64,000 nt of DNA from Phorcus lineatus (Eukaryota > Mollusca > Gastropoda > Trochida > Trochidae), in the NCBI GenBank assembly GCA_921293015.1, contig OV121084.1, forward strand, positions 27,466,946-27,530,945, in the 5' to 3' direction. Numbering within the stretch: position 1 is the stretch's first letter; each line of letters starts with the position of its first letter. The position numbers were made by a program, and so were the translations under genes. This document shows, piece after piece, positions 1 to 64,000 of this stretch. The notes beneath the pieces were generated by a model, which saw only the letters and a program-made list of their open reading frames with translations, searched no databases and was not told where the DNA came from.

Positions 1-956
1 ATGGAGTCTAACATCAAGACCTCCTCATCCGTTCCCTTTTCCAGGATACCGTCGCTGAATCTGATACAGCTTCCGAGCCCTCCTGACTCTTGTCGAATAA
101 AATCCAGTTTACGCTCCAGATTTTCTGTTACTGTCCTCTTAGAAAGGGCAAGCTTTTCCAGCTTTGAATCTCTCTTCGAGATAATTGACCGAACATCTCT
201 TTCAGCTGCAGATACAATAGCTTTCTGTTCTAAGTCAACAATAACTTTCAGACTGTCAATTTCCTTAGTGAGTGCCTTCTCCTCCTTTTCAAATGATGTG
301 AATCTCTTTCGAAGTTTTTCTGTCAGGTAAACGATTGTTGGCCTTTTCATTGCAGTAGCTTCTGGGATGGTCTTGTAGGTATGCTTTCTGTGTTCCAGGT
401 GAATACAAATCATGCAGATCGTCTTGGCACATGTCTCGCAGTAAAGCTCAACATCTTTGGTTTCGTGTTTTGGACATCGAATCTTCTGCAACTGCCTTAA
501 CTTCTCGTCATATTTCCCATACTTGATGTCATCCAGCAGAACCTTCTCATGTTTCCAGGTCAGAGATGATGAATTATGTCCATCAGAGCAGGTGGAACAC
601 AGATAGTCACCACAATCCAGACACTTGGACTTGGCTGCCACTTCAGAGCCCCGGAGTTTGCAGGAAGTGCAAGACAACCCATCAACCGACTTCTCCTTAA
701 TGACCTGAGCAAGTCCGTTTATGAAGAAGTTCTTTTTGAGAGACCTGACTTCTTCCGGAACAGGTGCGCGGCATTCTGGGCAAAATGCAGGAAGACCTCC
801 ATACTTTGCCGTGTCCACGTGGCTGCAAACACACCGGAAACAGTAGGTGTGGAGGCAGGGGAGGATTCTGGGGTCGATGTACAACTCAAGGCAGATGTTG
901 CACGTCAAGAAGTCGTCTCTGATCGATTCTGTTACAGAACGTTGTGAAGTTGCCAT
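1..956 (-). CDS. TRIM-like RING/B-box protein, N-terminal part (runs off window)
   Basis: Reading the minus strand from the ATG at 956-954, the frame stays open to the left edge (318 codons), so the C-terminus lies outside. Seen: a C3HC4 RING finger at about residues 19-66 (starts CNICLELY, ends FCPECRAPV), a first B-box-like zinc region at about 90-130 (CxxC pairs, then CLDCGDYLCSTC), a B-box 2 at about 152-190 (CPKHETKDVELYCETCAKTIC, with H and C ligands) and a charged, heptad-like coiled coil to the end. That order is the tripartite motif. Known for the family: RING-dependent E3 ubiquitin ligases, often in innate immunity or, with NHL repeats, RNA control. The C-terminal domain that would separate these subclasses is not in view. 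No intron is seen in this stretch, as in many invertebrate TRIM genes. The start is the first Met before the RING, after a stop-rich AT-rich region. Confidence 0.9.
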   Translation of the reverse strand, partial: MATSQRSVTESIRDDFLTCNICLELYIDPRILPCLHTYCFRCVCSHVDTAKYGGLPAFCPECRAPVPEEVRSLKKNFFINGLAQVIKEKSVDGLSCTSCKLRGSEVAAKSKCLDCGDYLCSTCSDGHNSSSLTWKHEKVLLDDIKYGKYDEKLRQLQKIRCPKHETKDVELYCETCAKTICMICIHLEHRKHTYKTIPEATAMKRPTIVYLTEKLRKRFTSFEKEEKALTKEIDSLKVIVDLEQKAIVSAAERDVRSIISKRDSKLEKLALSKRTVTENLERKLDFIRQESGGLGSCIRFSDGILEKGTDEEVLMLDS

Positions 957-2100
957 CGCTGAAATTTAAGTGTATACAGAAATATTTGCAAGTGTTTTGA
1001 CCAATTAGGAGACGACTGAAGGTCAATAAAAAAAATTATTTAGTGTTTAAACCTCAGTTTAAAGTTACTTATCTTACTTATTCAAATACACATCAATTAG
1101 TTTAAAAACGCATACATGAATTCTATTTGTAATAAAGACTAAGTAAAACAAATTCCGTCATACTTTTCATCAAAACAGTCAAAACATTTCATTATCTTAT
1201 ATCTACAGAAATAATTGATGCTGATAATTACCACACGCCTTCTGTAGAATACCATCTCCAATTAATATTATTACAAAATAATGAAATCAGAGCAAATAGT
1301 ATACGGAGTAATGTACAGATAACGTATTCTATTCGAATGCAACGAATAAACTTTGCACACTCCTAAGGATATCGATTTGAATGAAAGCTCGTATGCACTC
1401 ACAGCGATATTGATTTTACTTAATATCGAAGTAAAAGGGAAAATGCTAATGATAAAGGGATATGACATAGTGAAGGAAACAAAATAGTGTGACGATACCA
1501 AAATGAGCTGTTGATTATATTCCATCAAGTGAAATAGGTGTCAGCTCTTATCTCTACATCTCAACGTTCGTTACCTTTGGGTCCTCTGTACAGAAGGAGG
1601 TAGCCATTACACGTCAATGCATACGAATTTCGTTCTGATGATTGCTTAGATGTATATGGGGGCTCGAATGATTGGTTGGTTATTTTTGAAACTGGAATTC
1701 GATTGGTTGTATTGATTAGAGCAGTGATGTTTATCGAGGAAAGTTCATTTCATCTGGTTCTAAGAAACCTACTATTTATTTTGTGTAGAGTTAATGAAGC
1801 TGCTTGCTTTCCTATAATAACAATTTAGATGGTTTTGCATTGCCAGGTTACGGCAATATATTCAAATCTATAATCTTAACCTATAAGTTTCTTTGAATTA
1901 TATATTCGATTATGAACACGTTATGATCATAGACATTTTTTATTATCAAGTAAATGTTCCATTTAAGGTGTAATCGAATCTGCACACTTCTGACCTGCGG
2001 TAAGCAAAGACATTAAAAAGTCGAGGTGGAGGAAACTTTCGTATCACGCAATCTCGATAATCCCGGGTAAACTTCCTGATTTATCGATTTCCTGATTTAA
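957..2100. other. AT-rich intergenic DNA, no gene seen
   Basis: Upstream flank of the TRIM-like gene (which is read leftwards). Only short reading frames without recognisable motifs are present; it probably holds that gene's promoter, but no convincing TATA box or other element was identified. Confidence 0.6.
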
Positions 2101-2578
2101 TTAAAGAGCCACTCCGTGAGTTATTGGAGTCATAAATGCCAAATTTAATCAATGGTGTCATTTGATCGCGAAGTATCGACCGTTACCAAAAAGACACATT
2201 TTAAAGCTTATCGGGTGTTTTACATTGACAAATATGAAGGTAGAACGTCGCAATTGTGATCGAAAACCGGACAGTGGCGCGCGTCAATAGTCAAACGTAA
2301 TTTTGGAGACTTATCTAAAACAGCCAGGAGGACAGTTAGGAGATGATAGCGTTTGTTAGGTTATATAACTAGTAACCATGTATATTGGACGTGATATCTA
2401 CACCTCTGTGCATTTATAAGGCTGTTTTTAGATTTTCATGGAAAACCAGTATTTGTCATATATATGTATTTTGGACAAGAAAAGTTAAGATGTTTTGATT
2501 TTATATCACCTCATATGACATTTAGGTTTGTATTAAAGGTAAATAATATGTTATGAATATCACGGAGTGGCTCTTTAA
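2101..2578 (+). mobile_element. TTAA-flanked non-autonomous inverted-repeat element (family 1), best-preserved copy
   Basis: A 470-bp element at 2,105-2,574 lies between two TTAA tetranucleotides (2,101-2,104 and 2,575-2,578). Its ends are near-perfect inverted repeats: TTAAAGAGCCACTCCGTGA on the left and its reverse complement on the right. TTAA target duplication is the hallmark of piggyBac-type transposition, so a piggyBac-related MITE is the likely class; the transposase source is not in the window. There is no coding content. Internal landmarks such as GATCGAAAACCGGACAGTGG recur in the other copies at 13.1, 31.4, 35.6, 54.5 and 58.7 kb and in decayed relatives inside introns. Confidence 0.85.
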
Positions 2579-2667
2579 GATTAGTAAAATGAAATCACGA
2601 TAACTAAAATAAAGGTTACCATTTGTATTTTGTGAGACAATGTTTTACTATCAAAAGAAGCAGTAAA

Positions 2668-2941
2668 ACAGTAGAAGTTGATTCTATGAATACTGATTGC
2701 GTAAAGCGTGATGCGAAGCGGGTAGTACGTATGTTACGTACGTGATCACGTACGTCAAACGACAACGAGAGTGTCCGAATACGCTTAACGCGTGTATAGA
2801 TATCCCGAAAGTGGGATTTCTTAAATTTTTCGAACCAGCAAGTCATGAAGTTTTCCATAAAATATTATATTATATATACGGCCCAATTCTCATAGTCACA
2901 TGGGAAAGGATTACGCGTCAAGCCTAACGCAACACGTATCA
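2668..2941 (+). repeat. Interspersed repeat (family 2), copy 1
   Basis: About 270 bp that recurs, diverged, at 4,846-5,139. Shared landmarks in the same order are CAGTAGAAG near the start, GGCGTGATGCG-like sequence, AACCAGCA..GAAGTTTTCCA in the middle, and GCCTAACGCAACACGTATCATG-type sequence at the end. This copy contains a perfect 20-bp palindrome at 2,736-2,755 centred on TGATCA. No terminal repeats or coding potential were seen, so the class is unknown. Confidence 0.65.
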
Positions 2942-3676
2942 TGGGGAGTAATCGGAAGGTTTACATGTACCATGGACTATCTGGGCTGATCATAACAGAA
3001 GGCTCATTGACACTGAATGTTTATGTGATCGTAAGAGAAAACTTCGCTTTATTGCCTGTGATTTTGGCGTCCACTTTGAAAGACTTCCTAACCTCGAACG
3101 TGTCAATTTATCAACGAATGATGACATTCTAAACATGCCTTAAATTGATTTTATGTGTTTGTTCTGATAAATCTTGACAGAAAACAACATGGTTTAATGA
3201 TGCATACATTTTATTGTGAGAAAATAACACACAAAAAATCATTTCGAAAAAACATATTTTCGTCTATCTTGAATTTCCAAGTTCGTTAGTCAAAATTGGC
3301 CAATTTAGTAAAGGTGTAAGACTCAAAAACCAAAATTAAAGACTCTATGCATATGTAAATAATACATAAAGAGTTTTCAGGCTGTGGTATTTCAGAGAAT
3401 CGAACTATATTCAACTGAATGTTACAACCAAGGGAATTCTGAAAATCATCACATTATCATATATTTCATACACATATTTCATCTTGTGCACCAGCCGAAA
3501 CCATTAAATACTTCAAACGCAAAAAAACAAAACAAAGAGAAATATAACAATTTTCGTAAGGGTAACTTTCAGGATAGAAATTAACAACACAATAACAAAC
3601 TCACAAAATTAAGTTCGATCATTATGTAAATATTCAATGTTGGAAAAAGATCGTCACATGAAATGTTGTGACTTGT
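2942..3676. other. Intergenic / 3' flank of the receptor gene
   Basis: AT-rich sequence downstream of the receptor stop codon (gene read leftwards). It should contain the receptor 3' UTR, but no canonical AATAAA was found close to the stop. Nothing else recognised. Confidence 0.5.
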
Positions 3677-6600
3677 CTACGCTATCTTGAACTGCAGAAT
3701 CATGAAGAAATACGTCAGATAGAAGCCGGTAACCTGAAATCAGGAAGAAATATGTCAGATAGAAGCCGGTAACCTAAAATCAGGAAGTTGACATTCGTTA
3801 CATGTTATTTTATAGTCGTAACATCAAGTGCTATGAAAGTTTGTAGTATAATGAATAATACTATTCAATTTTAATATCAAATTTTATTTAGAAAAACGTT
3901 GCATATTCTTTAGTCATACATGACAACGTCATCACTACAGGTAACAAACTAAAATGTTCTCACTGTGAGTAGAAATTCCTTTGTTATGAGGAAGAAGTCG
4001 ACGATGGTGAATCCAACGGGAGCAGCACTGAATTTGGTGAGGAACAGGTTCAACTGAAACAATGAAAGAGAGGAGTCAACGACTATTCAAGAACAAGAAA
4101 CTAATGACTATATTTATTACCTACGAGGGCAATCATATCGGGGTTCATATTTTTCATACGATGCGCTAGGGCAACATATCACTTTTTCATTGTGACGTCA
4201 CGTAAAAAACAATGCTTTGACGTCACAGTTCGCCTATGACGTTGTGTTCCAAATGCGCCTATGCCTATGCTTGGATGTTGATTTTGATTAGTTTCTTTGA
4301 TTTCTCGACTTCGGTAATAAACAGAATATCATATTCGTATCCATGACATATTCAACGACTATCCAAGAACAAGAGAATAATGACAATATAGTGATCAGTG
4401 ATCAAAGTGTAGAAGACGAAGGTGGGACAGCTGTAGATATATAGAACGTTTTATGGACTTGTTCATTTACATGAAAGTTAACATAAGCATTGAGAACTGG
4501 TAAACTGATATAGGCCAACTGATGAAAACTTTGAAGCATTGGCTCCGGTCTTTATAAAGTTTTGAGACTGTGCATAGTGAAATTAGTAGGGACCCAGTTT
4601 GATTTGTATTTGCCCTGCTCTTCTTGTATTGTCAAATTTTCTGTATCAGTCTAAATATTTCTATTGGCCCAGTTTCTAGTTCATATGTTCTAGGCCGTAA
4701 ATTGTGACTAAGTGCTATTCGATTGATTGTTGCTTGATTGATAATTACGCTACTCGGTATGTTGAAATCTATTCAACATATTGCGTTGCTTTAAAAGGGC
4801 AATACAACGTTTTTCTCAGATTAAATTAAGTGTTAATGACAAACAGTAGAAGCTGGTTCGAAGAACGCTGAACCGGTAGGGCGTGATGCGCTACGGTTAG
4901 ATTTTGATCACTGAACAACCACGAGGGTGTCCAAATACGCTTTGGCGCGTATATACGCAATTATTATAATATATCATATCTTATCATACCAAATATTAGA
5001 TTTCTTACATGTTTCAAACCAGCAGATCCTGAAGTTTTCCACATGATGTTGAAATAAGTATCATACTTTCATTCACAACTCAATTCTCACGGTCACATGG
5101 AAAAGGGTTACGCATCAAGCCTAACGCAACACGTATCATGTAAAACACGCATAACGCACTAATACGCATAAATGGAATTCCAGCTTAAATCGAACATATC
5201 ATGTTCGGTTATGATATGCGAATCCATTTTTCATCTCCAAATTATTAAAATGTGTTCATACAAAATGGCCACTAGTGGTTTTTGTTTGATATTTGACGAC
5301 TACGGATGGCCGGACAACTAATGAGATGTTTGACCCTCTGCAAATAACACATTTTATATAAACTATTGTTTATTCTTTAAAATTGGAAGAATTTAAAAAA
5401 AACACAATGCAACTTCCAACAGCCAATATAGACAGCAAGCAATGGAGTTCCGCTTGTATAATTTCGTTTAGTTTTTATTTCCGTTTTGTTTCGTTTCAAT
5501 TTTATAAGCTACACTAGTATCGCATATGAGAATGGACAAATGTAAGAAGCGCGTGATACGTTCATCTGATTTTAATCAGATTTAGCAGGTGGGTGGACCT
5601 CACCTGTCCAAGTTGTTCAGGAGTTGCGTCCCTTGTTCCGACTGTAAGGAGAACTCCTAGCGAACTTTGAGCCTTTAAATATAAAGTGAAAAAATGCACT
5701 AAATGGTATGAGCTTTAACAAAAAATTACAGAAAACAGTTAACTCATACATTTTGCCCTCGAAAAAAACAAAAGTAATTTTGAGAAAACATAATTGTGGT
5801 AGTTTTTCCTTAAAGACACTATAGCACGCATATTTTAGTATACAGGAACTAACTTTAGCTTACTTTCGTGCAATAAAAACCTATTATTTTCTACAATTGA
5901 CCACAATTATGAAAAAGTAAAAACGGCCGCTGTCGGCGAAAAAATACCTAAAAACTATGGTCAGCCGTTCACAAAATGGGAAAAATATGGACACGTTAAA
6001 ACATTTTAAATGTACTAAATTTGAAACTAATGACAGAAAGGATCTACTTACCGCATCGTGAAGCTCCGAGGTGTCCAGGCAGAGAGCAGCGATGTACAGA
6101 AAGCACACTCCGAGGTAGAAAAGAAACATTAAGGTAGTTACGACGTCATCTTGTTTAGCTACCAGCTGGTAGGAAGTAAAGCATGCCATGAAAATTACAA
6201 GTAGAAGGGATACTCCAAGCATCCATTTGAATGTCTCATTAATGATTTCCACGGCTTTACATAATCTTAAATAGTAGGACCTTAGTTCAGCCAGACGACT
6301 CGGCAGGAACTGTTTTGCTTCTTCAACGTGCCATAAAAGACTTTCCTTGAACTGTATAAACTGCTTTCTGATCATTCGAGTCATAGAAATCACCAACACC
6401 GCAGGAAAGACCCAGGCAGCACACTCATAAAGTATTAAGACGGCAGTTATGGCACGATTCCAGTAATTCAAACTGAATGGACGTAAACCAAGGGATGTTA
6501 TTTCCCGAAAATTTGGGAAGGTTTCTAAAATGACAAAATCAATGATCGTAACAAATACAATGATGGCAATCCAACCGATAACTGATACAACTTTTGTCAC

Positions 6601-7068
6601 CTTGAGCGTGCAAAGATATCTGCAGTTGATGCTCTGGGTTGATCTATTCTGCATAACAATGTCCCAATGCTTGTAAAACAACAGAAAGCGTTGCCGATTG
6701 TGACATGATATAACAATGATGGTTGTGTTGACAGCGCTCAGGAGATACCACATGGCTATGACACCTGTGATTGAAGCGCCCGTATCAAGAGGGAACAGAC
6801 CCACAACACTTCGGACAAAGTTGAACCACAGCGCGAGGAGCGTAAGGTAAGAATACGCCCTGTATCCTACCCAGGTGATACGTTTCTTATTTTTCTCATT
6901 TACATTTTTAGAATCTTCTATTCTGTTGATTCCAGGATTTGGATCAAAATACATTCCAAATATTTTCAACGATAATAAGATAGGTTTTAAACTGCTCTCG
7001 GTGGATTTAGATCGTCCCTCGTTGAGAGAAAATTCTTTCACGTCATCAGTGCTCGTCATCTTGGACAT
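3677..7068 (-). CDS. Gustatory receptor-like seven-transmembrane protein (insect-type GR family), four exons
   Basis: Exons on the minus strand: 7068-6052 (339 codons), 5672-5604 (23), 4053-3964 (30), 3733-3677 (18 plus stop TAG); all introns are phase 0 with GT-AG borders (donors GTAAGT, GTGAGG, GTGAGA). The product is about 410 residues, normal for the family. Exon 1 gives a cytoplasmic-type polar N-terminus and about five to six hydrophobic segments (near residues 75-90, 105-125, 165-190, 215-235, 290-310 and 318-335). Exon 2 encodes a loop, exon 3 a helix with PVGFTIVDFFLITKEFLL, and exon 4 ends with TYFFMILQF, which matches the TYhhhhhQF signature of the last helix of insect gustatory receptors and their GR-like relatives in other animals. 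Family knowledge: inverted-topology ligand-gated cation channels; non-insect members may act in development rather than taste. Introns 1-3 hold little except repeats. Exons 2-4 rest on splice-signal reading, not on transcripts. The first of two nearby Met codons (residues 1 and 4) was taken as the start. Confidence 0.85.
3733..3773 (-). other. Tandemly duplicated splice acceptor at the last receptor exon
   Basis: On the minus strand the start of exon 4 together with its acceptor is present twice, 40 bp apart: one AG precedes position 3773, the other precedes 3733, and each is followed by GTTACCGGCTTCTATCTGAC. Use of the inner site gives TYFFMILQF and a stop after 18 codons. Use of the outer site gives TYFFLIS and then a different frame with an unrelated C-terminus. 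The inner site is preferred because it yields the full family signature. Confidence 0.75.
4846..5139 (+). repeat. Interspersed repeat (family 2), copy 2, in receptor intron 2
   Basis: Diverged copy of the repeat at 2,668-2,941, same orientation, longer by an AT-rich internal stretch. It lies inside the second intron of the receptor gene, between exon 2 (5,604) and exon 3 (4,053). The rest of that intron (4,054-4,845 and 5,140-5,603) shows nothing except two CRE-like TGACGTCA palindromes at 4,193 and 4,218. Confidence 0.6.
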
Positions 7069-9053
7069 GTCTGTGCATCGTTAATGTCAGTCAGCAGGAA
7101 TTACTGAGTCGTTTAATTACCCACCCGGGTTAACAATATTTGAATATCACTTTAAAATTGCATTTGAACGTTATATCTCATCAATCGACAAGCAATATAG
7201 ATTTCGTTGCTATTCACAAAGGGTATAAATGTGTTTCTTTGTAAAAGGAACCAGATTGGTAAAGAAGCTAAAATTCGTCTATAATGAGTTGATTGATCCA
7301 ATTGCAAGTTTTTAAATTCTTGACAATGCATACAAGCCATTAGACACGAATGCATCAGAAATCGCTGTTTACCAATGGTGTTTTAATGCTCGTATGGTAA
7401 TTCGTGTCTACATATTTGATAAAATCTTCATAACAAAGTTAGTTCAACAAAGTTGTCCCCTAGTCGGAGAAAAATATAAATATGTCATGTGGATGGTGCA
7501 TTGTATTTAACCTTTGCAAGATAAAATCTGATTTCCTATGGTAACTACGAAACACTCTTATTACATCTAGAGAATTACACACCCATTTTGTATCGCGCAG
7601 GCGCGAACATCAGCCAATCAATAGAGAGCTGTTATGCCGTTCTCGAGCACCTCGATTACGAAATCCGTTTGTTACAGATGTATCGCAGTGAAATGCATTG
7701 GAAAATATGATCAATTCTGTGCAGGTAATGTTGGCAGGAAATCTGTGTGTTGTTTAATTATTCATTTGTGCAAAGTAACTCACCATTCTAATTCAATCAC
7801 AGAACAAGATTTATGGATAAATAAAGACACAAAAAAAACAAGATGCAAAAGAGGATCGTCTTTGGTTTCAAAGCTGACATCCTACCCTTATTTATTGGTC
7901 AGTTCAAAGTTCGTCATAGGTCAGCTGAACGTGGCATCAATCAGAAATTCTCTAGATGTAATGACGGATCATTAAAGCTAGTTTTATGTATATTGTTTCG
8001 TGGAAGAAGTAAATATGGCAGGGTGAGATTAAAAGCAGAACTACTAGATTCAAGTAGAGGTATATCCCTTTGGCCGAATCGGTAGATTATCTGACCAAGA
8101 GGTCTCAAGATCGAATCCCCTTGAAAATGGAGATATTCGATTTTCACTCCTATTTGAAGCAGTGGAAAGAGATCACAGTGCATGATCAAAATAGTTGATG
8201 ATGTAATTAATGGGTTTAATGGTTACCAATATAATGCCTTCAACGATAGGGTCGAAATCATTAAGTTATTTCTTTGAACTAAATTGAGGATACGCATTCG
8301 TTGGACAACTGTTGTAAACTCAATCTTATTAAAATGTGATCATGATTTTGTTGCACTACACTTACCTGCGTAACGTAGTCGGGCAAAATTGTGATCAATT
8401 TTTAAAGAGATTTTTTGTCAGCTAACATTTCCTAAACGTGGATGCATTCATATCTCAAAACCAATGTTGAGAAATCGATCCAAATTTGATAAAATCACGT
8501 TCGTTCAAATGTCAATCAACTAGTGTAATTGTTTTTTTATTGTTAGATTTGAAAATTTCCCTACGTTGAATGGCAATGGATATCCTCAATAAACTACGAT
8601 GAATCACCGCGAAATGATGTAAAAAAACATAACTATGAGCATCAAGTCAATTCCATTCATATCCTCTCATTTCATCAAACCATCAACAGACCATTATTCT
8701 TCAAGAATGTTTTTTCATGAATTAAAACTGTTTTGCTTAAGTTCAAAGCTGTATATCTTGCTTTAAGGAAAAGTAGTGGATTCCTATAAAGACGGATACT
8801 TTCCTATTATTATTCAGTTAGCCGCTGGTTATCAACGTTAAAGTGATTAGAAGTACGATTAAGTGATTAAAACCATTAATCGCTTGCAATTTTTAAGATG
8901 ATAGACTAGGAAAGATCAGACTTCTATCACAGGCCTCTGTTCTCCAGCTCAATGCCCTACACCCTCCACGAAAAGGACGTTACATCGAGGTGGACGATCA
9001 GTGACGTTACACGTTGTACACGGAAGGCGAGACCCCAAGATGGAAACCTTGAT
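7069..9053. other. Intergenic region upstream of the receptor
   Basis: 5' flank of the receptor gene. The first 370 bp or so are matched in units 2 and 3 (33,845-34,210 and 56,991-57,360), so the receptor promoter was probably copied with them. The stretch of about 7,440-8,710 is unique to unit 1. Short reading frames here (up to 113 codons) have no recognisable motif. A tRNA-like segment lies near 8,063; nothing else was recognised. Confidence 0.55.
8060..8130 (+). repeat. tRNA-like segment, possible SINE head
   Basis: TTGGCCGAATCGGTAGATTA resembles the A box of Leu/Ser tRNAs and GATCGAATCCCC, about 45 bp on, resembles the B box, in the right order and spacing for an RNA polymerase III promoter. 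The full cloverleaf does not form cleanly, so a tRNA-derived SINE fragment or tRNA pseudogene is likelier than a working tRNA. Confidence 0.35.
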
Positions 9054-11497
9054 GACAGTGTATCATATCTCACTGGATATTCATTGTTAATGGACAGTGT
9101 ATCATCTCACTGGATATTCAATAATAATGGTCAGTGTATCATATGTCACTGGGTATTCATTGTTAATGGCCAGTGTATCATATCTCACTGGGTATTAATT
9201 GTTAATGGTCAGTGAATCATATCTCACTGGGTATTAATTGGTAATGGCCAGTGTATCATATCTCACTGGGTATTCATTGTTAATGGCCAGTGCATCATAT
9301 CTCACTGGATATTCACTGTTAATGGCCAGTGTATCATATCTCACTGGATATTCATTGTTAGTGTTCAGTGCATCATATCTCACTGGATATTCAATATTAA
9401 TGGTCAGTGTATCATATCTCACTGGATATTCATTGTTAATGGTCAGTGTATCATATCTCACTGGATATTCAATAATAATGGTCAGTGTATCATATCTCGC
9501 TGGATATTCATTGTTAATGGTAAGTGTATCATATCTCACTGGGTATTCATTGTTAATGGTCAGTGAATCATATCTCACTGGGTATTAATTGTTAATGGTC
9601 AATGTATCATATCTCACTGGATATTCTATATTAATGGTCAGTGTATCATATCTCACTGGATATTCATTGTTAGAGGTCAGTGTATCATATCTCACTGGAT
9701 ATTCAATAATAATGGTCAGTGTATCAAATCTCACTTGGTATTCATTGTTAATGGCCAGTGTATCATATGTCACTGGATATTCATTGTTAGAGGTCCGTGT
9801 ATCATATCTCACTGGATATTCATTATTAATGGTCAGTGTATCATATCTCACTGGATATTCATTGTTAATGGTCAGTGTATCATATCTCACTGGGTATTCA
9901 TTGTTAATGGCCAGTGTATCATATCTCACTGGATATTCATTGTTAATGGTAAGTGTATCATATCTCACTGGGTATTCATTATTAATGATCAGTGAATCAT
10001 ATCTCACTGGGTATCAATTGTTAATGGTCATTGTATCATATCTCACTGGGTATTCATTGTTAATGGTCAGTGTATCATATCTCACTGGGTATTCATTGTT
10101 TATGGCCAGTGTATCATATCTCACTGGATATTCATTGTTAATGGTCAGTGTATCATATCTCACTGGATATTCAATATTAATGGTCAGTGTATCATATCTC
10201 ACTGGATATTCATTGTTAATGGTCAGTGTATCATATCTCACTGGATATTCATTGTTAATGGTCAGTGTATCATATCTCACTGGGTATTCATTGTTAATGG
10301 CCAGTGTATCATATCTCACTGGATATTCATTGTTAATGGTAAGTGTATCATATCTCACTGGGTATTCATTATTAATGATCAGTGAATCATATCTCACTGG
10401 GTATCAATTGTTAATGGTCATTGTATCATATCTCACTGGGTATTCATTGTTAATGGTCAGTGTATCATATCTCACTGGGTATTCATTGTTTATGGCCAGT
10501 GTATCATATCTCACTGGATATTCATTGTTAATGGTCAGTGTATCATATCTCACTGGATATTCAATATTAATGGTCAGTGTATCATATCTCACTGGATATT
10601 CATTGTTAATGGTCAGTGTATCATATCTCACTGGATATTCAATAATAATGGTCAGTGTATCATATCTCACTGGATATTCATTGTTAATGGTAAGTGTATC
10701 ATATCTCACTGGGTATTCATTGTTAATGGTCAGTGAATCATATCTCACTGGGTATTAATTGTTAATGGTCAATGTATCATATCTCACTGGGTATTCATTG
10801 TTAATGGCCAGTGCATCATATCTCACTGGATATTCACAGTTAATGGTCAGTGTATCAAATCTCACTGGATATTCATTGTTAATGGCCAGTGTATCATATC
10901 TCACAGGATATTCATTGTTAGTGGTCAGTGTATCATATCTCACTGGATATTCAATATTAATGGTCAGTGTATTATATCTCACTGGATATTCATTGTTAAT
11001 GTCCAGTGTATCATATCTCACTGGATATTCATTGTTAATGGCCAGTGTATCATATCTCACAGGATATTCATTGTTAGTGGTCAGTGTATCATATCTCACT
11101 GGATATTCAATATTAATGGTCAGTGGTATCATATCTCACTGGGTATTCAGTGTTTATGGCCAGTGTATCATATCTCACTGGGTATTCATTGTTAATGGTT
11201 AGTCTATCATATCTCACTGGGTATTAATTGGTAATGGCCAGTGTATCATATCTCACTGGGTATTAATTGTTAATGGTCAGTGTATCATATCTCACTGGGT
11301 ATTCATTGTTAATGGTCAGTGTATCATATCTCACTGGGTATTAATTGTTAATGGTCAGTGTATCATATCTCACTGGATATTCATTGTTAATGGTCAGTGT
11401 ATCATATCTCACTAGATATTCAATATTAATGGTCAGTGTATCATATCTCACTGGGTATTCATTGTTAATGGTCAGTGTATCATATCTCATCGGGTAG
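9054..11497. repeat. 39-bp minisatellite, about 62 units
   Basis: A 39-bp unit (landmark TCATATCTCACTGG, then TATTCATTGTTAATGG, then CAGTG) is repeated with scattered substitutions over 2.44 kb. Because 39 is a multiple of three, long spurious frames stay open on both strands (389 codons on plus). A higher-order period of 390 bp (ten units) is visible: rare variants such as ATTAATGATC (9,981 and 10,371) and TTTATGGCC recur exactly 390 bp apart. Absent from units 2 and 3. Confidence 0.95.
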
Positions 11498-12102
11498 AGG
11501 TAACAATATACATAAAACAGTACGTTCACTTGCCAAGACTCAGAGGTTTTTATGGTAACTAACGGTCAAAATCTACATAAAACAACTACAATAACTAATC
11601 TGATTGAAATTCGTTTAGATATAGTTTTTACTACACATTTTAGATGTACTATTTTTTATCAATCGTGGATGGCGAACGGTAGATCTTGCGAAGCACTACA
11701 GAGTTGCGGCGAAATTATCTTCATTCGAATCATACTTGACCGCGAGTGCGCTTCTAAAACTCTGAACATCGTTAAAGCTGTGCTCAGGGATTATTTGATG
11801 TTGTGCGGTCTAATTTGGGGTCATTTCCGGGTCACGGGTCACAGGGACAGCTTCAAGAGCGAACAAGCGGGTATATAAATAAAAATGAACGAATTTGAGA
11901 TATTATTTAAACGAGTTTGTAACAATATCTTAATTGCTACATCATGAAAAAGAATTTTTGAAAATATTTTATCTATGGTCAATGTTGCAATGGCGATTCT
12001 ATTACAATTAGGTGAAATATGCATTCCCAATTTGCTTAATCATGTGTTAAAACCAAAAGTTGTTAGTTGGTTGGTTTCTAGAAATCGTCTCATCCAAACA
12101 AT
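11498..12102. other. Unique spacer right of the minisatellite
   Basis: About 370 bp (to about 11,866) occur only in unit 1 and form the right flank of the minisatellite-bearing segment; after that, homology to 34,29x and 57,43x resumes. A 108-codon plus frame here has no recognisable motif. Nothing else seen. Confidence 0.5.
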
Positions 12103-12235
12103 AGTGATTTTCATGATGATAGTGATTTTCATGATGATAGTGATTTTCATGATAATAATGATTTTCATGATGATAGTGATTTTCATGATGATAGTGATTT
12201 TCATGATGATAGTGAATTTCATGGTGATGATGATG
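12103..12235. repeat. 18-bp tandem repeat 3' of PLAT gene copy A
   Basis: About seven copies of ATAGTGATTTTCATGATG with small variants, followed by ATGGTGATGATGATGACATT. Matching but longer and more variable arrays (TGGTGATAG variants) lie at about 34,520-34,700 and 57,665-57,850 in units 2 and 3. Confidence 0.9.
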
Positions 12236-12284
12236 ACATTCACAACTATGTTCAGAGTCAGTGTCAGAGATATGGTGTTTCCTC

Positions 12285-12470
12285 TAGTAAGCGTTCGAGC
12301 GCTTATTCCTTTCAGCATCCATTGACCCCTGGCGGTTAATAGAGGTCTGGCGCTTATTGGTGATCTTGCATTTAATGTTTTAAATCCGGCGCTTATTTTC
12401 TATACTACCATGGACATCCTGACGCTTGTTATTAGCCCGGCGCTCATTTCGCTTATTATAGGAAATACGG
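12285..12470. repeat. Cluster of GCGCTTATT motifs downstream of the PLAT gene
   Basis: Between the 18-bp array and the poly(A) signal, the word GCGCTTATT or a one-base variant (GACGCTTGTT, GCGCTCATT) recurs about five times at roughly 20-60 bp spacing. Matched in units 2 and 3. No function is claimed. Confidence 0.45.
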
Positions 12471-12479
12471 TTGGATTGG

Positions 12480-12485
12480 TTTATT
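12480..12485 (-). terminator. Poly(A) signal AATAAA of PLAT gene copy A
   Basis: Canonical AATAAA on the minus strand about 22 nt after the stop codon at 12,508, giving a very short 3' UTR. The same hexamer sits at the same offset in copies B and C. Confidence 0.7.
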
Positions 12486-12507
12486 CAATGCTAAATGGAA
12501 AGATATC

Positions 12508-15500
12508 TTAGAAACCACCTCCGTCAAAAAAATCTCCGAAATCACCAAACAAATCCCCCATGAATGAAGGTTCGTTTTCGTTGCTCGTCTCATCCAGGAT
12601 TGATTGTTCAATTCCCCTGTCCATATGTCCAAATACATCGAGAAGTGATAGTTCATCTTTCATGGCCCTTTGTTTCTTGTTCTTATTTTTCTGTTTCTTT
12701 TTCTTGTCTTTTTGTACCCCTTTCCTGACTTTCTGTTCTCTTTTCGAAACTGCCAGTTCCTTTCTCAATTCGTTCGTCCGAAGAACGGGAATCCAACAGC
12801 TACATTTAAAATAGTAGTCTTCAAATTCAGGAACTCCTCTTCCATTTAGATTTGTTGATCCATGTTGTGATGTTTTCGAATTTAGAAGTCTATCTTTTTC
12901 ATCTCGAGACAAATATCGTCTTATGGTTACCTTTAAAATAAAAAAGCCACCTAATTGTCAACAAATATCAATAACTTCCAATACGACTTGTGTATAAATT
13001 GTATATATAGATATTATTATTTTACGACAAAATGTTACACTTGTTTCAATATCAATTCTCGTAACATATTCTCTAAACTAAAGCACAAATTTAACAAATT
13101 AAAGAGCCCCTCCGTGAGTCGTTGGAGTCATATATGCCAAACTTAATCAATGGTGTCATTTGATAGCGAAGTATCGACTGTTACCAAAAAGAAACATTTT
13201 AAAGCTTATTGGTTTTTACAGTGACAATACGAAGGTAGAACGTCTCAATTATGATCGAAAACCGGACAGTGGCACGCGTCAAATAGTCAAACGTAATTTG
13301 GGAATCTTATGTAAAACTGCCAGGAGGGCAGCTAAGAGTTGATAGCGTTTGTTAGGTTATATATTAACTAGTATCCATGTATATTGGACGTAATATCTAT
13401 ACCTCTGTGCATTTATAAGGCTGATTTTAGATTTTCATGAAAACCAGTATTTGTCATGTATATGTCTTTTGGACATGAAACGTTAAGATGTTTTGATGTT
13501 ATATCACCACATATAGGTTTGTATCAAAGGTAAATAATATGTTATGGAAATCAAGGAGTGGCTCTTTAAGAGAAGGAGAACACCTCCCTGTTAGTTCCAT
13601 ATATCAACTTCGCTTGCATGGCATAACTTGCGCCAGTCCATTTGTTTGACTAATTTAAACCTTTAATTTAAACCCAGCTTTTCGGTGCCTGCTCTCCAAG
13701 CTGATGCGATTGATTTGATACTCTAATGATACATCTAATGATAATTGCCACCTTTCGTCGAAGAGGACGCTGCTCTCAAACCTTGAATTTTAGCGTTAGC
13801 AGCATGACTTATATAAGCCATAGGTCCTGCGCGAGTAATTGCCTTGCGGGGGAAGTTGGTGTGTATATGTAGGCCGGCACTACCATGCCTCCTAGATAAG
13901 GAAATAAAGCTTACATCTACGAGATACCAGTCCGGAGAGTTCCGATATCCCCCATTGTCGTGGCCAACATTGATTCTTGTCACTGGACCAACGTCTATTG
14001 CATTCAACTAAAGAATAAACGCATACTTTATTTACTTATATAATATATATTAATCAAATGTTGTACTGATAAAAAATCAACCCAGTTATTCATCACATAA
14101 ATACATGCACACATACATACAAACATGCACATATACATACATACTTACATACACACACAAACATACAATCATACATCCATGCACACATACATACTCAATA
14201 CATACATAAGATAGCATTCTATTATATGAAATGCTAAATACTATTTTCTCTGTTCTCTCATCAATTCTATATCTTACCTGAAACAGACTGTATCTTCCCT
14301 TCTCAAAGTTCGCCCAGGGATTTTCAAAGAATATTTGGCCAGTTGTCCCTCTTTCTCCAACTAACTGTATATAGACATGCGCGTCAGTGCCTGCCTCTTT
14401 CATATTACCTGTTCGAACTCTCACCCGGTACTGCACTTCATATCCTTTCACTGTTGATAAGCATTGAGGCAAAGTTATGTATTTGGTAAAGGGACTATGA
14501 AGTGATGAAATCAGATCTTAAACCACTGGTCATTTTAACCTAGAGAGAGTTGATGTCAAAAGAGTTTTACAGTTTCCTTTCTAGTGTTTCCGAAATGCAG
14601 AAGGTAAATGGAGGTTCATCAGTATTTAGAAATCAAGATTAAAATGCTTATATTTACTGCGCTCTTAATCAATATAATGTCTTGAGTTTTTACATGACAT
14701 TTCAATTGACGTCAAACATTTGATCTTACATGCCCATCCCATCTCTCCCCATAGATGTAGCCCAAGCAATAAAATCTTATGCTAACCTCTGTATAATACA
14801 ATCATATATAGGATATTCTGCATATTCCCCTAGCGGCAAACGAATGCAGCACAACATATCTTCAAATTTCAGCCAATGAAAACAAATCTTTTATTGAAGT
14901 TTGCCTGTAGTAAACATGATTCAGCCGCCTTATAACGTCTTTGCCAAGTGCATAGACGAATGAATTCGCGTTTTTCCGAAGCATACAACAGTGACAAGGG
15001 ATTTCTGAATATTGCTTTAGAAACCTCGTCCCTGATCGGTCCACTAACTTTGACTGCATCCACCCAAGCTTCTACATTCAAAACTCGTACGTGCTCATGT
15101 TAAACCATATGTTAGGCAAGAATTTCATTACTTGAGCTACTTCTGTAGAGATATTTAAGCGCAAAATGCCATATATGTATATATTAGTTAATAAAACAAA
15201 CTCAAATCTGTGACTCTTTATGCTATTGATAACTATATATCTATAGCTAAATCATCCTGCTAAATCAGCGTATATGAATCCGCTCTCGCTCCTCCCTAAT
15301 ACCCTGATCTCTTTCGGGCCAAAAGGATGTAGCTCAATCCGCCATTTAAACAGGGTGTGAGAATGGATGAGATAACATTGTCTAAATGGGGAAATCCAAA
15401 GTATAAGTTTTATCAGAAAAAACCCCCAAATTCTTCGACGTTTCCACGTAAGATCTTAATTTTAAGAACACCAATCAAAGAAGTATTATTTTTAAATAAT

Positions 15501-18500
15501 CACTCAGTGAGTTGCCACTATTGAGTGATGTAAGACACCCTTCATCAAAGGAGTCAATCCATTGAGTAGTGTATAATGACTGTTGGTTAAATCTATCATT
15601 TTAAAGGTAATCGGTTTTCATGTTTTTACAGTGATAATATGAAAGTAAAAATGATCGAAAACCGGACTACACCGCGTGTTCATTTGTTAAACGTATTTAG
15701 GAAATTTAACTTAATTAAAGAGTTGAAAGAGTTTAATAGGTTATATAACTAGTATCAATGGACGTGTCATCTCGGCTCCTGCGCATATATAATGACGTTT
15801 TTAGATTTACATGCAAAACAAATATTTATAGATAGTTGTCATTTGGGGATGAATAATTTCGATATTTTAAATTTTATCACCACATACTGAATTAAGCTTC
15901 TGTTCAAACCCCCAAAAATATGTCATGAAAAAAACGGAGTGTGTTTTAAGCTTACCTTCACTGGTGAATTTTAGATCCTTGACTGTTTTTCCCGTCCCCT
16001 TTTCCTGAGACAGCCAACATTTACAATCAAAGGTGTATGTTTCAGACAAATGACTCTTTAAGACCTTGTCTTTTCCACCTGCATAGTTCTTATCTCTAGA
16101 TGCCTCCTCTTCCATTTTATCCAGTACTTGAGCTTGTTCCACTTTTGACAAGTACCTTGTTACCTTTACCTTAAAAAAGTATGAATAGAGGGATTCTTTC
16201 GGTTGCATGAGAAAAAAAAATCAAAATCACACAATTAAAGTTATATGATGAAATAATATCAGTATGATTAAAATAGACCGTGGCCCAAGGAATAAAAAGT
16301 TTTTATAATTTATATTGACTAGCGGGATTCGAACGTTCTCTAACGAGGGCTTTCCTCTCCACAATGGTCTGATATCAGCCACGCTGCTCGCACGTGAAAT
16401 AAGGATGGGTATCGGTTCTCATTTCCATATCGCAATATATTGCGATACAGAAAAGCGTATTGCAGTACGTATTGCAATATATTGGTAGTTTCCATATTTT
16501 ACTTTTTCCATGTTGTGATGACCAAATAATAGCAATTAGAACAGTGATCAGTACTCAACTAGACGCCTTTTTGTAAGAGAGATAATTAAGTGACTCGTTT
16601 CGTACTTTTAACATGTCTGTGCTATTTCCACTTTGCACGTTCACACTTTGTTTACAACTTTTAGTAAAATCATAGGATGTTTTTCTTATGTTTTTCTGCA
16701 ATTTAACACGGAAAGTGTTCATTCTAAAACCTCCGATATATTGGATATTTTCAGAAGACTGTACCGGTACGTATCGCGTTGTTTCTGTATTGCAATATAC
16801 CGATATATCGATACTTATGAAGCGGTATTCTGTTATCAACCCGTTGCAAATTGATGAAGGTTATATCATTGATAATGAATTCATCCTACACATGCATGAG
16901 GACTATTCCACACCCTTGGTCCAATTTGGTTAGAATTTAAACAAAGAAGTTAAAAACCTGAAAGGCAGCAATGTACATTATTGAAACCATGTTCCAATGC
17001 ATCTGTTATTTGTCAATGAGCTGGGCCATATTGTCTTTTAATTCTGGCCCGGAAGCTAATTTTTATGAAAGACAAGAAACCCCTAAAAGCACAACTTTAT
17101 ACGATGCTTGTTCAACTAACCATGTTTAAAAGAGTTAGGCTTTATGGACTTTGAGTTCTGGTCGGGTGACAAAACACTAAATTGCAACTATATGGACACC
17201 GCCTAAAAAGAAAGTTAAGAAGAAGTTGAAAATCCCAAAAAGGTATCACTACACATGATTTATTTTAGTGTAACAAGTTTTAAATCTTTTTTATTTCTGG
17301 CACGGAAACAAAATTCAAAATAGTGTTTCTCTGGCATCCGTCAAAATAAAGTATGTACAATTTTAAAACCTAAAAAGGCACTACCTCATATAATAATTGT
17401 TCAATGCCATGAAAACTAAACCTCAAGGCTAGTTAGAAAAGAAAACCCGTATGGTCGTGAATTAAGCAATATCTCAGCCATTTCAGGTCATTTTTATACA
17501 ACCAACCAATTTCGCTGTAGCAGGGAAAAACTAAATACTCACTTCCTCAAGGAACCAATCCGGGCTAGGACCGTGGTTGTCATGACCGATAATTATACGT
17601 GTCAGTGGGCCGACATCTTTTTCTTCCAGCTAAAGGACAAACAGATGAATTCTAATGCAAAGCATTTTTCTCCATAAAATTCCCAAAAGGCAAAATTGAT
17701 TTTTGATTCAAGAAATATTAATTAGATAACGAGGTATCATCATATAACCAACTGAACATCAAAGAAGCTGTAAACAATGAAAACCATCACCTAGCAAGAC
17801 GACATTTGACGTACTAGAATATATTTATTCAATGACAATGAGAAGGTTGTAGGATTAAGAAGAATCTTCCCCACAAACCTCATGGCTACGTTAACTCACT
17901 ATTTGTTACCCATTTTCTCCACAGGTAAGCTCCGTAAGATAAACCTTTACTTACCTTTGTTTAGCCTTTTTGGGCAATCAAATCTATTTCCGTTTGCTTT
18001 GGGAAACCATAATTTTATTCCAATGTGCAATTTCCACTTAAAGGGTCATAGAGTGTTGGTGTCAAATAAGTCATAATGGCGTTATTTTATCGATAAGTAG
18101 TTGGTTTTTCTGAAAATCAGTATCTAACTTGCTTATTGGTTCAATATTGAGACAACAAAGAGGTTTTAGTCGCGATATGTGATCGAAAACCGGACAGTGG
18201 CGCGCGTCAATGACTCAAACGTAATTTTAGAAACTAATTTCAAACAGACACAAAGATGAATATTGATATGTAGTGTTTAGTAGGTCATTTAAGTCACAGG
18301 GGCGTGTATCGCTTAGAAATAGCTTTAGAAAGACATACCTGTAGACCCTACCCTACTACTAGGGTCTATAGGTATATATGAGTAGGGTAGGGTCTATAGG
18401 TATATATGTCTTTCTAAAGCTATTTCTAAGCGATACATGCCCCTGTGATTTAACTAATAATACTAACTAAATTTTATTAGAGTATTAGAGCCACACACAA

Positions 18501-21500
18501 AATCTTAAAATAAACTCTGTGTCACCTTTTAAAGTAATCAGTCTCCTTATAGAGAGAGAGCTTCATTGCATAGGCCTCGGTGACAACAAAAATACTATTA
18601 ATGCACTCGGTGTATTCCGAAATATTGCAAGATATATTTTGCCGCTAGGGGAACCTGCCCGTGAAGAACTCGCATTACAACAGAGGTTTACCCTGAATTT
18701 ATTACAGTGCTACCTCTATTGGAAGAGAATGTCTCATACCTTGAATGTTTCAATCAGTCCGGCCTCAAAGTTGTTGTCGTTATCATCCAAGGTTATATTT
18801 CTGCTTTCGCCTTTCGTCCCAATAAACTTTATATATACATTGGCGTCCGAGCCATCATCCTCCCCGTCGCCTGTGTGCAATGTCACTTCGTACCGAATTT
18901 CTCCCACTGTAAATCACATACTATATGAACTAAACAGCTAATGTTTTCAATGAATAAAGAAAAGATTAGGTTTTCTTATCGTTTTTATCTTATGCATAGT
19001 TTATATAACGTTTCCAATGTATGATTACTCTTTGTGCAGATTTATGATAGAAATATCAAGTTCATTTCTTGATCTGTTAAGGCGGGTAATTTTTCCGTTG
19101 AAGTGAAATAACATTAAATCACTCACCGCTAATCCTATAATAGAATGTTTTTTTCAACCCAGGGGCCTCTTCAACAACGCTTATCTTGGTTATTTTTCAA
19201 TTATTTCTACATTTCACTAACTTTTGTGTGAGAAAGATGCCAGTGTTAGTACGTATTTAAGCTTACTTTTAAAATTGAGTTCCATTCCGGTGGCGTGTAA
19301 TTCCTTGTTAAGTACTTTCTTCCCCCCGTCTATTGCTAACCAACATTTACATTCAAAGAAATATTCCTCGTGATCTGGAATCTCTAACACCATGCCGTTT
19401 CTAGCAAACACTTTTTCGGTAATGTTGTTGATTCTCACGCCTGCAATTCTTTCTTCCTTTTCCTTCTGATTGACATCTTCTTTTGGTCCATTTTCTCTCA
19501 TCTTTATTTTCACCAGCCATTCAACTTGTTCTGTTTTCGACAGATATCGATTCACCTTAACCTAAAAATCAATGCAAAATATTTATACGTTCGTACAACA
19601 TAGGTTAAAACGAAAAAAGTAAAATTTGTAAATTTGCATTATCCCTCTCACGTTTATGTTGCAATTGATTTAATGAAAAGAAATTTTACGTTTTGTGAAT
19701 TACATTTCAACTCTGTTTTTGGGGTTTAAATATTTTGATATATGACATTGTTCAGATATTGGCATGCGTATCATTAGCAAAAGACAAAATCAATACAGAA
19801 AATGATTTCCTCTAGTACAGCTGGTTCCATTCAGTCTATGGGTACTGAACTATCACTTCCCTCGATACCTCTGTTACATTCTTTAAACATCGAGAGTATT
19901 GAACTAACATCATCGCCGTCTTCCCCCTCATGGCTTAAAAAGTCTAAATCCCTGGCTAATTCAAACCTTGCTGTTAACCCGAAAGAATTCATGTGTTGTG
20001 TGCAGTGCCCTCTTCAGCGAAACGTTGAAATTCTCACATGGTTTCTCATTGGACTATCGCGATACACGGCAGCCTGGGCGACAAGCACAGAAAAGTACTG
20101 GAAATGCGGCAAGGCTTATCTTAGCAAGTTACTGGGCCTGGCGAAAGTATAGGCAATGCGTGGGAAGATGCAACTTAACAGGAAGGCTCTGTTATATTCT
20201 ATCAACATAGAGTGTACTGAACTATCACCTTAACAGGTGACCTCTGTTGCAAGTGCACATAAAAAAGGTCGTTGAATACACATGATGGTACAATCCAACA
20301 CTTCCAAAGTATCACAATCCAACACTTCCAAAGTATCTATCAACTTGAAAAGCAATCCTTTCTGAAGCTGATGACAATATATTGAAACCATCCATAGAGT
20401 AGTTTTCGAGAAGTCACATCCGAAAGTGGATACCGGGTTGATGATACTGGATAAATGACTGATGTTGAAAAGCAGGAACATTGATGTCAGTGGAGCCTAC
20501 GTTTCAAGAAAGTAATACTTTGATCTTGTTTTCTACGAACTATTCGATTTATCCTCGTACACTATCTCTATATAGAGTGAACTTATCTCAGACTTCCCGC
20601 TAAAATATATGTTACAATTAATTCCTGAAGTCGAATCTCCTTATGTTACCTCTTTTATACATGGACCATCTTATCCTTAAAACCTCTAAGTCAACAGGGA
20701 TACCGTCTTTACTAACATACAGTAAACACGTCTTAAATCACTTAAGATGTTGAATTTAATATGCGGGCAACGCACATGTGAAGGAACCCAAGTCACACTG
20801 AAAGCCGAGGTTTGATCTAGAATGGAAGAATTCAGGTTTACGGGTGAATTTGATCGGTATGGGTGTTTCATTATCAATCTATACAGTGTCATTATTTAAT
20901 AGATAATTTAATAAAAACTTACATCTTCGACAAACCAGGCAGCGTAGAAACCGCTATTATCGTGGCCGATGTTGATCGCTGTGAGCGCACCGACATCCTC
21001 GCCCTTCAACTTGTGGATAAACACATTATGAAAACATTTTTTATTCAAAGTTTGTAATTTTAGGGAATTTTTATTTCCTCTAATTGATTTGGGAATTTCA
21101 ATGGAATGCTAAATTGCAAAGTAACTGTCTAAACTCACATGTTACAGGCCTTAATCTCCGTCACATAAGTGCCACTTAAGCCATATGAGATCACTGACAA
21201 AGAGTAGTTGATAGAAATGATAATTTAAATTATTTATTCAACATATAGCATGTTTTAATTCATCTTAAATTGATTTATGAATATTTGTTCTTAAGGAAGA
21301 TATTTTTGAAAACAGCCTATTATAATCTTGACGTTCACATAACCTTGACTGCATTACGAATCAAATTATACCACAGCATTCTGTGTTAACTTCTTAAAAC
21401 GGCGGTTATACTTTGTAAACTACAAAGGGTAGCTAAATTAAAGGTAACATTGAATTTTTCCCGACCTTTAAGTCGAACCAGAAGGGAGAAAATCGCGAAA

Positions 21501-24500
21501 ATATGAAAGTCTTAATGTGTATTATATTTAAAACACTAACTAAAATGTTCATTCCTCCTTGCTTTAGATAAGTTTCCAAATTACGTCGCGACTGTATACC
21601 TTTAAATTGTCATTCTATTGAACGAAACCGATCAGCCAAAAAATGATACTTTAAAAAAAAATTCACCACTTGTCGTAAACCTGAAACAACTAAAAAGTTT
21701 TGTATATGTGATTTAAACAACTCATTGAGTTTCTCTTAAATAACCAATCATTGTGATGTAATCTAATCATTATGCAATCTCAGTAAATCATGATCAGTGC
21801 AACGTCGTGGACAAAGTTATGAGCTTATTTTAATGAGATCGATCATTTGTAGATATTTCTCTCAAGCAATAGCTACTTCGGATAAAAGTTTTGATTAACA
21901 CATATTACATTTTACTCTTTATACGATTATCTCTACTCCGTTTTTCATACCTCAAATTGTTCAACCATTCCCCTTCCAAAGAACTTCTTCTCTGGGTTGT
22001 CAATAAATATCTTTTTTGTTCTTCGCTGAGCTCCCACAAACTGTAAGTACACGTTGGCCTTTGTTTCTGCCGACAGCACATCCCCGGTATGAATTGTTAC
22101 TTGATATCGAGTTTCATCCTCTTAAATTCAGATAGACAGATAGAGTTGATCATCGACAGAGAAACACAGTTAAGGTTTGTAGATATAAATAGACAACAAT
22201 AAATCCCAAGATTTAGCGCAGCATATTGGGGTCTTCGAAGAGATAATAGTCTTAACAATTCTTAAAAAAAAATAAAAATATATAATGAAACTAGAGCTGA
22301 GTCTAAAGTATCGTGTTCTAATCGCCGAAAGCCTTGCGAATGAACCCAGGTCTTCACAATGGTAATAGGATATATGTTTAAATGTTAAATATGATACAAA
22401 GATTCTGATTGGTCAATAAATCCGATTGTAACCAATCAGGTATCGACGAAAGCTAAGACATGCGTAGATGATAAAGGAGAGATTTTGTTACGTAAAATTC
22501 AGACATCAGACAGTGACTAGATATAATCAGACCCAAACCACAATGGCGGATCCTATTGAAAAGGTTGAGGTTGGTGGAATGACAGACACATTTTGAGAGG
22601 CTTTTAAAGAGAAACTTTACCGTTACTGCAGTCTGATTAAAATCGATCGTGTTCCGAGGAATAAAGGTTTTTAAATATTAACTATAGCGGGAATTGAACG
22701 TAATCTTTACTGGGTGCTTTCCTCTCCACAACGGTCTGAAAGCATCCTCCTTGCTCGCTCGCTCTTACACCAGTTTAGCGCGCAGACAAAACCTAGTCAT
22801 TAGCGGACCAATCACATCATCTCGTTTAGAATAACGATAGCGGCGATTAAGGTTAACGAATAGTAAACGGGAGTTACCTGCCCCTAGATACTCATACTGA
22901 TAGCTTTTGCTGCTGTCATTATGATTGGCTAGTTGAGATTGCGTCAGAACGTGCGAGCAAGTAGGGTGCTTTCAGGCCGTTGTGGAGAGGAAAGCATCTG
23001 GTAGAAGACGTTCGATTCCCGCTTTAGTCAATATCAAAAACTTTTATTCGTCGGAACACGGTAGATTTTAATCAGACTAACCGTCATTGGACCAAAGTGA
23101 CAATGTTCCTACCATCATTCATTGTGTCCTTTCTTGTGAGGCTCAGTTTCCTTTGTTTCACCCCTGTTTCCTCGTCAGGTATCCAACACTGACACTTAAA
23201 GAGGTACTCGTCATGCTCGAAGACGACAAGAAGAGGGCTATCTCCATTCAATAGGTCACTAGCGAAGACATCGTCCTCGAGGCTTCCCTCTTTCACTTCT
23301 TTCCTTCCATCTTTGTTATGTCTTTTCTCTATTAATCTATTTTCTGATCTTTGTTTGAGGAATTTCTTCGTTAGTTCCAGACTTTTAACTTGTTCACTTT
23401 TTGACAAAAATCGTTTGATTCGAACCTTTAATGAAACATAAGAAAGAGTTTTAATCAAAATCAATTATACACTGTCTTTAAACTCAATATTTATTGAATG
23501 TTTGGAATATAACGTAAAGCATGTGTTATTATTTTGCATCTTGGTTTGTGATTTAAGAATGACCATAACCTTGTTTTTTTCAATTTCAACGAGATCTACA
23601 TTTAAATCATAGAATTATCGCTTCTATTCAATTAACTCTTCTTATATTCTTTCTATTAATTATTTAATATTGTAAGTTTAATTTAATTATGTCATCATAT
23701 CTTCTCTTAAAAACAGCGTTTATGGAATTTAACCAATTGACCTTGCAACCAGACATGGTATCTCTATCAAATGAATAGTACTATTTCTATAAGAGGGTTG
23801 CATCTTTTAAATAAAACCGCAGACAAGACAAATATCAGCATTGTAAAACTAAAATTCCGGGATGTTTTTAAGGCACTCATGTAAGACATCTTCGGTCTCC
23901 AATGGTTTTATGATCCGATAATCTTAAAATATCACCCCTGGGACTTTTCATCACGATAATGTGTACTTAAATTACCCGCGCTTGACACTTATTAACAAAT
24001 GAAGCGACTTGACACGAGAAGTTGGAAAGAAGTGTAAGTATACAATCCTTATGTTTATCAACTCACGAATCATTATTATCTTCATATCAAAATTTCAAAG
24101 TAATGACTCGATCGTTCTACTTTCGTGAAGTCACGTATTACATAAAATGGATAACACATTCTGAGTTCTCTCCTGCGGAACGAATTCTACTACGTCTCTG
24201 ACGTCATTCGTATCCACGTGAGATAGCGCATGCGTACTAGCCTCATTCTAGCTGCATGCCTGAAGCGTAATGAACGTCGGTCAACCTGTCCGTCGATTTT
24301 ACGTCTTTTTTGCCTCTAATACCGAGAATAGACGCTATTACTCGGTGAGTTAGTTGGTAGACGCTACCAACTTTATACCAAGTGAGCGAAATCTTGTTTT
24401 AATTACTTCCCTACCCTACCTGTCGCCTCTTTCAAGAGATTAGCTTTCAACGTGAACGTCTCTGAAACAAAATGGCGGGCCCATCCACCTCGTCGGTGGA

Positions 24501-27500
24501 TTTGGACATTGAACTGGGGGCAGAGGAGGTGTGTCTCACAACTGATGAGGATATTTTGTTAGAGGGTGACTCACCAGTTACTAAATCCTCGGAAAATAAC
24601 CAGTTGATGTCTTTCCTTGGGAAATTGAGTGACAACATGCCTCTTATGGTAGACTCTATGGCTAGCATGAATGCGGCGTGGCAGACGGCCACTCAAAACC
24701 CGGGTAAATGACCTATGAATGTTTCTGAGGTTGAAAATGGTCCAAGAAAAATTTCGAAAACTGACTCAGTTGTTTCGTCTGACGACGATGATGTATTGGA
24801 TTTAATGAGAAACAATCCACCGAGTTCGGCTTCCCCGGCTCCTGACGCGGGAAATGTGGGGCTAGACCCTGAATCGTGCGATGCTTTTTTGCAAGACATC
24901 GAGCAGTCTTATGACGTCGAAGATGTGACCTCAGAACCTATTTCTGAGAGTTTGTCCAAATTAGTTGATAAACGTTTTTCTGGTAAACTATCAGAGGACA
25001 AGATTAAAGCTTTGAATGAAAAATACCATCGGCCTTCGAATTGTGAGAAATTAAATGTGCCGAAAGTGAACTTAGAAATTTGGAAAAAGATGAACAACGG
25101 AGACAAAAGGAAAGATTTGCGTTTTTGCAACATTCAGAAATCCATCATAAAAGCGAGCATGTGTGTCTCGAAATTTGCAGACTCTGCATTGAAAGCACGT
25201 GTTGAAGGCAAAATGCCGGATTGGAAAACAATGTTGCAATTGTCAGCTGACACACTGGCCTTGCTGGGTCATGTGACCAATGAACTTTCGCTTAAGCGAC
25301 GTGAAAGTTTACGTCATGTAGTTGGTAAAGAATACGGTGAAATGTGTGCTGCACATGTGCCGGTTACCAAGTTTTTATTCGGGGACAATTTGAGCAAACT
25401 GCTTAAGGACGTCAAGGACATGAGTAAGATTGGTGGCATGATGAAAAATGATACCAAAAACTTTCCTCAGAAGAAGTCTTTTTTATTCAATCGGAACGGT
25501 CAGGGGCAGTTGAACCGTTACCAGAATCAAGGCGAAAAAACTTGGTCGAACAACAAGTTCAAGTTTCAGAAATTCTCCAAGAAGAAAGGAGAGAGGGGGG
25601 AGCAGTAGACTCCACTAGCGCCTTGAAGGTGAGTGATGTTGATACTAACTTCATCAATTATCTGATAGATAAAGTTGAACAATTTGAGGCCGGTAGATTG
25701 AGATATTATTTTGAAAGCTGGCGACAGTTGACTTCTGACCCGGAAGTTTTAGATATGGTAAAAGGTGCAAGTATTGAGCTTGAAAGTTTCCCTTATCAAT
25801 CAAATTTGCCTTGTGGCTTTAAATTTTGTGAAAGTGAAAGAGAAATTATTTCCTTGGAAATACAAAATTTATTGGGGGAAAAGGTCATTGAGTTGACTAA
25901 TCATGAATCAGGCGAATACATTTCTAATGTTTTTCTTACGCCTAAGAAAGATAATACATTCAGAATGATTTTGAACTTGAAAAGTTTCAATAAACATGTT
26001 GAGTACCATCATTTTAAGATGGATTCTTTATCTTCGGCTGTCAGGCTCATGCGAAAAGGCTGTTATATGGCATCTGTCGATCTGAAAGATGCTTATTATT
26101 GTGTTCCCATAGCTAAAAAAAGACAGAAAATATCTCAAATTTGAATGGGAAGGAAAACTCTATCAATATACATGTTTTGCAAATGGGCTATGTTACTGTC
26201 CTAGGAAGTTTACAAAACTTTTAAAACCAGTTTTTTCTGCTCTTAGGAAAAAGGGCCATGTCTCCAGTGCTTATATTGATGACTCTATACTATTTGGAGA
26301 AAATTTCGGTGAATGTAAAGAAAATGTGAAACAAACTGTTGATATGATGAATAGTCTGAGATTTGTTGTTCACCCTCACAAGTCGGTGTTCAAGCCCACA
26401 CAGGAAATAATTTTCTTGGGTTTCATCTTAAATTCTGTTGACATGACAGTAAAACTTACCCGTGAAAAAAATCTAAAATTAAAAAATGCTGTTCAAAAGC
26501 TCAGAGAGAGTTATCTCCCTTTCATTAAGGAAGTCGCTCAAGTCGTTGGTCTCATGGTAGCCAGTTTCCCCGGGGTCATGTACGGCCCTCTGTATTATAG
26601 ACAGTTGGAAATAGAGAAAGCTGAGGCACTAAGTAGAGTTGGTTATGGTGGGAAAATTCCATTGAAACAAGTTACAATGTTGTAGATAGGCCTGTGCCCG
26701 AGCATATCCTCACTACTGATGCTAGTCATACCGGCTGGGGTGCTACATTAGATAGTGTTAGAACTGGGGGTCAGTGGACCCCTCAGGAGGCGTGTCTACA
26801 TATCAACTATCTTGAGTTGTATGCTATCTTAATGGCCATAAATCTTTTCACAGAGAAATTTGTGGTAAGAGTGTTAAAATCCTGAGTGATAATACAACTA
26901 CCATCTCGTGTATCTCCCATATGGGAACTAGTCACTCAAAATTGTGTAACAGTGTTACAAGACAGATATGGGAATTCTGCATATTAGAAAATATTTGGCT
27001 GACCGCTTCTCATATACCTGGTATTCTTAATGTTGAGGCTGACTTTGAATCTCGAAAAATTCGCCAAGAAGCTGAATGGAAACTGAATGAGCAAATTTTT
27101 ACTCGACTGTTTAAAAGATTGAATCACTTTCCTAATGTTGATTTATTTGCCTCAAGATTAAATTATCAACTGAAGCCATATATCTCCTTTTTGCCAGATC
27201 CAGCAGTTTATGCTGTCGATTGTTTCTCTGTCTCGTGGAAAGATTATGATTTCTATGCTTTCCCTCCTTTGAGTATAATACCGCTGGTGTTGCAGAAAGC
27301 AGAGGGGGAGGGGGCGACGGGGACGATCATTGTTCCTTACTGGACAACGCAGACCTGGTGGCCACGCCTTGTGAGGTTGCTTATAGCCTATCCAGTGCTA
27401 CTACCCAAGGGGCAGAGGACTCTAGTACTACCCAGTCAACCAAAAGAAGTTCATCCTTTGCACAAAACTCTAAGACTTGTAGCATGCCGCTTGTCGGGCA

Positions 27501-30500
27501 ACTGCTTGATGGTAAGGGACTTTCAAAGCGGTCTACAGAGATTATCGCTAGAAGCTGGCGACCAAGTACACAGCAGCAGTACTCAACATATCTTAAACAG
27601 TGGCAGTTGTATTGCAGTAAACGGCAAGCTGATCCCTTTTGTTCACCTGTAGAACTTGGAATTGACTTTCTTGCTGAACTTTCTCTGAGATGTGGTTATA
27701 GTGCTGTAAATACCGCGAGAAGTGCTCTTTCGAGTATTATCTTACTACCGAACAACAGAACTTTTGGGGAACACCCGCTTGTATGTCGTTTTATGAAAGG
27801 ACTGTTTGAGGTTAAGCCTTCTGTTCCGCGATATACAGAGATTTGGGACCCAAATACCGTTTTGAAATTCATTAAGAGTCAAGACACTTCAGTGATAAAT
27901 TTGAAAGAGTTGACCTTAAAGCTGGTGATGTTGTTAGCGCTAGTCACGGGCCAGAGATGTCAGACTTTAAGGCTGTTAAAAATTGATAACATGAAAGAAT
28001 TCTGTGACAGGGTTGTGTTTGTGATAACTGAATCTGTGAAACAATCTAAACCTGGCACTCATGTGCTGCCAGTAGAGCTCGTGCCTTATGAGGACTCTGA
28101 CCTTTGTGTAGTTTCATGTTTAAAAACTTATTTACAAAGAACTGAAACTCTGCGATCTGACAACCAACTACTTGTGAGTTACCAGAAACCGCATGGTCCT
28201 GTGTCGTGCGACACAATAGGAAGGTGGCTTAAGTCTGTGTTAAAGCAGTCTGGTGTTGATACAAGTGTTTATAAGGCCCACAGCGTGAGGGCAGCCTCCA
28301 CTTCTACTGCCGTGTCTAATGGAATTCCAGTGGACATTATCATGAAAAGTGCTGGTTGGAAAAGAGAGAGTTAAATAATGATTTACAGGGAAGATTGGAT
28401 CACTTACAAATTCCAGAAACCAGCCCGCCCACTGTCCGCTGTTGTCATGTCCTATTGTAATCCCCGTCAGTGCACCAACATCGAGCCCTTGCCGCTTTGA
28501 AATGATAATTTAAAAAAAACAGTTTCTGTTTTAATTTTGTCATTTGATCTTTTACTAAATTGCAGTACAGATCTTCTTATAATGATAATATTCAGATTTT
28601 AAGTGAAGTTAATAAATATATATCATTCTCAAAAGGAATTGCTAATTAGGTAATTCTCTTCCATCTTTGCATGAACTTATTTCGGTATGACCCCGGCCTC
28701 CAAGCTGTAGAGCGAACGCTCTACCAACTGAGCTACTTACCCTGTATAGTGAGAGTATACAGCTGCAAAAGTTTGTTCACATACCTGAATATACTAGTGC
28801 AAATATCATGTAATTTGAGATGCCTTTGAGGTATTGTAGCGTTGCGAAAAAGAAACGTATAATATTGAATTTTCAATACACATATGCAGATCCAAGGCAA
28901 ATGTTTATCGTACACCACAATTACCCATGACAGTTTTGGCAGGTCATTGAAGTGACCTCGGGTCAAAATTCCGAAAACACTAATTTTTATTTTTCTCCAT
29001 AAAATCCTTTATCAGTTATCAACTTCTTTAAACATTAGTCACGTTTGTTTCTAAGCACAAAGTCAATGTGATTATGTTGGTTTTAATCTCAGAGAGTGGA
29101 TATAGAACATTTTATTCGATATTTAACGAAATCGAAATTTCGAAAATGCGACCCATTCTGTCTATAATAATATGCCAAAATTCGAATTTCAGCACGATTG
29201 ACCAGACAATGCCAAAATAATTTCACGAATGGCCATTTCACACATTGTCAGTCTTGCTGAAGTTATTCTATTGACGTTGAAACGGAACCAAAATTACTTG
29301 ATATTTGCACTAAAATTCAGTAAACTTTCGGTATGCATCTGTAAAGATATATTTGGCGATCGAAATTAAAAAGATAATGTGTCAAGGCTGGGGCTGCAAT
29401 TCGTCACATGCTATTTTGAAAACGTTCTGACATCAAACAGATAGACCGGGGTTGATAGTGTTAGAAAGATTTTGCTCGTAGGTTTCATCCCAATAATAAT
29501 CTAAAAAACTAACACTATACAATCTTATAATGAAGTGTTTCTTACATCAAAGTGGTCAGACATCCCGGCCATGAACTCGCCTTTGTCAACAGACAAGTGT
29601 ATTTTCTTCGTTTCACCCACAGATCCATGGAATTGTATAAAGACGTTTGCACTGGTACTCGCGGATGTTTCTTCACCTGTTTTCACCATCACTTCGTATC
29701 GGATCTCACGTTTAGCAACTGTGTCAACATATGAAGGCAGTCCATTAAACAGATCGGCATACTATCTATCAAATAATGATTTCCTATTTAGAACAGGGTT
29801 TTGATGCAAATTAGTCGAAGAGAATCTAGTCCAGTGGGCTTGTATCTTCGGATACAGTGTGCAACAACCTATTGGTAAGTTATAAAAATGTCCTCAACAG
29901 CAAAGCATCTTGTACAACGTGTTTTTGAAATTTATGAAACATATATCAAATATTTTGGACAAAATCGACTGATATTTACTAAAACAAGTTCATCTTGTCC
30001 AAAGTTTATATATGCTTTTTGAAACCAAAAATACTGGTATTATATAAACGTTAGCATACGGAATATACCGTACAATGCTACAATGGCATCGTCAAACTTG
30101 TACATGTAGTTATATTTTATGAAACATTTGAGAAGCCGGGTACGTTAAAATGTATAAACATATTCTCACTATAAGAGCATCTAATCTAACGTGTAGGTGT
30201 ATATAATGCAACATTTGACAGGCCTGGTAAATTACAAACATATTCTCTTTACAAGGGCATCGACTCAAACGTGTTTTATTTTATAAAACAGTTGACAAGC
30301 CTGGTAATTTATAAACATATTCTTTTTACAAGGGCGTCGATTCAAACGTGTTGTACTTTATGCAATATTTGACAAGCCCGGTAAATTATAAACATATTCT
30401 CATAACAAGGGCGTCGATTCAAACGTGTTGTATTTTATGAATCAGGGAGAAAGTCTGATATGTTACAAACAAGTACTCACTACAAGGGCATCTAGTCCAC

Positions 30501-30748
30501 TGTGTTCCTGTTCCCCCGGTCACTGTCTCCTCTCTGTTGATTTTACAGACCTTATTACTCTTGTTATATACAAACACATCACAGTAAAAGTCCTGCTGGC
30601 ACTTAGAGAAACAGCTGAATAAGCTCTCCGTGGCCTTTATCTCCTCTAGAAATTGTTTTTTTCCTTGTAAAGTTGCACATTTGCAAGTGTTTAAGTTGCT
30701 CACACGTGTTACACAACATATCAAACTAAATAAAATTGGCAAAATCAT
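12508..30748 (-). CDS. Secreted PAN/apple-like plus four-PLAT-domain protein, copy A (13 exons, about 849 aa)
   Basis: Minus-strand exons: 30748-30481, 29718-29546, 28494-28408, 23425-23113, 22120-21951, 21009-20923, 19561-19267, 18906-18740, 17629-17543, 16169-15956, 14450-14278, 14007-13915, 12930-12508. Together they give 2,550 nt with consistent phases and no internal stop. Exon 1: hydrophobic signal peptide (MILPILFSLICC) and a Cys-rich PAN/apple-like domain (about residues 22-89; ESLFSCFSKC, VFVYN.SNKVC). Then four PLAT/LH2 domains (about 93-275, 283-455, 467-615, 623-760), each made by three exons: N-third (YEVxVxTG..ANVFIQ), middle third (VGxLTxIxIGHDNxG...WFLE), C-third (V.I.R.LSK.EQ, a variable charged insert, then Y.F.C.CW). 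The tail is Lys-rich and then Asp/Phe/Gly-rich, ending FDGGGF. Family knowledge: PLAT domains are beta-sandwiches binding lipids or proteins; LOXHD1 has many in series. The specific role is unknown; extracellular or membrane-surface binding is inferred. Intron 3 carries a DIRS-like element. Confidence 0.88.
13099..13569 (+). mobile_element. Family 1 TTAA element in intron 12 of PLAT copy A
   Basis: Element 13,103-13,565 between TTAA at 13,099-13,102 and 13,566-13,569. Ends AGAGCCCCTCCGTGAG and CAAGGAGTGGCTCT are slightly decayed inverted repeats. Same inside and orientation as the copy at 2.1 kb; carried into units 2 and 3 by the segmental duplication. Confidence 0.85.
14095..14205. repeat. 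CATA/CACA microsatellite in intron 11
   Basis: Imperfect run of CATACATA and CACACATA units. Its length differs between the three gene copies (shorter near 59,704-59,795), as expected of a slipping microsatellite. Confidence 0.85.
15486..15953 (+). mobile_element. Decayed family 1 TTAA element ending at the exon 10 splice donor
   Basis: Family 1 landmarks (GATCGAAAACCGGACTAC, GTTATATAACTAGTATCAATGGACGT, CACCACATA) appear in order, diverged. On the minus strand the intron reads GTAAGC then TTAA then AACACACTCCG, so the element's old terminus starts 6 nt inside intron 10. Also present in units 2 and 3. Confidence 0.65.
16262..16396 (+). repeat. Single arm of the foldback element family, intron 9
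   Basis: Matches one arm of the 22,630-23,078 element (landmarks ATTAAAAT, AGCGGGATTCGAACG, GCTTTCCTCTCCACAA, GCTCGCACG). Carried in unit 2 (about 38,716-38,850) and unit 3 (about 61,854-61,988). Right beside it, 16,400-16,830 contains inverted TATTGCAATATA / CGATATATCGATAC words that may be another small inverted-repeat element. Confidence 0.55.
18039..18285 (+). mobile_element. Decayed partial family 1 element in intron 8
   Basis: Starts with TTAAAGGGTCATAGAGTG, which resembles the family 1 terminus, and keeps the internal landmark GATCGAAAACCGGACAGTGG then CGCGTCAA, followed by an ACGTAATTTT stretch. The right end is lost. Present in all three units. Confidence 0.55.
18295..18447. mobile_element. 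153-bp hairpin (foldback) element in intron 8, copy A
   Basis: Two arms of about 65 bp are near-perfect reverse complements: CACAGGGGCGTGTATCGC at the left and GCGATACATGCCCCTGTG at the right, folding around a short centre that itself repeats GTAGGGTAGGGTCTATAG. CAGGGG-type ends recall hAT MITEs, but no clear 8-bp target duplication is seen, so the class is tentative. Confidence 0.8.
21490..21665 (-). mobile_element. Decayed reversed family 1 fragment in intron 5
   Basis: AACACTAACTAAAATG, TTTAGATAAGTTTCCAAATTACG and a nearby ACCTTTAAATTGTC follow the order of the reversed family 1 copy at 31,421-31,828, with many changes. The ends are not recognisable. Confidence 0.4.
22630..23078. mobile_element. 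449-bp foldback element beside exon 4, copy A
   Basis: Arms of about 130 bp (22,630-22,760 and 22,945-23,078) are diverged reverse complements, ending AGTCTGATTAAAATC and its complement. The right terminus lies 35 bp from the exon 4 donor at 23,113. No coding content and no clear target duplication. The same element is in unit 2. Confidence 0.8.
24183..28374 (+). mobile_element. DIRS-like tyrosine-recombinase retroelement, copy A (broken fossil)
   Basis: Family: DIRS group, judged from the parts. An inverted-type terminal repeat lies at the left (from 24,183), then a gag-like region (about 24.47-25.6 kb), reverse transcriptase (about 25.6-26.7 kb), RNase H (about 26.7-27.0 kb), the degenerate methyltransferase-like stretch usual in DIRS (DLFASRLN, YAFPP words), and a tyrosine recombinase (about 27.5-28.37 kb). 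It is broken in about three or four places and its right end is not present. It sits in intron 3 of PLAT copy A, opposite in strand to the gene. The insertion predates the duplication that made copies A and B, since both carry it at the same site, yet it is still well preserved, so it is fairly young. Confidence 0.85.
28684..28742 (-). repeat. tRNA-like segment (D-arm and A box), SINE head or tRNA pseudogene, intron 2
   Basis: On the minus strand, TAGCTCAGTTGGTAGAGCG is a textbook tRNA D-arm and A box. The part that should be the T-arm (GGGGTCATACC) departs from the B-box consensus and the anticodon arm does not form. A second copy is at 51,854-51,913. Confidence 0.45.
30070..30490. repeat. 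80-bp tandem repeat grown from the exon 1 splice donor, copy A
   Basis: About six units of roughly 80 bp (landmarks ACAAGGGC(A/G)TCGA, then AACGTGTTGTATTTTATG, then ACAAGCC.GGTAA, then AACATATTCTC) run up to the exon 1/intron 1 border; the last unit contains the true donor and the last codons of exon 1. Earlier units hold decayed copies of that border. Copy B has about five units. Confidence 0.75.
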
Positions 30749-30806
30749 GCCTTTTTCTACGAGTAATTCCGTTGATAAAGGATGGGTCTTTCAACTTCTA
30801 CTTGGC

Positions 30807-30814
30807 TATATATA
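30807..30814 (-). promoter_or_regulatory. TATA box of PLAT gene copy A
   Basis: Minus-strand TATATATA followed by GCC, about 60 bp upstream of the start codon at 30,748. A transcription start about 30 bp downstream would leave a 5' UTR of about 30 nt. Identical in copy B. Confidence 0.6.
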
Positions 30815-31416
30815 CTTGCCTGCTATCGACCTTCTTAATCTGTCCGTGGTATATCACTCAACCATATCCGGTTTATATTATACCGTCACGGTTTCAATTA
30901 CAGCGTAATGAGGAAAGGAGTATTTTCAAATATAATTTCCCCTCAGTGGATTAATTTGATATATATGCAATGAATTTTTTTTACTTATTTCTAAAAATGA
31001 GTTGAATTTATACGTTTTTATACGCATCTGACTCTCAATACATTCTCACTCAACAAAGACATTTTATCGTAATACAAGCGTTTCTCGGTCTAGAAATGTA
31101 GAAGCCTGATTGGATGCAATCAAAGTTAGTTGTGCAATCAGCGACGCCGTTTACAGAGTTATCATTCATAACGCCTTTTATTTTGTATGCTTTCGGAAAA
31201 CTAAACTTTATTTGAATATGCACTTTGCACTTTGAATTTCTATTAAATGAGTGAATGGGTTATTGTTTAACGCTGCTTGGGAAATATTTCAGCCATTAAC
31301 GACGTTAATTCTATCATTTCAGGTACCTCCGTCGTAAATTCCTATACAACCTCTGTTATAATACAAGCTATTCTCGAACATCCGGCAGTTTCCCCTTGCG
31401 ACACAATATTGCAACT

Positions 31417-31832
31417 TTAAGAGCCACTTCGTGATTTTCATAACATATTATTTACCTTTGATACGAACCTAAATATCATATTCGGTGATATAAAATCAAA
31501 ACATCTTAACTTTTCATGTCCAAAAGACATATACATGACAAATACTGGTGTACAGAGGTGTAGATATCACGTCCAATATACATGAATACTAGTTTTATAA
31601 CCTTTCAAACACTATCAACTCCTAACTGCCCTCCTGGATGTTTTAGATAAGATTCCAAAATTACATTTGACTATTTGACGGGCGCCACTGTCGATCATAA
31701 TTGCGACGTTCTACCTTCAAATAACCTTTAAAATGTGCTTTTTTGGTAACAGTCGATACTTCGCAAACAAATGACACCATTGATTAAGTTTGGCATATAC
31801 TGACTCCAACAACTCACGGAGTGGCTCTTTAA
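31417..31832 (-). mobile_element. Family 1 TTAA element upstream of PLAT copy A, reverse orientation
   Basis: Element 31,421-31,828 between TTAA at 31,417-31,420 and 31,829-31,832. Its ends AGAGCCACTTCGTGA and TCACGGAGTGGCTCT are inverted repeats. It is shorter than the 2.1-kb copy through internal loss. It lies about 600 bp upstream of the TATA box. Confidence 0.85.
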
Positions 31833-33571
31833 ACTACCTGTATATGAATTTATTGATCTCAATAATATATCACAATAGAAATTCAAAATGGCGGTAGGTA
31901 ATGCAGGTCGTATAAACGGGAGACCGGCATTCCACAAAGGTATCAATACTGAATATTTGATATTATTTGATGGTTGTGGGGACGATGAGAAGATATTTGT
32001 TTTGATATACATTTCGACTATGAACTTTGACACATGGATTTCATTCAATAGTAACCATGTCAATTAATAAGTGTTGGTGTATTTGTTTCACAAGCCAGGC
32101 TATATAATCTCCTTGATGTATGTATTTTTGATATGTTTGAATGCTGAAGTTACAAATGTAAATATTTTGTTCTCCTCATTTGTCAGGTTATGCTAAACAA
32201 TCCTCAAAAACTGTACTTTAACTCTTAATTGTGTTAATTTGTGTATTCGATAAATTAATATTATGACTTATCATTATTCGTATTTTAAAAATTGCTCCTA
32301 TATTATATCTATGGAGGTGAGATCTCTTATCAAAGCAAATGATAAAATAATATTTCAGTTGCATGTGAAACTGTTTTAATGAAATAAAATATCATACTTG
32401 ATCGCAAATACACATAAAACTGGCATTTATCACAGTTTGCATTCATAAAGGTCTTTAAAGATTTAGTTTCACAATTCTGACATAGCAATGGGCCATTCAC
32501 TACCAAAAGCACCTTTTACACTAAGGTAAAATAAATGTTTTATACATACAAGACAAAAGACCATTCAACATCAAACAAATATGATAACTAGATAAAGACA
32601 CTAAACTTTTATAAATGATTTTTTTACTAGAATGTTTATGAAAACTTTGTACTCATTTTGATGGAAAAAAAGGATAAAATAACAGTTCAAAATATAACAA
32701 CCAGATAATAAAAAGTTGATAAAAACAATACATAAGCTTATTTGATTCCACAGAGTCCCTTTAAGACCTTGTTAGCTATCTGGCCAATTGAATCCTAATT
32801 CAAATTGGGTTGTGGATATTTTTTCAAGCTCTTTGCATAAGAACATCCAGGGCTGGAAATAATAATGCTAAACACAGCCATGAAAAATCAGCTGTAAGAG
32901 ATATGAAATATTTGTAATATATTTCAGGGTATTGAAGGAACTCCGCAGATAAAAATGAGCTGGATAACAGGAGGGTCTAAAGAATTGATTGTATATGACA
33001 TTTGCTTCTGCACTGGCCTAAAAATGTTTCCTTAATCTCTTGTAAAGAAAGGGCATTAGAATCACAATAAAGAAATACAGTAACAAGACATGAAGATAAT
33101 GGTTGCCATCACTTTTCTCAATTTTTGTAGTGCAGAAAACAACTGACATGTCAAGATGAAAGTTAGGGAATTCATATACTAATAATAATCATGAATAGTT
33201 GCTCACATGAATCTCCTAAATTTTCTATAAATAGTAAACTAGTATATACTGCACAAAGATTATAGGGCATTTATCAGCATTTGCATATCTAAGTGTGAGA
33301 TCAAAGTTTTGTATCAAAGTTGTTTGACATAACTTGAAAGAGATCTTTTCTATTAAAATATCATAATTGTGGAGTATATAATTATGCTGCTATGTGAATA
33401 CATCCTATTTTCAGGTACCCATTTGAACAGCTTGTTGGACTGAGAGCAATGTTGATGAAGTGCCTTGCACACTTGGACACACGTCAGTAGGAGGCCCACA
33501 AATGTTTGGATATGCTTTTGGGATTTAAAGGGGCAGTATTTACTATTTAAAAAAAATTCTTCTAATTTCTT
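31833..33571. other. Intergenic DNA at the end of unit 1
   Basis: AT-rich DNA between the PLAT gene 5' flank and the unit 1/2 junction. A short ATG-led stretch at 31,888-31,939 ending in a GT donor was considered but no coherent gene follows. Nothing else recognised. Confidence 0.5.
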
Positions 33572-33844
33572 CAGACCCACAACACTTCGGACAAAGTTGA
33601 ACCACAGCATGAGGTGCGTAAGGTAAGAATACGCCCTGTATCCTACCCAGGTGATACGTTTCTTATTTTTCTCATTTACATTTTAATAATCTTCTATTCT
33701 GTTGGTTCCAGGATTTGGATCAAAATACATTCCAAATATTTTCAACGATAATAAGATAGGTTTTAAACTGCTCTCGGTGGATTTAGATCGTCCCTCGTTG
33801 AGAGAAAATTCTTTCACGTTATCAGTGCTCGTCATCTTGGACAT
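33572..33844 (-). pseudogene. Truncated 5' fragment of the gustatory receptor-like gene, unit 2
   Basis: Matches receptor exon 1 from its start codon (33,844-33,842) to about codon 91, where the duplication junction cuts it off. Codon 54 is a TAA stop (33,685-33,683) where the intact gene has a Lys codon. The identical stop is in unit 3, so it arose before units 2 and 3 separated. The copied upstream flank may still act as a promoter, but no receptor can be made. Confidence 0.9.
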
Positions 33845-34932
33845 GTCTGTGCATCGTTAATGTCAGTCAGCAGGAATTTCTGAGTCGTTTAATTACCCAC
33901 CCGGGTTTACAATTTTGGATATCACTTTAAAATTGCATTTAAACGTTATATCTCATCAATCGACAATTAATATAGATTTCGTTGCTAGTCATTAATGGTA
34001 TAAACATGTTTTTTTCCTGAAACGAACCGGATTGGTAAAAAAGCTCAAATTCGTCCACAATGAGTTAATTGATCTAATTGCCAATTTTTAAATTCTTGAC
34101 AATGCATACAGGCCATTAGACACGAATGCATCGGAAATCGCTGTTTACCAATGGTGTTATAATGCTCGTATGGTAATTCGTGTCAAAATATTTGATAAAA
34201 TCTTCATAACATAATTCTCTGTCATGAAGTAAAACTGTTTTGCTTTACTTGAAAGCAGTATATCTTGCTCTAAGGCAGGGAATAAGCGGGGTAATTAAAA
34301 AAAACGAATTTGAGATCTCATTTTAAAAGAGTTTGCCAAAGTAACATGCTACATCATGAAAAAGAATTTGTGGCTTTATTTTTATGTATAGACAATGATG
34401 CAATGGCGATTCTAATACACGTCATAATTAGGTAAAACCAATATGTCTTGGAATAATAATAAACTCGTTTGTTTTCATTTGTTAGTTGGTTGGTCTCTTG
34501 AAATCTTCTAATCCAAACAATAGTGTTCATGATAGTAATTTCATGATGATAGTGATTTTCATGGTGATAGTGATTTTCATGGTGATAGTGATTGTCATGG
34601 TGATAGTAATTTCATGATGATAGTGATTTTCATGGTGATAGTGATTTTCATGGTGATGATGATTGTCATGGTGATTGTGATTTTCATGATGATGATGATG
34701 ACATTCACAGCTGTGTTCTGAGTCAGTGTCCGAGATATGGTATTTTCTCTAATAAGCGTTCCTTTCAGCATCCATTGACCTCTGGCGGTTAATAGAGGCC
34801 TGGCGCTTATTGGGGATCTTGCATTTAATGTTTTAAATCCGGAGCCTTTTTTCTATACTACCATGGACATCCTGACGCTTGTTATTAGCCCGGCGCTCAT
34901 TTCGCTTATTATAGGAAATACGGTTGGTTTGG
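33845..34932. other. Spacer between receptor fragment and PLAT copy B
   Basis: Homologous to 7,069-7,435, then about 8,715-8,770, then 11,870-12,480 of unit 1, without the minisatellite. Includes the 18-bp-type array at about 34,520-34,700. No gene seen. Confidence 0.55.
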
Positions 34933-34938
34933 TTTATT
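34933..34938 (-). terminator. Poly(A) signal AATAAA of PLAT gene copy B
   Basis: Same position relative to the stop codon as in copy A. Confidence 0.7.
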
Positions 34939-34960
34939 CAATGCTAAATGGAAAGATATC

Positions 34961-37900
34961 TTAGAAACCACCTCCGTCAAAAAAATCTCCGAAATCACCA
35001 AACAAATCCCCCATGAATGAAGGTTCGTTTTCGTTGCTCGTCTCATCCAGGATTGATTGTTCAATTCCCCTGTCCATATGTCCAAATACATCGAGAAGTG
35101 ATAGTTCATTTTTCATGGCCCTTTGTTTCTTGTTCTTATCTTTCTGTTTCTTTTTCTTGTCTTTTTGCACCTCTTTCCTGACTTTCTGTTCTCTTTTCGA
35201 AACTGCCAGTCTCTTTCTCAATTCGTTCGTCCGAAGAACGGGAATCCAACAGCTACATTTAAAATAGTAGTCTTCAAATTCAGGAACTCCTCTTCCATTT
35301 AGATTTGTTGATCCATGTTGTGATGTTTTCGAATTTAGAAGTCTATCTTTTTCATCTCGAGACAAATATCGTCTTATGGTTACCTTTAAAATAAAAAAGC
35401 CACCTTATTGTCAACAAATATCAATAACTTCCAATACGACTTGTGTATAAATTGTATATATAGATATTATTATTTTACGACAAAATGTTACACTTGTTTC
35501 AATATTAATTCTCGTAACATATTCTCTAAACTAAAGCACAAATTTAACAAATTAAAGAGCCCCTCCGTGAGTCGTTGGAGTCATATATGCCAAACTTAAT
35601 CAATGGTGTCATTTGATAGCGAAGTATCGACTGTTACCAAAAAGAAACATTTTAAAGCTTATTGGTTTTTACAGTGACAATACGAAGGTAGAACGTCTCA
35701 ATTATGATCGAAAACCGGACAGTGGCACGCGTCAAATAGTCAAACGTAATTTGGGAATCTTATGTAAAACTGCCAGGAGGGCAGCTAAGAGTTGATAGCG
35801 TTTGTTAGGTTATATATTAACTAGTATCCATGTATATTGGACGTAATATCTATACCTCTGTGCATTTATAAGGCTGATTTTAGATTTTCATGAAAACCAG
35901 TATTTGTCATATATATGTCTTTTGGACATGAAACGTTAAGATGTTTTGATGTTATATCACCACATATAGGTTTGTATCAAAGGTAAATAATATGTTATGG
36001 AAATCAAGGAGTGGCTCTTTAAGAGAAGGAGAACACCTCCCTGTTAGTTCCATATATCAACTTCGCTCGCATGGCATAACTTGCGCCAGTCCATTTGTTT
36101 GACTAATTTAAACCTTTAATTTAAACCCAGCTTTTCGGTGCCTGCTCTCCAAGCTGCTGCGATTGATTTGATACTCTAATGATACATCTAATGATAATTG
36201 CCACCTTTCGTCGAAGAGGACGCTGCTCTCAAACCTTGAATTTTAGCGTTAGCAGCATGACTTATATAAGCCATAGGTCCTGCGCGAGTAATTGCCTTGC
36301 GGGGGAAGTTGGTGTGTATATGTAGGCCGGCACTACCATGCCTCCTAGATAAGGAAATAAAGCTTACATCTACGAGATACCAGTCCGGAGAGTTCCGATA
36401 TCCCCCATTGTCGTGGCCAACATTGATTCTTGTCACTGGACCAACGTCTATTGCATTCAACTAAAGAATAAACGCATACTTTATTTACTTATATAATATA
36501 TATTAATCAAATGTTGTACTGATAAAAATCAACCCAGTTATTCATCACATAAATACATGCACACATACATACAAACATGCACATATACATACATACTTAC
36601 ATACACACACAAACATACAATCATACATCCATGCACACATACATACTCAATACATACATAAGATAGCATTCTATTATATGAAATGCTAAATACTATTTTC
36701 TCTGTTCTCTCATCAATTCTATATCTTACCTGAAACAGACTGTATCTTCCCTTCTCAAAGTTCGCCCAGGGATTTTCAAAGAATATTTGGCCAGTTGTCC
36801 CTCTTTCTCCAACTAACTGTATATAGACATGTGCGTCAGTGCCTGCCTCTTTCATATTACCTGTTCGAACTCTCACCCGGTACTGCACTTCATATCCTTT
36901 CACTGTTGATAAGCATTGAGGCAAAGTTATGTATTTGGTAAAGGGACTATGAAGTGATGAAATCAGATCTTAAACCACTGGTCATTTTAACCTAGAGAGA
37001 GTTGATGTCAAAAGAGTTTTTACAGTTTCCTTTCTAGTGTTTCCGAAATGCAGAAGGTAAATGGAGGTTCATCAGTATTTAGAAATCAAGATTAAAATGC
37101 TTATATTTACTGCGCTCTTAATCAATATAATGTCTTGAGTTTTTACATGACATTTCAATTGACGTCAAACATTTGATCTTACATGCCCATCCCATCTCTC
37201 CCCATAGATGTAGCCCAAGCAATAAAATCTTATGCTAACCTCTGTATAATACAATCATATATAGGATATTCTGCATATTCCCCTAGCGGCAAACGAATGC
37301 AGCACAACATATCTTCAAATTTCAGCCAATGAAAACAAATCTTTTATTGAAGTTTGCCTGTAGTAAACATGATTCAGCCGCCTTATAACGTCTTTGCCAA
37401 GTGCATAGACGAATGAATTCGCGTTTTTCCGAAGCATACAACAGTGACAAGGGATTTCGGAGTATTGCTTTAGAAACCTCGTCCCTGATCGGTCCACTAA
37501 CTTTGACTGCATCCACCCAAGCTTCTACATTCAAAACTCGTACGTGCTCATGTTAAACCATATGTTAGGCAAGAATTTCATTACTTGAGCTACTTCTGTA
37601 GAGATATTTAAGCGCAAAATGCCATATATGTATATATTAGTTAATAAAACAAACTCAAATCTGTGACTCTTTATGCTATTGATAACTATATATCTATAGC
37701 TAAATCATCCTGCTAAATCAGCGTATATGAATCCGCTCTCGCTCCTCCCTAATACTCTGATCTCTTTCGGGCCAAAAGAATGTAGCTCAATCCGCCATTT
37801 AAACAGGGTGTGAGAATGGATGAGATAACATTGTCTAAATGGGGAAATCCAAAGTATAAGTTTTATCAGAAAAAACCCCCAAATTCTTCGACGTTTCCAC

Positions 37901-40900
37901 GTAAGATCTTAATTTTAAGAACACCAATCAAAGAAGTATTATTTTTAAATAATCACTCAGTGAGTTGCCACTATTGAGTGATGTAAGACACCCTTCATCA
38001 AAGGAGTCAATCCATTGAGTAGTATATAATGACTGTTGGTGAAATCTATCATTTTAAAGGTAATCGGTTTTCATGTTTTTACAGTGTCAATATGAAAGTA
38101 AAAATGATCGAAAACCGGACTACACCGCGTGTTCATTTGTTAAACGTATTTAGGAAATTTAACTTAATTAAAGAGTTGAAAGAGTTTAATAGGTTATATA
38201 ACTAGTATCAATGGACGTGTCATCTCGGCTCCTGCGCATATATAAGGACGTTTTTAGATTTACATGCAAAACAAATATTTATAGATAGTTGTCATTTGGG
38301 GATGAATAATTTCGATATTTTAAATTTTTATCACCACATACTGAATTAAGCTTCTGTTCAAACCCCCAAAAATATGTCATGAAAAAAACGGAGTGTGTTT
38401 TAAGCTTACCTTCACTGGTGAATTTTAGATCCTTGACTGTTTTTCCCGTCCCCTTTTCCTGAGACAGCCAACATTTACAATCAAAGGTGTATGTTTCAGA
38501 CAAATGATTCTTTAAGACCTTGTCTTTTCCACCTGCATAGTTCTTATCTCTAGATGCCTCCTCTTCCATTTTATCCAGTACTTGAGCTTGTTCCACTTTT
38601 GACAAGTACCTTGTTACCTTTACCTTAAAAAAGTATGAATAGAGGGATTCTTTCGGTTGCATGAGAAAAAAAATCAAAATCACACAATTAAAGTTATATG
38701 ATGAAATAATATCAGTATGATTAAAATAGACCGTGGCCCAAGGAATAAAAAGTTTTTATAATTTATATTGACTAGCGGGATTCGAACGTTCTCTAACGAG
38801 GGCTTTCCTCTCCACAATGGTCTGATATCAGCCACGCTGCTCGCACGTGAAATAAGGATGGGTATCGGTTCTCATTTCCATATGGCAATATATTGCGATA
38901 CAGAAAAGCGTATTGCAGTACGTATTGCAATATATTGGTAGTTTCCATATTTTACTTTTTCCATGTTGTGATGACCAAATAATAGCAATTAGAACAGTGA
39001 TCAGTACTCAACTAGACGCCTTTTTGTAAGAGAGATAATTAAGTGACTCGTTTCGTACTTTTAACATGTCTGTGCTATTTCCACTTTGCACGTTCACACT
39101 TTGTTTACAACTTTTAGTAAAATCATAGGATGTTTTTCTTATGTTTTTCTGCAATTTAACACGGAAAGTGTTCATTCTAAAACCTCCGATATATTGGATA
39201 TTTTCAGAAGACTGTACCGGTACGTATCGCGTTGTTTCTGTATTGCAATATACCGATATATCGATACTTATGAAGCGGTATTCTGTTATCAACCCGTTGC
39301 AAATTGATGAAGGTTATATCATTGATAATGAATTCATCCTACACATGCATGAGGACTATTCCACACCCTTGGTCCAATTTGGTTAGAATTTAAACAAAGA
39401 AGTTAAAAACCTGAAAGGCAGCAATGTACATTATTGAAACCATGTTCCAATGCATCTGTTATTTGTCAATGAGCTGGGCCATATTGTCTTTTAATTCTGG
39501 CCCGGAAGCTAATTTTTATGAAAGACAAGAAACCCCTAAAAGCACAACTTTATACGATGCTTGTTCAACTAACCATGTTTAAAAGAGTTAGGCTTTATGG
39601 ACTTTGAGTTCTGGTCGGGTGACAAAACACTAAATTGCAACTATATGGACACCGCCTAAAAAGAAAGTTAAGAAGAAGTTGAAAATCCCAAAAAGGTATC
39701 ACTACACATGATTTATTTTAGTGTAACAAGTTTTAAATCTTTTTTATTTCTGGCACGGAAACAAAATTCAAAATAGTGTTTCTCTGGCATCCGTCAAAAT
39801 AAAGTATGTACAATTTTAAAACCTAAAAAGGCACTACTTCATATAATAATTGTTCAATGCCATGAAAACTAAACCTCAAGGCTAGTTAGAAAAGAAAACC
39901 CGTATGGTCGTGAATTAAGCAATATCTCAGCCATGTCAGGTCATTTTTATACAACCAACCAATTTCGCTGTAGCAGGGAAAAACTAAATACTCACTTCCT
40001 CAAGGAACCAATCCGGGCTAGGACCGTAGTTGTCATGACCGATAGTTATACGTGTCAGTGGGCCGACATCTTTTTCTTCCAGCTAAAGGACAAACAGATG
40101 AATTCTAATGCAAAGCATTTTTCTCCATAAAATTCCCAAAAGGCAAAATTGATTTTTGATTCAAGAAATATTAATTAGATAACGAGGTATCATCATATAA
40201 CCAACTGAACATCAAAGAAGCTGTAAACAATGAAAACCATCACCTAGCAAGACGACATTTGACGTACTAGAATATATTTATATTCAATGACAATGAGAAG
40301 GTTGTAGGATTAAGAAGAATCTTCCCCACAAACCTCATGGCTACGTTAACTCACTATTTGTTACCCATTTTCTCCACAGGTAAGCTCCGTAAGATAAACC
40401 TTTACTTACCTTTGTTTAGCCTTTTTGGGCAATCAAATCTATTTCCGTTTGCTTTGGGAAACCATAATTTTATTCCAATGTGCAATTTCCACTTAAAGGG
40501 CCATAGAGTGTTGGTGTCAAATAAGTCATAATGGCGTTATTTTATCGATAAGTAGTTGGTTTTTCTGAAAATCAGTATCTCACTTGCTTATTGGTTCAAT
40601 ATTGAGACAACAAAGAGGTTTTAGTCGCGATATGTGATCGAAAACCGGACAGTGGCGCGCGTCAATGACTCAAACGTAATTTTAGAAACTAATTTCAAAC
40701 AGACACAAAGATGAATATTGATATGTAGTGTTTAGTAGGTCATTTAAGTCACAGGGGCGTGTATCGCTTAGAAATAGCTTTAGAAAGACATACCTGTAGA
40801 CCCTACCCTACTACTAGGGTCTATAGGTATATATGAGTAGGGTAGGGTCTATAGGTATATATGTCTTTCTAAAGCTATTTCTAAGCGATACATGCCCCTG

Positions 40901-43900
40901 TGATTTAACTAATAATACTAACTAAATTTTATTAGAGTATTAGAGCCACACACAAAATCTTAAAATAAACTCTGTGTCACCTTTTAAAGTAATCAGTCTC
41001 CTTATAGAGAGAGAGCTTCATTGCATAGGCCTCGGTGACAACAAAAATACTATTAATGCACTCGGTGTATTCCGAAATATTGCAAGATATATTTTGCCGC
41101 TAGGGGAACCTGCCCGTGAAGAACTCGCATTACAACAGAGGTTTACCCTGAATTTATTACAGTGCTACCTCTATTGGAAGAGAATGTCTCATACCTTGAA
41201 TGTTTCAATCAGTCCGGCCTCAAAGTTGTTGTCGTTATCATCCAAGGTTATATTTCTGCTTTCGCCTTTCGTCCCAATAAACTTTATATATACATTGGCG
41301 TCCGAGCCATCATCCTCCCCGTCGCCTGTGTGCAATGTCACTTCGTACCGAATTTCTCCCACTGTAAATCACATACTATATGAACTAAACAGCTAATTTT
41401 TTCAATGAATAAAGAAAATATTAGGTTTTCTTATCGTTTTTATCTTATGCATAGTTTATATAACGTTTCCAATGTATGATTACTCTTTGTGCAGATTTAT
41501 GATAGAAATATCAAGTTCATTTCTTGATCTGTTAAGGCGGGTAATTTTTCCGTTGAAGTGAAATAACATTAAATCACTCACCGCTAATCCTATAATAGAA
41601 TGTTTTTTCCAACCCAGGGGCCTCTTCAACAACGCTTATCTTGGTTATTTTTCAATTATTTCTACATTTCACTAACTTTTGTGTGAGAAAGATGCCAGTG
41701 TTAGTACGTATTAAAGCTTACTTTTAAAATTGAGTTCCATTCCGGTGGCGTGTAATTCCTTGTTAAGTACTTTCTTCCCCCCGTCTATTGCTAACCAACA
41801 TTTACATTCAAAGAAATATTCCTCGTGATCTGGAATCTCTAATACCATGCCGTTTCTAGCAAACACTTTTTCGGTAATGTTGTTGATTCTCAAGCCTGCA
41901 ATTCTTTCTTCCTTTTCCTTCTGATTGACATCTTCTTTTGGTCCATTTTCTCTCATCTTTATTTTCACCAGCCATTCAACTTGTTCTGTTTTCGACAGAT
42001 ATCGATTCACCTTAACCTAAAAATCAATGCAAAATATTTATACGTTCGTACAACATAGGTTAAAACGAAAAACGTAAAATTTGTAAATTTGCATTATCCC
42101 TCTCACGTTTATGTTGCAATTGATTTAATGAAAAGAAATTTTACGTTTTGTGAATTACATTTCAACTCTGTTTTTGGGGTTTAAATATTTTGATATATGA
42201 GATTGTTCAGATATTGGCATGCGTATCATTAGCAAAAGACAAAATCAATACAGAAAATGATTTCCTCTAGTACAGCTGGTTCCATTCAGTCTATGGGTAC
42301 TGAACTATCACTTCCCTCGATACCTCTGTTACATTCTTTAAACATCGAGAGTATTGAACTAACAAAATCGCCGTCTTCCCCCTCATGGCTTAAAAAGTCT
42401 AAATCCCTGGCTAATTCAAACCTTGCTGCTAACCCGAAAGAATTCATGTGTTGTGTGCAGAGCCCTCTTCAGCGAAACGTTGAAATTCTCACATGGTTTC
42501 TCATTGGACTATGCACGGCAGCCTGGGCGACAAGCACAGAAAAGTACTGGAAATGCGGCAAGGCTTATCTTAGCAAGTTACTGGGCCTGGCGAAAGTATA
42601 GGCAATGCGTGGGAAGATGCAACTTAACAGGAAGGCTCTGTTATATTCTCTCAACATAGAGTTTACTGAACTATCACCTTAACAGGTGACCTCTGTTGCA
42701 AGTGCACATAAAAAAGGTCGTTGAATACACATGATGGTACAATCCAACACTTCCAAAGTATCACAATCCAACACTTCCAAAGTATCTATCAACTTGAAAA
42801 GCAATCCTTTCTGAAGCTGATGACAATATATTGAAACCATCCATAGAGTAGTTTTCGAGAAGTCACATCCGAAAGTGAATACCGGGTTGATGATACTGGA
42901 TAAATGACTGATGTTGAAAAGCAGGAACATTGATGTCAGTGGAGCCTACGTTTCAAGAAAGTAATACTTTGATCTTGTATTCTACGAACTATTCGATTTA
43001 TCCTCGTACACTATCTCTATATAGAGTGAACTTATCTCAGACTTCCCGCTAAAACATATGTTACAATTAATTCCTGAAGTCGAATCTCCTTATGTTACCT
43101 CTTTTATACATGGACCATGTTATCCTTAAAACCTCTAAGTCAACAGGGATACCGTCTTTACTAACATACAGTAAACACGTCTTAAATCACTTAAGATGTT
43201 GAATTAAATATGCGGGCAACGCACATGTGAAGGAACACAAGTCACACTGAAAGCCGAGGTTTGATCTAGAATTGAAGAATTCAGGTTTACGGGTGAATTT
43301 GATCGGTATGGGTGTTTCATTATCAATCTATACAGTGTCATTATTTAATAGATAATTTAATAAAAACTTACATCTTCGACAAACCAGGCAGCGTAGAAAC
43401 CGCTATTATCGTGGCCGATGTTGATCGCTGTAAGCGCACCGACATCCTCGCCCTTCAACTTGTGGATAAACACATTATGAAAACATTTTTTTATTCAAAG
43501 TTTGAAATTATAGGGAATTTTTATTTCCTCTAATTGATTTGGGAATTTCAATGGAATGCTAAATAGCAAAGCAACTGTCTAAACTCACATGTTACAGGCC
43601 TTAATCTCCGTCACATAAGTGCCACTTAAGCCATATAAGATCACTGACAAAGAGTAGTTGATAGAAATGATAATTTAAATTATTTATTCAACATATAGCA
43701 TGTTTTAATTCATCTTTGATTGATTTATGAATATTTGTTCTTAAGGAAGATATTTTTGAAAACAGCCTATTATAATCTTGACGTTCACATAACCTTGACT
43801 GCATTACGAATCAAATTATACCACAGCATTCTGTGTTAACTTCTTAAAACGGCGGTTATACTTTGTAAACTACGATTAAAGGTAACATTGAATTTTTCCC

Positions 43901-46900
43901 GACCTTTAAGTCGAACCAGAAGGGAGAAAATCGCGAAAATATCAAAGTCTTAATGTGTATTATATTTAAAACACTAACTAAAATGTTCATTCCTCCTTGC
44001 GTTAGATAAGTTTCCAAATTACGTCGCGACTGTATACCTTTAAATTGTCATTCTATTGAACGAAACCGATCAGCCAAAAAATGATACTTTAAAAAAAAAT
44101 TCACCACTTGTCGAAAACCTGAAACAACTAAAAAGGTTTGTATATGTGATTTAAACAACTCATTGAGTTTCTCTCAAATAACCAATCATTGTGATGTAAT
44201 CTAATCATTATGCAATCTCAGTAAATCATGATCAGTGCAACGTCGTGGACAAAGTTATGAGCTTATTTTAATGAGATCGATCATTTGTAGATATTTCTCT
44301 CAAGCAATAGCTACTTCGGGTAAAAGTTTTGATTAACACATATTACATTTTACTCTTTATACGATTATCTCTACTCCGTTTTTCATACCTCAAATTGTTC
44401 AACCATTCCCCTTCCAAAGAACTTCTTCTCTGGGTTGTCAATAAATATCTTTTTTGTTCTTCGCTGAGCTCCCACAAACTGTAAATACACGTTGGCCTTT
44501 GTTTCTGCCGACAGCACATCCCCGGTATGAATTGTTACTTGATATCGAGTTTCATCCTCTTAAATTCAGATAGACAGATAGAGTTGATCATCGACAGAGA
44601 AACACAGTTAAGGTTTGTAGATATAAATAGACAACAATAAATCCCGAGATTTAGCGCAGCATATTGGGGTCTTCGAAGAGATAATAGTCTTCACAATTCT
44701 TAAAAAAAATAAAAATATATAATGAAACTAGAGCTGAGTCTAAAGTATCGTGTTCTAATCGCCGAAAGCCTTGCGAATGAACCCAGATCTTCTCAATGGT
44801 AATAGGATAAGTTTAAATGTTAAATATGATACAAAGATTCTGATTGGTCAATAAATCCGATTGTAACCAATCAGGTATCGACGAAAGCTAAGACATGCGT
44901 AGATGATAAAGGAGAGATTTTGTTACGTAAAATTCAGACATCAGACAGTGACTAGATATAGTCAGACCCAAACCACAATGGCGGATCCTATTGAAAAGGT
45001 TGAGGTTGGTGGAATGACAGACACATTTTGAGAGGCTTTTAAAGAGAAACTTTACCGTTACTGCAGTCTGATTAAAATCGATCGTGTTCCGAGGAATAAA
45101 TGTTTTTAAATATTAACTATAGCGGGAATTGAACGTAATCTTTACTGGGTGCTTTCCTCTCCACAACGGTCTGAAAGCATCCTCCTTGCTCGCACGCTCT
45201 TACATCAGTTTAGCGCGCAGACAAAACCTAGTCATTAGCGGACCAATCACGTTTAGAATAACGATAGCGGCGATTAAGGTTAACGAATAGTAAACGGGAG
45301 TTACCTGCCCCTAGATACTGATACTGATAGCTTTTGCTGCTGTCATTATGATTGGCTAGTTGAGATTGCGTCAGAACGTGCGAGCAAGTAGGGTGCTTTC
45401 AGGCCGTTGTGGAGAGGAAAGCATCTGGTAGAAGACGTTCGATTCCCGCTTCAGTCAATATCAAAAACTTTTATTCCTCGGAACACGGTAGATTTTAATC
45501 AGACTAACCGTCATTGGACCAAAGTGACAATTTTCCTACCATCATTCATTGTGTCCTTTCTTGTGAGGCTCAGTTTCCTTTGTTTCACCCCTGTTTCCTC
45601 GTCAGGTATCCAACACTGACACTTAAAGAGGTACTCGTCATGCTCGAAGACGACAAGAAGAGGGCTATCTCCATTCAATAGGTCACTAGCGAAGACATCG
45701 TCCTCGAGGCTTCCCTCTTCCACTTCTTTCCTTCCATCTTTGTTATGTCTTTTCTCTATTAATCTATTTTCTGATCTTTGTTTGAGGAGTTTCTTCGTTA
45801 GTTCCAGACTTTTAACTTGTTCACTTTTTGACAAAAATCGTTTGATTCGAACCTTTAATGAAACATAAGAAAGAGTTTTAATCAAAATCAATTATACACT
45901 GTCTTTAAACTCAATATTTATTGAATGTTTGGAATATAACGTAAAGCATGTGTTATTTTTTTGCATCTTGGTTTGTGATTTAAGAATGACCATAACCTTG
46001 TTTTTTTCAATTTCAACGAGATCTACATTTAAATCATAGAATTATCGCTTCTATTCAATTAACTCTTCTTATATTCTTTCTATTAATTATTTAATATTGT
46101 AAGTTTAATTTAATTATGTCATCATATCTTCTCTTAAAAACAGCGTTTATGGAATTTAACCAATTGACCTTGCAACCAGACATGGTATCTCTATCAATGA
46201 ATAGTACTATTTCTATAAGAGGGTTGCATCTTTTGAATAAAACCGCAGACAAGACAAATATCAGCATTGTAAAACTAAAATTCCGGGATGTTTTTAAGGC
46301 ATGTAAGACATCTTCGGTCTCCAATGGTTTTATGATCCGATAATCTTAAAATATCACCCCTGGGACTTTTCATCACGATAATGTGTACTTAAATTACCCG
46401 CGCTTGACACTTATTAACAAATGAAGCGACTTGACACGAGAAGTTGGAAAGAAGTGTAAGTATACAATCCTTATGTTTATCAACTCACGAATCATTATTA
46501 TCTTCATATCAAAATTTCAAAGTAATGACTCGATCGTTCTACTTTCGCGAAGTCACGTATTACATAAAATGGATAACACATTCTGAGTTCTCTCCTGCGG
46601 AACGAATTCTACTACGTCTCTGACGTCATTCGTATCCACGTGAGATAGCGCATGCGTACTAGCCTCATTCTAGCTGCATGCCTGAAGCGTAATGAACGTC
46701 GGTCAACCTGTCCGTCGATTTTACGTCTTTTTTGCCTCTAATACCGAGAATAGACGCTATTACTCGGTGAGTTAGTTGGTAGACGCTACCAACTTTATAC
46801 CAAGTGAGCGAAATCTTGTTTTAATTACTTCCCTACCCTACCTGTCGCCTCTTTCAAGAGATTAGCTTTCAACGTGAACGTCTCTGAAACAAAATGGCGG

Positions 46901-49900
46901 GCCCATCCACCTCGTCGGTGGATTTGGACATTGAACTGGGGGCAGAGGAGGTGTGTCTCACAACTGATGAGGATATTTTGTTAGAGGGTGACTCACCAGT
47001 TACTAAATCCTCGGAAAATAACCAGTTGATGTCTTTCCTTGGGAAATTGAGTGACAACATGTCTCTTATGGTAGACTCTATGGCTAGCATGAATGCGGCG
47101 TGGCAGACGGCCACTCAAAACCCGGGTAAATGACCTATGAATGTTTCTGAGGTTGAAAATGGTCCAAGAAAAATTTCGAAAACTGACTCAGTTGTTTCGT
47201 CTGACGACGATGATGTATTGGATTTATTGAGAAACAATCCACCGAGTTCGGCTTCCCCGGCTCCTGACGCGGGAAATGTGGGGCTAGACCCTGAATCGTG
47301 CGATGCTTTTTTGCAAGACATCGAGCAGTCTTATGACGTCGAAGATGTGACCTCAGAACCTATTTCTGAGAGTTTGTCCAAATTAGTTGATAAACGTTTT
47401 TCTGGTAAACTATCAGAGGACAAGATTAAAGTTTTGAATGAAAAATACCATCGGCCTTCGAATTGTGAGAAATTAAATGTGCCGAAAGTGAACTTAGAAA
47501 TTTGGAAAAAGATGAACAACGGAGACAAAAGGAAAGATTTGCGTTTTTGCAACATTCAGAAATCCATCATAAAAGCGAGGTGAGTGATGTTGATACTAAC
47601 TTCATCAATTATCTGATAGATAAAGTTGAACAATTTGAGGCCGGTAGATTGAGATATTATTTTGAAAGCTGGCGACAGTTGACTTCTGACCCGGAAGTTT
47701 TAGATATGGTAAAAGGTGCAAGTAGTGAGCTTGAAAGTTTCCCTTATCAATCAAATTTGCCTTGTAGCTTTAAATTTTGTGAAAGTGAAAGAGAAATTAT
47801 TTCCTTGGAAATACAAAATTTATTGGGGAAAAAGGTCATTGAGTTGACTAATCATGAATCAGGCGAATACATTTCTAATGTTTTTCTAACGCCTAAGAAA
47901 GATAATACATTCAGAATGATTTTGAACTTGAAAAGTTTCAATAAACATGTTGAGTACCATCATTTTAAGATGGATTCTTTATCTTCGGCTGTCAGGCTCA
48001 TGCGAAAAGGCTGTTATATGGCATCTGTCGATCTGAAAGATGCTTATTATTGTGTTCCCATAGCTAAAAAAGACAGAAAATATCTCAAATTTGAATGGGA
48101 AGGAAAACTCTATCAATATACATGTTTTGCAAATGGGCTATGTTACTGTCCTAGGAAGTTTACAAAACTTTTAAAACCAGTTTTTTCTGCTCTTAGGAAA
48201 AAGGGCCATGTCTCCAGTGCTTATATTGATGACTCTATTCTATTTGGAGAAAATTTCGGTGAATGTAAAGAAAATGTGAAACAAACTGTTGATATGATGA
48301 ATAGTCTGAGATTTGTTGTTCACCCTCACAAGTCGGTGTTCAAGCCCACACAGGAAATAATTTTTTTGGGTTTCATCTTAAATTCTGTTGACATGACAGT
48401 AAAACTTACCCGTGAAAAAGCTCTAAAATTAAAAAATGCTGTTCAAAAGCTCAGAGAGAGTTATCTCCCTTTCATTAAGGAAGTCGCTCAAGTCGTTGGT
48501 CTCATGGTAGCCAGTTTCCCCGGGGTCATGTACGGCCCTCTGTATTATAGACAGTTGGAAATAGAGAAAGCTGAGGCACTAAGTAGAGTTGGTTATGGTG
48601 GGAAAATTCCATTGAAACAGGTTACAATGTTGTAGATAGGCCTGTGCCCGAGCATATCCTCACTACTGATGCTAGTCATACCGGCTGGGGTGCTACATTA
48701 GATAGTGTTAGAACTGGGGGTCAGTGGACCCCTCAGGAGGCGTGTCTACATATCAACTATCTTGAGTTGTATGCTATCTTAATGGCCATAAAATCTTTTC
48801 ACAGAGAAATTTGTGGTAAGAGTGTTAAAATCCTGAGTGATAATACAACTGCCATCTCGTGTATCTCCCATATGGGAACTAGTCACTCAAAATTGTGTAA
48901 CAGTGTTACAAAACAGATATGGGAATTCTGCATATTAGAAAATATTTGGCTGACCGCTTCTCATATACCTGGTATTCATAATGTTGAGGCTGACTTTGAA
49001 TCTCGAAAAATTCGCCAAGAAGCTGAATGGACACTGAATGAGCAAATTTTTACTCGACTGTTTAAAAGATTGAATCACTTTCCTAATGTTGATTTATTTG
49101 CCTCAAGATTAAATTATCAACTGAAGCCATATATCTCCTTTTTGCCAGATCCAGAAGCTTATGCTGTCGATTGTTTCTCTGTCTCGTGGAAAGGTTATGA
49201 TTTCTATGCTTTCCCTCCTTTCAGTATAATACCGCTGGTGTTGCAGAAAGCAGAGGGGGAGGGGGCGACGGGGACGATCATTGTTCCTTACTGGACAACG
49301 CAGACCTGGTGGCCACGCCTTGTGAGGTTGCTTATAGCCTATCCAGTACTACTACCCAAGGGGCAGAGGACTCTAGTACTACCCAGTCAACCAAAAGAAG
49401 TTCATCCTTTGCACAAAACTCTAAGACTTGTAGCACTTTCAAAGCGGTCTACAGAGATTATCGCTAGAAGCTGGCGACCAAGTACACAGCAGCAGTACTC
49501 AACATATCTTAAACAGTGGCAGTTGTATTGCAGTAAACGGCAAGCTGATCCCTTTTGTTCACCTGTAGAACTTGGAATTGACTTTCTTGCTGAACTTTCT
49601 CTGAGATGTGGTTATAGTGCTGTAAATACCGCGAGAAGTGCTCTTTCGAGTATTATCTTACTACCGAACAACAGAACTTTTGGGGAACACCCGCTTGTAT
49701 GTCGTTTTATGAAAGGACTGTTTGAGGTTAAGCCTTCTGTTCCGCGATATACAGAGATTTGGGACCCAAATACCGTTTTGAAATTCATTAAGAGTCAAGA
49801 CACTTCAGTGATAAATTTGAAAGAGTTGACCTTAAAGCTGGTGATGTTGTTAGCGCTAGTCACGGGCCAGAGATGTCAGACTTTAAGGCTGTTAAAAATT

Positions 49901-51258
49901 GATAACATGAAAGAATTCTGTGACAGGGTTGTGTTTGTGATAACTGAATCTGTGAAACAATCTAAACCTGGCACTCATGTGCTGCCAGTAGAGCTCGTGC
50001 CTTATGAGGACTCTGACCTTTGTGTAGTTTCATGTTTAAAAACTTATTTACAAAGAACTGAAACTCTGCGATCTGACAACCAACTACTTGTGAGTTACCA
50101 GAAACCGCATGGTCCTGTGTCGTGCGACACAATAGGAAGGTGGCTTAAGTCTGTGTTAAAGCAGTCTGGTGTTGATACAAGTGTTTATAAGGCCCACAGC
50201 GTGAGGGCAGCCTCCACTTCTACTGCCGTGCCTAATGGAATTCCAGTGGACATTATCATGAAAAGTGCTGGTTGGAAAAGAGAGAGTACTTTCCAAAAAT
50301 TCTACCGTAAACCGGTTGTATCATTGAAAAATTATGGTTCGATGTTTTTGCAATCTTTGAATTTAGTTAATGATCAATTAAATTTGGGTATCTAACCCTG
50401 ACATATAATGTCTTTGTCGTGATTGTTGGTATTTTCTTCATGGACCCATATGCTTTCAAGTCTCACGTGGATACGAATGACGTCAGAGACGTAGTAGAAT
50501 TGATAATCAAATGAGCCTTACCTGTAAGGTGAAGGTTGATTGTAATTCTACGTAGTCTCTGAAAGGAATGGAGTATTCACGTGCCCTCGCAGAGCACTGG
50601 TATTAACCCACCCATACAAGAATACTCCAAATATGTGTCCATTCAGTTTTTTTAAAGAATGAGGCTAGTACGCATGCGCTATCTCACGTGAATACTCCAT
50701 TCCTTTCAGAGACTACGTAGAATTACAATCAACCTTCACCTTACAGGTAAGGCTCGTTTGATTATCAATTCTACAGTACAGCTTTCGATCACTTACCCAA
50801 CAAGTCAGAAGTAGCAACGATCCAAAATACTGGTTAACTTCAAATAGCATGGGATGTTACGGAAGCACCCTAGTAGGATGGAGATAAGCGTAAATAATGA
50901 TTTACAGGGAAGATTGGATCACTTACAAATTCCAGAAACCAGCCCGCCCACTGTCCGCTGTTGTCATGTCCTATTGTAATCCCCGTCAGTGCACCAACAT
51001 CGAGCCCTTGCCGCTTTGAAATGATAATTTAAAAAAAACAGTTTCTGTCATTTGATCTTTTACTAAATTGCAGTACAGATCTTCTTATAATGATAATATT
51101 CAGATTTTAAGTGAAGTTAATAAATATATATCATTCTCAAAAGGAATTGCTAATTAGGTAATTCTTTGAGTACTTCTCAGTGTCATTTTACTCTAACTAC
51201 CCTTTTCTTGGTCTGCACTTTTGTATATGTGTATCTCATCTCTATATATTTCCATGCA

Positions 51259-51318
<60 letters not shown>

Positions 51319-53861
51319 TATATATTGTGTTCATATTATATGTAAGCAATGTACATAGGAGTGGGTTTCACTAAGTTGGATTACTTTTACCCAATCCTTT
51401 CTCTTGAATAAATATGTTTAAATCAAATCATTTGATCACATTGAATATACGTTAACGGTTTGTTTAAATTATCCATATCGACTATCCGTAACATGATACA
51501 AAATTAATTAAAAATAACGTAAACTCACCGCCAACATTCACAAGTTTACAAGGACTCAAAACAGATAACATTAGGTTGTCAACAAGAAAACAAACAAATA
51601 AGGATGGTCATATTCAAAGAACGGGTCTTAAAGAGGCACTCCATGGAAACGTTAACAATGGACTTATGCTACCATGCATAATTTCAATGCTAATCTGTTC
51701 AGTAATAATTATGATGATAAGGGTTACTTTTTATTCTCATTATTACAATGTATATTGGAAATTCGTTCAAAATTCGTTTAAGCGATGTTAAATCCTTCAA
51801 TTGCCGACCGCCAAGCAAGGAAGCAACATCTGCCATCTTTGCATGAACTTATTTCGGTATGACCCCGGCCTCCAAGGTGTAGAGCGAACGCTCTACCAAC
51901 TGAGCTAATTACCCTGTATAGTGACAGTATACAGCTGCAAAAGTTTGTTCACATACCTGAATATACTAGTGCAAATATCATGTAATTTGAGATGCCTTTG
52001 AGGTATTGTAGCGTTGCGAAAAAGAAACGTATAATATTGAATTTTCAATACACATATGCAGATCCAAGGCAAATGTTTATCGTACACCACAATTACCCAT
52101 GACAGTTTTGGCAGGTCATTGAAGTGACCTCGGGTCAAAATTCCGAAAACACTAATTTTGATTTTTCTCCATAAAATCCTTTATCAGTTATCAACTTCTT
52201 TAAACATTAGTCACGTTTGTTTCTAAGCACAAAGTCAATGTGATTATGTTGGTTTTAATCTCAGAGAGTGGATATAGAACATTTTATTCGATATTTAACG
52301 AAATCGAAATTTCGAAAATGCGACCCATTCTGTCTATAATAATATGCCAAAATTCGAATTTCAGCACGATTGACCAGACAATGCCAAAATAATTTCACGA
52401 ATGGCTATTTCACACATGGACAGTGGGTGATCCATTGTCAGTCTTGCTGAAGTTATTCTATTGACGTTGAAACGGAACCAAAATTACTTGATATTTGCAC
52501 TAAAATTCAGTAAACTTTCGGTATGCATCTGTAAAGATATATTTGGCGATCGAAATTAAAAAGATAATGTGTCGAGGCTGGGGCTGCAATTCGTCACATG
52601 CTATTTTGAAAACGTTCTGACATCAAACAGATAGACCGGGGTTGATAGTGTTAGAAAGATTTTGCTCGTAGGTTTCATCCCAATAATAATCTAAAAAACT
52701 AACACTATACAATCTTATAATGAACTGTTTCTTACATCAAAGTGGTCAGACATCCCGGCCATGAACTCGCCTTTGTCAACAGACAAGTGTATTTTCTTCG
52801 TTTCACCCACAGATCCATGGAATTGTATAAAGACGTTTGCGCTGGTACTCGCGGATGTTTCTTCACCTGTTTTCACCATCACTTCGTATCGGATCTCACG
52901 TTTAGCAACTGTGTCAACATATGAAGGCAGTCCATTAAACAGATCGTCATACTATCTATCAAATAATGATTTCCTATTTAGAACAGGGTTTTGATGCAAA
53001 TTAGTCGAAGAGAATCTAGTCCAGTGGGCTTGTATCTTCGGATACAGTGTGCAACAACCTATTGGTAAGTTATAAAAATGTCCTCAACAGAAAAGCATCT
53101 TGTACAACGTGTTTTTGAAATTTATGAAACATATATCAAATATTTTGGACAAAATCGACTGATATTTACTAAAACAAGTTCATCTTGTCCAAAGTTTATA
53201 TATGCTTTTTGAAACCAAAAATACTGGTATTATATAAACGTTAGCATACGGAATATACCGTACAACGCTACAATGGCATCGTCAAACTTGTACATGTAGT
53301 TATATTTTATGAAACATTTGAGAAGCCGGGTACGTTAAAATGTATAAACATATTCTCACTATAAGAGCATCTAATCTAACGTGTAGGTGTATATAATGCA
53401 AAATTTGACAGGCCTGGTAAATTACAAACATATTCTTTTTACAAGGGCGTCGATTCAAACGTGTTGTACTTTATGCAATATTTGACAAGCCCGGTAAATT
53501 ATAAACATATTCTCATAACAAGGGCGTCGATTCAAACGTGTTGTATTTTATGAATCAGGGAGAAAGTCTGATATGTTACAAACAAGTACTCACTACAAGG
53601 GCATCTTGTCCACTGTGTCCCGGTTCCCCCGGTCACTGTCTCCTCTCTGTTGATTTTACAGACCTTATTACTCTTGTTATATACAAACACATCACAGTAA
53701 AAGTCCTGCTGGCACTTAGAGAAACAGCTGAATAAGCTCTCCGTGGCCTTTATCTCCTCTAGAAATTGTTTTTTTCCTTGTAAAGTTGCACATTTACAAG
53801 TGTTTAAGTTGCTCACACGTGTTACACAACATATCAAACTAAATAAAATTGGCAAAATCAT
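34961..53861 (-). CDS. Secreted PAN/apple-like plus four-PLAT-domain protein, copy B (13 exons, about 849 aa)
   Basis: Minus-strand exons: 53861-53594, 52908-52736, 51013-50927, 45852-45540, 44558-44389, 43458-43372, 42016-41722, 41361-41195, 40082-39996, 38623-38410, 36902-36730, 36460-36368, 35383-34961. Every exon has the same length and phase as in copy A and remains open. Amino-acid differences from A include a Gly-His-Asp-Asn-Tyr in place of -His in PLAT 3, Val to Leu in the PLAT 2 insert, Ser to Asn in the PLAT 3 insert, and Glu to Arg, Gly to Glu and Asp to Asn in the C-terminal charged tail. Most other exon changes seen are silent. That pattern argues that both paralogs make protein. 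A DIRS-like element occupies intron 3 and a TA microsatellite segment intron 2. Confidence 0.88.
35552..36022 (+). mobile_element. Family 1 TTAA element in intron 12 of PLAT copy B
   Basis: Element 35,556-36,018; the duplicate of the 13.1-kb copy, with only a few base changes. Confidence 0.85.
40750..40902. mobile_element. Hairpin element in intron 8, copy B
   Basis: Duplicate of the 18,295-18,447 hairpin, both arms intact and practically identical. Confidence 0.8.
45065..45505. mobile_element. Foldback element beside exon 4, copy B
   Basis: Duplicate of the 22,630-23,078 element, slightly shorter in the loop. Confidence 0.75.
46604..50774 (+). mobile_element. DIRS-like tyrosine-recombinase retroelement, copy B (broken fossil with both ends)
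   Basis: Same element and same site in intron 3 as copy A. Parts seen: left terminal repeat from 46,604; gag-like region (about 46.9-47.6 kb); reverse transcriptase (to about 48.6 kb); RNase H, the methyltransferase-like stretch and tyrosine recombinase (about 48.6-50.4 kb), the last with the R, HxxR and Tyr pattern of the family. At the right, about 50,463-50,502 is the reverse complement of the left repeat, and 50,503-50,774 is a further inverted structure with arms of about 80 bp that also resembles the terminal repeat; this fits the inverted terminal and complementary regions known for DIRS. Broken in about two or three places. The left and right repeats are almost identical, so the insertion looks young. 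Confidence 0.87.
51167..51831. repeat. Segment present only in unit 2, with a TA microsatellite (intron 2 of copy B)
   Basis: Compared with unit 1 (28,663 region), about 665 bp are extra. They contain a TA dinucleotide run of about 48 bp (51,261-51,308) and, at 51,628, TTAAAGAGGCACTCCATGG, which resembles an inverted-repeat element end. No gene recognised. Confidence 0.7.
51854..51913 (-). repeat. tRNA-like segment, unit 2 copy
   Basis: Duplicate of 28,684-28,742 with two base differences; the D-arm and A box are intact, the T-arm is poor. Confidence 0.45.
53265..53603. repeat. 80-bp tandem repeat at the exon 1 splice donor, copy B
   Basis: As in copy A but with one unit fewer (about five), so the array has changed length since the gene duplication. 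Confidence 0.7.
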
Positions 53862-53919
53862 GCCTTTTTCTACGAGTAATTCCGTTGATAAAGGATGGGT
53901 CTTTCAACTTCTACTTGGC

Positions 53920-53927
53920 TATATATA
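53920..53927 (-). promoter_or_regulatory. TATA box of PLAT gene copy B
   Basis: TATATATA on the minus strand, same spacing to the start codon (53,861) as in copy A. Confidence 0.6.
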
Positions 53928-54528
53928 CTTGCCTGCTATCGACCTTCTTAATCTGTCCATGGTATATCACTCAACCATATTCGGTTTATATTATACCGTC
54001 ACGGTTTCAATTACAGCGTGATGAGGAAAGGAGAATTTTCAAATATAATTTCCCCTCAGTGGATTAATTTGATATATATGCAATGAATTTTTTTTACTTA
54101 TTTCTAAAAATGAGTTGAATTTATACGTTTTTATACGCATCTGACTCTCAATACATTCTCACTCAACAGAGACATTTTATCGTAATACAAGCGTTTCTCG
54201 GTCTAGAAATGAAGAAGCCTGATTGGATGCAATCAAAGTTAGTTGTGCAATCAGCGACGCCGTTTACAGAGTTATCATTCATAACGCCTTTTATTTTGTA
54301 TGCTTTCGGAAAACTAAACTTTATTTGAATATGCACTTTGCACTTTGAATTTCTATTAAATGAGTGAGTGAGTTATTGTTTAACGCCGCTTGGGAAATAT
54401 TTCAGCCATTAACGACGTTAATTCTATCATTTCAGGTACCTCCGTCGTAAATTCCTATACAACCTCTGTTATAATACAAGCTATTCTCGAACATCCGGCA
54501 GTTTCCCCTTGCGGCACAATATTGCAAC

Positions 54529-54978
54529 TTTAAGAGCAACTTCGTGATTTTCATAACATATTATTTACCTTTGATACGAACCTAAATATCATATTCGGTG
54601 ATATAAAATCAAAACATCTTAACTTTTCATGTCCAAAAGACATATACATGACAAATACTGGTTTTCCAGGAAAATCTAAAAACAGCCTTATAAATGAACA
54701 GAGGTGTAGATATCACGTCCAATATACATGAATACTAGTTTTATAACCTTTCAAACACTATCAACTCCTAACTGCCCTCCTGGATGTTTTAGATAAGATT
54801 CCAAAATTACATTTGACTATTTGACGCGCGCCACTGTCGATCATAATTGCGACGTTCTACCTTCAAATAACCTTTAAAATGTGCTTTTTTGGTAACAGTC
54901 GATACTTCGCAAACAAATGACACCATTGATTAAGTTTGGCATATACTGACTCCAACAACTCACGGAGTTGCTCTTTAA
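54529..54978 (-). mobile_element. Family 1 TTAA element upstream of PLAT copy B, reverse orientation
   Basis: Element 54,533-54,974. It matches the 31.4-kb copy but keeps about 35 bp of family sequence that the other lacks, so the two copies have decayed independently. Confidence 0.85.
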
Positions 54979-56717
54979 ACTACCTGTATATGAATTTATT
55001 TATCTCAATAATATATCACAATAGAAATTCAAAATGGCGGTAGGTAATGCAGGTCGTATAAACGGGAGACCGGCATTCCACAAAGGTATCAATACTGAAT
55101 ATTTGATATTATTTGATGGTTGTGGGGACGATGAGAAGATATTTGTTTTGATATACATTTCGACTATGAACTTTGACACATGGATTTCATTCAATAGTAA
55201 CCATGTCAATTAATAAGTGTTGGTGTATTTGTTTCACAAGCCAGGCTATATAATCTCCTTGATGTATGTATTTTTGATATGTTTGAATGCTGAAGTTACA
55301 AATGTAAATATTTTGTTCTCCTCATTTGTCAGGTTATGCTAAACAATCCTCAAAAACTGTACTTTAACTCTTAATTGTGTTAATTTGTGTATTCGATAAA
55401 TTAATTTTATGACTTATCATTATTCGTATTTTAAAAATTGCTCCTATATTATATCTATGGAGGTGAGATCTCTTATCAAAGCAAATGATAAAATAATATT
55501 TCAGTTGCATATGAAACTGTTTTAATGAAATAAAATATCATACTTGATTGCAAATACACATAAAACTGGCATTTATCACAGTTTGCATTCATAATGGTCT
55601 TTAAAAATTTAGTTTCACAATTCTGACATAGCAATGGGCCATTCACTACCAAAAGCACCTTTTACACTAAGGTAAAATAAATGTTTTATACATACAAGAC
55701 AAAAGACCATTCAACATCAAACAAATATGATAACTAGATAAAGACACTAAACTTTTATAAATGATTTTTTTACTAGAATGTTTATGAAAACTTTGTACTC
55801 ATTTTGATGGAAAAAGAGGATAAAATAACAGTTCAAAATATAACAACCAGATAATAAAAAGTTGATAAAAACAATACATAAGCTTATTTGATTCCACAGA
55901 GTCCCTTTAAGACCCTGTTAACTATCTGGCCAATTGAATCCTAATTCAAATTGGGTTTTGGATATTTTTTCAAGCTCTTTGCATAAGAACATCCAGGGCT
56001 GGAAATAATAATGCTAAACACAGCCATGAAAAATCAGCTGTAAGAGATATGAAATATTTGTAATATATTTCAGGGTATTGAAGGAACTCCGCAGATAAAA
56101 ATGAGCTGGATAACAGGAGGGTCTAAAGAATTGATTGTATATGACATTTGCTTCTGCACTGGCCTAAAAATGTTTCCTTAATCTCTTGTAAAGAAAGGGC
56201 ATTAGAATCACAATAAAGAAATACAGTAACAAGACATGAAGATAATGGTTGCCATCACTTTTCTCAAATTTTGTAGTGCAGAAAACAACTGACATGTCAA
56301 GATGAAATTTAGGGAATTCATATACTAATAATAATCATGAATAGTTGCTCACATGAATCTCCTAAATTTTCTATAAATAGTAAACTAGTATATACTGCAC
56401 AAAGATTATAGGGCATTTATCAGCATTTGCATATCTAAGTGTGAGATCAAAGTTTTGTATCAAAGTTGTTTGACATAACTTGAAAGAGATCTTTTCTAGT
56501 AAAATATCATAATTGTGGAGTATATAATTATGCTGCTATGTGAATACATCCTATTTTCAGGTACCCATTTGAACAGCTTGTTGGACTGAGAGCAATGTTG
56601 ATGAAGTGCCTTGCACACTTGGACACACGTCAGTAGGAGGCCCACAAATGTTTGGATATGCTTTTGGGATTTAAAGGGGCAGTATGTACTATTTTTAAAA
56701 AATTCTTCTAATTTCTT
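54979..56717. other. Intergenic DNA at the end of unit 2
   Basis: Nearly identical to 31,833-33,571. No gene recognised. Confidence 0.5.
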
Positions 56718-56990
56718 CAGACCCACAACACTTCGGACAAAGTTGAACCACAGCATGAGGAGCGTAAGGTAAGAATACGCCCTGTATCCTACCCAGGTGA
56801 TACGTTTCTTATTTTTCTCATTTACATTTTAATAATCTTCTATTCTGTTGGTTCCAGGATTTGGATCAAAATACATTCCAAATATTTTCAACGATAATAA
56901 GATAGGTTTTAAACTGCTCTCGGTGGATTTAGATCGTCCCTCGTTGAGAGAAAATTCTTTCACGTTATCAGTGCTCGTCATCTTGGACAT
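56718..56990 (-). pseudogene. Truncated 5' fragment of the gustatory receptor-like gene, unit 3
   Basis: Same extent as the unit 2 fragment, with its start codon at 56,990-56,988 and the same TAA at codon 54 (56,831-56,829). Cut off at the unit 2/3 junction. Confidence 0.9.
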
Positions 56991-58090
56991 GTCTGTGCAT
57001 CGTTAATGTCAGTCAGCAGGAATTTCTGAGTCGTTTAATTACCCACCCGGGTTTACAATATTTGAATATCACTTTAAAATTGCATTTAAACGTTATATCT
57101 CATCAATCGACAATTAATATAGATTTCGTTGCTAGTCATTAATGGTATAAACATGTTTTTTTCCTGAAAGGAACCGGATTGGTAAAAACCTCAAATTCGT
57201 CCACAATGAGTTAATTGATCTAATTGCCAATTTTTAAATTCTTGACAATGCATACAGGCCATTAGACACGAATGCATCGGAAATCGCTGTTTACCAATGG
57301 TGTTATAATGCTCGTATGGTAATTCGTGTCAAAATATTTGATAAAATCTTCATAACATAATTCTCTGTCATGAAGTAAAACTGTTTTGCTTTACTTGAAA
57401 GCAGTATATCTTGCTCTAAGGCAGGGAATAAGCGGGGTAAATAAAAAAAACGAATTTGAGATCTCATTTTAAAAGAGTTTGCCAAAGTAACATGCTACAT
57501 CATGAAAAAGAATTTGTGGCTTTATTTTTATGTATAGTCAATGATGCAATGGCGATTCTAATACACGTCATAATTAGGTAAAACCAATATGTCTTGGAAT
57601 AATAATAAATTCGTTTGTTTTCATTTGTTAGTTGGTTGGTCTCTTGAAATCTTCTAATCCAAACAATAGTGTTCATGATAGTAATTTCATGATGATAGTG
57701 ATTTTCATGGTGATAGTGATTTTCATGGTGATAGTGATTGTCATGGTGATAGTAATTTCATGATGATAGTGATTTTCATGGTGATAGTGATTTTCATGGT
57801 GATGATGATTGTCATGGTGATTGTGATTTCCATGATGATGATGATGACATTCACAGCTGTGTTCTGAGTCAGTGTCCGAGATATGGTGTTTCCTCTAGTA
57901 AGCGTTCGAGCGCTTATTCCTTTCAGCATCCATTGACCCCTGGCGGTTAATAGAGGCCTGGCGCTTATTGGGGATCTTGCATTTAATGTTTTAAATCCGG
58001 CGCTTATTTTCTATACTACCATCAACATCCTGACGCTTGTTATTAGCCCGGCGCTCATTTCGCTTATTATAGGAAATACGGTTTGATTGG
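56991..58090. other. Spacer between receptor fragment and PLAT copy C
   Basis: Homologous to 33,845-34,932, with the 18-bp-type array at about 57,665-57,850. No gene seen. Confidence 0.55.
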
Positions 58091-58096
58091 TTTATT
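58091..58096 (-). terminator. Poly(A) signal AATAAA of PLAT gene copy C
   Basis: Same position relative to the stop codon as in copies A and B. Confidence 0.7.
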
Positions 58097-58118
58097 CAAT
58101 GCTAAATGGAAAAATATC

Positions 58119-61100
58119 TTAGAAACCACCTCCGTCAAAAAAATCTCCGAAATCACCAAACAAATCCCCCATGAATGAAGGTTCGTTTTCGTTGCTCGTC
58201 TCATCCAGGATTGATTGTTCAATTCCCCTGTCCATATGTCCAAATACATCGAGAAGTGATAGTTCATCTTTCATGGCCCTTTGTTTCTTGTTCTTATCTT
58301 TCTGTTTCTTTTTCTTGTCTTTTTGTACCCCTTTCCTGACTTTCTGTTCTCTTTTCGAAACTGCCAGTTCCTTTCTCAATTCGTTCGTCCGAAGAACGGG
58401 AATCCAACAGCTACATTTAAAATAGTAGTCTTCAAATTCAGGAACTCCTCTTCCATTTAGATTTGTTGATCCATGTTGTGATGTTTTCGAATTTAGAAGT
58501 CTATCTTTTTCATCTCGAGACAAATATCGTCTTATGGTTACCTTTAAAATAAAAAAGCCACCTTATTGTCAACAAATATCAATAACTTCCAATACGACTT
58601 GTGTATAAATTGTATATATAGATATTATTATTTTACGACAAAATGTTACACTTGTTTCAATATTAATTCTCGTAACATATTCTCTAAACTAAAGCACAAA
58701 TTTAACAAATTAAAGAGCCCCTCCGTGAGTCGTTGGAGTCATATATGCCAAACTTAATCAATGGTGTCATTTGATAGCGAAGTATCGACTGTTACCAAAA
58801 AGAAACATTTTAAAGCTTATTGGTTTTTACAGTGACAATACGAAGGTAGAACGTCTCAATTATGATCGAAAACCGGACAGTGGCACGCGTCAAATAGTCA
58901 AACGTAATTTGGGAATCTTATGTAAAACTGCCAGGAGGGCAGCTAAGAGTTGATAGCGTTTGTTAGGTTATATATTAACTAGTATCCATGTATATTGGAC
59001 GTAATATCTATACCTCTGTGCATTTATAAGGCTGATTTTAGATTTTCATGAAAACCAGTATTTGTCATATATATGTCTTTTGGACATGAAACGTTAAGAT
59101 GTTTTGATGTTATATCACCACATATAGGTTTGTATCAAAGGTAAATAATATGTTATGGAAATCAAGGAGTGGCTCTTTAAGAGAAGGAGAACACCTCCCT
59201 GTTAGTTCCATATATCAACTTCGCTCGCATGGCATAACTTGCGCCAGTCCATTTGTTTGACTAATTTAAACCTTTAATTTAAACCCAGCTTTTCGGTGCC
59301 TGCTCTCCAAGCTGCTGCGATTGATTTGATACTCTAATGATACATCTAATGATAATTGCCACCTTTCGTCGAAGAGGACGCTGCTCTCAAACCTTGAATT
59401 TTAGCGTTAGCAGCATGACTTATATAAGCCATAGGTCCTGCGCGAGTAATTGCCTTGCGGGGGAAGTTGGTGTGTATATGTAGGCCGGCACTACCATGCC
59501 TCCTAGATAAGGAAATAAAGCTTACATCTACGAGATACCAGTCCGGAGAGTTCCGATATCCCCCATTGTCGTGGCCAACATTGATTCTTGTCACTGGACC
59601 AACGTCTATTGCATTCAACTAAAGAATAAACGCATACTTTATTTACTTATATAATATATATTAATCAAATGTTGTACTGATAAAAAATCAACCCAGTTAT
59701 TCATCACATAAATACATGCACACATACATACATACTTACATACACACACAAACATACAATCATACATCCATGCACACAGACATACTCAATACATACATAA
59801 GATAGCATTCTATTATATGAAATGCTAAATACTATTTTCTCTGTTCTCTCATCAATTCTATATCTTACCTGAAAGAGACTGTATCTTCCCTTCTCAAAGT
59901 TCGCCCAGGGATTTTCAAAGAATATTTGGCCAGTTGTCCCTCTTTCTCCAACTAACTGTATATAGACATGCGCGTCAGTGCCTGCCTCTTTCATATTACC
60001 TGTTCGAACTCTCACCCGGTACTGCACTTCATATCCTTTCACTGTTGATAAGCATTGAGGCAAAGTTATGTATTTGGTAAAGGGACTATGAAGTGATGAA
60101 ATCAGATCTTAAACCACTGGTCATTTTAACCTAGAGAGAGTTGATGTCAAAAGAGTTTTACAGTTTCCTTTCTAGTGTTTCCGAAATGCAGAAGGTAAAT
60201 GGAGGTTCATCAGTATTTAGAAATCAAGATTAAAATGCTTATATTTACTGCGCTCTTAATCAATATAATGTCTTGAGTTTTTACATGACATTTCAATTGA
60301 CGTCAAACATTTGATCTTACATGCCCATCCCATCTCTCCCCATAGATGTAGCCCAAGCAATAAAATCTTATGCTAACCTCTGTATAATACAATCATATAT
60401 AGGATATTCTGCATATTCCCCTAGCGGCAAACGAATGCAGCACAACATATCTTCAAATTTCAGCCAATGAAAACAAATCTTTTATTGAAGTTTGCCTGTA
60501 GTAAACATGATTCAGCCGCCTTATAACGTCTTTGCCAAGTGCATAGACGAATGAATTCGCGTTTTTCCGAAGCATACAACAGTGACAAGGGATTTCGGAG
60601 TATTGCTTTAGAAACCTCGTCCCTGATCGGTCCACTAACTTTGACTGCATCCACCCAAGCTTCTACATTCAAAACTCGTACGTGCTCATGTTAAACCATA
60701 TGTTAGGCAAGAATTTCATTACTTGAGCTACTTCTGTAGAGATATTTAAGCGCAAAATGCCATATATGTATATATTAGTTAATAAAACAAACTCAAATCT
60801 GTGACTCTTTATGCTATTGATAACTATATATCTATAGCTAAATCATCCTGCTAAATCAGCGTATATGAATCCGCTCTCGCTCCTCCCTAATACCCTGATC
60901 TCTTTCGGGCCAAAAGGATGTAGCTCAATCCGCCATTTAAACAGGGTGTGAGAATGGATGAGATAACATTGTCTAAATGGGGAAATCCAAAGTATAAGTT
61001 TTATCAGAAAAAAACCCCAAATTCTTCGACGTTTCCACGTAAGATCTTAATTTTAAGAACACCAATCAAAGAAGTATTATTTTTAAATAATCACTCAGTG

Positions 61101-63221
61101 AGTTGCCACTATTGAGTGATGTAAGACACCCTTCATCAAAGGAGTCAATCCATTGAGTAGTATATAATGACTGTTGGTGAAATCTATCATTTTAAAGGTA
61201 ATCGGTTTTCATGTTTTTACAGTGATAATATGAAAGTAAAAATGATCGAAAACCGGACTACACCGCGTGTTCATTTGTTAAACGTATTTAGGAAATTTAA
61301 CTTAATTAAAGAGTTGAAAGAGTTTAATAGGTTATATAACTAGTATCAATGGACGTGTCATCTCGGCTCCTGCGCATATATAATGACGTTTTTAGATTTA
61401 CATGCAAAACAAATATTTATAGATAGTTGTCATTTGGGGATGAATAATTTCGATATTTTAAATTTTTATCACCACATACTGAATTAAGCTTCTGTTCAAA
61501 CCCCCAAAAATATGTCATGAAAAAAACGGAGTGTGTTTTAAGCTTACCTTCACTGGTGAATTTTAGATCCTTGACTGTTTTTCCCGTCCCCTTTTCCTGA
61601 GACAGCCAACATTTACAATCAAAGGTGTATGTTTCAGACAAATGACTCTTTAAGACCTTGTCTTTTCCACCTGCATAGTTCTTATCTCTAGATGCCTCCT
61701 CTTCCATTTTATCCAGTACTTGAGCTTGTTCCACTTTTGACAAGTACCTTGTTACCTTTACCTTAAAAAAGTATGAATAGAGGGATTCTTTCGGTTGCAT
61801 GAGAAAAAAAAATCAAAATCACACAATTAAAGTTATATGATGAAATAATATCAGTATGATTAAAATAGACCGTGGCCCAAGGAATAAAAAGTTTTTATAA
61901 TTTATATTGACTAGCGGGATTCGAACGTTCTCTAACGAGGGCTTTCCTCTCCACAATGGTCTGATATCAGCCACGCTGCTCGCACGTGAAATAAGGATGG
62001 GTATCGGTTCTCATTTCCATATGGCAATATATTGCGATACAGAAAAGCGTATTGCAGTACGTATTGCAATATATTGGTAGTTTCCATATTTTACTTTTTC
62101 CATGTTGTGATGACCAAATAATAGCAATTAGAACAGTGATCAGTACTCAACTAGACGCCTTTTTGTAAGAGAGATAATTAAGTGACTCGTTTCGTACTTT
62201 TAACATGTCTGTGCTATTTCCACTTTGCACGTTCACACTTTGTTTACAACTTTTAGTAAAATCATAGGATGTTTTTCTTATGTTTTTCTGCAATTTAACA
62301 CGGAAAGTGTTCATTCTAAAACCTCCGATATATTGGATATTTTCAGAAGACTGTACCGGTACGTATCGCGTTGTTTCTGTATTGCAATATACCGATATAT
62401 CGATACTTATGAAGCGGTATTCTGTTATCAACCCGTTGCAAATTGATGAAGGTTATATCATTGATAATGAATTCATCCTACACATGCATGAGGACTATTC
62501 CACACCCTTGGTCCAATTTGGTTAGAATTTAAACAAAGAAGTTAAAAACCTGAAAGGCAGCAATGTACATTATTGAAACCATGTTCCAATGCATCTGTTA
62601 TTTGTCAATGAGCTGGGCCATATTGTCTTTTAATTCTGGCCCGGAAGCTAATTTTTATGAAAGACAAGAAACCCCTAAAAGCACAACTTTATACGATGCT
62701 TGTTCAACTAACCATGTTTAAAAGAGTTAGGCTTTATGGACTTTGAGGTCTGGTCGGGTGACAAAACACTAAATTGCAACTATATGGACACCGCCTAAAA
62801 AGAAAGTTAAGAAGAAGTTGAAAATCCCAAAAAGGTATCACTACACATGATTTATTTTAGTGTAACAAGTTTTAAATCTTTTTTATTTCTGGCACGGAAA
62901 CAAAATTCAAAATAGTGTTTCTCTGGCATCCGTCAAAATAAAGTATGTACAATTTTAAAACCTAAAAAGGCACTACTTCATATAATAATTGTTCAATGCC
63001 ATGAAAACTAAACCTCAAGGCTAGTTAGAAAAGAAAACCCGTATGGTCGTGAATTAAGCAATATCTCAGCCATTTCAGGTCATTTTTATACAACCAACCA
63101 ATTTCGCTGTAGCAGGGAAAAACTAAATACTCACTTCCTCAAGGAACCAATCCGGGCTAGGACCGTGGTTGTCATGACCGATAATTATACGTGTCAGTGG
63201 GCCGACATCTTTTTCTTCCAG
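58119..63221 (-). CDS. Secreted four-PLAT-domain protein, copy C (last five exons; 5' part beyond window)
   Basis: Minus-strand exons 9-13: 63221-63135, 61761-61548, 60041-59869, 59618-59526, 58541-58119, encoding the end of PLAT 3, PLAT 4 and the Lys-rich/FDGGGF tail. All are open with the same phases as in A and B. At the sites where A and B differ in these exons, copy C mostly agrees with A (for example the His after GHDN and the Ser in the PLAT 3 insert). Exon 8 should lie just past the right edge; the window's last 780 bp are intron 8 with the start of the hairpin element. Confidence 0.85.
58710..59180 (+). mobile_element. Family 1 TTAA element in intron 12 of PLAT copy C
   Basis: Element 58,714-59,176, practically identical to the unit 2 copy. 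Confidence 0.85.
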
Positions 63222-63876
63222 CTAAAGGACAAACAGATGAATTCTAATGCAAAGCATTTTTCTCCATAAAATTCGCAAAAGGCAAAATTGATTTTTGATT
63301 CAAGAAATATTAATTAGATAACGAGGTATCATCATATAACCAACTGAACATCAAAGAAGCTGTAAGCAATGAAACCATTACCTAGCAAGACGGCATTCGA
63401 CGTACTAGAATATATTTATTCAATGACAATGAGAATGTTGTAAGATTAAGAAGAATCTTCCCCACAAACCTCATGGCTACGTTAACTCACTGTTTGTTAC
63501 CCATTCTCTCCACAGGTAAGCTCCGTAAGATAAACCTTTACTTACCTTTGTTTAGCCTTTTTGGGCAATCAAATCTATTTCCGTTTGCTTTGGGAAACCA
63601 TAATTTTATTCCAATGTGCATAATGTGTCATAGAGTGTTGGTGTCAAATAAGTCATAATGGCGTTATTTTATCGATAAGTAGTTGGTTTTTCTGAAAATC
63701 AGTATCTAACTTGCTTATTGGTTCAATATTGAGACAACAAAGAGGTTTTAGTCGCGATATGTGATCGAAAACCGGACAGTGGCGCGCGTCAATGACTCAA
63801 ACGTAATTTTAGAAACTAATTTCAAACAGACACAAAGATGAATATTGATATGTAGTGTTTAGTAGGTCATTTAAGT

Positions 63877-64000
63877 CACAGGGGCGTGTATCGCTTAGAA
63901 ATAGCTTTAGAAAGACATACCTGTAGACCCTACCCTACTACTAGGGTCTATAGGTATATATGAGTAGGGTAGGGTCTATAGGTATATATGTCTTTCTAAA
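63877..64000. mobile_element. Hairpin element in intron 8, copy C (cut by window edge)
   Basis: Left arm and most of the right arm of the hairpin seen at 18,295 and 40,750. Confidence 0.75.

What the first reader, a model, noticed from the sequence alone, without database searches (positions are those of the whole stretch)
12508..30748. A secreted protein family joining a PAN/apple-like domain to four PLAT domains, with a conserved insert motif
Assembling 13 exons gives an 849-residue protein with signal peptide, one Cys-rich PAN/apple-like domain and four PLAT domains. Every PLAT domain carries, between its middle and last thirds, the motif R-(F/Y)-L-S-(K/R)-x-E-(Q/K) followed by a variable Lys/Glu-rich insert and then Y-x-F-x-C-x-C-W. 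Seen directly: all four copies have it (RFLSKSEQ, RYLSKTEQ, RYLSKVEQ, RYLSRDEK). I do not recall this architecture as a named family; LOXHD1-type proteins lack the PAN domain and the long inserts. This is my best candidate for an undescribed system.
Basis: partly seen in the sequence, partly recalled or inferred. Interest (0 to 1): 0.75.

Follow-up and report, generated by a model that had tools for sequence, protein, structure and literature searches.

The report
Tandem secreted PAN–PLAT gene family
An invertebrate genome carries a row of similar genes for a probably secreted protein with one PAN-type domain and four PLAT domains; it looks like a local offshoot of the known LOXHD1-type PLAT proteins rather than a new kind of system.

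Summary
On the minus strand, 13 exons at 30748–12508 join with GT–AG sites at all 12 introns into an 849-residue protein. Each PLAT domain is a three-exon module flanked by phase-1 introns. A TATA-like box lies 66 bases before the ATG and AATAAA 23 bases after the stop. All four PLAT domains carry R-(F/Y)-L-S-(K/R)-x-E-(Q/K), an insert and YxFxCxCW.

Copy 2 is wholly and copy 3 partly inside the window. Upstream of copy 6, a further gene carries one PLAT domain with the same motif and insert; no PAN of this type was found there. A PAN exon 49% identical, with the same splice phase, lies 13.7 Mb away with no PLAT exon detected nearby. In the tree the insert PLATs group together, next to a LOXHD1-type PLAT of the same genome.

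I read it as a new architecture made from known parts by exon shuffling and tandem duplication. A secreted binding or scaffold role is likely but inferred. Spread in other animals could not be tested.

The parts
30806..30814 (-). TATATATAG, putative TATA box 66 bases before the ATG
   Evidence: present in 6 of 6 copies
30481..30748 (-). exon 1: signal-like N-terminus plus PAN/apple-like domain, 8 Cys after the signal-like stretch; ends in phase 1
29546..29718 (-). PLAT1 exon a
28408..28494 (-). PLAT1 exon b
24712..28374 (+). retroelement pieces in the P1b-P1c intron: reverse transcriptase and tyrosine recombinase, DIRS-like (label recalled); not part of the gene
   Evidence: RVT_1 E 9.7e-9, Phage_integrase E 1.8e-11, ORFs searched apart
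23113..23425 (-). PLAT1 exon c: RFLSKSEQ, 63-residue insert, then FKCQCW
21951..22120 (-). PLAT2 exon a
20923..21009 (-). PLAT2 exon b
19267..19561 (-). PLAT2 exon c: RYLSKTEQ, 56-residue insert, then FECKCW
18740..18906 (-). PLAT3 exon a
17543..17629 (-). PLAT3 exon b
15956..16169 (-). PLAT3 exon c: RYLSKVEQ, 34-residue insert, then FDCKCW
14278..14450 (-). PLAT4 exon a
13915..14007 (-). PLAT4 exon b
12508..12930 (-). PLAT4 exon c: RYLSRDEK, 28-residue insert, then FKCSCW, then Lys-rich and Asp/Gly/Phe-rich tail to the stop
12480..12485 (-). AATAAA, putative poly(A) signal 23 bases after the stop
   Evidence: present in 6 of 6 copies
34961..53861 (-). tandem copy 2, same 13 exons, 849 aa open
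58119..64000 (-). the five 3' exons (P3b to P4c) of tandem copy 3; the gene runs on beyond the window

Best explanation
Shown: a tandemly multiplied gene family for a PAN + four-PLAT protein whose PLAT modules are symmetric 1-1 three-exon cassettes. Inferred origin (about 0.8): an insert-bearing PLAT like the one in the neighbouring LOXHD1-type gene was duplicated to four, joined in phase 1 behind a signal-plus-PAN exon like the one at C7:13.79 Mb, and the whole gene was then copied in tandem to six. Inferred mechanism (about 0.4): the protein is secreted and works as a multivalent extracellular binder or scaffold, for example in a mucus, cuticle or matrix layer. In that picture the PAN docks on a protein or glycan; the four PLAT beta-sandwiches bind lipid or protein partners, two of them (P3, P4) keeping the acidic G(S/T)D of the loop that I recall as the Ca2+ loop; the charged inserts project from a surface hairpin as flexible linkers; and the eight PLAT cysteines (two per domain) plus the PAN cysteines allow disulfide bonds within or between molecules.
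For: Exon phases and GT-AG; six copies with TATA-like box and AATAAA; fewer nonsynonymous changes than expected in 8 of 13 copy comparisons. Origin: G7iii is 50-57% identical to each of P1-P4, while P1-P4 are 37-47% identical to each other; insert PLATs group at 94.3/95 and with LOXHD1-type L003 at 99.3/100, away from the seven other PLATs sampled. Motif pattern not clearly enriched outside the array: 188 genome matches, 19 of them in it, leaving 169 against 160 for the reversed control pattern. Lone PAN exon: 49% identical with the same phase-1 gtgagt donor, no PLAT exon found in 20 kb around and below it, in the next 10 kb (best match E 0.69) or in the whole-genome list at E up to 0.01. Function by analogy: a LOXHD1-like protein is listed in the tube proteome of the tubeworm Paraescarpia (PMC8476170, passages); PLAT domains interact with lipids and proteins (PMC8051682, passages) and show Ca2+-dependent membrane binding in some lipoxygenases (PMC7436259, passages).
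Against: No RNA or protein evidence of any kind. Signal peptide not tested with a predictor. PAN full-protein score is just below the Pfam cut-off, and the AlphaFold2 model of the PAN exon is poor (mean pLDDT 50.9), so its fold search says nothing. Two of four PLATs (P1, P2) lack the acidic residue of the GTD motif. 5 of 13 copy comparisons show no selection, and the comparisons are not independent. The Paraescarpia protein is only labelled LOXHD1-like; I did not see its sequence. Copies 4-6 are cut short or out of frame. The branching within P1-P4 and G7iii is unresolved (support 77.8/57 or less), and the tree has one non-family LOXHD1-type PLAT only. The whole-genome list missed a weak PLAT piece of the neighbouring gene that one search shows, so a divergent PLAT near the lone PAN exon could be missed too.
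Confidence: 0.55

Rival explanations
1. It is a plain member of the LOXHD1 family with a sensory or ciliary role inside cells; the PAN exon is a misjoin or belongs to another transcript.
For: PLAT modules are closest to LOXHD1-type L003 among the PLATs sampled; LOXHD1 is 15 PLAT repeats in stereocilia (PMC8051682, passages).
Against: Exon 1 has its own TATA-like box, lies in phase with P1a, and is kept in 6 of 6 copies. A separate many-PLAT locus on C37 is the likelier LOXHD1 gene. I did not run a gene predictor for other first exons.
Confidence: 0.15
2. It is a fast-turnover defence or stress-response family, multiplied in tandem as are the single-PLAT proteins of spider mites.
For: Spider mites show expanded, clustered single-PLAT genes, and both PLAT and PAN-domain protein groups respond to host plant (PMC6288829, passages). 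Six copies with broken members fit birth and death; copies 4 and 6 resemble copy 1 more over the exons of the 5' half (97-99%) than of the 3' half (94%), which fits exchange between copies.
Against: In the passages read, the mite PLAT and PAN proteins are separate groups; copies 1-3 are nearly identical. Diversifying selection was not tested for, and in none of the 13 copy comparisons with synonymous changes does the dN/dS exceed 1 (the 3' half of 4v6 has 0 synonymous and 2 nonsynonymous changes, so no ratio).
Confidence: 0.2
3. Part of the array is an assembly artefact: unmerged haplotypes counted as copies.
For: Copies 1-3 differ by only about 1%, a level that heterozygosity can reach.
Against: Copies 4 and 6 differ from copy 1 by 6% in exons and 9% in aligned introns of the 3' half and share their own stop; copy 6 has a 0.65-kb intron where copies 1-5 have 5.0-5.6 kb. 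More than two distinct units lie on one 62-Mb contig.
Confidence: 0.1

Closest known systems
LOXHD1 (15 PLAT repeats; hair-cell stereocilia)
   Same: Tandem PLAT domains; closest PLAT type among those sampled in this genome (L003 on C37; that C37 is LOXHD1 is inferred)
   Different: Four PLATs, signal-like N-terminus, PAN domain, RYLSKxEQ motif, 28-63 residue inserts, a second Cys (CxCW). LOXHD1 facts from PMC8051682 passages and recall.
Animal lipoxygenases / allene oxide synthase-lipoxygenase PLAT (PDB 3dy5, 2fnq, 3vf1)
   Same: PLAT similarity by sequence: P4 v 3dy5 E 4.7e-9
   Different: No lipoxygenase catalytic domain among the Pfam matches at E up to 1
PAN/apple domain proteins (Toxoplasma MIC4 apple domain, PDB 2ll3)
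   Same: Exon 1 residues 26-72 align, E 0.0019; PAN_1 25.5 bits for the exon-1 product alone
   Different: MIC4 has no PLAT domain as far as I recall; similarity is to the domain only
LOXHD1-like protein in the Paraescarpia tube proteome
   Same: Possibly a secreted PLAT protein of a lophotrochozoan matrix
   Different: Sequence and architecture not seen (PMC8476170, passages)

Membership tests
PLAT/LH2 domain (PF01477) | Profile match above the curated cut-off | tested here: met
   195.8 bits, cut-off 23; 4 stretches
PAN/apple domain (PF00024) | Profile match above the curated cut-off | tested here: inconclusive
   25.5 bits for the exon-1 product alone, 20.8 in the full protein, cut-off 21.4
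PAN/apple domain (PF00024) | PAN fold | tested here: inconclusive
   AlphaFold2 on the single sequence: mean pLDDT 50.9; no Foldseek match at E 0.001 or better
LOXHD1 | About 15 tandem PLAT repeats and nothing else | tested here: not met
   Four PLATs plus PAN
LOXHD1 | PLAT modules of LOXHD1 type | tested here: met
   Groups with L003 at 99.3/100; the other 7 PLATs sampled fall outside. L003 as LOXHD1-type is my inference from its many-PLAT locus
Lipoxygenase | Catalytic lipoxygenase domain | tested here: not met
   Only PLAT, PAN_1 and a sub-threshold DUF7755 match at E up to 1
Secreted protein | Cleavable signal peptide | tested here: inconclusive
   Hydropathy only; no predictor on hand

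The most novel reading that the evidence does not exclude
A lineage-specific class of secreted, disulfide-rich extracellular matrix or mucus proteins, made by joining a signal-plus-PAN exon to four copies of one insert-bearing PLAT cassette, in which the hairpin insert and the extra Cys turn a membrane- or protein-binding domain into a cross-linking matrix module; likely relatives of both precursors (an insert-PLAT gene next door, a PAN exon 13.7 Mb away) survive in the same genome.
Probability: 0.3. Interest if true: 0.5.

Novelty: new variant of a known kind. Interest (0 to 1): 0.3.

Why it matters
It looks like a clear case of exon shuffling with likely intermediates still in place: symmetric 1-1 PLAT cassettes, an insert-PLAT gene next door and a PAN exon apart from any detected PLAT. 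If the secreted role is right, it adds a domain order to the invertebrate extracellular protein repertoire. It does not open a long-standing question by itself.

Tried and rejected
Looked for the motif elsewhere in the genome: not clearly above the reversed-pattern control outside the array; this pattern does not catch P4 (the Arg at its fifth place is coded CGA), so other codon forms and divergent motifs could be missed, and only the first places are listed. Looked for PLAT exons below the array (L009 and window 1–12000): none listed. Looked near the lone PAN exon (L026–L027; L028; whole-genome list): none found. AlphaFold2 on the PAN exon alone: poor model, Foldseek matches meaningless. Literature: no PLAT or lipoxygenase as a whole word in the main text of the limpet adhesive paper (PMC7333891, term search); a coral skeletal protein with a PLAT domain is of the PKD1/REJ type (PMC4890752, passages); LOXHD1-labelled transcripts in pearl oyster growth data (PMC11270918, passages) say nothing on architecture; the sea anemone matrisome paper mentions PAN/apple and no PLAT in its main text (PMC12549020); the one 'plat' in a mussel paper is a broken word (PMC6877631). 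Species: COX1, an ORF that I read as COX2 and one that I read as ND2 lie side by side on one strand of C74, with TGA read as Trp; from recall this fits a lophotrochozoan, perhaps a mollusc; not established. ARAGORN with the bacterial code found no tRNA there.

Rows dropped or redone: exon ends were wrong and replaced; rows L001, L002 and L004 were read on the wrong strand, and the tree was redone with all 13 rows and the insert cut out of the family rows. One search tested 5 of the 13 comparisons; one search tested all 13 (half counts rounded).
Full report
WHAT WAS CLAIMED. A 13-exon, 849-residue minus-strand gene at 12508–30748 with a signal peptide, one PAN-like and four PLAT domains, and a shared motif plus insert in every PLAT.

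THE GENE IS THERE. Exon 1 ends in phase 1; each PLAT is coded by exons a, b, c with phase 0 inside and phase 1 at both ends, save that the last exon c ends in the stop. This symmetric form allows cassettes to be duplicated or moved without losing frame (established knowledge of exon shuffling). TATATATAG lies 66 bases before the ATG in copy 1 and AATAAA 23 bases after the stop; both are present in 6 of 6 copies.

IT IS ONE OF SIX. The window is C7:27466946–27530945 of a 958-Mb assembly in 74 contigs. Laying the window together with 160 kb of fetched neighbours, all 13 exons recur six times on the minus strand over 159 kb. Copies 1–3 are open over 849 residues and differ little (exon identity of copies 2 and 3 to copy 1 is 99.2–99.9% by half). 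Copies 4 and 6 share a stop in the tail that removes the last 68 residues; copy 5 loses frame in P3b. In copies 4–6 the first six exons are 96–100% identical to copy 1 and the last seven 91–98%, which suggests exchange between copies. Of 13 comparisons between copies, 8 show fewer nonsynonymous changes than expected (p below 0.01) and 5 give no evidence; they share copies, so they are not independent, and the test assumes equal rates for all base changes.

DOMAINS. Pfam finds four PLAT stretches (195.8 bits, E 3.6e-58); PAN_1 is over its cut-off for the exon-1 product alone (25.5 v 21.4) and just under it in the whole protein (20.8). Against solved structures P4 matches coral allene oxide synthase–lipoxygenase (E 4.7e-9) and P3 polycystin-1 (E 9.3e-7); exon 1 matches the MIC4 apple domain (E 0.0019). 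The AlphaFold2 model of exon 1 is too poor to use.

THE MOTIF AND INSERT. All four third exons carry the motif at residue 5. Inserts are 63, 56, 34 and 28 residues long, counted from the end of the motif to the start of the FxCxCW match; charged residues (Lys, Arg, Asp, Glu) make up 26 of 63, 22 of 56, 13 of 34 and 7 of 28. In L003, an ordinary PLAT of this genome, the same place is a hairpin of about ten residues. Of 5 last-third strands on C37 that my patterns brought out (4 in L029; 1 in L003), none has the motif, an insert or CxCW. So YxFxCxCW is the normal PLAT strand with one extra Cys; the rest is family-specific as far as seen. Genome-wide, the motif's DNA pattern gives 188 matches, 19 of them in the array region, and 169 outside against 160 for the reversed control.

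WHERE IT CAME FROM. Upstream of copy 6 lie PLAT pieces that I read as one further gene with probably three PLATs; two of the pieces are weak matches (E 0.007 and 0.14). One piece, found by the weaker match, has an ordinary short last third (VVTNMQTDQSWEFVCKDWL). The last PLAT carries RYLSKAEQ, a 92-residue insert and FFECKCWL and then reads into a stop. That last PLAT (G7iii) is 50–57% identical to each of P1–P4, which are 37–47% identical to each other; the five group at 94.3/95, joined by L003 at 99.3/100, away from seven other PLATs. L003 is the only non-family LOXHD1-type PLAT in the tree, and the order inside the five is not resolved. A search with exon 1 lists 17 places: the six copies, one relative at C7:13789418–13789672 (49%), and ten weaker ones on other contigs or far away on C7 (E 4.7e-4 to 0.82). 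None lies in the neighbouring gene. The 49% relative has a signal-like start and the same phase-1 gtgagt donor; no PLAT exon was found in the loci fetched around it or in the whole-genome list at E up to 0.01, though that list also missed a weak PLAT piece of the neighbouring gene. The simplest account is fusion of such a PAN exon to duplicated copies of an insert PLAT, followed by tandem duplication. The direction of change is inferred.

HOW IT MAY WORK. Shown: the architecture, the cysteine layout (two per PLAT, eight in exon 1 after the signal-like stretch, two more inside that stretch) and the charged inserts. Inferred: secretion; binding by PAN and PLAT; Ca2+ dependence at most in P3 and P4, since P1 and P2 lack the acidic residue of the GTD motif (the role of that motif is recalled); cross-linking by cysteines. 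Support by analogy is thin: a LOXHD1-like entry in a tubeworm tube proteome (PMC8476170, passages) and general statements on PLAT binding (PMC8051682, passages; PMC7436259, passages).

LIMITS. No animal proteome, transcript or relative genome could be searched: states that this genome has no relatives here. The absence of a named family rests on Pfam, NCBIfam (prokaryotic) and the listings of nine full-text searches of an open-licence library. The species was not established.

VERDICT. Observation confirmed; interpretation partly supported; a new variant of a known kind, interest 0.3.

Noticed in passing
window 24712-28374, + strand: Retroelement with reverse transcriptase and tyrosine recombinase matches (DIRS-like, label recalled) in the P1b-P1c intron. 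Megablast shows it in copy 2 as well. This intron is 5.0-5.6 kb in copies 1-5 and 0.65 kb in copy 6, so it probably entered after copy 6 split off, or copy 6 lost it.
   Followed up: partly
window 9056-11496: A long minisatellite, self-matches at steps of 39 bases and about 90% alike, open in several frames for over a hundred codons; a trap for gene callers.
   Followed up: no
window 5887-7080, - strand: A 398-residue open frame matching 7tm_7 chemosensory receptor (26.5 bits, cut-off 26.6); a 640-base stretch overlapping it (6796-7435) recurs 94% alike beside the other tandem units at 33572-34211 and 56718-57357.
   Followed up: partly
G000:C37:30116136-30178422: A locus with many PLAT exons on the + strand over 62 kb, probably the LOXHD1 gene of this animal.
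   Followed up: partly
G000:C5:6866301-6917498: Another cluster of PLAT exons, not studied.
   Followed up: no
C7 array copies 4-6: First six exons 96-100% identical to copy 1, last seven 91-98%, as if the 5' half had been exchanged between copies.
   Followed up: partly
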